From NCBI RefSeq assembly GCF_002954445.1, contig NZ_MQWA01000001.1:3459453-3503686 (forward strand): a DNA stretch of 44,234 nucleotides. Reading direction: 5' to 3'. The notes under the pieces are model-generated. The model was not told the origin of the DNA. It was given only the letters and a program-made list of their open reading frames with translations, and ran no database searches. Shown piece after piece: positions 1 through 44,234 of the stretch. How positions within the stretch are numbered: position 1 is the first letter of the stretch; every line of letters starts with the position of its first letter. Position numbers and translations under genes: made by a program. The stretch is from Rubritalea profundi (GTDB lineage Bacteria > Verrucomicrobiota > Verrucomicrobiia > Verrucomicrobiales > Akkermansiaceae).

Positions 1-64
1 ACGAGGTGGCTTGAGTCGCTTATTTACTCTACAACTGAGGACTCGCATGGTAGGCAAGGCTTGA

Positions 65-934
65 ATGAAGAATGACCTACCTTATCACCACGACTGGAAA
101 CCACAGTTCGAAACCTCTCTCGGATTGCAGGTGAAGTGGTTTGGCCGTTGGGGCGAGGACCCGGAGTGGTCGATCGAGCCATCGCGACTCGCGGCGGATC
201 TCATCTGCTTTTTCTATCTTGAGGAGGGGTCGTGCACGGCTGTTGTTAATGGCGTCAATGTGCTGATGCAGCCGGGTGAGTTGGTCGTACTGCGTAGTGG
301 AGATGTGTTCTCGTTCGGCCAAGATCAGTTAAGACCTCAGACCAGCCTGTCGGCCTGCCTTTCACTTAACCAAGACGACACCTCGAACGTTTTACTTCGT
401 CATGCTTACCGACGCCATTATCTGCTGCAGGACAGGAAAACTTACGAGCAACAGTTTACCGCTGTCCTTGAGGCGCTGGAAACAGAAAACCGCTGGCGTA
501 ATCTACATGTCTCGGCAGCCATCTTTAGCTGGCTGGCAGGAGTGCAGGAAGCTCTTCGCCCTGACCCAGGTGCAGCACAGGCGACTTCAAAGACCGTTCA
601 TCATGTGCTCACCGCACAAGAATGGATTCAGCAGCGCCTAGGTGAAGATGTTTCCATCGCCAACTGGGCTGCTGTTTGTGGGCTCAACTCGGATTACTTC
701 AGTCGCTTGTTCAAATCGCACACTGGGATGACTCCGAAAACTTGGTTGATCGAGGCTCGGCTCCAGCGTGCCTCCAGATTACTGGCCTCTCAGGACGAGT
801 CCGTTGAGGAAGTCGCCTACCACTGTGGTTTCCACTGTCCGTTCCATTTCTCCCGCAGTTTCAAGCGCCGTTTTGGAATTTCTCCTAACCGTTACCGAGG
901 AGTTCGTCAGGTCCATGGGGTTGTGCATTCGTAA
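65..934 (+). CDS. AraC-family transcriptional regulator
   Basis: A 289-aa protein with the usual two-part AraC architecture. The N-terminal half (about residues 20-110) looks like a cupin-type ligand-binding fold, with a stretch reading VLMQPGELVVLRSGD. The C-terminal 100 residues hold two helix-turn-helix units; the second ends in the family signature around VAYHCGFHCPFHFSRSFKRR and GISPNRYR. Full length for the family. It is the first gene of a same-strand run of sugar-processing genes, so it is probably their local activator, responding to a sugar. That role is inferred from position only. The ATG at 65 lacks a strong Shine-Dalgarno, as do most genes here. Confidence 0.9.
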   Translation: MKNDLPYHHDWKPQFETSLGLQVKWFGRWGEDPEWSIEPSRLAADLICFFYLEEGSCTAVVNGVNVLMQPGELVVLRSGDVFSFGQDQLRPQTSLSACLSLNQDDTSNVLLRHAYRRHYLLQDRKTYEQQFTAVLEALETENRWRNLHVSAAIFSWLAGVQEALRPDPGAAQATSKTVHHVLTAQEWIQQRLGEDVSIANWAAVCGLNSDYFSRLFKSHTGMTPKTWLIEARLQRASRLLASQDESVEEVAYHCGFHCPFHFSRSFKRRFGISPNRYRGVRQVHGVVHS

Positions 935-1064
935 AGGACACACTTGGATGTTCAGGTTTGCCCTCTTCCAATTAAAAAGTCGGATTTGTGCATAAATTGA
1001 GCGCATTCACTGCATTCAAATTATGCAGGTTATCTTGTAGCATGTCATATTCTTACTGAATAAC

Positions 1065-2378
1065 ATGAACCGTTCAGGATTTAATGGAACAAGCTTAAAA
1101 AATATCATGAATAACGAACAACTGAACAACGAGAATAGCATTGAAAATCTAGAAGAAGGCGGCCTGTCACGTCGCGGGTTCTTGCACGGACTTGGCGGCG
1201 CGGGAGCATTTCTCGGCATGGCCGGAATGGCGGGCAACGTTTCAGCAGCACCCAAGGATGCCGATGGGAAAATCATCCCAGGATTTGAAAAAATCAAGGA
1301 TGATCCTAATGCTGCAAGGGGGTGGAGATCGGTTTCCGATCGTAAGATCAAGGTCGGCATCGCTGGATACGGCCTCTGTAAATTCGGTGGGGCATTCTTT
1401 TATCAAAACCACCCGAATGTCGAAGTGGTGGCAGCCACCGATCTCGATCCGGGTCGCTGTGCTGCCTTGGCCAGAGCTGTGGGAGCCAAGAAGACTTATC
1501 CGTCTTGCGAAGAAATGATCAAGGACAAGAGCATCGAAGCCATCTACATCGCTACCGATGCGCCAAGCCACGCTCGTCTGGCAATCATGGCATTGAATCA
1601 CGGCAAGCATGTGGTCTCTGCAGTACCAGCCGTGTTTGGCTTTGAAGCCGAGGGGCAGGCGGAAGAATTGTTCAATGCCGTCAAGAAGAGCGGCATGAAG
1701 TACATGATGAATGAGACCTCAATGTTCCATACCGACCTCTACTCCAAACGCATGCAATGCCAGGCAGGGGCGCTTGGTAAAATCATTTACTCAGAGGGCG
1801 AGTACTATCATGACTTCGGTCCCAAGGGACTTCCCGGTTACAACCCCCAAAACGGCAAGATTGATCTCAACGGCTGGCGCAAGGCTCTGCCGCCAATGTG
1901 GTATCCCACCCACGCGACGGCCTACTACGTTGGTATCACAGGTGGACGGTTCACCGAAGTATCCGGACTGGGCACACCCGGCATCTACGCCGAATACAAC
2001 AAGGGTGACAACCAGCACAAGAACCCGTTTGGCACGGAAGTCGCTATGTTCAAGACCAGCGAAGGCGGTATCTCACGAATGGCGGGAAGCTGGGACATGA
2101 AAAATGCCCACGGCGAGAAAGGTCGCGTCTACGGACAAAAACCTCATAATAATAAAATCAAAGGAACTCGCCCGCCGCTACCACCAAGCGTCAAGGGCGG
2201 CGGTCATGGCGGCTCGCACGGCCAACTGACCAACAACTTCATCGAATCCATCCTGCTGGATAAGAAACCCATCGTCGACATCGGCGATGCCCTGAACATG
2301 ACCCTGGGTGGTGTGATCGCCCACAAATCCGCCATGAAAGGCGGCGAGTGGATGAAGATTCCTCAGTACGATTTGTAA
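1065..2378 (+). CDS. Tat-exported Gfo/Idh/MocA-family oxidoreductase
   Basis: A 437-aa protein. A twin-arginine signal (LSRRGFLHGLGGAGAFLGMA) lies at about residues 34-53, so it should be folded in the cytoplasm with its cofactor and exported by Tat. A Rossmann nucleotide-binding stretch follows (KVGIAGYGLCKFGGAF). The family is NAD(P)-dependent sugar and polyol dehydrogenases and related enzymes. The usual EKP motif, whose Lys is catalytic in many members, is replaced by AVPA in GKHVVSAVPAVFG, so the chemistry may differ. A second in-frame ATG at 1107 would still leave an intact Tat signal, so the start is uncertain. The GH43-like gene begins three bases after its stop. Confidence 0.88.
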   Translation: MNRSGFNGTSLKNIMNNEQLNNENSIENLEEGGLSRRGFLHGLGGAGAFLGMAGMAGNVSAAPKDADGKIIPGFEKIKDDPNAARGWRSVSDRKIKVGIAGYGLCKFGGAFFYQNHPNVEVVAATDLDPGRCAALARAVGAKKTYPSCEEMIKDKSIEAIYIATDAPSHARLAIMALNHGKHVVSAVPAVFGFEAEGQAEELFNAVKKSGMKYMMNETSMFHTDLYSKRMQCQAGALGKIIYSEGEYYHDFGPKGLPGYNPQNGKIDLNGWRKALPPMWYPTHATAYYVGITGGRFTEVSGLGTPGIYAEYNKGDNQHKNPFGTEVAMFKTSEGGISRMAGSWDMKNAHGEKGRVYGQKPHNNKIKGTRPPLPPSVKGGGHGGSHGQLTNNFIESILLDKKPIVDIGDALNMTLGGVIAHKSAMKGGEWMKIPQYDL

Positions 2379-2381
2379 GTC

Positions 2382-3431
2382 ATGTTTCAACAAATTTGGA
2401 GAGTTGTGGTTTCTGCGATCTGCTTAACGCAGCTAGCTTGTTTGGCTTCGGCAGATCCGGAAGCGAACGATACCACTATCGTCAATGGCACCGACTGGAA
2501 GGATACCGAAGGCAATACCATCGTCGCACACGAAGGTGAGCTATCACGCTTCAACGGAGTGTTCTACTGGTACGGCAGCAGCTATGAAAATAATCCCAAG
2601 GGCAGGTTCCGCATGCCGGCCGGACCTGTCTGGAACGGCGTGCAAGTTTACAGCTCCACTGACCTCAAGAACTGGACCTACAAAGGCGTGTGCCTACCGC
2701 GCCCTGAGAAAGGCTTCGGCAAGGTCGGAGCCACCGGGCGGGCACATGTGATGTACAATGAAAAAACCAAGAAGTATGTGATGTGGTACCGTTGGTTTGT
2801 GGCGATGCCGGCGTCGTTTCTCTGTGTCGCAACAGCCGATCATCCAGAGGGACCATTTACTCCACACGGGCCGCAACAAATGGGCACCTCAACTGGGTTT
2901 GGATCCGACATGAATATCTTCCAAGATGACGATGGCAAGGCCTACGTGATCTACTGTGATCACAATGCACCAGATGCCAAGCCAGCGAACGGTTGGCGTT
3001 ATGCCATCCGCATCGATAGCCTCAGTGACGATTACTTGACCAGTAACAGAGATGGCGTGGTGATCTTTGACAAAGGCTGCGAAGCTCCCGCCATGGTGAA
3101 ACACAAAGGCAAGTACATCGCAGTCGCATCCGGCGTGCATGGCTGGGCGGGTTCAAATACCAAGTGTGCCGTGGCCGATTCGCCGCTAGGAGAATACAAA
3201 AAGCAGGCAGATATCAGCGAGCAGAAGAGTTGGGGATCTCAGGTCACCGACCTGATTTACCTCAAGGAGTCCGACACCGTGATGGCGCTCTGCGACCAGT
3301 GGTGGAATTCGGATAAAAACGACATCAATAAATCGCGCTATCTGTTTCTTCCGCTGTTTCTTAATGAGAAAACCGGCAAGGTGAAAATGGAATACCGCGA
3401 GAAATGGCAGCCATTAAAGCCTTCCAAATAG
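2382..3431 (+). CDS. Secreted GH43-like beta-propeller glycoside hydrolase
   Basis: A 349-aa protein with a Sec signal peptide (about residues 1-24, cleavage near LASA). The motif order resembles GH43 enzymes of the exo-beta-1,3-galactanase-like group: DTEGNTIVAHEGEL near residue 41, GVFYWYGSS near 59, GSDMNIFQDDDGKAYVIY near 174, and CEAPAMVKHKGKY near 233, followed by SGVHGW. Asp176 fits the pKa-modulating Asp and Glu234 the proton donor. In this group the usual N-terminal catalytic Asp is absent, and here the position reads HEGEL. It probably releases galactose or another sugar from a polymer outside the cytoplasm. It is tightly coupled to the upstream oxidoreductase (3-base gap). The exact substrate cannot be read from sequence. 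Confidence 0.75.
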   Translation: MFQQIWRVVVSAICLTQLACLASADPEANDTTIVNGTDWKDTEGNTIVAHEGELSRFNGVFYWYGSSYENNPKGRFRMPAGPVWNGVQVYSSTDLKNWTYKGVCLPRPEKGFGKVGATGRAHVMYNEKTKKYVMWYRWFVAMPASFLCVATADHPEGPFTPHGPQQMGTSTGFGSDMNIFQDDDGKAYVIYCDHNAPDAKPANGWRYAIRIDSLSDDYLTSNRDGVVIFDKGCEAPAMVKHKGKYIAVASGVHGWAGSNTKCAVADSPLGEYKKQADISEQKSWGSQVTDLIYLKESDTVMALCDQWWNSDKNDINKSRYLFLPLFLNEKTGKVKMEYREKWQPLKPSK

Positions 3432-3447
3432 AACTGAGAAAGCGTAG

Positions 3448-4704
3448 ATGTCGTCCATGATCAAACCATGCGCTAGGGTTCTTTCCTCTCTGCTATTATC
3501 CTCAGCGTTACTCTCTGCCTCAGAAGAGGTCAGTTTCGGCATGCCCGAGATGAAGCTGGTCAAGGAGTTTAAAAAAGGCGAGCGAAAGGTCCTGCGCTAC
3601 GAACACGACAGTATCGCTGAGTGGGGGTACGCAAAGCCACAGCAGGATTACTTCTACGTTCTTCCCCTTACAGATAATCCCGAGAAAAAGCCATTGCATG
3701 TGGTCCTTCACTCGGCAGGTTGTAGTGGCGACATCGTATTAGATCTAGCCTTTAAGAAACCAGATTGGTTTCACTACGTGGGACTTGAGGACCAAGTGGT
3801 CATCTACCTCGATTGCGCAAAGAATCGGAACGATTGGTGGTGGGGCGCACACGCGATCAAGCGGGAGTCTGAGAAATACGCGGATGCGTATTGCCCGACG
3901 GAAAAACGGATTCTTACGACGATCGAATGGGCGGTCAAGACCTATCAAGTCGACCGCAACCGCGTCTACCTCAGCGGCATCTCGATGGGCGGGAGCGGCA
4001 GCCTCGGGATCGGTATGAGGCGTGGTGACATCTTTGCGGCAGTGAATCTGATGGTGCCAGCCGGGATCGAGCACATCCAACACCGCGTGTTTGGCAAGGA
4101 CGTTCCTGATCCGCCAATTCTCGTCAATTTCTCCGCACAAAACGACAACTGGAGTAAAGGGCAGGAGAAGTTGATTGCCTACTTCGAGGAAAAGAAATTC
4201 CCACTCGTGTTTGCATGGGGGCAGCATGGTCACAATAGCTCAACGGCCGGATACCACCCTGCGGCGCAAGCTTTCCCATGGCGATCGATTCGCAAAAACG
4301 AGGCCTATCCGGTTTTCTCAAATGCCAGCACGGACAACAACTACCCAGGTTTTAAAAACGCGACCGGCGGTGACAAGTCCGGCCAGATCGGCGCCCTGTT
4401 CCGATGGAAAACCATTGCGGATACTCCAAGTAACTTCCAGATCGATCTCCGACTCGTCAACAAAACCGAGCTCAAGCCCGCACTGAAGGGGAAGATCGAT
4501 CTCCCTAACACCGCGAACACGGCCGTGAGTTTTCGACGCCTGCAGCGATTTAAAACCAAGGCCGGACAAACCTACCAATGGTCCCTCAGTCGTGAGGGCA
4601 AAACCCTGCAGACCGGATCGGCAAAGGCGGACGAATCCGGCCTCCTAACAATCAGGAAATTGCACATCAGCATTCAATCCGCACGGTTGAAGGTGAAGCA
4701 CTAA
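3448..4704 (+). CDS. Secreted alpha/beta-hydrolase (esterase / PHB-depolymerase-like)
   Basis: A 418-aa protein with a signal peptide (about residues 1-25). The nucleophile elbow GISMGGSGS places the catalytic Ser at residue 179. A later QNDNW is a candidate for the acid and GQHGHNSS for the His. The region LHVVLHSAGCSGD could form the oxyanion-hole strand. About 110 residues after the hydrolase core look like a beta-rich C-terminal domain. The most likely role is a carbohydrate esterase (acetyl, feruloyl or similar) acting beside the GH43-like enzyme 16 bases upstream. This is inferred from fold and neighbours. Confidence 0.72.
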   Translation: MSSMIKPCARVLSSLLLSSALLSASEEVSFGMPEMKLVKEFKKGERKVLRYEHDSIAEWGYAKPQQDYFYVLPLTDNPEKKPLHVVLHSAGCSGDIVLDLAFKKPDWFHYVGLEDQVVIYLDCAKNRNDWWWGAHAIKRESEKYADAYCPTEKRILTTIEWAVKTYQVDRNRVYLSGISMGGSGSLGIGMRRGDIFAAVNLMVPAGIEHIQHRVFGKDVPDPPILVNFSAQNDNWSKGQEKLIAYFEEKKFPLVFAWGQHGHNSSTAGYHPAAQAFPWRSIRKNEAYPVFSNASTDNNYPGFKNATGGDKSGQIGALFRWKTIADTPSNFQIDLRLVNKTELKPALKGKIDLPNTANTAVSFRRLQRFKTKAGQTYQWSLSREGKTLQTGSAKADESGLLTIRKLHISIQSARLKVKH

Positions 4705-4739
4705 AGTAAATAGATAACCTCACCCCGAGCATCAGGCCC

Positions 4740-5468
4740 ATGAATAAACTAACAGCATTCCTCCTGGCATTCACTGCACTTGCGTTACCCGCGCATGTTT
4801 GCGCTGCGGAGCCGAGTAAAAACGATGCCCCCCATCCGCAAAAAGCCTTTGTCAATCCGAAGGACGATCCGGATCTGCTCAATGTCTTGATCATAGGAGA
4901 TTCGATCTCTATCAGATACACCACAGCCGTGCGCAAGTTGTTGCATGGTAAGGCTGATGTGTTTCGCCCCGGAGCCAATTGCATGTACTCGGGCCATAGG
5001 GCACAAAGCATGAAGGCATGGGTGGCTAACAGAAAGTGGGATGTCATCCACTTCAACTTTGGCATCTGGGACACCCACTACCTGCATAATGGCAAACTGA
5101 TCATGCCTAACAATCTGAGTAACTATAAAGAAGCAGACTTGAAACGCAGATACAGCCATCAGCAATACATCAAGAATCTCGAGAAAGTGCTCAAAGTCGT
5201 CAAGCGCACCAAGGCCAAACTCATCTGGGCCAGCACAACACCATTTATCTCATACGGGTAGGATACGAAGGTGTTTCTTGCCGAGAACAACAAGCTTGCC
5301 GCAAAGTTGATGCAAGACAATGACATCGTCATCAATGACCTGTATGCGCTTGCTCTGCCCAATCTAAAGCAATGGCAATTGAAGGATGGCTGCCATTTCA
5401 ACCCTGAAGGATACACCGGTCTAGCCACCCAAGTGGTGCCAAAGATATTAGCAGAAATCAAACCGTAG
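4740..5468 (+). pseudogene. SGNH/GDSL hydrolase interrupted by an in-frame TAG
   Basis: One reading frame runs from the ATG at 4740 to the TAG-terminated end at 5468, but an amber codon at 5259-5261 splits it. The first part (173 aa, signal peptide ending near VCAAEP) carries block I of the SGNH family (LIIGDSISIRY) and FNFGIWDTHY. The second part carries the catalytic Asp-x-x-His block (DGCHFNPEGYTGL). Both halves are needed for the Ser-His-Asp triad, so termination at the amber codon should give an inactive product. There is no frameshift: the 5' and 3' parts are in the same frame, and one base change would restore a protein of about 242 aa. Readthrough or a sequencing error are alternatives. 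The second part could be called separately from a GTG at 5271, but alone it lacks the nucleophile. Confidence 0.8.
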
Positions 5469-5662
5469 TCACGCATCGTCCCCCTTTTTACGCAGTGTGC
5501 GAAGAGGTGTGGGGGATTGTGACGAAGGCTTGTTGAAGCGAAGAATGAGCGGGGGAAATAGGTACCTTTTAAAGTTTAAATTTTATTCCGAGCAGCTGAG
5601 GAAACTTTATGTTTGCTGATTCTGAGTGAAATATCGATCTGCAAGAGTACGTTTTAAAAGAG

Positions 5663-6355
5663 ATGATGAAAATAAGAATGACATTTTTTGCCACACTGGC
5701 TGCGACTTTAGTGGGGGGACCGCTAGCGACTGCCGAACCATTATTTAACGGTAAAGACCTTGCGGGCTGGAAGACCGATGTGCCTGATGCCGATAAAACC
5801 CCTAACATTCAGCCCAGCTTTATGGTGCGGGATGGAAAGTTGGTGAGCCTTGGCACCCCTCGTGGCCATTTGATCTCTGACAAGTCTTACGAGAATTACC
5901 GCCTTACCGTGGAGTATCGTTTCACTGGAAAGCCCGGTAATTGTGGTGTGTTAGTTCATTCCTCCAAGCCACGAGTTCTCTATGGAATGTTTCCAAAATC
6001 GATCGAAGTTCAGATGCAGTCGGGACACGCTGGAGACTTCTGGTGCATTGGGGAAAATATTGAAGTTCCCAACATGGATCAGCGCCGTCCTAAGAAAGAG
6101 GGACAAAAATATGGAGGCAGTAAAGGGGATGCACGTCGCATTCTGAACCTGACGGATGATTCCGAGAATAAGCTGGGTGAGTGGAATACAATGGTCATCG
6201 AGTGTCAAGCTGACGAGGTGAAAGTCTGGGTCAACGATACCCTTGTAAACCATGGGACTAAATCAACAGCCAGCAAAGGGCAAATCGCTCTTCAAGCTGA
6301 AGGTGCCGAAGTCGAATTCAAAAAATTCGACCTTGAACCGCTAACAAAGAAGTAG
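5663..6355 (+). CDS. DUF1080 protein (3-keto-disaccharide hydrolase-like)
   Basis: A 230-aa protein with a signal peptide (about residues 1-24, ATAEP at the junction). The start of the mature protein has the family hallmark LFNGKDLAGWK. Later landmarks are YRFTGKPGNCGVLVHSS, WNTMVIECQADEVKVWVNDTLVNHG and GQIALQAEGAEVEFKKFDL, all typical of this concanavalin-like beta-sandwich family. Named members hydrolyse 3-keto-glucosides, which would pair logically with the exported oxidoreductase at 1065. That pathway link is an inference. The start ATGATG at 5663 follows an AAAGAG that may act as ribosome binding site. Confidence 0.85.
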   Translation: MMKIRMTFFATLAATLVGGPLATAEPLFNGKDLAGWKTDVPDADKTPNIQPSFMVRDGKLVSLGTPRGHLISDKSYENYRLTVEYRFTGKPGNCGVLVHSSKPRVLYGMFPKSIEVQMQSGHAGDFWCIGENIEVPNMDQRRPKKEGQKYGGSKGDARRILNLTDDSENKLGEWNTMVIECQADEVKVWVNDTLVNHGTKSTASKGQIALQAEGAEVEFKKFDLEPLTKK

Positions 6356-6740
6356 GTTAGCCTCGAAGGGAACGCTACAGGGATTTAGCGCTTATTTTTT
6401 TACGGGAAGGATGAGTTACTGGCACTGGATTCCACCACTTTTAGCCACCGAAGGCGAAAGGGAATAAGATGTGCTGGCCCGTGACGAAATATTTAAACTG
6501 AAAGTCCGAACAACAGTAAAAAATATAAATAAGCAGATGGGGAATGTTCACATATCATTTTACCGCTAGGGTTTTGTTTATGGGTGGCAGCCCTCATTTT
6601 TTCTATTAATTTGCGCGTTTTTAGGTCTCCTTGATCTCAACTCCTTTGTCCATTGGATATCAAGTTGCGTTATCGGCATTGTGCCAATGACTGATGCGGC
6701 GAGGATGTCCGGTTAGAGACGCACGAGCGGGGGTGAATTA
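6356..6740. other. Intergenic spacer of 385 bases without a supported gene
   Basis: Apart from the weak terminator-like hairpin at its left end there is a GGG/CCC-rich hairpin followed by six T near 6571-6604, and a small palindrome (CATTG-TGC-CAATG) at 6677-6689. No convincing ORF was found. The promoter of the M20 peptidase gene must lie in the right half, but no clear -35/-10 pair could be chosen. Confidence 0.5.
6373..6401 (+). terminator. Weak candidate terminator after the DUF1080 gene
   Basis: A short 5-bp stem (CGCTA at 6373-6377 with TAGCG at 6386-6390) is followed by CTTA and seven T. The stem is short, so this is only a plausible intrinsic terminator for the sugar island. Confidence 0.35.
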
Positions 6741-8123
6741 GTGATCTTCGGGCTTGCCGAAGCCTCTGGCAAAGCGCATGAATGTGGCATGCAATCTCAG
6801 CTTGATGATCTTTTTAGTTTTCTCCGTTTTCCTAGTATTTCCACGGCATCTGAACATGCCGGCGATGTGCTCGCTTGTGGCCAATGGCTCGAGCAAAAAC
6901 TTTCAGGCATGGGGCTCAGTGTTGAGCTTCACGAGACTCCCGGCCATCCGGTGGTAGTCGCTAGGAATGAGCACAAAGAAGGCCGTAAGACGGTTCTTAT
7001 TTATGGTCATTATGATGTGCAGCCGGTCGATCCTATAGAGCTCTGGGATACAGCCCCTTTTGAGCCTGTTCTGAAAGACGGCAGGATCTGGGGACGTGGT
7101 ACTAGCGACAATAAAGGCCAGATGATGGCGCATGTTTTAGGTGTAGAGAAGACTCTGAAAGAGCACGGCGAACTACCGGTGAACCTCATTTTCCTATTTG
7201 AAGGGGAAGAGGAAATCGGCAGTCCGAACCTAGTGCCTTTTCTCGAAGCACACAAAGCGGAACTCGCTTGTGACATCATTGCTGTCTCTGACACTGGTAT
7301 GGTGGCGCGTGGAGTCCCAACTATGGGCTACGGCTTACGTGGAATCACTTGCTGTGAAGTGACTGTCAAAGGGCCGAGTGGCGACCTGCACTCGGGTTGT
7401 TATGGTGGGGCAGTGGCAAATCCAGTAACGGCTGTGGCGCGGCTGGTAGCGAGCCTGCACGATGCTGAGGGCAATATCGCGATTGAAGGATTTTACGATG
7501 ATGTGAAACCACTCGAGAACTGGGAGCGCGAGATGTGGGCGCAAATCCCAGGGATGAGCGACCAAGATATGATGGGTCTAACTGGAGCTCCTGCAGTATT
7601 TGGTGAACCAGGCTACAGCACTGCTGAACGTCTCTGGGCGCGGCCAACTGCCGAGGTCAATGGCATTGGTGGTGGTTACCAGGGTGAAGGCTCCAAGACG
7701 GTTCTCCCTGCAGAGGCGATGGCGAAATTTTCCTTCCGATTAGTGCCGAATCAAGTCCCTGAAGACATCAGCAAAAAAGTCCAAGCCCACCTTGAGAAGC
7801 ACGCTCCAGTAGGAGTGACTGTGGAGGTGGAAGTTGGCCACGATGGCAAGCCCTACTACAGTGACCCTAACAGCCCGTACGGCAAAGCTGGTCAGATCGC
7901 TCTAGAAAAATCGTTTGGCAAGAAACCCGTGCTGATTCGTGAAGGAGGAAGTATTCCCATCATTAAAGATATGCAGGACATCCTTGGTGCCGACTCTCTC
8001 TTGTTAGGCCTCTCCTTGCCTGATTGTCAAATCCACGCGCCGAATGAAAACTTCTGGGTTGAGAACTTCGAGGCGGGCATCGAGATGAATGCCATTTTGC
8101 TTAAAGAACTCGCAAAGGTGTAG
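6741..8123 (+). CDS. M20-family metallopeptidase (dipeptidase)
   Basis: A 460-aa cytosolic-type M20 peptidase; there is no signal peptide. Metal and catalytic landmarks are in order: GHYDVQPVD (His90, Asp92), GRGTSDNKGQ (Asp123 as bridging ligand), EGEEEIGS (Glu157/Glu158), ISDTGM-like Asp in AVSDTGM, and a late His in CQIHAPNE. The dimerisation-domain stretch GPSGDLHSG is present. It resembles carnosinase-like / PepV-like dipeptidases that use two Zn or Mn ions. The GTG at 6741 is preceded by GGGGGTGA at good spacing, which favours it over the ATG at 6789 (residue 17), which lacks one. Confidence 0.88.
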   Translation: MIFGLAEASGKAHECGMQSQLDDLFSFLRFPSISTASEHAGDVLACGQWLEQKLSGMGLSVELHETPGHPVVVARNEHKEGRKTVLIYGHYDVQPVDPIELWDTAPFEPVLKDGRIWGRGTSDNKGQMMAHVLGVEKTLKEHGELPVNLIFLFEGEEEIGSPNLVPFLEAHKAELACDIIAVSDTGMVARGVPTMGYGLRGITCCEVTVKGPSGDLHSGCYGGAVANPVTAVARLVASLHDAEGNIAIEGFYDDVKPLENWEREMWAQIPGMSDQDMMGLTGAPAVFGEPGYSTAERLWARPTAEVNGIGGGYQGEGSKTVLPAEAMAKFSFRLVPNQVPEDISKKVQAHLEKHAPVGVTVEVEVGHDGKPYYSDPNSPYGKAGQIALEKSFGKKPVLIREGGSIPIIKDMQDILGADSLLLGLSLPDCQIHAPNENFWVENFEAGIEMNAILLKELAKV

Positions 8124-8177
8124 TCACAGCGATTACTAATAATTATGCTACGAGTCGGAACAGAGAGCTAATCTAGA

Positions 8178-9233
8178 ATGCAAAATATAGAAAAGGCGGA
8201 GAATCAGGGAACGGTAGAAGCGCAAATATTCACCATTACTGCGCGCTGTGGAACTGGAATCGAAGTAAGCCTGAGTAACTTGGGGGCAAGTATCTTGAGG
8301 GTATTGGCTCCAGACCGTGAGGGAAATTTTGAAGATGTGGTGCAAGGCCCGGATGGATTAGCTGGATTACGCGATGATCCAGCCTATATGGGGAGGTCAG
8401 TCGGGCGCTTTGCTAATCGCATCGCTGATGGTCGGTTTACCCTTGATGAAAAGGATTACCAATTGGCAAGAAATAATGGACCCAACCACCTGCATGGTGG
8501 ACTAGGGGGGATTCACAACGAAGTGTGGGACGTCGTTGAGCAGAGTGATACTAAAATTGTGTTTGCTCTGGCGTGTGTAGATGGCAGTGACGGCTACCCA
8601 GGTGAGTTGGCGATCTCAGTCCGCTACGAAGTCACTGAGGCTATGCGTTTAGAGGTAGAGTACACAGCGACAACCACCAAGCAGACACCGGTAAATATCG
8701 TGCAGCATGTGTATTGGAATCTCACTGGAGATCCTGCTGAGTCGGTGCTAAATCACACAATGGAGTCGGTGCAAGCGGCACATTACTTGCCGGTCGATGC
8801 TGATTCCATCCCTCTTGGAGAAATAGCTTCAGTGAGTGAGACCCCTTTTGATTTTTCAATTACCAAACCACTCAGTGTGGGGCTAAATTCTGGCGATGAG
8901 CAAATCGAGAGAACGCAAGGCTATGACCACTGTCTTGTTTTCTCTGACAAGGTGGAGAATCTGGCTCTGAACTCGCTCACTTTAACCGATCCAAAATCCG
9001 GACGTAGTCTGTGCATGTCTACTAACATGCCAGGTGTCCAGCTGTACTCAGGAAATTTCCTCGATGGCTCAACCAAAGGGAAGGGGAATCAGCTGATTCA
9101 CGCACGCTCAGGAGTCTGTATGGAGACCCAACATTTTCCTGATTCACCGAACCAAAAACAATTTCCAAGCCCAATGCTCGGTGTGGGGGAATCCTACCAG
9201 CATTTGATTTGTTATGATTTTGGAGTGAGCTAA
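8178..9233 (+). CDS. galM: Aldose 1-epimerase (galactose mutarotase)
   Basis: A 351-aa protein of normal length for GalM. It interconverts alpha and beta anomers of galactose or glucose. Motifs in order: GRFANRIADGRF near residue 76, NHLHGG (His104/His106), VQHVYWNLTG with the catalytic His at 177, and the C-terminal CMETQHFPDSPNQ with the catalytic Glu. No signal peptide, so cytoplasmic. It sits 54 bases after the M20 peptidase gene and is probably cotranscribed with it. A link to galactose released by the island upstream is possible but not shown. Confidence 0.92.
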   Translation: MQNIEKAENQGTVEAQIFTITARCGTGIEVSLSNLGASILRVLAPDREGNFEDVVQGPDGLAGLRDDPAYMGRSVGRFANRIADGRFTLDEKDYQLARNNGPNHLHGGLGGIHNEVWDVVEQSDTKIVFALACVDGSDGYPGELAISVRYEVTEAMRLEVEYTATTTKQTPVNIVQHVYWNLTGDPAESVLNHTMESVQAAHYLPVDADSIPLGEIASVSETPFDFSITKPLSVGLNSGDEQIERTQGYDHCLVFSDKVENLALNSLTLTDPKSGRSLCMSTNMPGVQLYSGNFLDGSTKGKGNQLIHARSGVCMETQHFPDSPNQKQFPSPMLGVGESYQHLICYDFGVS

Positions 9234-9282
9234 GTTGGCGTAGATGCTAAGTCTATTGATTAGCTAGGACGATGAAACTTTT

Positions 9283-9344
9283 CTTACCGCGAAAAATGCG
9301 AAAGTAACGAAAGTGTTGTACGATGAAGCGGTTCTTACCACGGA
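9283..9344. repeat. Dispersed 'cgaaaaatgcgaaa' repeat, copy 1
   Basis: About 62 bases containing CGAAAAATGCGAAAG, AACGAAAG, GTACGATGAA and TTACCACG. A second copy starts 105 bases later at 9388 with nearly the same order of words. A related, more expanded copy lies at 25320-25410. Confidence 0.75.
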
Positions 9345-9387
9345 TCTCACGAATGCCACTAATAGTTGCTGGGGTTATGAAACGGAT

Positions 9388-9449
9388 CTTACCACGAAAA
9401 ATGCGAAAGTAACGAAAGCGGTGTACGATGAAACATCTCTACCACGAAT
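9388..9449. repeat. Dispersed 'cgaaaaatgcgaaa' repeat, copy 2
   Basis: Direct repeat of the element at 9283: ACCACGAAAAATGCGAAAGT, then AACGAAAGC, TGTACGATGAA and TACCACGAAT. After it follow further ACCACGAATTCAC / ACACGAATGAA words. No coding capacity. Confidence 0.75.
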
Positions 9450-9590
9450 TCACACCAAACACACGAATGAATAGGCAGGGAAGTTTCTCCGATAAGCGTC
9501 CCTGCATGGGTGAATGCTAGAATGGGAGGGTACGCGTAAATCTACGTAATATAACTCAACCAAACCAAAGTTCCCAGAATTTGCTAACTT

Positions 9591-9650
9591 GACCTTCGAC
9601 TTTCAGACCTTCGACACTCCCCAGTGTCAAAAGTCACAAGGTCAAAAGTC
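9591..9650 (-). repeat. Long imperfect hairpin in the msrA 3' region
   Basis: Two 28-base arms (9591-9618 and 9623-9650) flank a four-base C (or G) loop. On the minus strand, which is the msrA transcript direction, 25 of 28 positions can pair as RNA if G-U pairs are counted; the innermost GACACT/AGTGTC is perfect. The left arm itself holds GACCTTCGAC twice. No T-tract follows on the minus strand, so it is not a standard terminator. It may be a dispersed palindromic element or a 3'-end RNA stabiliser. Confidence 0.7.
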
Positions 9651-9816
9651 CAACCAGATCATGTGGTCGCGATAGATAGAGTGTTAGAGTAGTTCCTACC
9701 TGCTATAGCCGTGAATCAGCGCGATCTAAGGATGCCTGCATCTCACTAGGTTTCATCATTCGCTTCATAGCAATGGTCTGAACACGGAACTCTGAAAACC
9801 GAACACTTTTTTAAAA

Positions 9817-10467
9817 TCACTTTGCTACTTTTTCTTTGTCTTCGAATCCGAGTTTTTTCATCTTCGGAGCGATGATGAATCGGCAGTAGCTATTTTTACT
9901 TTTGTTTTTTTTGTAAAAATCTTGGTGGTAAGCTTCGCCTGGGTAGAATTTTACAGACTTGGTGATCTCGGTGACAATCGGTGATTTGAAATCTTTCTGG
10001 GCCGCAGTTTTGGATGCCTCAGCAAGCTTACGTTGCGCATCGTTGTAGTAGTAAATAGCGGACCTGTATTGAGTGCCGACATCATTTCCCTGGCGGTTCA
10101 GAGTGGTGGGGTCGTGGGCTTTCCAAAACCAAGCTAGGATGGTATCTAGAGTGACCACCTTTGGGTCATAAACGATGTGGACGACTTCGGCGTGGCCTGA
10201 GGCACCAGTACAAATGTCTTGGTAAGTCGGGTTCTTTACTGAGCCGCCAGTGTAACCAGAGACGGCAGATTTGACTCCATTGAGTCGGTTATAAATGGCT
10301 TCAATACACCAGAAACATCCGGCTCCGAGGCTAATTTGTTCGTGACCATCGGGGACATCTGGCATCTTTGCGGGTGATTTATCGGCTGACATAACGGATT
10401 GGTTACTAAAGTAGGTGAATGCGAGTGCCGCAATTGCTACAATATAGAGTAATGGTTTTATTTTCAT
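9817..10467 (-). CDS. msrA: Peptide-methionine (S)-S-oxide reductase MsrA, membrane-anchored
   Basis: A 216-aa protein from the ATG at 10467, which is preceded by AAGGAAA. An upstream extension of 50 codons is open but does not look like protein. Residues 5-20 form a signal anchor or signal peptide, so the enzyme probably works outside the cytoplasm. The catalytic motif GAGCFWC has the nucleophilic Cys at 51, followed by IEAIYNRLNGV. Other landmarks are SGYTGG, GHAEVVHIVYDP, and GNDVGTQYRSAIYY; a late Cys in NSYCRF may resolve the sulfenic acid. It reduces methionine S-sulfoxide in oxidised proteins. No fused MsrB domain. Confidence 0.93.
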   Translation of the reverse strand: MKIKPLLYIVAIAALAFTYFSNQSVMSADKSPAKMPDVPDGHEQISLGAGCFWCIEAIYNRLNGVKSAVSGYTGGSVKNPTYQDICTGASGHAEVVHIVYDPKVVTLDTILAWFWKAHDPTTLNRQGNDVGTQYRSAIYYYNDAQRKLAEASKTAAQKDFKSPIVTEITKSVKFYPGEAYHQDFYKKNKSKNSYCRFIIAPKMKKLGFEDKEKVAK

Positions 10468-10688
10468 GGGTTGTTTCCTTATCTCAGTAAGAGGTCGCAA
10501 GTGGGGGTATATTCCCCGATTTTGTCGATATCTGAGAGTTCCCATCGAGGATGATTGTGCTAAGAGCTGTAGTGAACTGTAAATTTGATTCAATCTCAAG
10601 TGTTTACTCAGATACACAACCTAACATAATTATTATATCTTGGTCCTTTTAGATTGGCGAGTGATTCGAAATTTACTAGTTTACATTT

Positions 10689-11627
10689 GTGACTGATAGG
10701 CCTGCAGCGATAGATATCATCCATGTCCGAAAGCGATTTAGTGGGCGGGTGGAAGCCTTGCGTGATGTTGCCTTGAGCGTCCCTGCTGGAGAGATATTTG
10801 GCCTCCTCGGGCCGAATGGAGCAGGCAAAAGCACATTGCTAAAGATCCTACTGACTATTATTCGGCCGACTAGTTGTAAGGGAGTGATGTTAGGTCAACC
10901 GATCGGGCATAAGAAAACGCTTCAAAAAGTAGGCTATCTTCCTGAGCATGTGCAATTTCCAGAATACCTCACTGGCCGTCAGGTGATTCGCTATTCTGCC
11001 GGGCTTTCTGGAATTTGCTCGAAGTTTTGCAAGAAGCGCGAAGAAGAATTGTTAGGACTTGTAGGGATGAACGAATGGGCGAATAGAAAAATGCGCACGT
11101 ATTCCAAGGGGATGAAGCAAAGGATTGGACTAGCTCAGGCTTTGGTCAATGACCCTGAGTTGGTGTTTTTAGATGAACCCACCGATGGAGTGGATCCTCA
11201 AGGGCGCAAAGAAATGCGCGGAGTGCTCAAGTCGTTGAGAGACCAAGGGAAAACAATTTTTGTGAATAGCCACTTGCTAGGAGAGCTGGAAATGGTCTGT
11301 GATAATGTGGCGATACTTAATCAAGGACAAGTGGTGAAGCAGGGGAGCATGAAGGAACTGACCGCCTGCGACAGCGCCTATACCATCGAGTTCGTTGGCG
11401 AGCTAACAAGTGAGCTCAAGGCGTCGTTAGCGAGTAAAAGCCAAATCAAACTAGGTGAGCAATCACTCAGAGTGGAAAGGGAATGTGCCGCTGACATCCA
11501 AGTGATCATTGATCAATTGCGCGCAAAGCAGGTAGTGATTGAGCAAATCACGCGTGAGAAACAATCGCTTGAAGATATATTTTTGGAAACGGTACAAGGG
11601 ACGAAGACTGGAGGGTACCGCAAATGA
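10689..11627 (+). CDS. ABC transporter ATP-binding protein
   Basis: A 312-aa ATPase with Walker A GPNGAGKST at residues 41-49, signature YSKGMKQRIGLAQAL and Walker B LVFLDEPTDGVDPQG. The last 80 residues form the extra C-terminal domain usual in export-type ABC-2 systems. The gene starts with GTG. Its stop overlaps the start of the permease gene (ATGA at 11624), so the two are translationally coupled. The substrate is unknown; such pairs move drugs, lipids or polysaccharide, or work in gliding and membrane stress. Confidence 0.93.
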   Translation: MTDRPAAIDIIHVRKRFSGRVEALRDVALSVPAGEIFGLLGPNGAGKSTLLKILLTIIRPTSCKGVMLGQPIGHKKTLQKVGYLPEHVQFPEYLTGRQVIRYSAGLSGICSKFCKKREEELLGLVGMNEWANRKMRTYSKGMKQRIGLAQALVNDPELVFLDEPTDGVDPQGRKEMRGVLKSLRDQGKTIFVNSHLLGELEMVCDNVAILNQGQVVKQGSMKELTACDSAYTIEFVGELTSELKASLASKSQIKLGEQSLRVERECAADIQVIIDQLRAKQVVIEQITREKQSLEDIFLETVQGTKTGGYRK

Positions 11628-12646
11628 TTCAAGTCGTGACGATATTGATGGATTCTTTGAGAATGCTGCTGGCCAAGCGACTCTTTTGGGTAAGTATTTT
11701 CATGTCTGCGCTGATCGGCCTAGTCTATCTATCAATCAACCTTGAACCTGACGGAATGACGTTACTCTTTGGCATGGAGAAGTTTGAGAGTGATGTTATT
11801 TGCTCTGGGAACCCAGAAGGAGAATGGTTCTATATCACCCTATTCACCTCATACATTAATCGGTTTTGGATAGGCAGTGGAGCCATTCTTTTAGCGTTGA
11901 TAAGTACCGTTTCTGTTTTTCCTGAGTTCACTCGCGCAGGCACCATCGAGATCTCGTTATCCAAGCCAGTGTCTCGCACGGGGTTGTTCTTTGTGAAATA
12001 TCTAGGGTGCATGTTGTTCGTGGCTCTCCAATCGTTACTACTAGCCGTGTTAGTATTTGTTGCGATTGGTTTAAGGCTCGAATATTGGAATTGGAGTATC
12101 TTCTGGATAGTTCCAGTGCTGACCTTCGCCTTTAGCTTGATTCATAGTGTGCAGGTTCTTGTGGGGGTTGTTACAAAGTCATCCTTGGTTTCTCTGTTAG
12201 TTGGAGTTTCTTTTTGGGTGATGGTTTGGATGCTTCAGGTGAGTGAACAGACAATGTATCTGAATTCCTATGCCATGGTGGAGGAGAAGATGAAGGTTGA
12301 TTGGAAGTCGGGGGAAGTGACTGGGCTCGATGAAAAGCAAGCTGAAGATCTTGATGCCCAAGGGTATTATAAACTGGTGAAATCTGTGAGTGCGCCGTTT
12401 CCTAAGGTCAGAGATGTGACGCTCTCACTCGATCAATTGGTGAGCTTCCGTGACAGTGGCTCTATTCTTGAACAAATTGACTTGCTCGCATCCGTTGAAA
12501 AAAATGACGTCCAATACAAAAGCCAACGGGCTGAGCGCAGGACCCGTGAAAGGCACACGATGAAGTACATTTACCTTAGTTCGCTAGGCTTCGAGTGCGT
12601 GGTGCTGTCGCTAGCGTGCTTTATATTTGTTCGTCGAGATTACTAA
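11624..12646 (+). CDS. ABC-2 type transporter permease
   Basis: A 340-aa membrane protein and partner of the overlapping ATPase. A first membrane helix lies near residues 18-36. A cluster of hydrophobic segments spans about 70-210 and one helix lies at the C-terminus, ending in FVRRDY. A polar domain of about 100 residues, probably outside the membrane, sits between the last two helices. The segment ISLSKPVSRTGLFFVKYLG is typical of ABC-2 permeases. The transported substrate cannot be inferred. Confidence 0.85.
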   Translation: MIQVVTILMDSLRMLLAKRLFWVSIFMSALIGLVYLSINLEPDGMTLLFGMEKFESDVICSGNPEGEWFYITLFTSYINRFWIGSGAILLALISTVSVFPEFTRAGTIEISLSKPVSRTGLFFVKYLGCMLFVALQSLLLAVLVFVAIGLRLEYWNWSIFWIVPVLTFAFSLIHSVQVLVGVVTKSSLVSLLVGVSFWVMVWMLQVSEQTMYLNSYAMVEEKMKVDWKSGEVTGLDEKQAEDLDAQGYYKLVKSVSAPFPKVRDVTLSLDQLVSFRDSGSILEQIDLLASVEKNDVQYKSQRAERRTRERHTMKYIYLSSLGFECVVLSLACFIFVRRDY

Positions 12647-12772
12647 TATTTGTGCGTTTTCTGTCGAATGTGAGAGCTATCCCTAGTAATTTCTGCCTTG
12701 GTTGAAATGTGCTGCTGAAGTAGTGAGTATGTACTTGAGGCGTTGCACGGGTGATTGATGCGCTAATTTTTT

Positions 12773-13363
12773 ATGGGACAAGAGCTCAAAGGTACTGGAA
12801 TATCACAACTTACTAACTCTGAGTTAAATAAGGTGGATGCTGCTGCGCTGGACCCACAGGTTCGGAAATTTGTAGATTTTTATCTGCAGACGAGAGTTCC
12901 ACTACGCGCTTACATCTATGGATTTTTAAAGAATAGTGAGGCTATAGAAGACTGTATCCAAGAGACCTGTATGTTGGTGTGGAATAAACAACAAGAAGGT
13001 TGGACGCTGGATGAGTACCAAAAGTTTTCCTACACGACCGCTCGCTTTAAAGCCCTAAGCTGGCTCAAGAAGCATCAGCCGAAAAAGCACGTTCAGCTCT
13101 CGCCAGCGATGATGGAAAAGTTGGCAGATCGAACACTTCAGGTGGAACCAGATCATCGAATCTCCATTCTCAATGATTGTCTAGACAGGCTTAGTCCTGA
13201 GCAACGCAATATCCTAGATGCGCGCTACGAAGCAGCTGATAGCCAAGCTCTGCAGTTGCTAGCCAATAGCCTGAGCCGCAAAGTAGATAGCTTGTATAAA
13301 CAACTCGAACGCCTTCGCACCATCCTTCGAGATTGTGTGCGGAAAGAACTCCCGTACCAATAA
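12773..13363 (+). CDS. ECF-type RNA polymerase sigma factor (Rhodopirellula/Verrucomicrobium type)
   Basis: A 196-aa sigma-70 family protein. Region 2 covers about residues 35-95 (LRAYIYGFLKNSEAIEDCIQ, then ETCMLVWN). Region 4 lies at about 142-193 (LDRLSPEQRNILDARY and the helix SLSRKVDSLYKQLERLR). It should redirect RNA polymerase to a small regulon. The anti-sigma-like gene starts three bases after its stop, a classic sigma/anti-sigma pairing. The PVC cytochrome gene starting 1.25 kb after the sigma stop is a candidate target. Confidence 0.88.
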   Translation: MGQELKGTGISQLTNSELNKVDAAALDPQVRKFVDFYLQTRVPLRAYIYGFLKNSEAIEDCIQETCMLVWNKQQEGWTLDEYQKFSYTTARFKALSWLKKHQPKKHVQLSPAMMEKLADRTLQVEPDHRISILNDCLDRLSPEQRNILDARYEAADSQALQLLANSLSRKVDSLYKQLERLRTILRDCVRKELPYQ

Positions 13364-13366
13364 ATC

Positions 13367-14416
13367 ATGAGTGATCGAATTTCTAACAATGTGAATTACC
13401 AACCGAGTTCCGAACTGCGGGATTTGGTTGATAAAATGATTGATGACAGATTACTTGCTGACGAGAGAGATAGTCTAGAGGCGTTGTTGGAATCGAATTC
13501 TGAAGCGCTGAACTATTGTGCCGAGCGCGTGCATTTTCATGCCGAATTAGAAGAATCGATGGCGCCAGTGCGAGTGGAGTTGACCCAGAAGCGGCATGTT
13601 GTTTTCGAAAAGAAAAGAGGCTTTGCGTCAGTGAGTCGGGCGATGAGCAACGTGGTTAAGATTGAGAATTCCAAACATGGAAAGGCTGTGGAGCTACCGC
13701 CCAAGCCCACAACACAGGCAAATTTCCTAAGCTATAGTTTGGTGGCGCTCGGTCTGATGGCGGTGGCGGCTTTGATTTTCCAGCTTACCCGGTCCCCTGA
13801 GCCCGAGCTGGCACCGAGATTAGCGCCAAAATTAGCATTCAATAATGCCTCATTCGAGGATCTAGATATCAATGAAAAGAGTCCTCCCTACATTTTTACC
13901 ATCCTTGAGTGGCAGGATTACTTTCAAACAAGCAAAGTAAAAGTTTGTGATGTCGAACGCGCGACCGATGGCAAGCGATCGGCTAAGGAGGGTCGCTACG
14001 CAGTGATCATAGAAGAGGGAGGGTTCCTGACTCAGAGACTGACTTACGATGACGGAACTTCATTGAAGGCTAGAAAGGGGCTGAAGTTTCGCATTTCTGG
14101 TTGGGCGATGTTGGAATCTACTGGCAAGCCGTGTAGCTTGAGCATTGCGACCCGAGTCGTTGCTAGCGCCTACCCGTCGATGCGACAAGTGCAACCCAGT
14201 GTGGAAAAAATCACAGTAGAGAGCACAGAGTGGCAAAAATTCTCGGTGGACTTGTCCTTGCCCAAGGACTCATTGGTTATGAGGCCAAATGTTACTGGAG
14301 CTGGGCTCGAGAATGATTTGATGGACATCACCGGGCTCAATCTAGCAATTTCGATCGACAATAAATCTTCAGTGAAATTTTTCCTCGACGCGATGAGCGT
14401 GGAGGAAATTAAGTGA
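13367..14416 (+). CDS. Membrane-anchored anti-sigma-like protein with extracytoplasmic beta domain
   Basis: A 349-aa protein. Residues 1-60 (LRDLVDKMIDDRLLADERDS, LEALLESNSEALNYCAERVH) look like the short cytosolic anti-sigma segment of FecR-like proteins in this phylum. One membrane helix spans residues 121-140. Residues 158-349 (starting FNNASFEDLDI) resemble a galactose-binding or carbohydrate-binding beta-sandwich. Expected role: holds the upstream sigma factor at the membrane and releases it on an outside signal. Sensing of a carbohydrate is a guess from the domain type. No CxxC zinc anti-sigma motif is seen. Confidence 0.65.
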   Translation: MSDRISNNVNYQPSSELRDLVDKMIDDRLLADERDSLEALLESNSEALNYCAERVHFHAELEESMAPVRVELTQKRHVVFEKKRGFASVSRAMSNVVKIENSKHGKAVELPPKPTTQANFLSYSLVALGLMAVAALIFQLTRSPEPELAPRLAPKLAFNNASFEDLDINEKSPPYIFTILEWQDYFQTSKVKVCDVERATDGKRSAKEGRYAVIIEEGGFLTQRLTYDDGTSLKARKGLKFRISGWAMLESTGKPCSLSIATRVVASAYPSMRQVQPSVEKITVESTEWQKFSVDLSLPKDSLVMRPNVTGAGLENDLMDITGLNLAISIDNKSSVKFFLDAMSVEEIK

Positions 14417-14614
14417 TTCAAGTGACCGACGCTTAGATTTTGAGAGGTGTCGTATTCCGCGGTTTGAAAGGGAGGAAAAGAAAACTAAAAAAGAATGTCA
14501 GAAATCGAGTGATTTGGAAATAGAGTTGTGAATGCATGCATTATGCTGGCTCTGAGCAAGTATTGTGGTGCAAAGTACGGGCGGCATTATTACGCCTAGA
14601 ACACTTATAACTCT

Positions 14615-17600
14615 ATGATGAAGAAAAATTGGATACCTAAACTACTGAGGCGGTCCAGCCTCTGTCTGGCTGTGACTTTGGCGGTGAGCCCTCAGATGAT
14701 TGAGGCTAAGACGAAGAAAATTCTTTTCCTGGCTGGCAAGAAGAGCCATGCGAACGGTGAACACGAATTTGAAGCTGGCTGTAAATTGCTCGCTGAAGCC
14801 CTGAATGCGAGTGGACTGGATGTCGAAGCGAAGGTGTACCACCCTGGTTGGCCGAAGGATGAATCTATCTTTAAAGATGTCGACGCATGCATTGTGTACG
14901 CTGATGCTGGCGGACGATTTGGAGAAAAGTATGCGGTGTTAGATAAGCACGTGAAGAATGGCATGGGCATCATGTTCATGCATTATGGGGTGCATCCAAC
15001 AAAGGACGCGGGTCAGAAATATTACCTCCCATGGCTTGGCGGCTACATGGAGGATGACTATTCCGTGAATCCACATTGGATTGCGGATTTGAAGGCGAAT
15101 AAAAAATTGCCAATTGCCAATGGTTTGCCTGAAAAGTTTCCCGCCTATGATGAATTTTACTACAACATGCGTTTTGCTGATGACTGTGATTGTTGCGGCG
15201 GAGCTGTGACTGGTGTTCCATCACCAGATCGCATGGTTCGCTACATCAATATGTGGAATGAGCATGGTGAGAAGGGTTTCGGCAAGCCTCAGAAGTTGAT
15301 GTGGTATAAAGATACTCCGACGACTGATGGTGGCCGTGGCATAGGATTTGTTGGTGGTCACTACCACCGCAACTGGGCTATCGATGATTTCCGCAAGATG
15401 GTGCTCAATGCCATTGTTTGGACTGCGCGCGGTGATGTTCCTAAAGCTGGAGTTCCCTCTAAACCAATCACTAAAGAGCAACTGAGCGCAGGGCTCAAGA
15501 AGCCGATAGAGCTTCCAACAGCAGCGCTCTACAAGCAGAAGCCAATGAAGCTTCCTGACTTGAAGAAAAGGAAAGCGGCAGCGGCTAAAAAAAAAGCTCA
15601 AAAGGCTAAGTTGGTAAAAACTGCTAAGGTAGAATGGTCACCGAAAGAAGCTGCCCAGAAAGTGGCACTAGAGCATTTTTCTACGCCTGAAGATAAGGAG
15701 TTAGAAGTAACAGTGTGGGCTAAGTCTCCGATGCTATTTAACCCAACAAACATGGATATCGACCACAAGGGACGAGTCTGGGTGGCTGAAGGGGTGAACT
15801 ACCGCCGTAAGGCTGGGCGTCGCCCGGAGGGAGATAGGATTGTTGTGCTTGAAGATACCAATGGTGATGGAACTGCTGATAGTTCCCACACCTTCGTGCA
15901 GGATAAAGACCTAGAGTCTCCATTAGGTGTGGCTGTGTTCGATAATAAAATAATCGTTTCTCAGCCACCTAACATGTTGGTTTATACTGATGTGAATAGG
16001 GATTTAAAATTTGATCCAGCAGTGGACAAAAAAGAAGTACTACTCACTGGCTTCAATGCCCGTCAGCACGACCACTCGCTGCACTCGCTGACAGCTGGTC
16101 CGGATGGTAAATGGTATTTTAACACGGGTAACTGTGGTGCTATTTTTAAAGATAATTCCGGCAAGACCTTCAACATGAACGGTGTTTACCGCGGTGGGGG
16201 GGGGACATTCTATATGGATAATAATAAGCTGGGTGGCAAAGCGTCTGATGATGGCTTTGTCTGGACCTCAGGCTTCACGGTACGAATGAATCCAGACGGA
16301 ACCGATGCTGAAATAGTTGGCCACGGTTACCGTAATTCTTATGAGCAGTCAGTGAACTCTATGGGAGATATTTTCCAGAATGATAATGATGACTTTGGCG
16401 GTTGCAGGAACTCCTATGTTTTGGAGTACGGTAGTGCCGGTTTCTTCACTAAAAATGGTCAGAGAACTTGGCGCTCTGTGCAGCGTCCGGGGCAGCCAGT
16501 GGCTCGTGCTCACTGGCGTCAAGACGATCCAGGTACATTTGATGTAGGTGATGTCTATGGCCACGGCTCTCCAACAGGCAACGTTTTCTATGAAAATGGT
16601 GCACTTGGGAAGAACTGGGAAGGTTCCTACCTCGCTTGTGAGGCGGCGCGTAACACAATCTTCGGCTATAGACCAAAAGCAAAGGGTGCAAGCTTCGAGA
16701 TGAAGAGCGTCAATTTCCTCACCTCAAACGTTCAAGGTGAATATATCGGTGGTGATCAAACCAAGCGCGTTTCAAGCAATGACCAGATCGAGTACCAAGG
16801 GGTGCTTTTCCGTCCTTCCGATGTTTCAGTCGGTCCAGACGGAGCCGTGTATGTGACGGACTGGTTCGATGGACGAGTCGGTGGTCATAGTACTATGGAT
16901 GATTCCTGTTCTGGAGCGATTTACCGTATCGCTCCAAAAGGATTTAAACCGAACATTCCAAGCATTGACCTTAAGACTACTGCTGGTCAAATCACTGCAT
17001 TGAGTTCACCCGCGGTCAACGTGCGTCACCTCGGTTTCAATGGACTTCGCGATAATAAAGAGAAGTCGCTCGCTGCGGTTGTCGCACTACTCGACAATCC
17101 TAACAGGTACATCGCATCGCGTGCGATTTGGTTGCTACCTCACCTCGGAGCCAAAGGGTTAGCGAAGTGTGAGAGTTTACTTAAGAGCACGAATTCAGAT
17201 GAACGAGTAGTCGCCTATCGAGCGCTTCGCCGCACTGGTGCAAACATGCTGGCCTACGCTAAATCACTAGCAGGCGATCCTAGTCCAGCAGTGCGCCGTG
17301 ATGTGGCTCTCTCCTTGAGACACTACAGTGCTGATGAAACATTGCCGATCTTCGTGACTCTTGCAAAAGCTTACGATGGTAAGGACAAGAACTACCTCGA
17401 GTCTATCGGGCTTGGTGCGGAGAACAAAGAAGAAGCAATCTGGACTGGTCTTAAAAACGAGCTAGCTGTAGGACCTGCTGCTAGTTGGTCGGATTCATTT
17501 GCTCGTCTCACATGGCGCTTGTGGCCTGTGGCTGCTGTTTCAGATCTGAAGCAACGCGCTCAGAGCAAGGAGTTAACTCAGGAGCAGAGAGAGTTCGCAG

Positions 17601-18262
17601 TGGAGTCACTCTCCTTTATCAATGACAAGTCAGCAGCATTAGCTGTGTTGGATTTGGCTAATGATAAATCTTTGGTGAAAGCTGAGTCGGTTTATTGGTT
17701 GTTTGAGCGAGGAACAGGAACTTGGGCTTCAATGGGAATTAAAGATGAACTTAAGAAGCGTGGTATCTATGATCCATCAAAGATTGTAGTCAATTCGATG
17801 ACCGTACCAGAACCACCCAAGTCGACTAAATTGCCGTCAGTTGCTGAGGTTATGAAGCTCAAAGGCGATGCAAAGAAAGGGGCAGTCACTATCCAGCGTT
17901 GTGTCATGTGCCATAACATCAATGGAGTAGGACCTAACTACGGTCCAGCATTGAAAGGATGGGGATCCACTCAGTCTCGAGAAGCTATCGTGAAGAGCAT
18001 TCTAGAACCATCTGCTGATATTGCTCACGGATTTAAAGGTAAAGAAGTAGTGCTAACGAACGGTAAAGTAGTCCATGGGCTTGTTGTAGCTGGTGACCCT
18101 TTAGTTGTGACTTCTACTGGTGGTGTGGTGCAGTTGGTACCAAAGGACCGTGTGAAATCGGCCAAGTGGATGTCTCGCTCACTGATGCTTTCAGCTGAGC
18201 AGTTAGGGCTTAGCGGTCAAGACGTGGCTGACATTGCTAGCTACATGCAGCAGTGGAAGTAA
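14615..18262 (+). CDS. Secreted ThuA / PVC-type dehydrogenase / HEAT / cytochrome c fusion
   Basis: A 1215-aa exported protein with a signal peptide at residues 1-31. Residues 32-280 match a ThuA-like domain (ILFLAGKKSHANGEHEFEAG; HYGVHP; GGHYHRNW). A Lys/Ala-rich linker lies at about 320-345. Residues 350-800 form the PVC-type membrane-bound dehydrogenase propeller (WVAEGVNYRRK, DGTADSSHTF, DVSVGPDGAVYVTDWFDG). HEAT-like repeats fill about 820-1060. The tail is the Planctomycetes-type heme-binding domain with one c-heme site, C1096-V-M-C-H1100, and a candidate distal Met near the end. It probably oxidises a sugar or polyol in the periplasm and passes electrons to a cytochrome chain. An intrinsic terminator follows. 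Confidence 0.85.
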   Translation: MMKKNWIPKLLRRSSLCLAVTLAVSPQMIEAKTKKILFLAGKKSHANGEHEFEAGCKLLAEALNASGLDVEAKVYHPGWPKDESIFKDVDACIVYADAGGRFGEKYAVLDKHVKNGMGIMFMHYGVHPTKDAGQKYYLPWLGGYMEDDYSVNPHWIADLKANKKLPIANGLPEKFPAYDEFYYNMRFADDCDCCGGAVTGVPSPDRMVRYINMWNEHGEKGFGKPQKLMWYKDTPTTDGGRGIGFVGGHYHRNWAIDDFRKMVLNAIVWTARGDVPKAGVPSKPITKEQLSAGLKKPIELPTAALYKQKPMKLPDLKKRKAAAAKKKAQKAKLVKTAKVEWSPKEAAQKVALEHFSTPEDKELEVTVWAKSPMLFNPTNMDIDHKGRVWVAEGVNYRRKAGRRPEGDRIVVLEDTNGDGTADSSHTFVQDKDLESPLGVAVFDNKIIVSQPPNMLVYTDVNRDLKFDPAVDKKEVLLTGFNARQHDHSLHSLTAGPDGKWYFNTGNCGAIFKDNSGKTFNMNGVYRGGGGTFYMDNNKLGGKASDDGFVWTSGFTVRMNPDGTDAEIVGHGYRNSYEQSVNSMGDIFQNDNDDFGGCRNSYVLEYGSAGFFTKNGQRTWRSVQRPGQPVARAHWRQDDPGTFDVGDVYGHGSPTGNVFYENGALGKNWEGSYLACEAARNTIFGYRPKAKGASFEMKSVNFLTSNVQGEYIGGDQTKRVSSNDQIEYQGVLFRPSDVSVGPDGAVYVTDWFDGRVGGHSTMDDSCSGAIYRIAPKGFKPNIPSIDLKTTAGQITALSSPAVNVRHLGFNGLRDNKEKSLAAVVALLDNPNRYIASRAIWLLPHLGAKGLAKCESLLKSTNSDERVVAYRALRRTGANMLAYAKSLAGDPSPAVRRDVALSLRHYSADETLPIFVTLAKAYDGKDKNYLESIGLGAENKEEAIWTGLKNELAVGPAASWSDSFARLTWRLWPVAAVSDLKQRAQSKELTQEQREFAVESLSFINDKSAALAVLDLANDKSLVKAESVYWLFERGTGTWASMGIKDELKKRGIYDPSKIVVNSMTVPEPPKSTKLPSVAEVMKLKGDAKKGAVTIQRCVMCHNINGVGPNYGPALKGWGSTQSREAIVKSILEPSADIAHGFKGKEVVLTNGKVVHGLVVAGDPLVVTSTGGVVQLVPKDRVKSAKWMSRSLMLSAEQLGLSGQDVADIASYMQQWK

Positions 18263-18289
18263 GGTAACAGCACCTCTCAAAACAGTAAT

Positions 18290-18322
18290 CCCGCATGGAG
18301 TTTCTTCCATGCGGGATTTTTT
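18290..18322 (+). terminator. Intrinsic terminator after the ThuA/cytochrome gene
   Basis: A perfect 10-bp stem (CCCGCATGGA at 18290-18299, TCCATGCGGG at 18306-18315) with a six-base loop, then A and six T. Strong rho-independent terminator, 27 bases after the stop codon. Confidence 0.92.
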
Positions 18323-18482
18323 ATCTGGTTAGATAAGAGCTAAATAAGGACCGAGCACCATGACCGAGGAGAAACGCCGATTTATCAAGAAAGCGCCCAG
18401 CTCTCATAGCTTTCCGCGTAGCGCATTTTCCTAAAGCCAGCAAAAAGAACATTTGTCTCTTTGGTTTTGCTAAGTGGTATTA

Positions 18483-19052
18483 TTAGTGGTGGCACTCACA
18501 AGCGTACTCTTTGTTCGAGCAGCTGGAACAGTCGCTGAGGTCGAGAGTGAACTTGGTGACTACCTCTTCAGAGTCGGGACTAGTTTTGATGGCAACAACG
18601 GTAGGGAAGTTGTTACCTTTTGGTAGTGCTTCTTTGGATACCAACGCATTACCTTCTGCAGTGAAACTCATTTCGAGAGGGCTGATACGCTCACCAGAAA
18701 TGACGCTCACAGTCTGACCAGCAGGAGCCACGGCTTTCATGTCAGCATCGAAGAAGCTAATCTGTACGCGTCCATCGTCCATTACGAAGAACTCGGCCTG
18801 AGGGGTGACGCTGGAGATCATGCGACCTTTGTTGGGTCCAGCTTTGATGTGGTCATGGCCAGAGTGATCGTCCTCGGCTTTATCATCATGCTCACCTGCG
18901 GCGTGGTCGTGCCCTTCGTGATCATTGTGCTCACCTTCGGCGTGGTCGTGACCCGCGTGGTCATCTTTATCGCTATGTTCTTTAGGTTTATCTCCGCATG
19001 AGCTGAGGAATACGATGCCTACTGCGGTTAGTGTTGGTATGGTGTATTTCAT
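18483..19052 (-). CDS. His-rich, Cys-tailed metal-binding lipoprotein
   Basis: A 189-aa lipoprotein with lipobox LSSC (Cys19). Residues 25-70 are a run of His/Asp/Glu motifs (HAGHDHAEGEH, HEGHDH, HSGHDH) that should bind Zn, Cu or Ni. A beta-rich central part follows (PQAEFFVMDDGRVQISFFD). The C-terminus is Cys/His-rich (CSSCSNKEYACECHH), giving a second likely metal site. It is the last gene of the RND efflux operon, 38 bases after the reconstructed pump gene. It could buffer periplasmic metal or deliver it to the pump. I do not recognise a named family. Confidence 0.75.
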   Translation of the reverse strand: MKYTIPTLTAVGIVFLSSCGDKPKEHSDKDDHAGHDHAEGEHNDHEGHDHAAGEHDDKAEDDHSGHDHIKAGPNKGRMISSVTPQAEFFVMDDGRVQISFFDADMKAVAPAGQTVSVISGERISPLEMSFTAEGNALVSKEALPKGNNFPTVVAIKTSPDSEEVVTKFTLDLSDCSSCSNKEYACECHH

Positions 19053-19090
19053 GTTATTTGTTTTATTGTTTGGTGTTTTTAGTGAGCTTG

Positions 19091-19221
19091 TTAGCCCGCT
19101 GCTGGAGCGTTGTTGGCGATTGATTTTTCTGCAGCTTTTCTACCGAAGAGGTAGAAAAATGCTGGAGTGACAGCAAGTCCTAGAATGGTGCTAGACACGA
19201 GACCGCCGGTGATGACGATGG
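19091..19221 (-). pseudogene. Out-of-frame C-terminal remnant of the RND pump gene
   Basis: After the pump frame stops at 19222 (GKEILHQ), the next frame reads [19 protein letters not shown] and then TPAFFYLFGRKAAEKS, ending at a TAA at 19091-19093. This is the expected final transmembrane helix and tail of CusA/CzcA proteins. Restoring one base (CACCAG to CACCCAG) near 19225 would join it to the main frame as GKEILHPVAIV. The piece has no start of its own. Confidence 0.85.
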
Positions 19222-21837
19222 CTACTGGTGGAGGATTTCCTTACCTGGTTGATCGCCAGCGATGACGAGTGGAATAAGTGCCAAGCCAGCTGATAGAGCG
19301 GTCATGAGAACGGGGACAAGCCGTTCTTGAGTTCCGCGTGCGATCATCTCTCGGGTGAAACCTTCACCCTCGTGTTTCATCAGGTGGAGGTAGTGAGAGA
19401 TCAACATAATGCTATTGCGGGCAGCGATACCGGCTACGGCGATGAAGCCAACGAGTGTCGCGATGCTGATGTTGTTGACCGTCATCCAAGTGAATACGAG
19501 CCCACCAACCAATGCTAATGGGATGTCACAGAGTACCTGGATGGCGAATGTAATGGTTCCAAAATAAGTGTAGAGTAGGAGTGCTATAATTAACAAAACG
19601 ACACACGTGGCCTTGAAAATAGTCGAAGACGCTTCCTTTTGCGCCTGGTATTCACCTTCGATACTCATGTCGTATTCTTTATATCTACTTTGTGACATGA
19701 CCTCATCATTGATCCGATCTTCTAGGGTGTTGATCATGGATTCGAGGTCGCTGCCGGTGGGGTTGATGCTGACCACAAATCGACGTCGAGTATTCTCGCG
19801 CTTGATCACATTTGGTCCCTTGGCATTACGGATTTCAGCAATCGCTTTCAGTGGAACTCTTTGTCCATCATCATTGGTGAGCATGAGTTCGTGAAGGTTT
19901 TGCGGTGATTCACGCCAGCTTTCAGGTAAGCGCATGACCAAGTCGATACTACGTTCGCCCTCAAATAATTCAGCGACAGTGGAGCCTCCAAGTAGAGTGG
20001 AGAGTTGGTCGTTGACGGCAGCTGGGCGGAAGTTGTACGCCAGGGCACGATCACGATCGACCTCTATCCGCAATTGGGGGATTGGTGCTTGTTGTTCGAT
20101 ACTGGCGGTTTCTAGCCCTGGGATCTCTTTACAAATCTTTTGGATCTCTGTGCCCATCCCTCGAAGAGTTGCGAGGTCAGGACCAAATAATTTGACAGCA
20201 ACCTTGGCTGGCACACCACTGAGCATGTGACCAATCCTGTCTTTAAGAGGACCTGAAATAACACTAAAAGTTCCAGGAAGATTTTTGCTGCTGAGCCTTT
20301 CTCGGATTTCGTCAGTTATCTCACCACGTGGGGTGTCATTCTCTTCTAGCTCGATGTCAAACTCCACTGTCGATACTGGCACTACGTGATCACCACGCTC
20401 GGCGCGGCCGACTCGATGGCCGACTGACTTTACGTCTTCCATATCTAACAATAGCTTGTCCACCACAGCAGAGATTTGGCTAGTTTGGCCAAGTGAGGTG
20501 CCTGGGCTGGCAGTCATAGCTACCACGATGGTTTCTTCTTTGAACTCAGGAAGGAACTGTTTTCCTAACTTAGGATAAAGCAATGCTGCTGCCGTGAGCG
20601 CCATGAGAGCGAATGCGAGTACGACAGCTGGAGCTCTGAGTGAGTATGTTAGGAATGTCTTTTCAAAAATCCATTTCATACCTCTCACAATAAATCCTTC
20701 CTTATGTTCTTTGCCTGGCTTAGGGCGCAAGAACAGCGAACAAAGTACTGGGATGACTGTGAGAGATACTATGAAGGATGCTCCCATACTGACCATTGTC
20801 GCTAAAGCGATCGGTGTAAAAAGTCGTCCTTCTACACCACTTAAAGAAAGCAGTGGGATGAATACTAGGATGATAAATAAGGTAGCATAGAGAATGGAGT
20901 TTCGAACTTCTCCAGACGCTTTGGCGATGACCTCTAACCTTGGCAAGGGAGTGGCGAGAGATGCATTTTCACGCAATCTTCGAAACACATTTTCCACATC
21001 AACAATGGCATCATCGACAACGATACCGATGGCGACAGCGATACCACCCAAGGTCATAGAGTTCACACTCAACTCAGCAAAAGAAAAGACGATAGCTGTG
21101 ATCGCAAAGGATAGCGGGATAGCAGTGAGGGTGATGAAGGTGGTTCGAAGGTTGAACAAGAAGATGAACAATATAATCACAACCATGATAGAGCCATCAC
21201 GGATAGCTTCGAGCAGGTTATCAATCGCTAGATCGATGAAGCTCTTCTGGCGGAAAAGTGGCTCGAGTAGGATTCCTTCAGGTGCTTGATCTTGTAGCTC
21301 TGCTAGGATTTCTTCCACTTGATCAGTGAGCTTGATCGTATCGTATCCTGGAGATTTTGTGATGCTCATCACCACGCCTTTTCTGCCATTCACTGCAGCA
21401 TCACCACGCATGGGTTCAATGCCCCATTTGATCTCAGCGACGTCAGCGATGGTTACTGGACGATCATCTAGCATTTTGACGACTGTCTTACCAAGCTCCT
21501 TGAGATCGGTCGTCATGGCCAAGTTACGGATCATGATTTCCTGTGACTCAGATGAGATGAAGCCGCCAGTGGAGGTGCTCGCTGCTTGCTTGCTCGCTTG
21601 GTGGAGTTCGTCGAAGGTGACTCCGTGTGAGAGTAACTTGTTAGGGTCTGGGAGGATTTGAATCTGTTTGATTCCACCACCCATCGAGAGCACTTCAGCG
21701 ATACCGGGGAGACTCTGAAGTTTCCTGCGCACTGTCCAGTCCGCATAGGTGCGGATGTCGCTAGGCTCCATGCTGCCGTCTTCGGAAGAGATTCCTACTA
21801 GCATGATTTCCCCCATCAATGAGGCCACTGGTGTCAT
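19222..21837 (-). CDS. Heavy-metal RND efflux pump (CusA/CzcA family), main part of a frameshifted gene
   Basis: An 871-aa frame carrying most of a heavy-metal RND pump. It begins in the porter domain ([15 protein letters not shown]) and includes the central membrane helices. The proton-relay motif reads [20 protein letters not shown]. The second porter repeat and most of the last helix group follow. The first 126 residues of the protein are in another frame (21834-22214) and the last 43 in a third. Rejoined, the pump would be 1041 aa, the normal family length, so two single-base losses are enough to explain the pieces. The Asp-rich relay motif suggests a metal-cation rather than drug exporter; which metal is unclear. 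It sits between the adaptor gene and the His-rich lipoprotein gene. Confidence 0.85.
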
Positions 21838-22214
21838 GTAGGGACTACTTCGTCTGGCAGCTCGACCGACTGCAGGCGTTCTTGCACGAACTGTCGGGCT
21901 TTATAAATATCTGTGTCCCAGTCAAACTCGACGTAGACAAGTGAAAGCGAAATGTCAGAAATGGATCGGACACGGGTCACACCTGTGACTCCCACTAGAG
22001 AACGCTCTAACGGCATGCTGATGCGCTGCTCCACCTCTTCTGGAGCACGCCCAGCAGCCTCAGTCATGATGGTGACTGTTGGCTTTGTTAGATCTGGTAA
22101 TACCTCAACGGGTAGCGACATGGTCTTCTGGAATCCCAGAGCCAATACCAAAAAGGCAATGGCTAGGACGATGACGCGATGCCCGAGAGAGAAGCGAATA
22201 AGTTTATTGAGCAT
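21834..22214 (-). CDS. N-terminal part of the frameshifted RND efflux pump
   Basis: A 126-aa frame with the first transmembrane helix ([17 protein letters not shown]) and the start of the first porter subdomain ([37 protein letters not shown]). This is typical of CusA/CzcA pumps. It stops at TGA in ACATGACA, where the main frame's ATG overlaps the stop. Inserting one base (ACATG to ACCATG) would give [14 protein letters not shown] without a break. Coupled reinitiation at the ATGA overlap could in principle make two chains, but splitting a porter subdomain would be unusual. Two bases separate it from the adaptor gene upstream. Confidence 0.85.
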
Positions 22215-22216
22215 GC

Positions 22217-23335
22217 TTACTGAGACTTTTTGATCGTTACAATAGTGAGAAGCACCAGCGTGATGGCATTAGAGACTATCAGAAAGATTACGATGGGGGA
22301 GGTCCAACTCATGGCACCTTCCGCAGAAATTCCATCTTGTCCGACCTCCTGCGCATTTTTTTGATCAGCATTGAGCTCAGATCCATCTTCGTTGTGTTTA
22401 TGACCGTGTGCTGCATCGAGAGCATCTCTGAGTGAGATTCCACCACCCTGGGCAAAGCCTAAAAAGTAGGCTCCATTGGTGACGACTTCATCAAATCTCG
22501 TGACGCCTGACTTGATTTCCACATAGCGATCATTGCGCTCGCCGACAACCACAGGGCACTTGACGAAAGCATTGGGCAGGTCGAAGTGCTTTACAAATAC
22601 ATAGGGGTCTGCTGCGTCACCTTGCAGTGCCTTGCGTGGTACTGAGATAACATCTTTTCTTTCGTCTAAAACGATCGAGAATTCAGTCCTCATATTGGGC
22701 CGGAGTTTGAGTCCTGGGTTGTCTAGCAAGAAGATGGCTTCCAGTGTTCCTGATTCATGATTGGCCTCTGAGCCCATACGGATGAGTTTTCCGTCGAAGC
22801 TGGTACCGCCTAGCGAGATGACTTTGATGTGAGCTGTGGTCCCGATCTTGAGTTTTGAAGCCTGACTCTCAGGAACACTCGCAACTGCCCACACTTGTTT
22901 AAGGTCTACAATGTCCATCAGTTCCTGTGAGGGATCGACAGGCTGTCCGAGGGTAACATGGCTTTTTGAAATGATTCCCGCTTCTGGAGCTTTTACATCA
23001 ATGACTGGTGGCGGTGAGCCAGGTTGGCGGCTTTCTACTTTAAGCAGAACTTGGCCTTTCACCACAATATCACCAACGATAGGCGGAGTTTGGACCACGC
23101 GCCCAGAGAAGCGTGTGCTGATGACAGAGTGCCTGTTAGGGATGGGCTTGATGTGACCGATGGCAAATACGCTGTCCTCAAAATTTGCTTTTTTAGCCTT
23201 GGCTGATTGTATGCCAAGATTTTTGACTCCCTGTTCTGAGAGGATAATGGTGTTTGCTGCATCGACAGCTTCTTCAGCCCAAGTGCTGGAAAGAAGTGCG
23301 GCGGTGATGAGCGAGAGAATGGATTTCAATTTCAT
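22217..23335 (-). CDS. RND efflux periplasmic adaptor (CusB/CzcB-like) with C-terminal membrane helix
   Basis: A 372-aa membrane-fusion protein with a signal peptide (residues 1-20). It has the lipoyl/barrel-sandwich halves ([20 protein letters not shown] and [17 protein letters not shown]) and a beta-barrel stretch ([17 protein letters not shown]). It should bridge the inner-membrane pump to the outer-membrane factor. After the adaptor core there is a His-containing segment ([14 protein letters not shown]) and then a hydrophobic helix at about 342-367 ([18 protein letters not shown]), ending in KKSQ. A C-terminal membrane anchor is not usual for this family. Confidence 0.88.
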
Positions 23336-23361
23336 ATTGATTTGAATGGATTGGTGGAAAA

Positions 23362-24672
23362 TTAGAGTGCTGACTGTTCACGGCCGATGGCTGCGTAGTA
23401 GCGGACTCGGGCTTTATGGAAGGCCTCGAGGTTATCGATGTTTTGCGACTGAAGCTCTAGTTGCTGGCTTCTAGCTTTAAGCACAGATGTGAAAGGGGCT
23501 TGACCGTTGCGGTAGGCTTTATCTAGTTGCTCTGCATTGTCATCAGCAAGAGGAATGAGGTTCTTGGTGAGCTTACTAGTCTGAGCCAGCCAGCTTTTCA
23601 TTTTGGCACGCTCGGTGGCGACCTGTTGTTGGATTTCTAGAGCTAAGGCAGTTTTCTCGGCAGCCATTCGGGAAGCTTGAGCTCGAGCAGTTTGGATATT
23701 CCCTTCGTTCTTGTTGTAGAACTGGAGAGGAATGCTGATGCCAGCACCGATGGTTCCTTCGTTCGAAAGCCCTTCGGGCGCGTCTTCTTCTCTGTCTAAG
23801 CTGGTGAATAGTCGACCCTCGATATCTTCGTAGCGATTCGCTTTTTGCAGAGCAATGTTGTCTTTGGCTTGCTCTATTTCTAACAACTTTGCTCGGTACT
23901 CAGGACGGTTGTTGAGGGCCAGGTTGGACGACGGAATGGTGGCGTTGGGCAAGTTACCTGAAAGTTGCAGAGGACGATTAGGCTGAAGGCCAATGTAGGC
24001 TTTGAGCTTGTTGAGCGAAATATTCTCGCGCGTTTCAATCCTAGAAAGTTCTGACTTCAGTGTCGCGGACTCGATCTTGGCTTGGTTGGCATCGAGGGGT
24101 GAGAGCTCGCCAAGCTGGGCGGCATCATCGATGAAGTTGGCAAACTCATCGAGCAAGGCACTTTGCTTCTTTAAGTATTGTGCCCGCTGTCGGTTGTGAA
24201 GGATTTCGATAGCAAGTTCCTGAGCCTTCGAGGTTAGAGCCTTTTGAGCAACCTTGACCTCTTCTTTTGCAATACTGAGTTGCTGGTTAGAGATGCGCTT
24301 TTCGACACTCAGCCTGTTGGTGATCGGGAAGCGCTGAGCAAAGGTGACTTCGAGTCCACCTTCAGAGCTGCTCACGTTTTTGTTAAGGTCGAGTTCAAGC
24401 TCAGGGTTGGATAACCTGCCAGATTGCACCACTTGTCCTTGAGCCTCATTGATGCGCAATCGAGCGGCTCGTAGCTGTGGATTGTTTGCACTGACACGCG
24501 TTGAGATTTTCTTGAGAGTGAGATTACTGCTTTGGTCGATAGATCCAGTGTTGCCTAGTGACATGTCTGGATCTTCTACTGTAGCGGTGACGATGTTGAG
24601 TCCGCTAAAGTCGCTGCAGGAATTGAGGAAAATGACTCCGCTGAGTGTGAGTCCTATAGTAAATGCTTTCAT
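23362..24672 (-). CDS. TolC-family outer-membrane efflux lipoprotein (CusC-like)
   Basis: A 436-aa outer-membrane factor. From the ATG at 24672 the signal sequence ends in a lipobox (FLNSC), giving a lipid-anchored N-terminus. An upstream in-frame TTG at 24687 would add five residues and is less likely. The two repeated helical hairpins are visible as long heptad-rich stretches (LRAARLRINEAQGQVVQSGR, then LRAR-like RAQASRMAAEKTALALEIQQ). The final part reads APFTSVLKARSQQLELQSQN. It forms the trimeric exit duct for the metal pump. It lies 26 bases before the adaptor gene and is the second gene of the operon. Confidence 0.88.
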   Translation of the reverse strand: MKAFTIGLTLSGVIFLNSCSDFSGLNIVTATVEDPDMSLGNTGSIDQSSNLTLKKISTRVSANNPQLRAARLRINEAQGQVVQSGRLSNPELELDLNKNVSSSEGGLEVTFAQRFPITNRLSVEKRISNQQLSIAKEEVKVAQKALTSKAQELAIEILHNRQRAQYLKKQSALLDEFANFIDDAAQLGELSPLDANQAKIESATLKSELSRIETRENISLNKLKAYIGLQPNRPLQLSGNLPNATIPSSNLALNNRPEYRAKLLEIEQAKDNIALQKANRYEDIEGRLFTSLDREEDAPEGLSNEGTIGAGISIPLQFYNKNEGNIQTARAQASRMAAEKTALALEIQQQVATERAKMKSWLAQTSKLTKNLIPLADDNAEQLDKAYRNGQAPFTSVLKARSQQLELQSQNIDNLEAFHKARVRYYAAIGREQSAL

Positions 24673-24846
24673 GAAATATTTTGCCAACGTTGGCTGAGAT
24701 TTGTGAATAAATTCTAATTTTGTCTAAATATCTCTTCGAGTGAGAAAGTGAATTGGCGAGCCTCTCAGAAATGTTGCTAGAGGCTGGGTATGTAGACTGT
24801 GTCCAGAGTCAAGAAATGGACACGAATCTCCTAATCAAGGAGGAGA

Positions 24847-25242
24847 TCAAAGAAGAAAGCGGCAGTGCTGTGAACAGATTTCAGCAGCACTAGACGGGGG
24901 GAGAGAAAGTTTTTCAGCAAGCGGCGGGCCAGTGCTCGGGGGAGAGAGGTGATCGGGACAGCTATTCCAATCGCATACTTCGAGCTTTGGCAGTGGCTCG
25001 ACCTCCACTCGTGGTGTGGGGAAAGAGCTCTTGTCAGTAGGGAGTTTCTGGTGGCAAACACATCCACACGGGCCATCGTGGTGATGGATGTGTTCAGACA
25101 TCTGATCAGTCATCCCATCAGAGACCTTCTCCAAATGGGCGTGGACACCCGAGTCATGGTCACAGCACGCATCAACCGCTTGGATAGATACCAAGAGTAA
25201 AAGGCTGAATATGGCGAAAAATGAACGCATGAATGAAAACAC
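24847..25242 (-). CDS. Exported Cys/His-rich small protein heading the metal-efflux operon
   Basis: A 131-aa protein with a Sec signal (about residues 1-23, VSIQAVDA). The mature part is dense in metal ligands: CCDHDSGVHAH, then MSEHIHHHDGPCGCVCHQK, CDWNSCPDH and the tail CSQHC. The middle is Pro-rich. I do not recognise a family. The 160-base gap before the outer-membrane factor gene, the shared strand and the ligand content suggest it senses, chelates or chaperones the metal handled by the pump. The His/Cys mix fits Cu, Ag or Zn. The conserved-looking signal peptide and ligand clusters argue for a real gene. Confidence 0.65.
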   Translation of the reverse strand: MFSFMRSFFAIFSLLLLVSIQAVDACCDHDSGVHAHLEKVSDGMTDQMSEHIHHHDGPCGCVCHQKLPTDKSSFPTPRVEVEPLPKLEVCDWNSCPDHLSPPSTGPPLAEKLSLPPSSAAEICSQHCRFLL

Positions 25243-25653
25243 ATTTAAAGGATGAAACGCTAGAGAGCAAGCGAGAATTTTTCGGCTGCTTTTTGAAACT
25301 CGTGATGTGGGGAGTTATTTTACTGCGAAAAACGCGAAAAACGCGAAAAACGCGAAAAACGCGAAATATTCGAAAGGCTTGGATGATGAAACAGTCCGAC
25401 CACGAATACTGCTTAAGCGGAGATGATCTAGCGACTAATCACAGTTTCGCAGTTTCTAACCAAACCTAGCCAAGCCTCATGTTCATATAGAATGATCACA
25501 ATTTCTCAGGATTCACAAAGTTTGTCTCTTATGTGAAAGCTATTCATGCGGTAGATTTTGAGTAATTTTGTAATTCTGTATGGCATCGTAGGTTTCAGCT
25601 TGAGAATACCCTCATAAAATAGCAGGTTTACATTTTTTGTCGTACTGTGTGAG
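25243..25653. other. Intergenic region of about 410 bases with tandem repeats
   Basis: Holds the 9-base tandem repeat and its flanking degenerate copy. The left part should contain the promoter for the metal-efflux operon (transcribed leftwards), but no clear metal-regulator operator could be picked out. Nothing else is recognised. Confidence 0.6.
25325..25366. repeat. Tandem repeat of GCGAAAAAC
   Basis: Four perfect copies of the 9-base unit GCGAAAAAC (25325-25360) plus a partial fifth. The following sequence (TTCGAAAGGCTTGGATGATG, then ACCACGAATAC) matches the word order of the repeats at 9283 and 9388, so this is an expanded member of the same family. The reading frame across it (KTRKTRKTRK) is not a credible protein. 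Confidence 0.85.
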
Positions 25654-26850
25654 CTAATTTATAAAAAATGACATGCCTAAGAAGTTACCGTTGAAGGTTT
25701 GGTTTAGTTGCCTCCAGAGTCCATCGTTTGTGAGTTCACCTTTTTCTAGGAAGGGCTCGGCGGCGTGTCCTGTGACCCAGAGAACGACATCGGTTTCTGT
25801 GCTTTCTTCTAGCACGCGTTTGAGGTTGATTCCTTTATTTTTAAAGCGCCAGTGAGGGATAAGTTTATCGCCATTTAGGATGGTTTGGTATTCAGTTAGA
25901 AATTTGTGCCAATCTTTGATCATTGCAGCAGTAATTTTTACTCCAGTTACTGATTGTTGCTTTGGTGATGGAAGCCATTCTTTATTGTTGTCGGTCTCAG
26001 CTTGGATCGACAGCCACATTTGTTTACTGCAATCGACCATGTTGAGGAGGTGCTGGCGAGCCTGCTTGAGACGATCTGGTTCGATGACTTTCATTTTGGA
26101 CAGGTGGAACGCAGCGATGAGGTTGGCTATGTCTCCGTAGTTTTCGTCATCAGCCCCAATTGTGCTAAGGGCATTTTTGGGCTTTTGGAAAAGATTGCCA
26201 GAAATGGCATTGAATGGGTGCTCGAAGTCATGGGCTAGGAGCAAGTCGGTTGCTCCTAGGGTTACTTGGATATAGCCTTTGAGCCAAATGAGGTCACTTT
26301 TATCAAAACCAATAGTTCCATCGATTTTTTTCATCTCATCGATTTGTCTCTGAGTCATTCTGCTATTGGACTCGATGCTGAGGAAGAGCGCGACAGAGGA
26401 TTCCATCTCTGTTCTTTCCCCATTGTTATCGATGTCAAATCGTACTTTGGTGAGGTCTAGTGGTAGGTGGAATTCGTCTTCACCTATAGTAGTCACAGTC
26501 TTCTCAATCGCATGAAGGTCTTGGTGGAATGTTTCTATGAGCTGTCTTATTTCTTGATAGTCTACGATTTCAGGGTTCGGATTATGAGGGATTGGGGCTA
26601 CGGATTGAATGCCTGCAGTGCTACTATTCAGTTCGAAACCATATTTATAGAAGCCTTGCTGTAGATCTTCCACACTTGTTGAGAGTTGACTGAGCGCCTT
26701 TGTAAATGTGCTTTGGTTGCTCGGTGTTTCAGCGTGACTCTTGATGGCTTGCTCGAACTTTCCCTGCTCAAGTAGCGTTTGTAGATCTGGAGTTTCTGCA
26801 GCTAGAAAGCTGGAGCTAAGTAGCAGGGATGCATAAATTGATTTCATCAT
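25654..26850 (-). CDS. Exported protein of unknown function
   Basis: A 398-aa protein starting at 26850 or the adjoining ATG at 26847, with AGAAGG just upstream. A longer open frame to 26943 overlaps the terminator region and is unlikely. The signal peptide ends near SSSFLAAETP. The N-terminus has a TPR-like phrase (LQTLLEQGKFEQAIKSHAET) and the rest is helix-rich, with LLLAHDFEHPFNAISGNLF and a Trp-rich C-terminal part (DGLWRQLNQTFNG). I cannot assign a family or role. It appears to have its own promoter, since a strong terminator lies between it and nagA. Confidence 0.75.
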   Translation of the reverse strand: MMKSIYASLLLSSSFLAAETPDLQTLLEQGKFEQAIKSHAETPSNQSTFTKALSQLSTSVEDLQQGFYKYGFELNSSTAGIQSVAPIPHNPNPEIVDYQEIRQLIETFHQDLHAIEKTVTTIGEDEFHLPLDLTKVRFDIDNNGERTEMESSVALFLSIESNSRMTQRQIDEMKKIDGTIGFDKSDLIWLKGYIQVTLGATDLLLAHDFEHPFNAISGNLFQKPKNALSTIGADDENYGDIANLIAAFHLSKMKVIEPDRLKQARQHLLNMVDCSKQMWLSIQAETDNNKEWLPSPKQQSVTGVKITAAMIKDWHKFLTEYQTILNGDKLIPHWRFKNKGINLKRVLEESTETDVVLWVTGHAAEPFLEKGELTNDGLWRQLNQTFNGNFLGMSFFIN

Positions 26851-26941
26851 GCCTTCTATATTAACAGTAATGGCTCCTTTGAGAAATCGATTATACGTAT
26901 CGCTTGATCGACTGGGCTGATGATTAACTATTCCATATCGC

Positions 26942-26973
26942 AAAAAGGGAAGGTCCTATGACCTTCCCTTTTT
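26942..26973 (-). terminator. Intrinsic terminator after pgsA-nagA
   Basis: A perfect 14-bp stem (AAAAAGGGAAGGTC at 26942-26955, GACCTTCCCTTTTT at 26960-26973) with loop CTAT. On the minus strand the GC stem is followed by five T. It sits 25 bases after the nagA stop. Being symmetric it could also act on plus-strand transcripts. Confidence 0.93.
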
Positions 26974-26998
26974 GAGAATAGATTTTCTAAGTTGTGAC

Positions 26999-28141
26999 TT
27001 AGAAGCGTTGTTCACCGTCAACGAAGGTCGCGGTGGACTTGAAATCTTTGCTGAGGATAGCGATGTCACCAGTGAAGCCAGCTTCGATCTTTCCGTGATT
27101 CTCAAGGCCGAGTGACTGAGCTTGGTTCCATGAAGTTGCTTTGACGATTTGGTGGAGTGGTAGGCCAGTGATTTTGGCTACAATTCCGACTCCTTCGTCA
27201 AACACGAGAGCAGATCCTGCAAGTGCGCCGCCGTGTTTGAGGCGAGCGACCTTGCTATTAACGACGACTTCGAGGCCGCCGAGTGAGCATTCGCCATTGT
27301 TGATCCAAGATCCCGCCATGGAGTCAGTGATCATGATGATTTGTTCGATCGGCTTTAACTTGAAAACCATTTTCACGAAGTCTGGAGCGAGGTGGATACC
27401 GTCGCAGATGAGCTCGATTTTGATGTCGTCGTCGATGAGGCCGGTTCCGACCATGCCGATTTCGCGGTGGTGGAGGCCAGTCATAGCATTGCCGTAGTGC
27501 GTGAGGTGGGTGAGGCCAGCTTCTTTAGCTGCAAGCATCTCAGTGTATGTTGCTGCTGAGTGCGCTGCGGATGAGTAGATGCCGAGAGCCTTAGCGCCAG
27601 CGATCACTTCGCAGGCATTGGGTTGGCATGGAGCGATAGAGAAAATGAGAACTGGAGCGATCGCGTGGATCTGCTTGAGCTCTTCAATGTTTGGCTCGCG
27701 GACGAATTCTGGGTTTTGAGCGCCAGCTTTGGAGACATTGATGAATGGGCCTTCAACGTGGAGGCCTGGGGTCTTAACGAACTCTTGGTTGGCATTGTAC
27801 TGTGCCACTTTTTCAGCAATTTCGAGTAATTTTTCCTGAGGCTGAGTGAGTGTGGTTGGTAGCCAAGTGGTGACTCCTTCGCGGAGCTTAGTCTTAGCAA
27901 TGTGGCGAACTGCTTCGAGGTTGTTATCGCAAACGTCTTTGCCGTCAGCGCCGTGTGCGTGGATATCGATGAATCCAGGGAATGCGTATTGGCCTTTGGC
28001 ATCAAAAGTGGAGTCAGCTGCAGGGAGTTTTTCACCAGCCTCGTAGACTGCAGAAATCATACCATCTGTGATAGCGATGGTACCATTTTCGATCTCTACA
28101 TCTGGTGACACGATGTGAGCGTTTGTAATGAGTGTGGTCAT
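26999..28141 (-). CDS. nagA: N-acetylglucosamine-6-phosphate deacetylase
   Basis: A 380-aa amidohydrolase-superfamily enzyme. It removes acetate from GlcNAc-6-phosphate on the way to glucosamine-6-phosphate, feeding glycolysis or wall recycling. Motifs: PGFIDIHAHGADG (first metal His pair), HVEGPFINVSKAGAQN (metal Glu), AHSAATYTEM, GLTHLTHYGNAMTGLHHR, CDGIHLAPDFV, and ITDSMAGSW with the catalytic Asp. Normal length. The ATG at 28141 is chosen; an in-frame TTG two codons upstream is also open. It follows pgsA by about 20 bases and probably shares its transcript. No nagB or sugar transporter is adjacent. Confidence 0.93.
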   Translation of the reverse strand: MTTLITNAHIVSPDVEIENGTIAITDGMISAVYEAGEKLPAADSTFDAKGQYAFPGFIDIHAHGADGKDVCDNNLEAVRHIAKTKLREGVTTWLPTTLTQPQEKLLEIAEKVAQYNANQEFVKTPGLHVEGPFINVSKAGAQNPEFVREPNIEELKQIHAIAPVLIFSIAPCQPNACEVIAGAKALGIYSSAAHSAATYTEMLAAKEAGLTHLTHYGNAMTGLHHREIGMVGTGLIDDDIKIELICDGIHLAPDFVKMVFKLKPIEQIIMITDSMAGSWINNGECSLGGLEVVVNSKVARLKHGGALAGSALVFDEGVGIVAKITGLPLHQIVKATSWNQAQSLGLENHGKIEAGFTGDIAILSKDFKSTATFVDGEQRF

Positions 28142-28162
28142 GTCCAAAAAGGGTGATTGATC

Positions 28163-28804
28163 CTAACGCTGGAGGAGCTCGCGGTTTTTATAAATGTAGT
28201 TATAGCCAGAAATGAGAGTGAGGGCTGTGGCTATCCAAAGCGTAGTTGGTATGATAGCATGTTCGGGAGCGGCAATCCAAACTAACAATGAAACGAGCGG
28301 GTTTGCAGGATCGAGCGTGGCGAAGCTGATATGGCTAAGGCTGCCGATGACAAAAATGAGCTGGAAGGTGGTTTTCCATTTACCCAGTCTGTCTGCTGCG
28401 ATGACTTTGCCTTGCTCCACTGCAATTTGACGCAAGCCCGTGACCATGAATTCTCGTCCAATGATCATGCAGGTAACCCAGACTGGGCAGAATCCTTGAA
28501 CGGAAAGGTAAATGAAGCCCGCTGCGACCAAAATTTTGTCAGCTAAGGGGTCTAGCAGTTTTCCGAGTGAGGTGACGAGGTTGAGCTTGCGGGCGAGGTA
28601 GCCGTCGAGCCAGTCAGAAATAGCTGCGATCACAAAGGTCACAAGTGCGGTGTGGTACGCCCACGGTGAGTCAAATGATGCCGCTGCAATAAACAATGCA
28701 GTGAGGACCAGACGGAAGACGGTGATGGAATTTGGAATATTCAAAGTAGCTGTAGTTACATTGCATATTGTGTGACGCTGGGCAAGGGTGAAACGGCTAA
28801 GCAA
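28163..28804 (-). CDS. pgsA: CDP-diacylglycerol-glycerol-3-phosphate 3-phosphatidyltransferase
   Basis: An integral membrane enzyme that makes phosphatidylglycerol-phosphate from CDP-diacylglycerol. The CDP-alcohol phosphatidyltransferase motif is intact: SDWLDGYLARKLNLVTSLGK, then LLDPLADKI. Several membrane helices follow. No ATG start exists: the longest frame begins at a TTG at 28804 (213 aa), while a TTG at 28744 would give MNIPNSITVFRLVLT, the more typical PgsA N-terminus of 193 aa. The inverted repeat at 28806-28886 abuts the longer start, which favours the shorter form. Confidence 0.9.
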   Translation of the reverse strand: MLSRFTLAQRHTICNVTTATLNIPNSITVFRLVLTALFIAAASFDSPWAYHTALVTFVIAAISDWLDGYLARKLNLVTSLGKLLDPLADKILVAAGFIYLSVQGFCPVWVTCMIIGREFMVTGLRQIAVEQGKVIAADRLGKWKTTFQLIFVIGSLSHISFATLDPANPLVSLLVWIAAPEHAIIPTTLWIATALTLISGYNYIYKNRELLQR

Positions 28805-28805
28805 T

Positions 28806-28886
28806 CGTAGAAGTGTGCTTCCAGCCGCCTTCTGAAGCCGGCATTACTGGTTATGAGAAAAAAGCGGCTGGAAGCACGCTTCTACG
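28806..28886. repeat. 23-bp inverted repeat, REP-like, beside pgsA
   Basis: Arms at 28806-28828 and 28864-28886 match at 22 of 23 positions as reverse complements (core AGAAGYGTGCTTCCAGCCGC). The 35-base spacer contains CTTCTGAAG and CCGG. The element lies between the methyltransferase gene and pgsA, both on the minus strand. It could be a dispersed palindromic repeat or act as a hairpin at the end of the upstream gene. There is a short A-run inside the spacer but no T-tract after the right position for a standard terminator. Confidence 0.85.
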
Positions 28887-28898
28887 TGGATTCGCATT

Positions 28899-29851
28899 CT
28901 AGGGTCGAGGACGTTGGATGAGCACTTTGAATGCAGATCCTGGGCCGTCTGGGTGGAGTAGATAGAGGTCTTGGGTGGTGCCACGGGAATGAGGCTCGAG
29001 GAACTCTGATTGGGTTGTCAGCGAGACGGTTTCCAGTCCGAGCTCTTCGCCCCATTCGATAAGGTCGGTGAAGTTGACATCAGCAGTGAGATCTTGGCGG
29101 CCGACATTTTGGTAGATGCCTGGTCCAGTGATGTTCTGGTGGAGGAGGAAAGCGCGGATCGTTCCTTGCGGTCGGCGGTGGTAGATCTCAGGATAGGTGT
29201 CGCCATAGTCGATCGTTATTAGCTCGCCTTCACGCCATGCCGTGATCCATTCTTCGAGCCATTCGCGGTAGGCTTCATGAATTTCGACGCGGTATTTTTC
29301 TGGGTGATCAGAAACGAGAGCGCTGGAATCAGGTAGTCTGTTAGGGGGGTGAAAGGACTCTTCTTTACCATCCCAGTGAAGTTCTTTCCAACCGTTTTCT
29401 TCACGCTGGAGGATGCGTACTGGAAAGGCGTCGACAAGTTCGTTAGAGAAGATGAGCGCTCTGCCGTTACAGGCTTTGATCGCTGAGCGTGGGTCGGTGT
29501 GCCAGCTGACGCGTGATTTTTTTAGTTTGGTCTGTTGGACTTTCGTTAGGGGCTCAGAGGTCTCGACAATGTGGTAGTGGAGTTTGAGGCGCTGAAGGAA
29601 GGGGAGGGCGACGATGATAGATTTGGCGAGCGATCCATCACCAGCTCCAATCTCGATCAGCTGGAAGCTGCCAGGGTTTTCTTTGAGCCATTGTGACGCA
29701 CGGGCTGCAATAGCAACTCCCAAGGTAGGGCTCAGAGTGGCAGTGGTAGAGAAGTCGCCTTGATGGCCAACTGTTCGAATCTTGCGGGCGTAGTAGCGTG
29801 ATTTGGGTCATGCAGAGCGTGCTGCATGAAGGCGTCGAAGCGTGTTTTCAA
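28899..29851 (-). pseudogene. MidA/NDUFAF7-family SAM methyltransferase with one frameshift
   Basis: The intact C-terminal frame (28899-29723, 274 aa from a TTG) carries the SAM-binding motif FQLIEIGAGDGSLAKSI and ALIFSNELVDAFPVRIL, typical of the MidA/NDUFAF7 protein-arginine methyltransferase family. In that frame the codons upstream read YYARKIRTVGHQGDFSTT, a family landmark, back to a TGA at about 29812. The preceding frame reads LKTRFDAFMQHALHDPNH from a TTG at 29851. Adding one G near 29797 (CACGC to CACGGC) joins them as DPNHGYYARK, giving about 317 aa. So the gene is whole except for one lost base. The family methylates partner proteins or supports respiratory complex assembly; the substrate here is unknown. 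Confidence 0.8.
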
Positions 29852-29862
29852 AGAAGATAAAT

Positions 29863-29902
29863 GAGAAGGGGAGAGGATAAAGGAGAAGGGGAGAGGATAA
29901 AG
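29863..29902. repeat. Perfect 20-base tandem duplication
   Basis: GAGAAGGGGAGAGGATAAAG occurs twice back to back (29863-29882 and 29883-29902) in the short gap between the ligase gene and the methyltransferase gene. On the coding (minus) strand it is pyrimidine-rich and gives no Shine-Dalgarno. Confidence 0.9.
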
Positions 29903-29917
29903 GTCAGACTGATGGAA

Positions 29918-32050
29918 CTACTTGGCGAGGAGTTCGCAGGCTTTGATATCGAGCTTTCCGGATGCTAGGATTGGAATCTCTTCGACGGGTATAATCATTT
30001 TAGGACACCAGAGTGAGGGGATTCCTTGGTCGAGGAGTCGGTAGCGGAGGTCGAGGCATTCTTGTTCAAGCGCCACTCCTGCGAGGGTTGAGAGAAGAGC
30101 GATGGCTTCACCTTTCTTTTCACAGGGGATGCCGACAACAGCGACTTTACGTTCGGTTTCTTCATCGAGTTCAAGCGCCTGGTTGATGGCTGCCTCCACA
30201 GTTTCATGAGGGACCATTTCACCTGCAATTTTTGAGAAACGAGAAATGCGGCCCTCTATCGTAAGGAAACCATCGGAGTCGACATAGCCGACGTCGCCAG
30301 TCTTGAACCATGAGTCGACGAGAACTTCGTCGGTTTTTTCTTGGTTATTGAGGTAGCCAGGGAAAATGTTAGATCCCTTGAGCCAGATGATTCCGGATTT
30401 GTTAATTGGTATTGGTTGGTCGTTAGACGGATCAGTTAGTTTGACTGCAATACCGGGAAGGAAGTTGCCAACAGTGCCTAGACGAGAGGATGAGATGAAC
30501 GAGCGTCCTGCTACCTCAGCTGGATCGGGCAGGTTAACATTTGTTGCCGGAGATGTTTCGGTGAGGCCATAGCCTTCTTGTGGAGTTATACCGAATTTCT
30601 TAGTAAAAGTATCGGAAAGTGATTTAGGAAGCTTTTCAGCTCCGGTGACAACGAGTTTAAGTGACTCAAGTTGCTCAGCTTTGATTCGGCGCATGTAGCC
30701 TCGGAGGAAGGTGGGAGTCGTGAGTAGCAGGACGATCTTGTATTGCTCGATGAGTTCGGCAATACGCTTGGAATCGAGTGGGCTCGGATTGGTGATGAGA
30801 TTGAGTCCTTCAATCACGGGGAACCAGAGTGTCACGGTGCAGCCGAAGCTGTGGAATAATGGAAGAGATCCCAAAATGTTAGATCTCTCTGGGAGGTTGA
30901 GTCGTGTGCCAAATTGGCAAACATTGGCGAGGACGTTACGGTGGGAGAGAGGGACTCCTTTAGGATCTCCTGATGAACCAGAAGTAAAGAGGAGGACGGC
31001 TTCCTTGTCACCGCCATCATTTGAGATTCCCGCCATTTTAGCGAGGGCTGCGGTGGGGAGTAATTTTGAGAGTACCACCCAACGCGTGATAGATTTTTTC
31101 AATTCTGGGAGGATTCGTTCGATGTAGATGAGGTCGCGGTTAGGCGGCCAAGCGAAATCTGGCATTTTACGGACGAAGGGGTCGGCTGTGATGAATTTAT
31201 CGAGGTCGGCTTGGCGGATGGCTGAATCGATGGCCGTAAGGCTAGCCGTGAAGTTGAGGTTCACTGGGACTTTACCAGCAAAGATGACTGCTAGGTTGGC
31301 GATCAGTCCAGCTGGGCCTGGTGGCAGGATAATTCCCACACGCTTTTTATTGGTTACTTTTTGGATGTGTTTGGAAAAAGCGAGCGAGGCTCCAAGAATA
31401 ATTTCAAATGATTTTTCTTGGTCGTTTGTGCCATCAATGACTTTGTTTTTTGAATGCTTTTTCAAACCCGAAAGTAAGGCGTAACCGAGAGACCCCTGTA
31501 AGAAAGCTCTAGAAGAAAAAGCTTGTTCGAAGGCTGTGAGCAACTCTTGGCGTAATTGAGCCGGGTTACATTGGTCAGCCTTTAAAAGCTGACCAAAGAC
31601 GAGGATGGCTGAGGGCGAGTAAGAGGAATTCTCTACACTTAGTGATGATTCAGCTGGTATGTGGACCGCGAGTGGTAGGGTCGGGAGATCCAGTGCGCAA
31701 AGAGCTATAAGTGTCTCGCCAGTGATATGAACTGATGTTCCAGAAAGGCACGACACCTCGCCGGGGAGAAAAATGGCGATTCCAGTGCTACCTAAATCAG
31801 CAGAAAGTTTGGCCCCCACTTCCTTTAGGCCGGTGTCCATAGCGCTAAAGGCAATGGCTTCACGCTTGTTGAGGAAGTTTTCTGTCGCCTTTGAGAGCTG
31901 AACATTTTCTTCACAAATCCAAATTATTTTGCGCCCATTCAGTTGCTTCTCCAGCTCAAGCATCTCGCTGTGATCAAGCCTACCCGGCAGGATGAGTGCC
32001 TGCTGAGTTGGAATGCGGTCTAGGTGGATTAGTCGTGGAGATTTGCTCAT
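29918..32050 (-). CDS. Aas-like acyl-ACP/acyl-CoA synthetase with degenerate acyltransferase-like N-terminus
   Basis: A 710-aa protein. Residues about 215-710 are an AMP-forming ligase of the ANL superfamily: P-loop-like LLFTSGSSGDPKGVPLSHRN near 354, EGYGLTETSPATN, SWFKTGDVGYVDSDGFLTIE and GRISRFSKIAGEMV. It activates a fatty acid as acyl-AMP and transfers it to ACP or CoA. Residues 1-200 resemble the PlsC-type acyltransferase part of Aas proteins in layout (QQALILPGRLDHSEMLELEK; FLPGEVSCLSG; LPTLPLAVH). However, the catalytic His-x4-Asp is missing, so this part is probably non-catalytic. The expected C-terminal catalytic Lys is plausible in ILASGKLDI. It is part of a minus-strand series ending at the methyltransferase. 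Confidence 0.83.
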   Translation of the reverse strand: MSKSPRLIHLDRIPTQQALILPGRLDHSEMLELEKQLNGRKIIWICEENVQLSKATENFLNKREAIAFSAMDTGLKEVGAKLSADLGSTGIAIFLPGEVSCLSGTSVHITGETLIALCALDLPTLPLAVHIPAESSLSVENSSYSPSAILVFGQLLKADQCNPAQLRQELLTAFEQAFSSRAFLQGSLGYALLSGLKKHSKNKVIDGTNDQEKSFEIILGASLAFSKHIQKVTNKKRVGIILPPGPAGLIANLAVIFAGKVPVNLNFTASLTAIDSAIRQADLDKFITADPFVRKMPDFAWPPNRDLIYIERILPELKKSITRWVVLSKLLPTAALAKMAGISNDGGDKEAVLLFTSGSSGDPKGVPLSHRNVLANVCQFGTRLNLPERSNILGSLPLFHSFGCTVTLWFPVIEGLNLITNPSPLDSKRIAELIEQYKIVLLLTTPTFLRGYMRRIKAEQLESLKLVVTGAEKLPKSLSDTFTKKFGITPQEGYGLTETSPATNVNLPDPAEVAGRSFISSSRLGTVGNFLPGIAVKLTDPSNDQPIPINKSGIIWLKGSNIFPGYLNNQEKTDEVLVDSWFKTGDVGYVDSDGFLTIEGRISRFSKIAGEMVPHETVEAAINQALELDEETERKVAVVGIPCEKKGEAIALLSTLAGVALEQECLDLRYRLLDQGIPSLWCPKMIIPVEEIPILASGKLDIKACELLAK

Positions 32051-32273
32051 GAGATTTTTGCTGGAAAACTGTGTTTCCTGATCGGTTGGGAGACGCCGTC
32101 ATAATCGTCAGATCTTGCCCCATTCATCAAGGAAATCTTTATCGATGATGCCTCTCTTTTTATCGATGATTGTACAAATGTCGCTTCAGCGACCGGATGC
32201 TGAGTCACGGAGCGGGCAGTAAATAGTATGATATGGCAGACTCAACCAATTTCAAGAGTCTGTGTAAAAACAG

Positions 32274-32310
32274 AAAAGCCCACAACCAAAGATGTGGCGA
32301 GTGGGCTTTT
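32274..32310 (-). terminator. Intrinsic terminator after ribH-nusB
   Basis: Arms AAAAGCCCAC (32274-32283) and GTGGGCTTTT (32301-32310) pair perfectly around a 17-base loop. On the minus strand it ends in four T and lies 22 bases after the nusB stop. Confidence 0.85.
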
Positions 32311-32331
32311 GCAAGATTGAGTGGTGATTGC

Positions 32332-33216
32332 TTAGTCGCGTTTCGCGATCTTATCGAGCACGCCATTGATGAACCGTGAGGACTCATTGGAGCCGAAGCG
32401 ACGAGAAATCTCGATGCATTCATTGATCGTGACGGGCGCTGGGATTTCTTCTTTCAGAAGGATCTCGTAGGTGCCTAGGCGGAGGATGGCGCGGTCGACT
32501 GGGTCGATTCGCTCAGGTTTGTAGTTCTCAACCACGGATTCGATAGTTTCATCGAGCTCAGGTTTCTTATTCAGAATTGTGCTAGTGAGTCCGTCTACTT
32601 CTTTGCGGAAGCCATGCATCTTTTCTGCAGTGTCATGGATATGCTTGATGTCTGGGTGATCGGCAAAGTCTTCAGGTTTCTGCACCATGATAATGCGATC
32701 TGAAACTCTTTGCAGGCCCTTGATCAAAGACTTAGTAGCGTCGAGGCGCTTGTTGATGAACGGGAGGTCCTGAAGTTGGTGCTCCCAGCGTTTGCGAGAC
32801 TCCGTCAGTTGCGTGTTGAGTGTGAAAATGTCTTTGATGGCTGAATCGAGCTCAGAATCAGGAGTTTCGACACCTGGGTTGTAGAGGCGCTGGACTCGAT
32901 CAATGGTTGCTCGCCATTTGCTTTCGAGCTTGAGTATCTCTTGGAAAGTGGTCTTGAGCTTCTCCGCATCTGGATCTGCAGTGATAGTTGCTAGAGTCTC
33001 TTTGCTGCGGTCGACGAACTTGATGTGACGGGCTTCACGGCCTTGGTTTAGGTGCAAAAGAGCCTTGGCTGAAGCTTTGATAAGCTTGTTGCTGTCAGAT
33101 TCAAGAGCAAGTTCCCAGAAGGTGTCAGATAGTTCTTCGGCGTCCGCACCGCCTTCTATATCTGAACAATAAAGGAACTGGATGGCGGATTCTCGGATGG
33201 CGCGTCTACTATGCAT
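32332..33216 (-). CDS. nusB: Transcription antitermination factor NusB with large internal insertion
   Basis: A 294-aa protein from the ATG at 33216. The N-terminus is NusB-like (SRRAIRESAIQFLYCSDIEG). The last 65 residues match the NusB core (RIDPVDRAILRLGTYEILL, PVTINECIEISRRFG, FINGVLDKIA). Ordinary NusB is about 130-160 aa; here roughly 130-150 extra, mostly helical and charged residues separate the halves (about residues 45-190, with KWRATIDRVQRL, QLTESRKRWEHQL, LIKGLQRVSDRI). NusB binds boxA RNA with NusE in rRNA antitermination. The start overlaps the ribH stop by eight bases, so the two are translationally coupled. An upstream start at 33285 is open but unlikely. Confidence 0.88.
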   Translation of the reverse strand: MHSRRAIRESAIQFLYCSDIEGGADAEELSDTFWELALESDSNKLIKASAKALLHLNQGREARHIKFVDRSKETLATITADPDAEKLKTTFQEILKLESKWRATIDRVQRLYNPGVETPDSELDSAIKDIFTLNTQLTESRKRWEHQLQDLPFINKRLDATKSLIKGLQRVSDRIIMVQKPEDFADHPDIKHIHDTAEKMHGFRKEVDGLTSTILNKKPELDETIESVVENYKPERIDPVDRAILRLGTYEILLKEEIPAPVTINECIEISRRFGSNESSRFINGVLDKIAKRD

Positions 33217-33736
33217 TGCTGGGATAAGATCGTGTTGATTTCTTTTTTTTATCTTGGTGAAGGCCAAGTTCGGAGAACAACTCAATCATCGTGTGCGCTG
33301 AGCGTGCTGCTTCGCGACCGCGGTTGAGTTGAGATCCGATGCATCGTGCGTAGGCTTGCTTCTCGTCATCTACAAGAAGAACTTCATGAATCACTGGAAT
33401 TTTTGTATCGCACGCCAATTGTTGGAGGCTGGTGGTGACTGATTCTGCCACGAGATCGCCGTGTTGGGTCTTACCTCGGATGATGAGACCTAGAGCAATG
33501 AGCACGATGGGTGTGTCTTCTGCGTGGAGCAGAGCAGAGCTGGCAACAGGGATTTCAAAGGCGCCAGGGACGCGAGCCACGCTGATGGTTGCCTGAGGGA
33601 GGATGTTGTTGAGCTCATCAGTGGCATTCTCAACCAAGGCATCGGTAAATTCGGAATTATAGATCGAAGCGACGATACAAATATGTGCTTTTGTCTGTGA
33701 AATCTGACGGGGTCTAGGTGGAAGTGCCGTTGACAT
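33209..33736 (-). CDS. ribH: 6,7-dimethyl-8-ribityllumazine synthase
   Basis: A 175-aa enzyme catalysing the penultimate step of riboflavin synthesis, condensing the ribityl-pyrimidine with a four-carbon phosphate. Motifs: VARVPGAFEIPVASSALL, IALGLIIRGKTQHGDLVAES with the catalytic His, and IGSQLNRGREAARSAHTM. The C-terminus is a little longer and more basic than usual (HQDKKKKSTRSYPSNA). It overlaps nusB, a ribH-nusB pairing common in bacteria. No FMN riboswitch is visible upstream. Confidence 0.93.
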   Translation of the reverse strand: MSTALPPRPRQISQTKAHICIVASIYNSEFTDALVENATDELNNILPQATISVARVPGAFEIPVASSALLHAEDTPIVLIALGLIIRGKTQHGDLVAESVTTSLQQLACDTKIPVIHEVLLVDDEKQAYARCIGSQLNRGREAARSAHTMIELFSELGLHQDKKKKSTRSYPSNA

Positions 33737-33761
33737 GACCTATTGGTAGGCGATGACCCTC

Positions 33762-33776
33762 TAGATTGTCAATCTA
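33762..33776. promoter_or_regulatory. Short palindrome in the ribH / EIIA divergent promoter region
   Basis: TAGATTG-T-CAATCTA is a perfect 7-bp dyad about 26 bases before the ribH start. It lies in the 252-base gap between the divergent ribH and PTS EIIA genes. It could be an operator, but nothing else supports that. Confidence 0.3.
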
Positions 33777-33988
33777 CGTATCATAAATTTGAAGAGTAAA
33801 AGCAAGCAAGACGAGCTGAAAATGGAGTTGTGAGGCTCTTGTGGGGCCCAGTGATTCTATGCGAATGAGTTCTGCATGACAGTGGCGTGAGGAAAGGTCT
33901 TGATTTGTCGGGGAAATCTTTATACTCCACAGCACGCCTCGCCACTTGGCATACCAGCTGTGGCAGCTGTCGAGGCTCACTATCCATT

Positions 33989-34468
33989 ATGAAATTAGCG
34001 AGCTTATTGACTAATGACCAAGTGATCCTCGACATGAAAGCCGAGGAACACTGGCCAGCAATTGTAGAACTAGTAGAGTATCTAGACCGCCATGACTTCC
34101 TCAAGGGCGAGAGCAAAGATGACGTTCTCGAAGCCCTGCACGCACGCGAAGATCAGATTAGTACAGGCATTGGCAGTGGTGTTGCGATCCCACACGCATT
34201 TTCTGAAAAGCTTGACCACGTGGTCGCTGTGTTCGGTCGTTCAAAAAAGGGAATCGATTTTGAAGCTCTCGACAATGCGCCGGTCAATTTTGTCTTATTG
34301 TTCGTAGTTCCTAAAAAGGGCTACCACATGCACCTGCAGACTCTTGCTGCGATTGCAAAACTCTTTAATAACTGTGAAGTGCGCCAGCAATTGGCCAACG
34401 CGGAGACGCGCGAAGAGGTGATCGATATTCTCGGTTCACGTCCGTCGCGCACTCATTGCGAACGCTAA
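33989..34468 (+). CDS. PTS EIIA type-2 domain protein (fructose/nitrogen-type)
   Basis: A 159-aa single EIIA domain from the ATG at 33989; a longer frame from 33887 adds residues that do not look like protein. The phosphorylation site is the His in GIGSGVAIPHAFSEKLDHVV, and the fold continues with VNFVLLFVVPKKGYHMHLQT and LAAIAKLFNN. It receives phosphate from HPr or EI-Ntr. No EIIB or EIIC is adjacent, so it is more likely a regulatory (PtsN-like) than a transport protein. It precedes argS by 64 bases with a terminator-like hairpin between. Confidence 0.85.
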   Translation: MKLASLLTNDQVILDMKAEEHWPAIVELVEYLDRHDFLKGESKDDVLEALHAREDQISTGIGSGVAIPHAFSEKLDHVVAVFGRSKKGIDFEALDNAPVNFVLLFVVPKKGYHMHLQTLAAIAKLFNNCEVRQQLANAETREEVIDILGSRPSRTHCER

Positions 34469-34494
34469 CCGTATTAGACACTCACTTTCATTAT

Positions 34495-34520
34495 AGCGAT
34501 GGCCGAGGCTGTCGCTTTTT
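34495..34520 (+). terminator. Intrinsic terminator or attenuator between EIIA gene and argS
   Basis: AGCGATGGCC (34495-34504) can pair with GGCTGTCGCT (34507-34516) over the outer eight positions, including two G-U pairs, with a small loop. Five T follow. It lies only 12 bases before the argS ATG, so it could terminate the EIIA transcript or attenuate argS. Confidence 0.6.
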
Positions 34521-34532
34521 TACTTTTTGTTT

Positions 34533-36290
34533 ATGAACACACTTTTAGAAATATTAGAATCACGCTTGCTCACGGCATTGTCCAAGGCTGGAATCGACCT
34601 GCCAGTGGGCTTTCCTGTCAAGATTTTCGCTGCGGCTGACGTGCGTCATGGTGACTACCAAGCAAATACTGCAATGGCATTGGCCAAGCGGCTAAAAATG
34701 AATCCACGCGAGCTCGCTACTCAGGTAGTTGACGCGCTTGAGGTCGATGACCTCGCTGATCTTGAGATCGCGGGACCAGGGTTTATCAACTTCCGTATCA
34801 AATCAGAAACTTGGAGCCAGAAGGTTGGCCAGCTGATCAATGACCCGCGCCTCGGTGTCGGCAGTGTGGCTGAGCCTCAGAACATCGTTGTCGATTTTTC
34901 CGCACCAAACGTAGCCAAACCAATGCATGTTGGGCACATTCGTTCGACTATCATCGGCGATTCACTTTCTCGCATTTGCCGATTTCTCGGGCACAATGTG
35001 ACAACCGATAACCACATTGGCGACTGGGGGACTCAATTCGGCATGGTCATTTATGGCTGGAAGAACTTGATTGACCCTGTTGCGATTGAGGCTGATCCAC
35101 TTCAGGAATTACTCCGTCTCTACCGTGCCGTCAACTTGCTCTGCAAGGAAGAGGAAGCGATAAAAGATGAGTGCCGTGACGAGCTAGTGAAGCTCCAGAA
35201 TGGCGATGCTGAGAATTTTGCCATTTGGGAAAAGTGCGTTGAGGTTTCCAAAGTGGGACTGAATAAGATTTACGACCGACTCGATGTTAGCTTCGACCAT
35301 TGGCTAGGTGAAAGCTATTATAATAGCGAGTTGGTACCCTTGGTGAAAGCTCTCGAAGCTGAAGGTCTTGCCCGCGAGAGCGATGGAGCCCTTTGTGTTT
35401 TCTCAGGAGAAGAACTCCCACCAAAGCAAGATCCTTTCAAGGAAAAGCGCGATGGCGAGTGGTCTGACTTCCCAATGATCGTGCGCAAGGGAGATGGCGC
35501 ATTCAACTATGCCACGACGGATGTTGCCACAGTCGATCACCGACTCAAGCAATGGAATGCTGACAAAATCTGGTACGTGGTAGACGCGCGCCAGAGCCTG
35601 CACTTCCAACAACTCTTCGACGTATCCAAGCGTCGTGGCTGTAAGGCCAAGCTTGAGCACATTTCTTTCGGTACGATTCTAGGAAAAGATGGTAAGCCGC
35701 TCAAAACGCGTGATGGCGATCTCCCACAGCTAGCCGACGTCCTCGATGACGCGGTGAAATCGGCTCGCACAGTTTTAGAAGAGAAAAGCGGTGACCTTCC
35801 AGTAGAGGAGAAAGATGAGTTGGCGAAGATGATCGGTATTGGTTCGGTAAAGTTCACTGAGCTTAGCCATCATCGTTCCTCGGATTACATTTTCGATCTA
35901 GACAAGATGGTCGCTCTGCAAGGGGATACAGCACCCTACCTTCAGTACAGTTATGTGCGGGTTCGTGCGATCTTCCGTAAGTTAGAAGAGGAAGTTACTC
36001 TGGACGCAGACGGTCTACAAATCACAGAACAAGGTGAAATCAATCTTGCTAGGACGCTCTCGAAATTCGGTGAGGTGCTTCCAACTGTGCTCGACGACCT
36101 CAAGCCAAATATCCTTTCTAACTATTTGCTAGATCTAGCGAAGGCCTTCCACAGCTTCTTCGAAGCCTGCCAAGTTCTTAAAAGCGAAGGAGATGTACGT
36201 AAGTCTCGGTTGGTGCTCTGTGAACTCACTGGACGTGTGTTGCAGCAAGGACTTGGCCTTCTCGGTATCCAAGTGCCTGAGCGCATGTAG
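34533..36290 (+). CDS. argS: Arginine-tRNA ligase
   Basis: A 585-aa class I synthetase from the ATG at 34533; a TTG at 34527 is open but not needed. The N-terminal additional domain that recognises the tRNA D-loop covers about residues 1-115. The ATP-binding motif is HVGH in FSAPNVAKPMHVGHIRSTII. GNWGDWGTQFG-like HIGDWGTQFG follows, then the KMSKS-region loop TILGKDGKPLKTRDGD, which lacks canonical KMSKS as is common in ArgS. The C-terminal DALR anticodon-binding domain ends LGLLGIQVPERM. It charges tRNA-Arg. It ends 11 bases before the convergent giant cytochrome gene. Confidence 0.96.
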   Translation: MNTLLEILESRLLTALSKAGIDLPVGFPVKIFAAADVRHGDYQANTAMALAKRLKMNPRELATQVVDALEVDDLADLEIAGPGFINFRIKSETWSQKVGQLINDPRLGVGSVAEPQNIVVDFSAPNVAKPMHVGHIRSTIIGDSLSRICRFLGHNVTTDNHIGDWGTQFGMVIYGWKNLIDPVAIEADPLQELLRLYRAVNLLCKEEEAIKDECRDELVKLQNGDAENFAIWEKCVEVSKVGLNKIYDRLDVSFDHWLGESYYNSELVPLVKALEAEGLARESDGALCVFSGEELPPKQDPFKEKRDGEWSDFPMIVRKGDGAFNYATTDVATVDHRLKQWNADKIWYVVDARQSLHFQQLFDVSKRRGCKAKLEHISFGTILGKDGKPLKTRDGDLPQLADVLDDAVKSARTVLEEKSGDLPVEEKDELAKMIGIGSVKFTELSHHRSSDYIFDLDKMVALQGDTAPYLQYSYVRVRAIFRKLEEEVTLDADGLQITEQGEINLARTLSKFGEVLPTVLDDLKPNILSNYLLDLAKAFHSFFEACQVLKSEGDVRKSRLVLCELTGRVLQQGLGLLGIQVPERM

Positions 36291-36301
36291 TGAAAGTGCT
36301 G

Positions 36302-39300
36302 CTACTTTTTATGAGGGTGCTGTATAAGAAGTTCTTCAGGAGCGTAGAAGCCTTCTTGATCTGAAGTGTAAGCTCTCACTTTTTTGACTAGAGCGGGTGA
36401 TACCGAGGAGGCCTTGTTGCCGAAGGAATTGCGTACAAAGGTGAGGACGTCGGCGATCTCTTGATCCGTGAGAGCCTTGAAACCACTCATAGGTACGAGA
36501 CCTGGATATTGTTTGTCCTTGATTGTGATAGGTCCATGTAAACCGTGGATTACGAGCTTTATGAGGCGTTCTTGATCTTCTAAAACCCATTTTGTTCTAG
36601 TGAGAGGAGGGAACATTGCTGCTGGTAGGCCTTCACCGTCTTCTTGGTGGCAAGTAGCACAGTGGGCTTCTCTGTGGTAGACCTCGTGACCTTTGGCAAA
36701 TCGAGCAATGTCCTTTCCTTTCAAATGTTTAGGGACTTTAATTTTTTCCTTTTTAGATGTAATGGTTTGATTGCTCGCTAATGTACGAAGTGTGGCAATG
36801 ACCGGACTTAATTGTGCATCTTCGCAGATGTCATCATTAGGTAGTTGCCCGAGGATTACGTTTAGATCTACACGATTTGAAAGTCGAGACGCAACGACTA
36901 AGGCTTCTAGACGAACACGTCCGTGTGGGTCTTTGGCAGCTTTGTTAAGTATTTGCTGAAGGTTGTTAAATTCAAGTGGAGTTTGAGCGAGAGCTCGGAC
37001 TGCGACACAGCGAAGATTGAAGTTGTTAGACTCCATGGCTAGATTGTGGATTTTTAGGTTCGGATGGTCTGAACTACATGTGACGAGCAAAGCTTCTAAG
37101 AGATAGTTGTCATATTTACTGTCATTGGTTTTGAATTTTTTAAGCCAGCTCATAAGGGCTGAATTTACTTTTGTGGAATCGAACTTACGTAATTCAGTAC
37201 GCGTACGGTAACGAGTACGGTATTCTGGGAGTTTGAGGTTCTCGAGGAGCTTGGCTATAGTTGCGCCGTCAATTTTAGAAGGTTTAACTAATGGTAGAGA
37301 CTTGTGGGTGACTCGGTAGATCCTACCATGTTTGTGGTCTCTTAGTGGATCTCTCGCGCTGTGTTGCATGTGACCTATTAGGACATTATGCCAATCCACA
37401 ATGAACAGAGATCCGTCTGGAGCAAACTCCAGGTCAACTGGTCGATAGTTGGTGTCATCCGAAGACACAAGGTCCTGACGGTGCTTACTAGTAAAACCAA
37501 CAGAGCCGTCTTCTAGGGTGTGCTGTTTGGTGCCACGAAAACCAATCACATTGTTGAGGAGGTAGTCACCCTGCATATAGCTAGGGAAGTGTCTACTTGA
37601 GACAAACTCTAGGCCCGAGGTTGGTCTAACTCGTTGGTTTTTTTCTACTAAGTTCGCTGGAAGGGGAGCAAAGTAGCCGTATGGCACCTTGATAGAAGCA
37701 GGGGTAAGCCAACGGGCATTTGGGTCTGAAGTGTCAAGGAAGAGCCCTTGTCCCCAAACGTTAAAGGTTATTCCCCAAGGATTTGGTATCGAAACCCTAG
37801 CTAATCTGTCGAGCTTCTGTGTGCTCGGGTTGAATCTCCAAAATCCTCCGTTTGAGCTACGCTGCACACCGTAGGCGGTTTCAACATTACTATGCAGAAA
37901 TGTGCCTTCACTCATGAGAATGTTACCAAAGGGGTCTTGACTGAACGAGCTAATGGCGTGGTGAGTATCGTGATCGTCAAAGCCACTAAGTATCACAGTT
38001 CTCTTGTCGGCTTTGTCGTCGTTGTCTGTGTCCTCTAAAAGTAGAAGGTTAGAGCCCTGGGAGACATAAACACCTTTGTGAGTGATTTCAAATCCTGTCG
38101 GAAGTTGAAGTTGGTCGGCAAAGACGATCTCTTTATCCGCTTTTCCATCGTTGTTAGTGTCTTCGTATATAAGGATTTTGTCATTAGGTTTTTCATCTGT
38201 GACCTTATAGTGTGGGTAACTTGGCATGGTTGAAACCCAGAGGCGACCTTTGCTGTCAAAACTCATTTGGCATGGGTTTGCTAGATTTGGGAATTCTTTT
38301 TCAGAAGCAAATAGTTCAATTTTGAAGCCCTCTGGAAGACTAAATTTTTTCAGAGCATCTTCCCCATAAAGGTAGGTTTTACTGCCATTTTTCCTGCTTG
38401 TCTTGAAGTTGGTTTTGACCTCAGCTAATGGACTGGTCTGTGCATCAGCAGTCTTGAGGTCGAACCTTTTTTTCTGGGCTAAGGCAGTGATAGCTTGATC
38501 TCGGTTATCGAGCATTTCTTTAAGCTTCTGTAGCTCAAACGGGTAGTTTTTTGGACCAAATGGTCTATGACGTCTACCGAATACGTGCACGCCATTGGGG
38601 ATTTTATAGTAGTTGTTCCAGAGCCAGTTTTTGTCGAGTACCGCAGTGTGGATTTTTTTAGTAGTTGTACTGTCGAGCTTGATATTTTGCCCGGTGAGGC
38701 GAGTCGATAATTCTTGTGAGAGTTTCTTGTAGCCATCTTTATTCAGCTGAAATCCATTGAGTGTGAGGGTTTCAGGTGCCTCATGAAACCACTTTTTTGA
38801 GGGTGAAAAGATGTCAATAAAAGCAACTTCTTCTATCTCTGAAACTTCCTTAAGAGCCTTAGTGTAGAGCTCTAAATATTTATTGTAGCTAGCTGCATCT
38901 ATATCGGCTGATGGTTGGGTGCTCGGATCGAAGGCAATGGGGGAGACTAGGACGATCTCTGGTGCTGACTTACCATTGTAGCGTTGGCTCTTCGTGTGTT
39001 TGAGAAAGGCGGACACTTCTCCTTTAAAGTTGTGAATTCCAGCTTCTTCTGAAAAAGCTTCGTTGTACCCAAAGAATGCAATGAGCGTGTCGGTTTTGAG
39101 TTCAGTAAGCCAAGAGTCCGGGCTTTTAAAAGTTCCTTTACCAGTGTGGCCTGACCCCCAGCGGTCTTTTTGCTCGGAGAGTGGTGGGTGAAATGACTGA
39201 GCCCCTTCAAATGCGAATGGATTGTCTCTTGCTGAATGTGGGCGGAATCCTGCAGTGTTTCCGTCGTCGCATAAATTTCTAAAGCGAATGTTCGCAGCTG

Positions 39301-39493
39301 GTTGTGTAGAATAAAGTGATGTCTCAAAAAATCCAAAATGCTGCATACGTGAACCAAGGCCGTTGCCAATAATCGTCACATTGGGATTTTCTTTCAAATC
39401 GATGGGGAGAGAACTGGCTTCAACTGATTGGTTAAAGCAAAGCGCTAGACCGCAAATGAGGTTCGCAACTAAGTGGATGTATTTTGATTTCAT
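36302..39493 (-). CDS. Secreted SGNH / PVC-type dehydrogenase / HEAT / cytochrome c fusion
   Basis: A 1063-aa exported protein (signal peptide about residues 1-26). Residues 30-280 form an SGNH-hydrolase-like module of the PVC type (VTIIGNGLGSRMQHFGFFET; LTLNGFQLNKDGYKKLSQEL). Residues 370-750 are the PVC-type dehydrogenase propeller (GFKIELFASEKEFPNLANPC, DTNNDGKADKEIVFAD, PVDLEFAPDGSLFIVDWHNV). HEAT-like repeats follow to about 920. A c-type cytochrome domain near the C-terminus has heme site C945-A-T-C-H949, with distal Met candidates in GLVPMSGFKAL. It is a cousin of the gene at 14615, differing in the N-terminal module. It is probably a periplasmic redox enzyme on carbohydrate. Confidence 0.85.
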   Translation of the reverse strand: MKSKYIHLVANLICGLALCFNQSVEASSLPIDLKENPNVTIIGNGLGSRMQHFGFFETSLYSTQPAANIRFRNLCDDGNTAGFRPHSARDNPFAFEGAQSFHPPLSEQKDRWGSGHTGKGTFKSPDSWLTELKTDTLIAFFGYNEAFSEEAGIHNFKGEVSAFLKHTKSQRYNGKSAPEIVLVSPIAFDPSTQPSADIDAASYNKYLELYTKALKEVSEIEEVAFIDIFSPSKKWFHEAPETLTLNGFQLNKDGYKKLSQELSTRLTGQNIKLDSTTTKKIHTAVLDKNWLWNNYYKIPNGVHVFGRRHRPFGPKNYPFELQKLKEMLDNRDQAITALAQKKRFDLKTADAQTSPLAEVKTNFKTSRKNGSKTYLYGEDALKKFSLPEGFKIELFASEKEFPNLANPCQMSFDSKGRLWVSTMPSYPHYKVTDEKPNDKILIYEDTNNDGKADKEIVFADQLQLPTGFEITHKGVYVSQGSNLLLLEDTDNDDKADKRTVILSGFDDHDTHHAISSFSQDPFGNILMSEGTFLHSNVETAYGVQRSSNGGFWRFNPSTQKLDRLARVSIPNPWGITFNVWGQGLFLDTSDPNARWLTPASIKVPYGYFAPLPANLVEKNQRVRPTSGLEFVSSRHFPSYMQGDYLLNNVIGFRGTKQHTLEDGSVGFTSKHRQDLVSSDDTNYRPVDLEFAPDGSLFIVDWHNVLIGHMQHSARDPLRDHKHGRIYRVTHKSLPLVKPSKIDGATIAKLLENLKLPEYRTRYRTRTELRKFDSTKVNSALMSWLKKFKTNDSKYDNYLLEALLVTCSSDHPNLKIHNLAMESNNFNLRCVAVRALAQTPLEFNNLQQILNKAAKDPHGRVRLEALVVASRLSNRVDLNVILGQLPNDDICEDAQLSPVIATLRTLASNQTITSKKEKIKVPKHLKGKDIARFAKGHEVYHREAHCATCHQEDGEGLPAAMFPPLTRTKWVLEDQERLIKLVIHGLHGPITIKDKQYPGLVPMSGFKALTDQEIADVLTFVRNSFGNKASSVSPALVKKVRAYTSDQEGFYAPEELLIQHPHKK

Positions 39494-39736
39494 GTGTACT
39501 GGCCGATCGGAATGAGGCTGTATAGTGAGGTCGTTATCACTATCTCATTTTAAAAGTAAATTGGAGGAGGCGTTTTTTGAGCTTCGTTTTTGTTGATAAG
39601 TATCAGGTGGGAACTATAACGGCCTAGATTGATTTCAAGTCTATTTTTGCGCGACTATGAGGTTTGCAAATCACGACAGGTATGCGCGTCGTCTGTATTA
39701 GTAGATCGTGTGCTTGAGTCAAAAGGGAGGGATTAA

Positions 39737-39771
39737 AAAACCACCAATGAGAACAACTCATTGGTGGTTTT
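39737..39771 (-). terminator. Intrinsic terminator after the 636-aa protein gene
   Basis: A perfect 15-bp stem (AAAACCACCAATGAG at 39737-39751, CTCATTGGTGGTTTT at 39757-39771) with loop AACAA. On the minus strand four T end the stem, with two further T and AAT following. It lies 26 bases after the stop codon. The remaining 240 bases to the next gene hold no other feature beyond that gene's unseen promoter. Confidence 0.92.
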
Positions 39772-39797
39772 ACTGGAATAGATTTATAGTGGAAGGC

Positions 39798-41708
39798 TTA
39801 GTTGGCTGCCTCAAATTGTTTGCTCACAATTCTTTCGAGTCCTTCTTTGGCAAATTGGCTTTGCGGGTAAATGTCGCGGGCCTTGAGGTACCATGAAAGT
39901 GCTGAACCTGTCTGAGGTGTTGCACCACCTTCTTCTAGTCTCTTAGCCTTAGTGAGGGCGTTAGTGAAATTACCAACCTGACCAATCAACTGTGCTTTGG
40001 CATTGGCGATCTTAGGGTCGTCATAGTACTTGTTCTGGGTCTCGAAGATTGCTTCCCACGCGGCGTAGGATTGACCGGCCTCGACTAGGCTCTGTGACTT
40101 ACCGAGGGCTTTTTCAATCTCCGTGATCGACTCGCCAATCTCGGTGAGCTGCTTGATTCGGGGTTCATCGTTTGTCTGACCAAAGACGACAACAAACTTT
40201 GATTTACGAGGTTCTTCGACGATGGCTCGGTAGTTTTTATCAGCGAGGAGTCGATCAAACTCTTTGACAGTCTGCGTCAGTGTGTCGGAATCTTCTTCTC
40301 CTTGATCGAGTCGCTCATCGAGTTTGTCGTTGAAGGTTTGGATAGTAGGGTTGGCTGGCCAATGTTTGATGGCATTTTCAATAGCCACTTTTGCACGCGA
40401 TGTGTCTTTTTCAAAGAGCGCAAATTTGGCATCGCGCACATGGCCGTCTGACGCGCGTTTGTGAGCAGCAATGTAAGAGTTGGCCTTTGATGGATTATAG
40501 TCGCGAGCTTGTGTTTTGAGGGATTCGTTGAGTTCGGTCGCTTGAGCCAACTCTTTCGCTGAAAGCGCTTCGACGAGATCGTTAGCATCTTGTACATATT
40601 GCTGGACACGCTCTTTCATGCCCATCGACACGGTTTGGACGCATGGTATAAACTCGCCGACGAGGAAGGCTTCGACGAGGCGCTCTGAGGCTGCGTGAAT
40701 GCGGTTGCTGTCAATGTTGTTCTGAAAGGCGCTAATCAGTGTCTGAGATTTACGGATGGCTTCGTTAGCGGCTGCATCAAGCCCCGCAACAGTCGGATTG
40801 ACTCCAAGTCCTTCGCTGAAAAATTTCTCAGTGTCAGAACCTTTTTTGATACGCATGGCTTGATCACCATCTTTATAAATGATGTTGTAGAAACGCGCTG
40901 ACATGACCACGTGCTCAAAGCGTCGTTGGATGAAAAGCTGCAACATCATCGCTTGGTATTGAACCTTAGATTGAGTGAGACTTATGACGCCTGTAGCTAC
41001 GTACTTTTTCTTAATGTCAGTGATCTCCGCCATGCGCTCCTGCATCACTTTGTACTGAGTAAATTGAGCCGCTTTCGAGGTGGTTGTCTTCTTACCTTGC
41101 TTGACAGTTGTCGTGCCACCAAGTGTGCCTTTTTTTTCTAGGACATTGAGGTTGTGGACGAGTCTTCTGTGCTCTTTTTCGAGTTTGGCTATGGCTTCTT
41201 TCTTGTTGCCTATGCCCTTCATCGCAAGTCGGCCTGAGTAGACTGAGTTAGCTAAAGAATCACAAATGCCGCCATCGCCTGGATAATTAGACGCGTCTTC
41301 TAGCAGCGTGTATGCTGACTTGAGGTTTGGCCCGCCTGGATTGAGCGGGGATAGGAAGTCTTGAATTTTCTCGATCTTCTCGTGGTATTCTACCGCCGCC
41401 TTAGATTCGAAATCTTGGGAGGCAAGGTAAGCTTCGAACTGACCACCAAGGTTGTTGTCCGTCATCGAGTAGGTTCGCCCTTGGAATTGAAAGGTCTTCG
41501 AGGTTGGGTCGACAATCGGGATTTCTCCACCTTGAGCTGATGGTGAGGCTGACTCGTGGCGGTTGATCGTGGTGTTACCAGATCCGTTGTTACCGTTACT
41601 GGTACCGCCTTTGGTTACGTTGCTGGCACCATTGGGTGGCGTGAGTACTTGGGCTGTGGCCGGTACGAGTAAACCCACGTAGAGAGCGATAGTTGTGAAT
41701 GATTTCAT
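39798..41708 (-). CDS. Exported helical protein of unknown function linked to an ABCG-like transporter
   Basis: A 636-aa protein with a signal peptide (residues 1-20, PATAQ). The early mature part is Gly/Asn/Ser-rich (residues 24-50). Then a beta motif, IVDPTSKTFQFQGRTYSMTD, and a long helical region follow, with IQRRFEHVVMSARFYNIIYKD conspicuous. The last 220 residues look TPR-like (LADKNYRAIVEEPRK; SYAAWEAIFETQNKYYDDP; ALSWYLKARDIYPQSQFAKE). No catalytic signature was seen. It follows the small anchored gene by 21 bases and the ABC gene further upstream on the same strand, suggesting a common envelope function. I cannot name the family. Confidence 0.8.
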   Translation of the reverse strand: MKSFTTIALYVGLLVPATAQVLTPPNGASNVTKGGTSNGNNGSGNTTINRHESASPSAQGGEIPIVDPTSKTFQFQGRTYSMTDNNLGGQFEAYLASQDFESKAAVEYHEKIEKIQDFLSPLNPGGPNLKSAYTLLEDASNYPGDGGICDSLANSVYSGRLAMKGIGNKKEAIAKLEKEHRRLVHNLNVLEKKGTLGGTTTVKQGKKTTTSKAAQFTQYKVMQERMAEITDIKKKYVATGVISLTQSKVQYQAMMLQLFIQRRFEHVVMSARFYNIIYKDGDQAMRIKKGSDTEKFFSEGLGVNPTVAGLDAAANEAIRKSQTLISAFQNNIDSNRIHAASERLVEAFLVGEFIPCVQTVSMGMKERVQQYVQDANDLVEALSAKELAQATELNESLKTQARDYNPSKANSYIAAHKRASDGHVRDAKFALFEKDTSRAKVAIENAIKHWPANPTIQTFNDKLDERLDQGEEDSDTLTQTVKEFDRLLADKNYRAIVEEPRKSKFVVVFGQTNDEPRIKQLTEIGESITEIEKALGKSQSLVEAGQSYAAWEAIFETQNKYYDDPKIANAKAQLIGQVGNFTNALTKAKRLEEGGATPQTGSALSWYLKARDIYPQSQFAKEGLERIVSKQFEAAN

Positions 41709-41729
41709 GAAGTGAAAAGAGGGGTAGGG

Positions 41730-42151
41730 TTAGCGTGCTGTATAACTGGAGGCTACGAGTGAGCCTTCTTTTTTTACATCGACGACGAAGGTGTAGTTCT
41801 GCTTTGTCTCGAGGTTTGGCCCCTTGACTGAGTTAGGCACCATAATGCCGATGCTTTGTGGTAGGTCAGGAGAAATGGCTTGGTCTCCAGTGTCCACTCT
41901 AAGGAAGACAAACTTCCCGACGTTCGGATCGTGTTGCGCATTTTCGACGATTTCACCACTGATAGAATACTCGTTGCCGCGGAGGCTGTTGCAGCTCTCC
42001 ACATAGGTTTCTAAGGGAAACTGCTTGGCGCTGGGTGAGTCTCCTCGTTTGAGGACGACAAAGCCGATGCAATAACGAGGATTGCTGCCAGACTGCCAAT
42101 AATGACAGGTGCTGGGTTACTTGATTTTTTTCTTCTAGATCTGCGAGCCAT
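41730..42151 (-). pseudogene. Small membrane-anchored protein of unknown function with one frameshift
   Basis: From the ATG at 42151 a short basic N-terminus (MARRSRRKKSSNPAP) leads into a membrane helix (VIIGSLAAILVIASA). The frame then runs into a stop at 42011. The next frame continues as RGDSPSAKQFPLETYVESCN, then SLRGNEYSISGEIVEN, to a stop at 41730. Adding one T near 42066 (four instead of three) gives IASAFVVLKRGDSPSAK and a 140-aa single-pass protein with an OB-like beta domain outside. Pieces read separately are 42011-42208 and 41730-42002. A function is not known. It lies between the ABC gene and the 636-aa protein gene. Confidence 0.65.
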
Positions 42152-42217
42152 GATAAATGAGGTAGGTATTTTTAACTTTGGGTAAAGAATTGGGGTAGTT
42201 ACACACAATATAGCACA

Positions 42218-44185
42218 TTAGTGCTCCCATTGGTGACGACGGATGCCTATATAAGAGGCAATGATGCCAAAAGCAATTTGAATTCCGAGGACGTAGAGGC
42301 AAATGGTGCCTGAGAATTCGAGTGGGGTTTCGGTGACCGTTTTGACCGCCGCTTGGTAGCGGTTATCGAGAGACTCGATGCTGCCACCCCATGCCCAGTA
42401 TGCTGAAATGAACGGGCGGGTGATCATTCCCACCGTTTCAGGCAAGGCGAGGACTGCTCCAGAAAGCGGCAATTGGAAACCAACTAAATAGATCGAAAGC
42501 AAGGATGCTTGCTCAGAGGTTTTCATCAGAGCTGAAATGCCTAAACAAATTGATGTCATTGCAGCATTGACTAAGATCAAGAATGTCATGTGGTTAAAGA
42601 ATCCACCAGATCCAGCAGCTTCGGGGTATTGCCAAAATTGGTCTACGAAAATGGCCATCCAAACGGATTGGACAATGATCATACAACTCAGGAAGGCAAT
42701 TTTGCTGCAGAGGTAGGCGAGCGGACGCACACCACCGAATTTCTCTTTTTCTAGAATCTTACGCTCACCAGCAATCTCACGGGCAGCATTGTTGGATCCC
42801 ATCAGTGAGAGTAAAACAACTTGGAACATGATGATTCCCGAGACAGCTCCACCCACTTTGGCCCTATTTTCAGCGATGGTTTGGAATTCTTTGACGGCGC
42901 TTTGTGAGGTCATCTCAATCGCATCAGGGTACTGGAGCAATGCCTCATTTCCTTGTGGCCCAAACAGCGCAACTAAACATGGGAAACAAAGAAGTATCGC
43001 GACTTGCAGATAGACCTGGCCGCGGTCACGGAAGAAAATTTTAGTACGTCTACTCAGCAAGGTGGCAAACTGACTGAAAAATCCCGGGGTCTGCACCTGC
43101 TCGGGTTCTTCCATAACGAGATCGTCTTCGTCCTCAGATTTCTCTTCGTCCTCGTCTTTTTCCGGGGCAGCTTTGATTTTACTTTTCTTGCGTTTATTGC
43201 GGGAGGATTTTTTACCCTCTTCCTTATCGAGTTCCTCCTCGAACGCGTTGAGAAGTTCAGTCTCGTCGAGCTGAACGTCTTCAATTACTGGATCAGATAT
43301 TTCTTTTTCTTCTGCGGTTTCCGGCTCCAGCTCAACGGGTTCTTCAGGAATGACGAGTTTGCCTTCTTCAATCAATTTGAGTCGATTGCGAATGATCTTA
43401 CTGTAAAAGGCGGGGAAGTGTTTCAACCAAGATTTACGCCACTTCTCTGAGCTTTGCTTCGCTAGGCGAGGGTAGATGGACTCGGTGTCTTCTACAGAAA
43501 AGTAATGGGTAAGCCCAGCTGGCGGTCCGTGGTAGGCCACACATCCTTCGTGGAGAACTAAGACCGAATCGTAAAGCTCGAGGTGGGCCAACGAATGAGT
43601 AACGGATATAACGATTCTCCCGTCGCGTCGGGAGAGTTCGTGGAGGCGGCGTACAATGTCACGTTCGGAGCGAGGATCGAGACCAGATGTGACCTCATCA
43701 CAGAGCAATAACTTGGGATCAGTTACCAATTCCATGGCGAGTCCTAGACGCCGCTTCTGACCACCGGAAAGCACCTTGACCTGGCGGTCAGCAATGGCTG
43801 TTAGTCCTGTTTCTTCGAGCACGCGGTCAATACGTAGATCGAGGTCATCGAGGTCACGCGTCTTGACGCGCAAGCGGGTGACCGCTTCGATTGATTCGTC
43901 GACGGTGAGCGCGTCATAGGCGATTGAGAACTGTGGCACATAGCCGAGCTCTGCGGGTTCCAGATCGCCATCTTCCTCTAGATCTCGTCCCATCCAAGAG
44001 ATCGAACCTTCGGACAAGTGGTTGAGACCTGCGATGGCATTGAGTAAGGTGGTTTTACCACAGCCAGAGGGACCCACGATTGCCATGAAATGGCCTGTAG
44101 GAACTTTGAGATTTACACGGTCGACCAAATTGATTGGCTCGCCGTCCTTTTCTATAGTGAAACAAAAGTCTTTTAATTCTAGCAC
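42218..44185 (-). CDS. ABCG/White-type ABC half-transporter (ATPase fused to ABC-2 permease)
   Basis: A 655-aa protein. The ATPase comes first: Walker A GPSGCGKTT at residues 38-46, signature LSGGQKRRLG at 139-148, Walker B LLLCDEVTSGLD at 159-170. A charged, low-complexity linker rich in Glu, Asp and Lys spans about 255-365. The C-terminal half has about six membrane helices (QVYLQVAILLCFPCLVALFG, ISGIIMFQVVLLSLMGSNN, GTICLYVLGIQIAFGIIASY). This ATPase-first order is that of eukaryotic ABCG transporters and some bacterial homologues, which move lipids or hydrophobic compounds. Substrate unknown. It is probably the first gene of a three-gene operon. Confidence 0.88.
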   Translation of the reverse strand: MLELKDFCFTIEKDGEPINLVDRVNLKVPTGHFMAIVGPSGCGKTTLLNAIAGLNHLSEGSISWMGRDLEEDGDLEPAELGYVPQFSIAYDALTVDESIEAVTRLRVKTRDLDDLDLRIDRVLEETGLTAIADRQVKVLSGGQKRRLGLAMELVTDPKLLLCDEVTSGLDPRSERDIVRRLHELSRRDGRIVISVTHSLAHLELYDSVLVLHEGCVAYHGPPAGLTHYFSVEDTESIYPRLAKQSSEKWRKSWLKHFPAFYSKIIRNRLKLIEEGKLVIPEEPVELEPETAEEKEISDPVIEDVQLDETELLNAFEEELDKEEGKKSSRNKRKKSKIKAAPEKDEDEEKSEDEDDLVMEEPEQVQTPGFFSQFATLLSRRTKIFFRDRGQVYLQVAILLCFPCLVALFGPQGNEALLQYPDAIEMTSQSAVKEFQTIAENRAKVGGAVSGIIMFQVVLLSLMGSNNAAREIAGERKILEKEKFGGVRPLAYLCSKIAFLSCMIIVQSVWMAIFVDQFWQYPEAAGSGGFFNHMTFLILVNAAMTSICLGISALMKTSEQASLLSIYLVGFQLPLSGAVLALPETVGMITRPFISAYWAWGGSIESLDNRYQAAVKTVTETPLEFSGTICLYVLGIQIAFGIIASYIGIRRHQWEH

Positions 44186-44234
44186 GATACTATGGTTATA
44201 AGTTGAGGTTTGATAAAGGTTACATAATAATAAA

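Follow-up and report, generated by a model that had tools for sequence, protein, structure and literature searches.

A predicted sigma/anti-sigma pair and a conserved promoter-like element beside an exported PVC-type cytochrome gene of Rubritalea profundi

Closest described systems and the genes of the locus

The SigI-RsgI pairs of Clostridium thermocellum are biomass-sensing sigma/anti-sigma pairs. As described in PMC4711584, the sigma factor adjoins a membrane-bound anti-sigma that carries a carbohydrate-binding module or another sensor on its outer side, and sigma-specific promoters are located before genes for extracellular carbohydrate enzymes. Judged by titles and the first lines of abstracts, none of the papers that literature searches listed deals with the pair or the element described below.

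The window, that is, the whole stretch of 44,234 nucleotides that was analysed, comes from the marine bacterium Rubritalea profundi. Based on open reading frames and Pfam/NCBIfam matches, it includes genes for an ECF-like sigma factor (12773–13363, + strand, 196 aa) and for an exported 1215-aa ThuA/PQQ-dehydrogenase-like/c-heme protein (14615–18262, + strand). Between them lies the gene for an anti-sigma-like membrane protein (13367–14416, + strand, 349 aa), assigned from its ORF and a structure model. These positions and strands were the same as those given in an earlier note on this DNA. By analogy, the pair may work like the clostridial SigI-RsgI; the likeness proposed is one of working only. 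Unlike SigI-RsgI, the window pair belongs to another phylum, its sigma factor matches ECF-type models best, and the putative targets of such pairs are for the most part secreted proteins encoded next to them, one of these being a cytochrome-bearing dehydrogenase-like protein.

Region 2 of the sigma factor (12773–13363) was recognized by PF04542 (Sigma70_r2, 24.2 bits, cut-off 24), and the match to region 4 was weak (PF04545, 14 bits, cut-off 24.1). The best NCBIfam match was TIGR02989 (Sig-70_gvs1, a Rhodopirellula/Verrucomicrobium sigma family), which was covered over nearly its full model length but with 98 bits, below the curated cut-off of 124.55. In the sigma tree, the window sigma falls inside a group of 26 rows (support 100/99) separate from 9 other sigmas; an ECF group number for this group may already exist. 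A search of the sigma sequence against the genome contigs found no relative.

The model of the anti-sigma-like protein consists of three N-terminal helices (residues 15–65), a low-confidence part (66–110), the most hydrophobic segment (120–138, that is, 13724–13780, + strand) and a beta-sandwich. The HxxxCxxC motif, which marks the zinc-binding anti-sigma (ZAS) subgroup, is absent from the 349 residues, so that membership of this subgroup was rejected. Class I anti-sigma factors, as described in PMC7406223, have a four-helix anti-sigma domain at the N-terminus. The window protein resembles them in having three N-terminal helices ahead of the membrane segment, whereas a fourth helix is not resolved in its model and a low-confidence beta stretch stands between the helices and the membrane.

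The earlier note described the outer domain (13820–14413, + strand, residues about 152–349) as carbohydrate-binding-like, and the structure model agrees with this as regards the fold: as modelled, the whole domain is a jelly-roll of the CBM4/16/22 type. In the fold comparison (residues 151–349), CBM22 4xuo gave Z 12.2 and CBM4-2 4bj0 gave Z 11.9, the PDB matches overall reaching Z 11–13 with about 135–146 residues aligned to folds of this type. The mean pLDDT was 73.4, and ten-residue blocks from 191 onward reached 76–94, with one exception (65). The Pfam match to CBM_4_9 (E 0.014, 16.2 bits) was below the gathering cut-off of 25.9. Many of the closest solved structures are carbohydrate-binding modules; the fold also occurs in cyclases and meprin, so it is not specific for sugars.

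The product of the 14615 gene is a PVC-type cytochrome, as the TIGR02604 propeller (residues 363–776, 413 bits, cut-off 122.2) and the TIGR02603 c-type heme domain (residues 1084–1213, 116 bits, cut-off 68.15) both exceeded their cut-offs. It also contains a ThuA domain (PF06283, residues 47–270, 48.5 bits, cut-off 33.4), HEAT repeats and a single CxxCH motif (CVMCH at residue 1096), and its N-terminus, judged by eye, is signal-peptide-like. To our knowledge, the roles of PVC-type cytochromes are poorly known. The propeller model (443 residues, pLDDT 83) was closest to the PQQ-dependent sugar dehydrogenase 3a9g (Z 30.5); the same predicted fold is shared with 1cq1 and fungal AA12 (Z 30.5 to 23), but here it is fused to ThuA, HEAT repeats and a c-type heme. 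No PqqE match over the cut-off was obtained in the window's genome. PVC-type cytochromes are highly abundant: TIGR02604 matched 42 stretches of this genome, with pieces of one gene counted apart.

A two-box element before the enzyme gene

A two-box promoter-like element, TGTCAGR-N13-GGAAAT (here ATGTCAGA-N13-GGAAAT), is located at 14495–14521 on the + strand, and 93 bases separate its end from the start codon at 14615. Across four genomes of the same genus, the boxes were 0.88 and 0.92 identical, against 0.37 for the spacer and 0.33 and 0.25 for the flanks.

The exact pattern used for genome-wide counts was TGTCAG-N14-RGARAT. It had 2 matches in the 4.17 Mb of the window's genome, the second being within an ORF. 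In G010, both matches precede genes of the enzyme family and lie on two contigs. In Rubritalea marina, the enzyme-family genes that have the element are those in L021 and L091, and they are the predicted targets there. Ten clade genomes gave 23 matches, of which 7 fell in pair loci amounting to 0.39% of the bases, an enrichment that is partly circular since the element was discovered by reading these same upstream sequences; 2 of the 16 matches outside pair loci were in G000. The pattern is no commoner genome-wide in the clade (23 matches in 10 genomes) than elsewhere (22 in 14), so the element differs only in its placing. For the window alone, 1 match at up to one mismatch against 1.19 expected has no significance. 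With the spacing made one base too long, 1 to 12 matches per genome were counted (up to one mismatch), which gives a rough background only.

Among 16 loci added afterwards, counts of GARA, the second box as first defined, did not peak at the fixed spacing (2 hits). A GACA second box, a variant adopted only after these loci had been seen, gave 6 hits at this spacing, where other spacings averaged 0.42.

Pair and element in related genomes

We located the pair 27 times in 22 genomes. In all 27 fetched loci, the sigma match is followed by the anti-sigma match, as positions compared by hand indicate; weak anti-sigma matches in G064, G065 and G071 (E 4e-4 to 9e-4) were left out. The element was accepted by eye at 17 of the 27 loci, in line with the proposal of the earlier note that the motif should be sought elsewhere. 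Candidates in L164 and in L025, where the spacing is short by one base, were rejected.

A homologue of the giant gene adjoins the pair in 7 of the 27 loci, co-directional with it in the window and L021 and divergent in L022, L026, L156, L157 and L160. The adjacency exceeds chance. All seven have the element or a variant upstream of the enzyme. The strict pattern found it in three; in the other four it was recognized by hand, with a second box that reads GGAACA (L026, L156) or GACAT at a distance greater by one base (L157, L160). In L156 and L157, the site is at or inside the 5′ end of the called ORF, so translation must really begin farther downstream. Two of the 7 further enzyme homologues in pair-bearing clade genomes also have the element before them. 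In G002, the element stands before an enzyme gene on a different contig from the pair; both are near contig ends, so that their separation is not fixed by the assembly.

ECF sigma genes are often autoregulated. The motif that the earlier note suggested looking for before both 12773 and 14615 is present before the latter only: in the 450 bases ahead of the sigma-domain match, the bare core TGTCAG was found in 1 of 27 loci (L029), where the second box is poor. Autoregulation via the element was therefore rejected for this group, in contrast to the promoters that PMC4711584 reports before sigI genes.

Proposed circuit and other readings

Based on the above results, we consider the following circuit probable. 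The anti-sigma, encoded directly after the sigma factor, would hold it at the membrane. The outer jelly-roll domain would meet a ligand, most likely a carbohydrate, and the sigma factor would then be freed, with regulated proteolysis, known from other membrane anti-sigmas, as the probable means. The freed sigma would bind core RNA polymerase and start transcription at 14495–14521, with TGTCAGR taken as the −35 and GGAAAT as the −10 box, and the exported enzyme would be made. Comparison supports the gene pairing, the predicted membrane topology, the link between conserved element and pair, and the scarcity of the exact element across the window's genome. We infer the reading of the element by this sigma, sigma/anti-sigma binding, ligand-triggered release and a glycan ligand. 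The conservation of the element where pair and enzyme both occur suggests, at the sequence level, a switch that turns the enzyme on, as the earlier note had proposed. The sigma, its predicted promoter and the sugar-binding-like sensor may offer a handle on the enzyme, because its inducer may reveal the class of its substrate.

The earlier proposal was upheld in part: the pair is not confined to oxidation enzymes. Proteins behind accepted elements vary in kind (PVC cytochromes, GH97, GH110-like, PEP-CTERM and beta-repeat proteins), so the pair has the look of a plug-in regulator for secreted proteins, with a scope beyond sugar oxidation, and in relatives its control seems to fall on any large secreted protein that adjoins it. 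With glycosidase-like and PEP-CTERM proteins beside it, the module may link carbohydrate sensing to surface-protein production. It is possible, if rather doubtful, that the pair senses the envelope state or a secreted protein and not free glycan, its regulon being general surface-protein production. Accepted sites do precede four proteins with PEP-CTERM-like ends and beta-repeat proteins, the fold of the outer domain serves in non-sugar proteins as well, and anti-sigma alignments in G055, G047 C6, G033 and G042 cover residues about 12–150 only, so the outer part is different there. However, several neighbours of the pair are carbohydrate-enzyme-like (GH97, GH110-like, LacZ-like and 3-keto-disaccharide hydrolase), and the many carbohydrate-binding modules among the closest solved folds also argue for a glycan.

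It is unlikely that the element serves a different regulator or sigma factor, the pair being only a frequent neighbour whose sigma controls something else. The lack of the element before the sigma gene itself and at 10 of the 27 pair loci would fit such a reading, as would further sigma genes of this type in the genome (17 stretches matched TIGR02989, some being parts of one gene). However, the element tracks the pair even at a distance, as at the second site of G010 and on the other contig of G002, and it preceded 0 of the 30 enzyme homologues examined in genomes that lack the pair. One of these 30 shows a bare core at −344; they come from 40 extra loci, 33 of them in such genomes, of which L059, L067 and L088 gave no enzyme ORF. 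Furthermore, the surroundings of five further sigma matches in the window's genome (L031–L035) had no match at the fixed spacing; they belong to a set of 12 stretches, whose two matches are sites already known from L055 and L091, and L055 was counted twice, in the clade set and in that of other regions.

An accidental landing of the pair beside an unrelated enzyme is very improbable: most enzyme homologues have no adjoining pair (0 of 40 further loci, with pair-linked loci already found excluded, and 1 of 80 named loci), but the seven linked loci span two genera, two separate sigma subgroups and both orientations, and every one of them has the element or a variant.

Returning to the ligand-released sigma, we tentatively propose, at not quite even chances, a regulatory cassette found within a single verrucomicrobial family. 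It would combine one sigma group and promoter type with a swappable anti-sigma sensor and would stand next to a giant secreted protein that differs from case to case (a cytochrome-bearing sugar oxidase, a glycosidase, an exosortase substrate or a beta-repeat protein). Its regulon would comprise one or a few genes without self-regulation, making this a nearly one-target sigma. Through the element, some of the regulon of a verrucomicrobial sigma can be predicted from sequence. As a lead only, a galactoside theme was observed near the pair: alpha-galactosidase-like proteins occur in L025 and L166 (both below the model cut-off), and GH110-like and LacZ-like proteins in L023.

Gene order and predicted protein domains

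In the 4.17 Mb genome of Rubritalea profundi, the genes for the sigma factor (12773–13363), the anti-sigma-like membrane protein (13367–14416) and the exported enzyme (3.6 kb, 14615–18262) are consecutive and all on the plus strand. The second gene starts three bases past the sigma stop codon (an ATGA overlap is found in several relatives), and a gap of 198 bases separates it from the enzyme gene. The sigma factor scores below the TIGR02989 cut-off.

The model of the anti-sigma-like protein (mean pLDDT 73.4, built with seven sequences) includes, from the N- to the C-terminus, three helices (residues 15–65), a low-confidence beta stretch, a helix across the hydrophobic segment and a beta-sandwich. 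In fold comparisons the sandwich (151–349) matched the CBM22 module 4xuo (Z 12.2, 3.4 Å, 144 residues) as well as CBM4-2 and CBM16 modules. However, Fischerella-type cyclases (Z 13.2) and meprin also matched, so the earlier note's term "carbohydrate-binding-like" is valid for the fold of the outer domain and not yet for its function. Since only the first ~150 residues align in genomes G055, G033 and G042 and on contig C6 of G047, the protein may combine a constant inhibitor part with a swappable sensor.

The enzyme contains ThuA, TIGR02604, HEAT and TIGR02603 parts, and the best fold matches of its propeller are PQQ-dependent sugar dehydrogenases (Z 30.5 versus about 23 for unrelated propellers lower in the list). 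Despite this, no PqqE above its cut-off was found in the genome.

Distribution of the pair and its neighbours

Of 98 genomes, 13 (the strain's own included) had a match to the anti-sigma-like protein. A seven-row profile (E 1e-20), run on 386 genomes of the order, gave 27 places in 22 of them, and all 27, the window among them, were compared. A sigma match preceded the anti-sigma match in every one. In a tree of 35 sigma factors, the 26 pair-type rows (L171 was dropped by the length filter) formed one group with 100/99 support against nine other sigmas. The enzyme is spread far more widely (75 of the 98 genomes at E 1e-120), mostly without the pair alongside; Rubritalea marina and an uncultured Rubritalea are among its nearest named relatives.

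Enzyme-family proteins lie beside the pair or behind the element, a two-box promoter-like site, in the window and in loci L021, L022, L026, L156, L157 and L160. Elsewhere, these positions are held by GH97 (L166), an alpha-galactosidase-like protein (L025, neighbour only), a GH110-like enzyme with a PEP-CTERM protein (L023), other proteins whose ends are PEP-CTERM-like (L094, L163, L165), autotransporter-repeat proteins (L162, L167, weakly L168, and L159 as neighbour only), proteins containing fn3-like segments (L029, L030) and one giant protein (L027). Most of the N-termini inspected by eye looked signal-peptide-like; for L162, L167 and L159 the start codon called is uncertain.

The two-box element and its link to the enzyme

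Upstream of the enzyme in five genomes (the window's own, G000, where the element occupies 14495–14521, and G010, G006, G002 and G047) lies a TGTCAG box separated by 14 bases from a GGAAAT-like one. A scan of 56 loci recovered these and also placed the element, in some cases with more mismatches, before other large genes adjoining the pair in G058, G055, G033 and G042. The exact pattern TGTCAG-N14-RGARAT is not commoner as such in pair-bearing genomes: the 45 matches in 24 chosen genomes comprise 23 in ten with the pair and 22 in 14 without it. It is their placing that differs. With the pair, ten matches are intergenic and 13–123 bases before a gene (two each in G010 and G058, one each in G000, G006, G002, G055, G042 and G047), one more in G058 is intergenic with no gene called after it, and 12 are inside ORFs. 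Without the pair, the only match of the first kind is in G051; two in G049 are intergenic with no gene called after them, and the other 19 fall within ORFs.

Loci added later pointed to a broader second box (GACAC, GACAT, AACAC, GAACA). Elements were accepted by eye in 17 of the 27 pair loci (20 sites) and at three sites elsewhere (L055, L091, L094); all 23 were picked for TGTCAG, and the constancy of this box is a product of that selection. Compared with the window, L157 and L160 have one extra base between the first box and GACA. The site in L091 (10265–10291, minus strand) lies 13 bases before the called start of a second enzyme-family gene of G010, and that in L094 (4032–4057, minus strand) 35 bases before a protein of G047 with a PEP-CTERM-like end; both are on contigs other than those of the pairs.

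TGTCAG-N15-GAVAY occurred 15 times in 28 stretches from pair-bearing genomes (483 kb) and was absent from 33 control stretches (525 kb), while every other spacing from 6 to 25 yielded 0–5 matches. With GAVA as second box, N15 gave 7 matches against a mean of 1.0 in the first 11 loci, 8 (at least one inside an ORF) against 1.3 in the 16 later loci, and 2 against 1.8 in the control. The later loci replicate the peak only partially, because the original GARA box shows none there (2 matches) and GACA supplies it (6 against 0.42). A pattern tuned on the pair loci matched 24 times in 22 genomes, 8 times within these loci, which hold 0.4% of the bases, an enrichment that is partly circular.

The least circular evidence comes from the regions upstream of enzyme homologues and from a same-genus footprint. 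The element or a variant precedes the enzyme in 7/7 loci linked to the pair, 2/7 others in pair-bearing genomes and 0/30 in genomes lacking the pair; the corresponding counts are 3/7, 2/7 and 0/30 for the strict pattern and 6/7, 2/7 and 1/30 for the TGTCAGR core. These counts are not independent events, as the linked loci belong to two lineages. Among four same-genus genomes, conservation is confined to the boxes. The proposal of the earlier note that the sigma factor acts on the enzyme gene gains from this tracking of the pair by the element, and the predicted link is well supported by comparison; the glycan step is plausible. As a whole, we consider it likely that the anti-sigma protein holds the sigma factor until a ligand at the outer domain frees it to transcribe the enzyme gene from the element, a confidence slightly lowered because pair and enzyme lie near contig ends in G002 and because two loci have an element with one more base between its boxes. 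The proposed circuit would work in much the way of the clostridial SigI–RsgI pairs (PMC4711584); the likeness is one of mechanism. No description of the pair or the element was found in the literature searched, outside which the central ECF classification lies.

Other features of the window and genome

Upstream of the pair, consecutive plus-strand genes (65–6352) encode an AraC-type regulator, a Gfo/Idh/MocA oxidoreductase, GH43, a protein with a weak esterase match and a 3-keto-disaccharide hydrolase, probably a sugar-use locus. A second DUF7133 and cytochrome c protein (36302–39493, minus strand) has a weak N-terminal GDSL-lipase match; the locus scan found no element before its gene. By eye, the product of 19222–22214 (minus strand) resembles a heavy-metal-efflux RND pump; its two ORFs (871 and 126 aa) overlap by 4 bases, and the frame looks as if broken. 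Three other sigma genes of the genome (L032, L033 and L035) are interrupted by a stop codon or spread over different frames, and genes of this type look as if they are decaying there.
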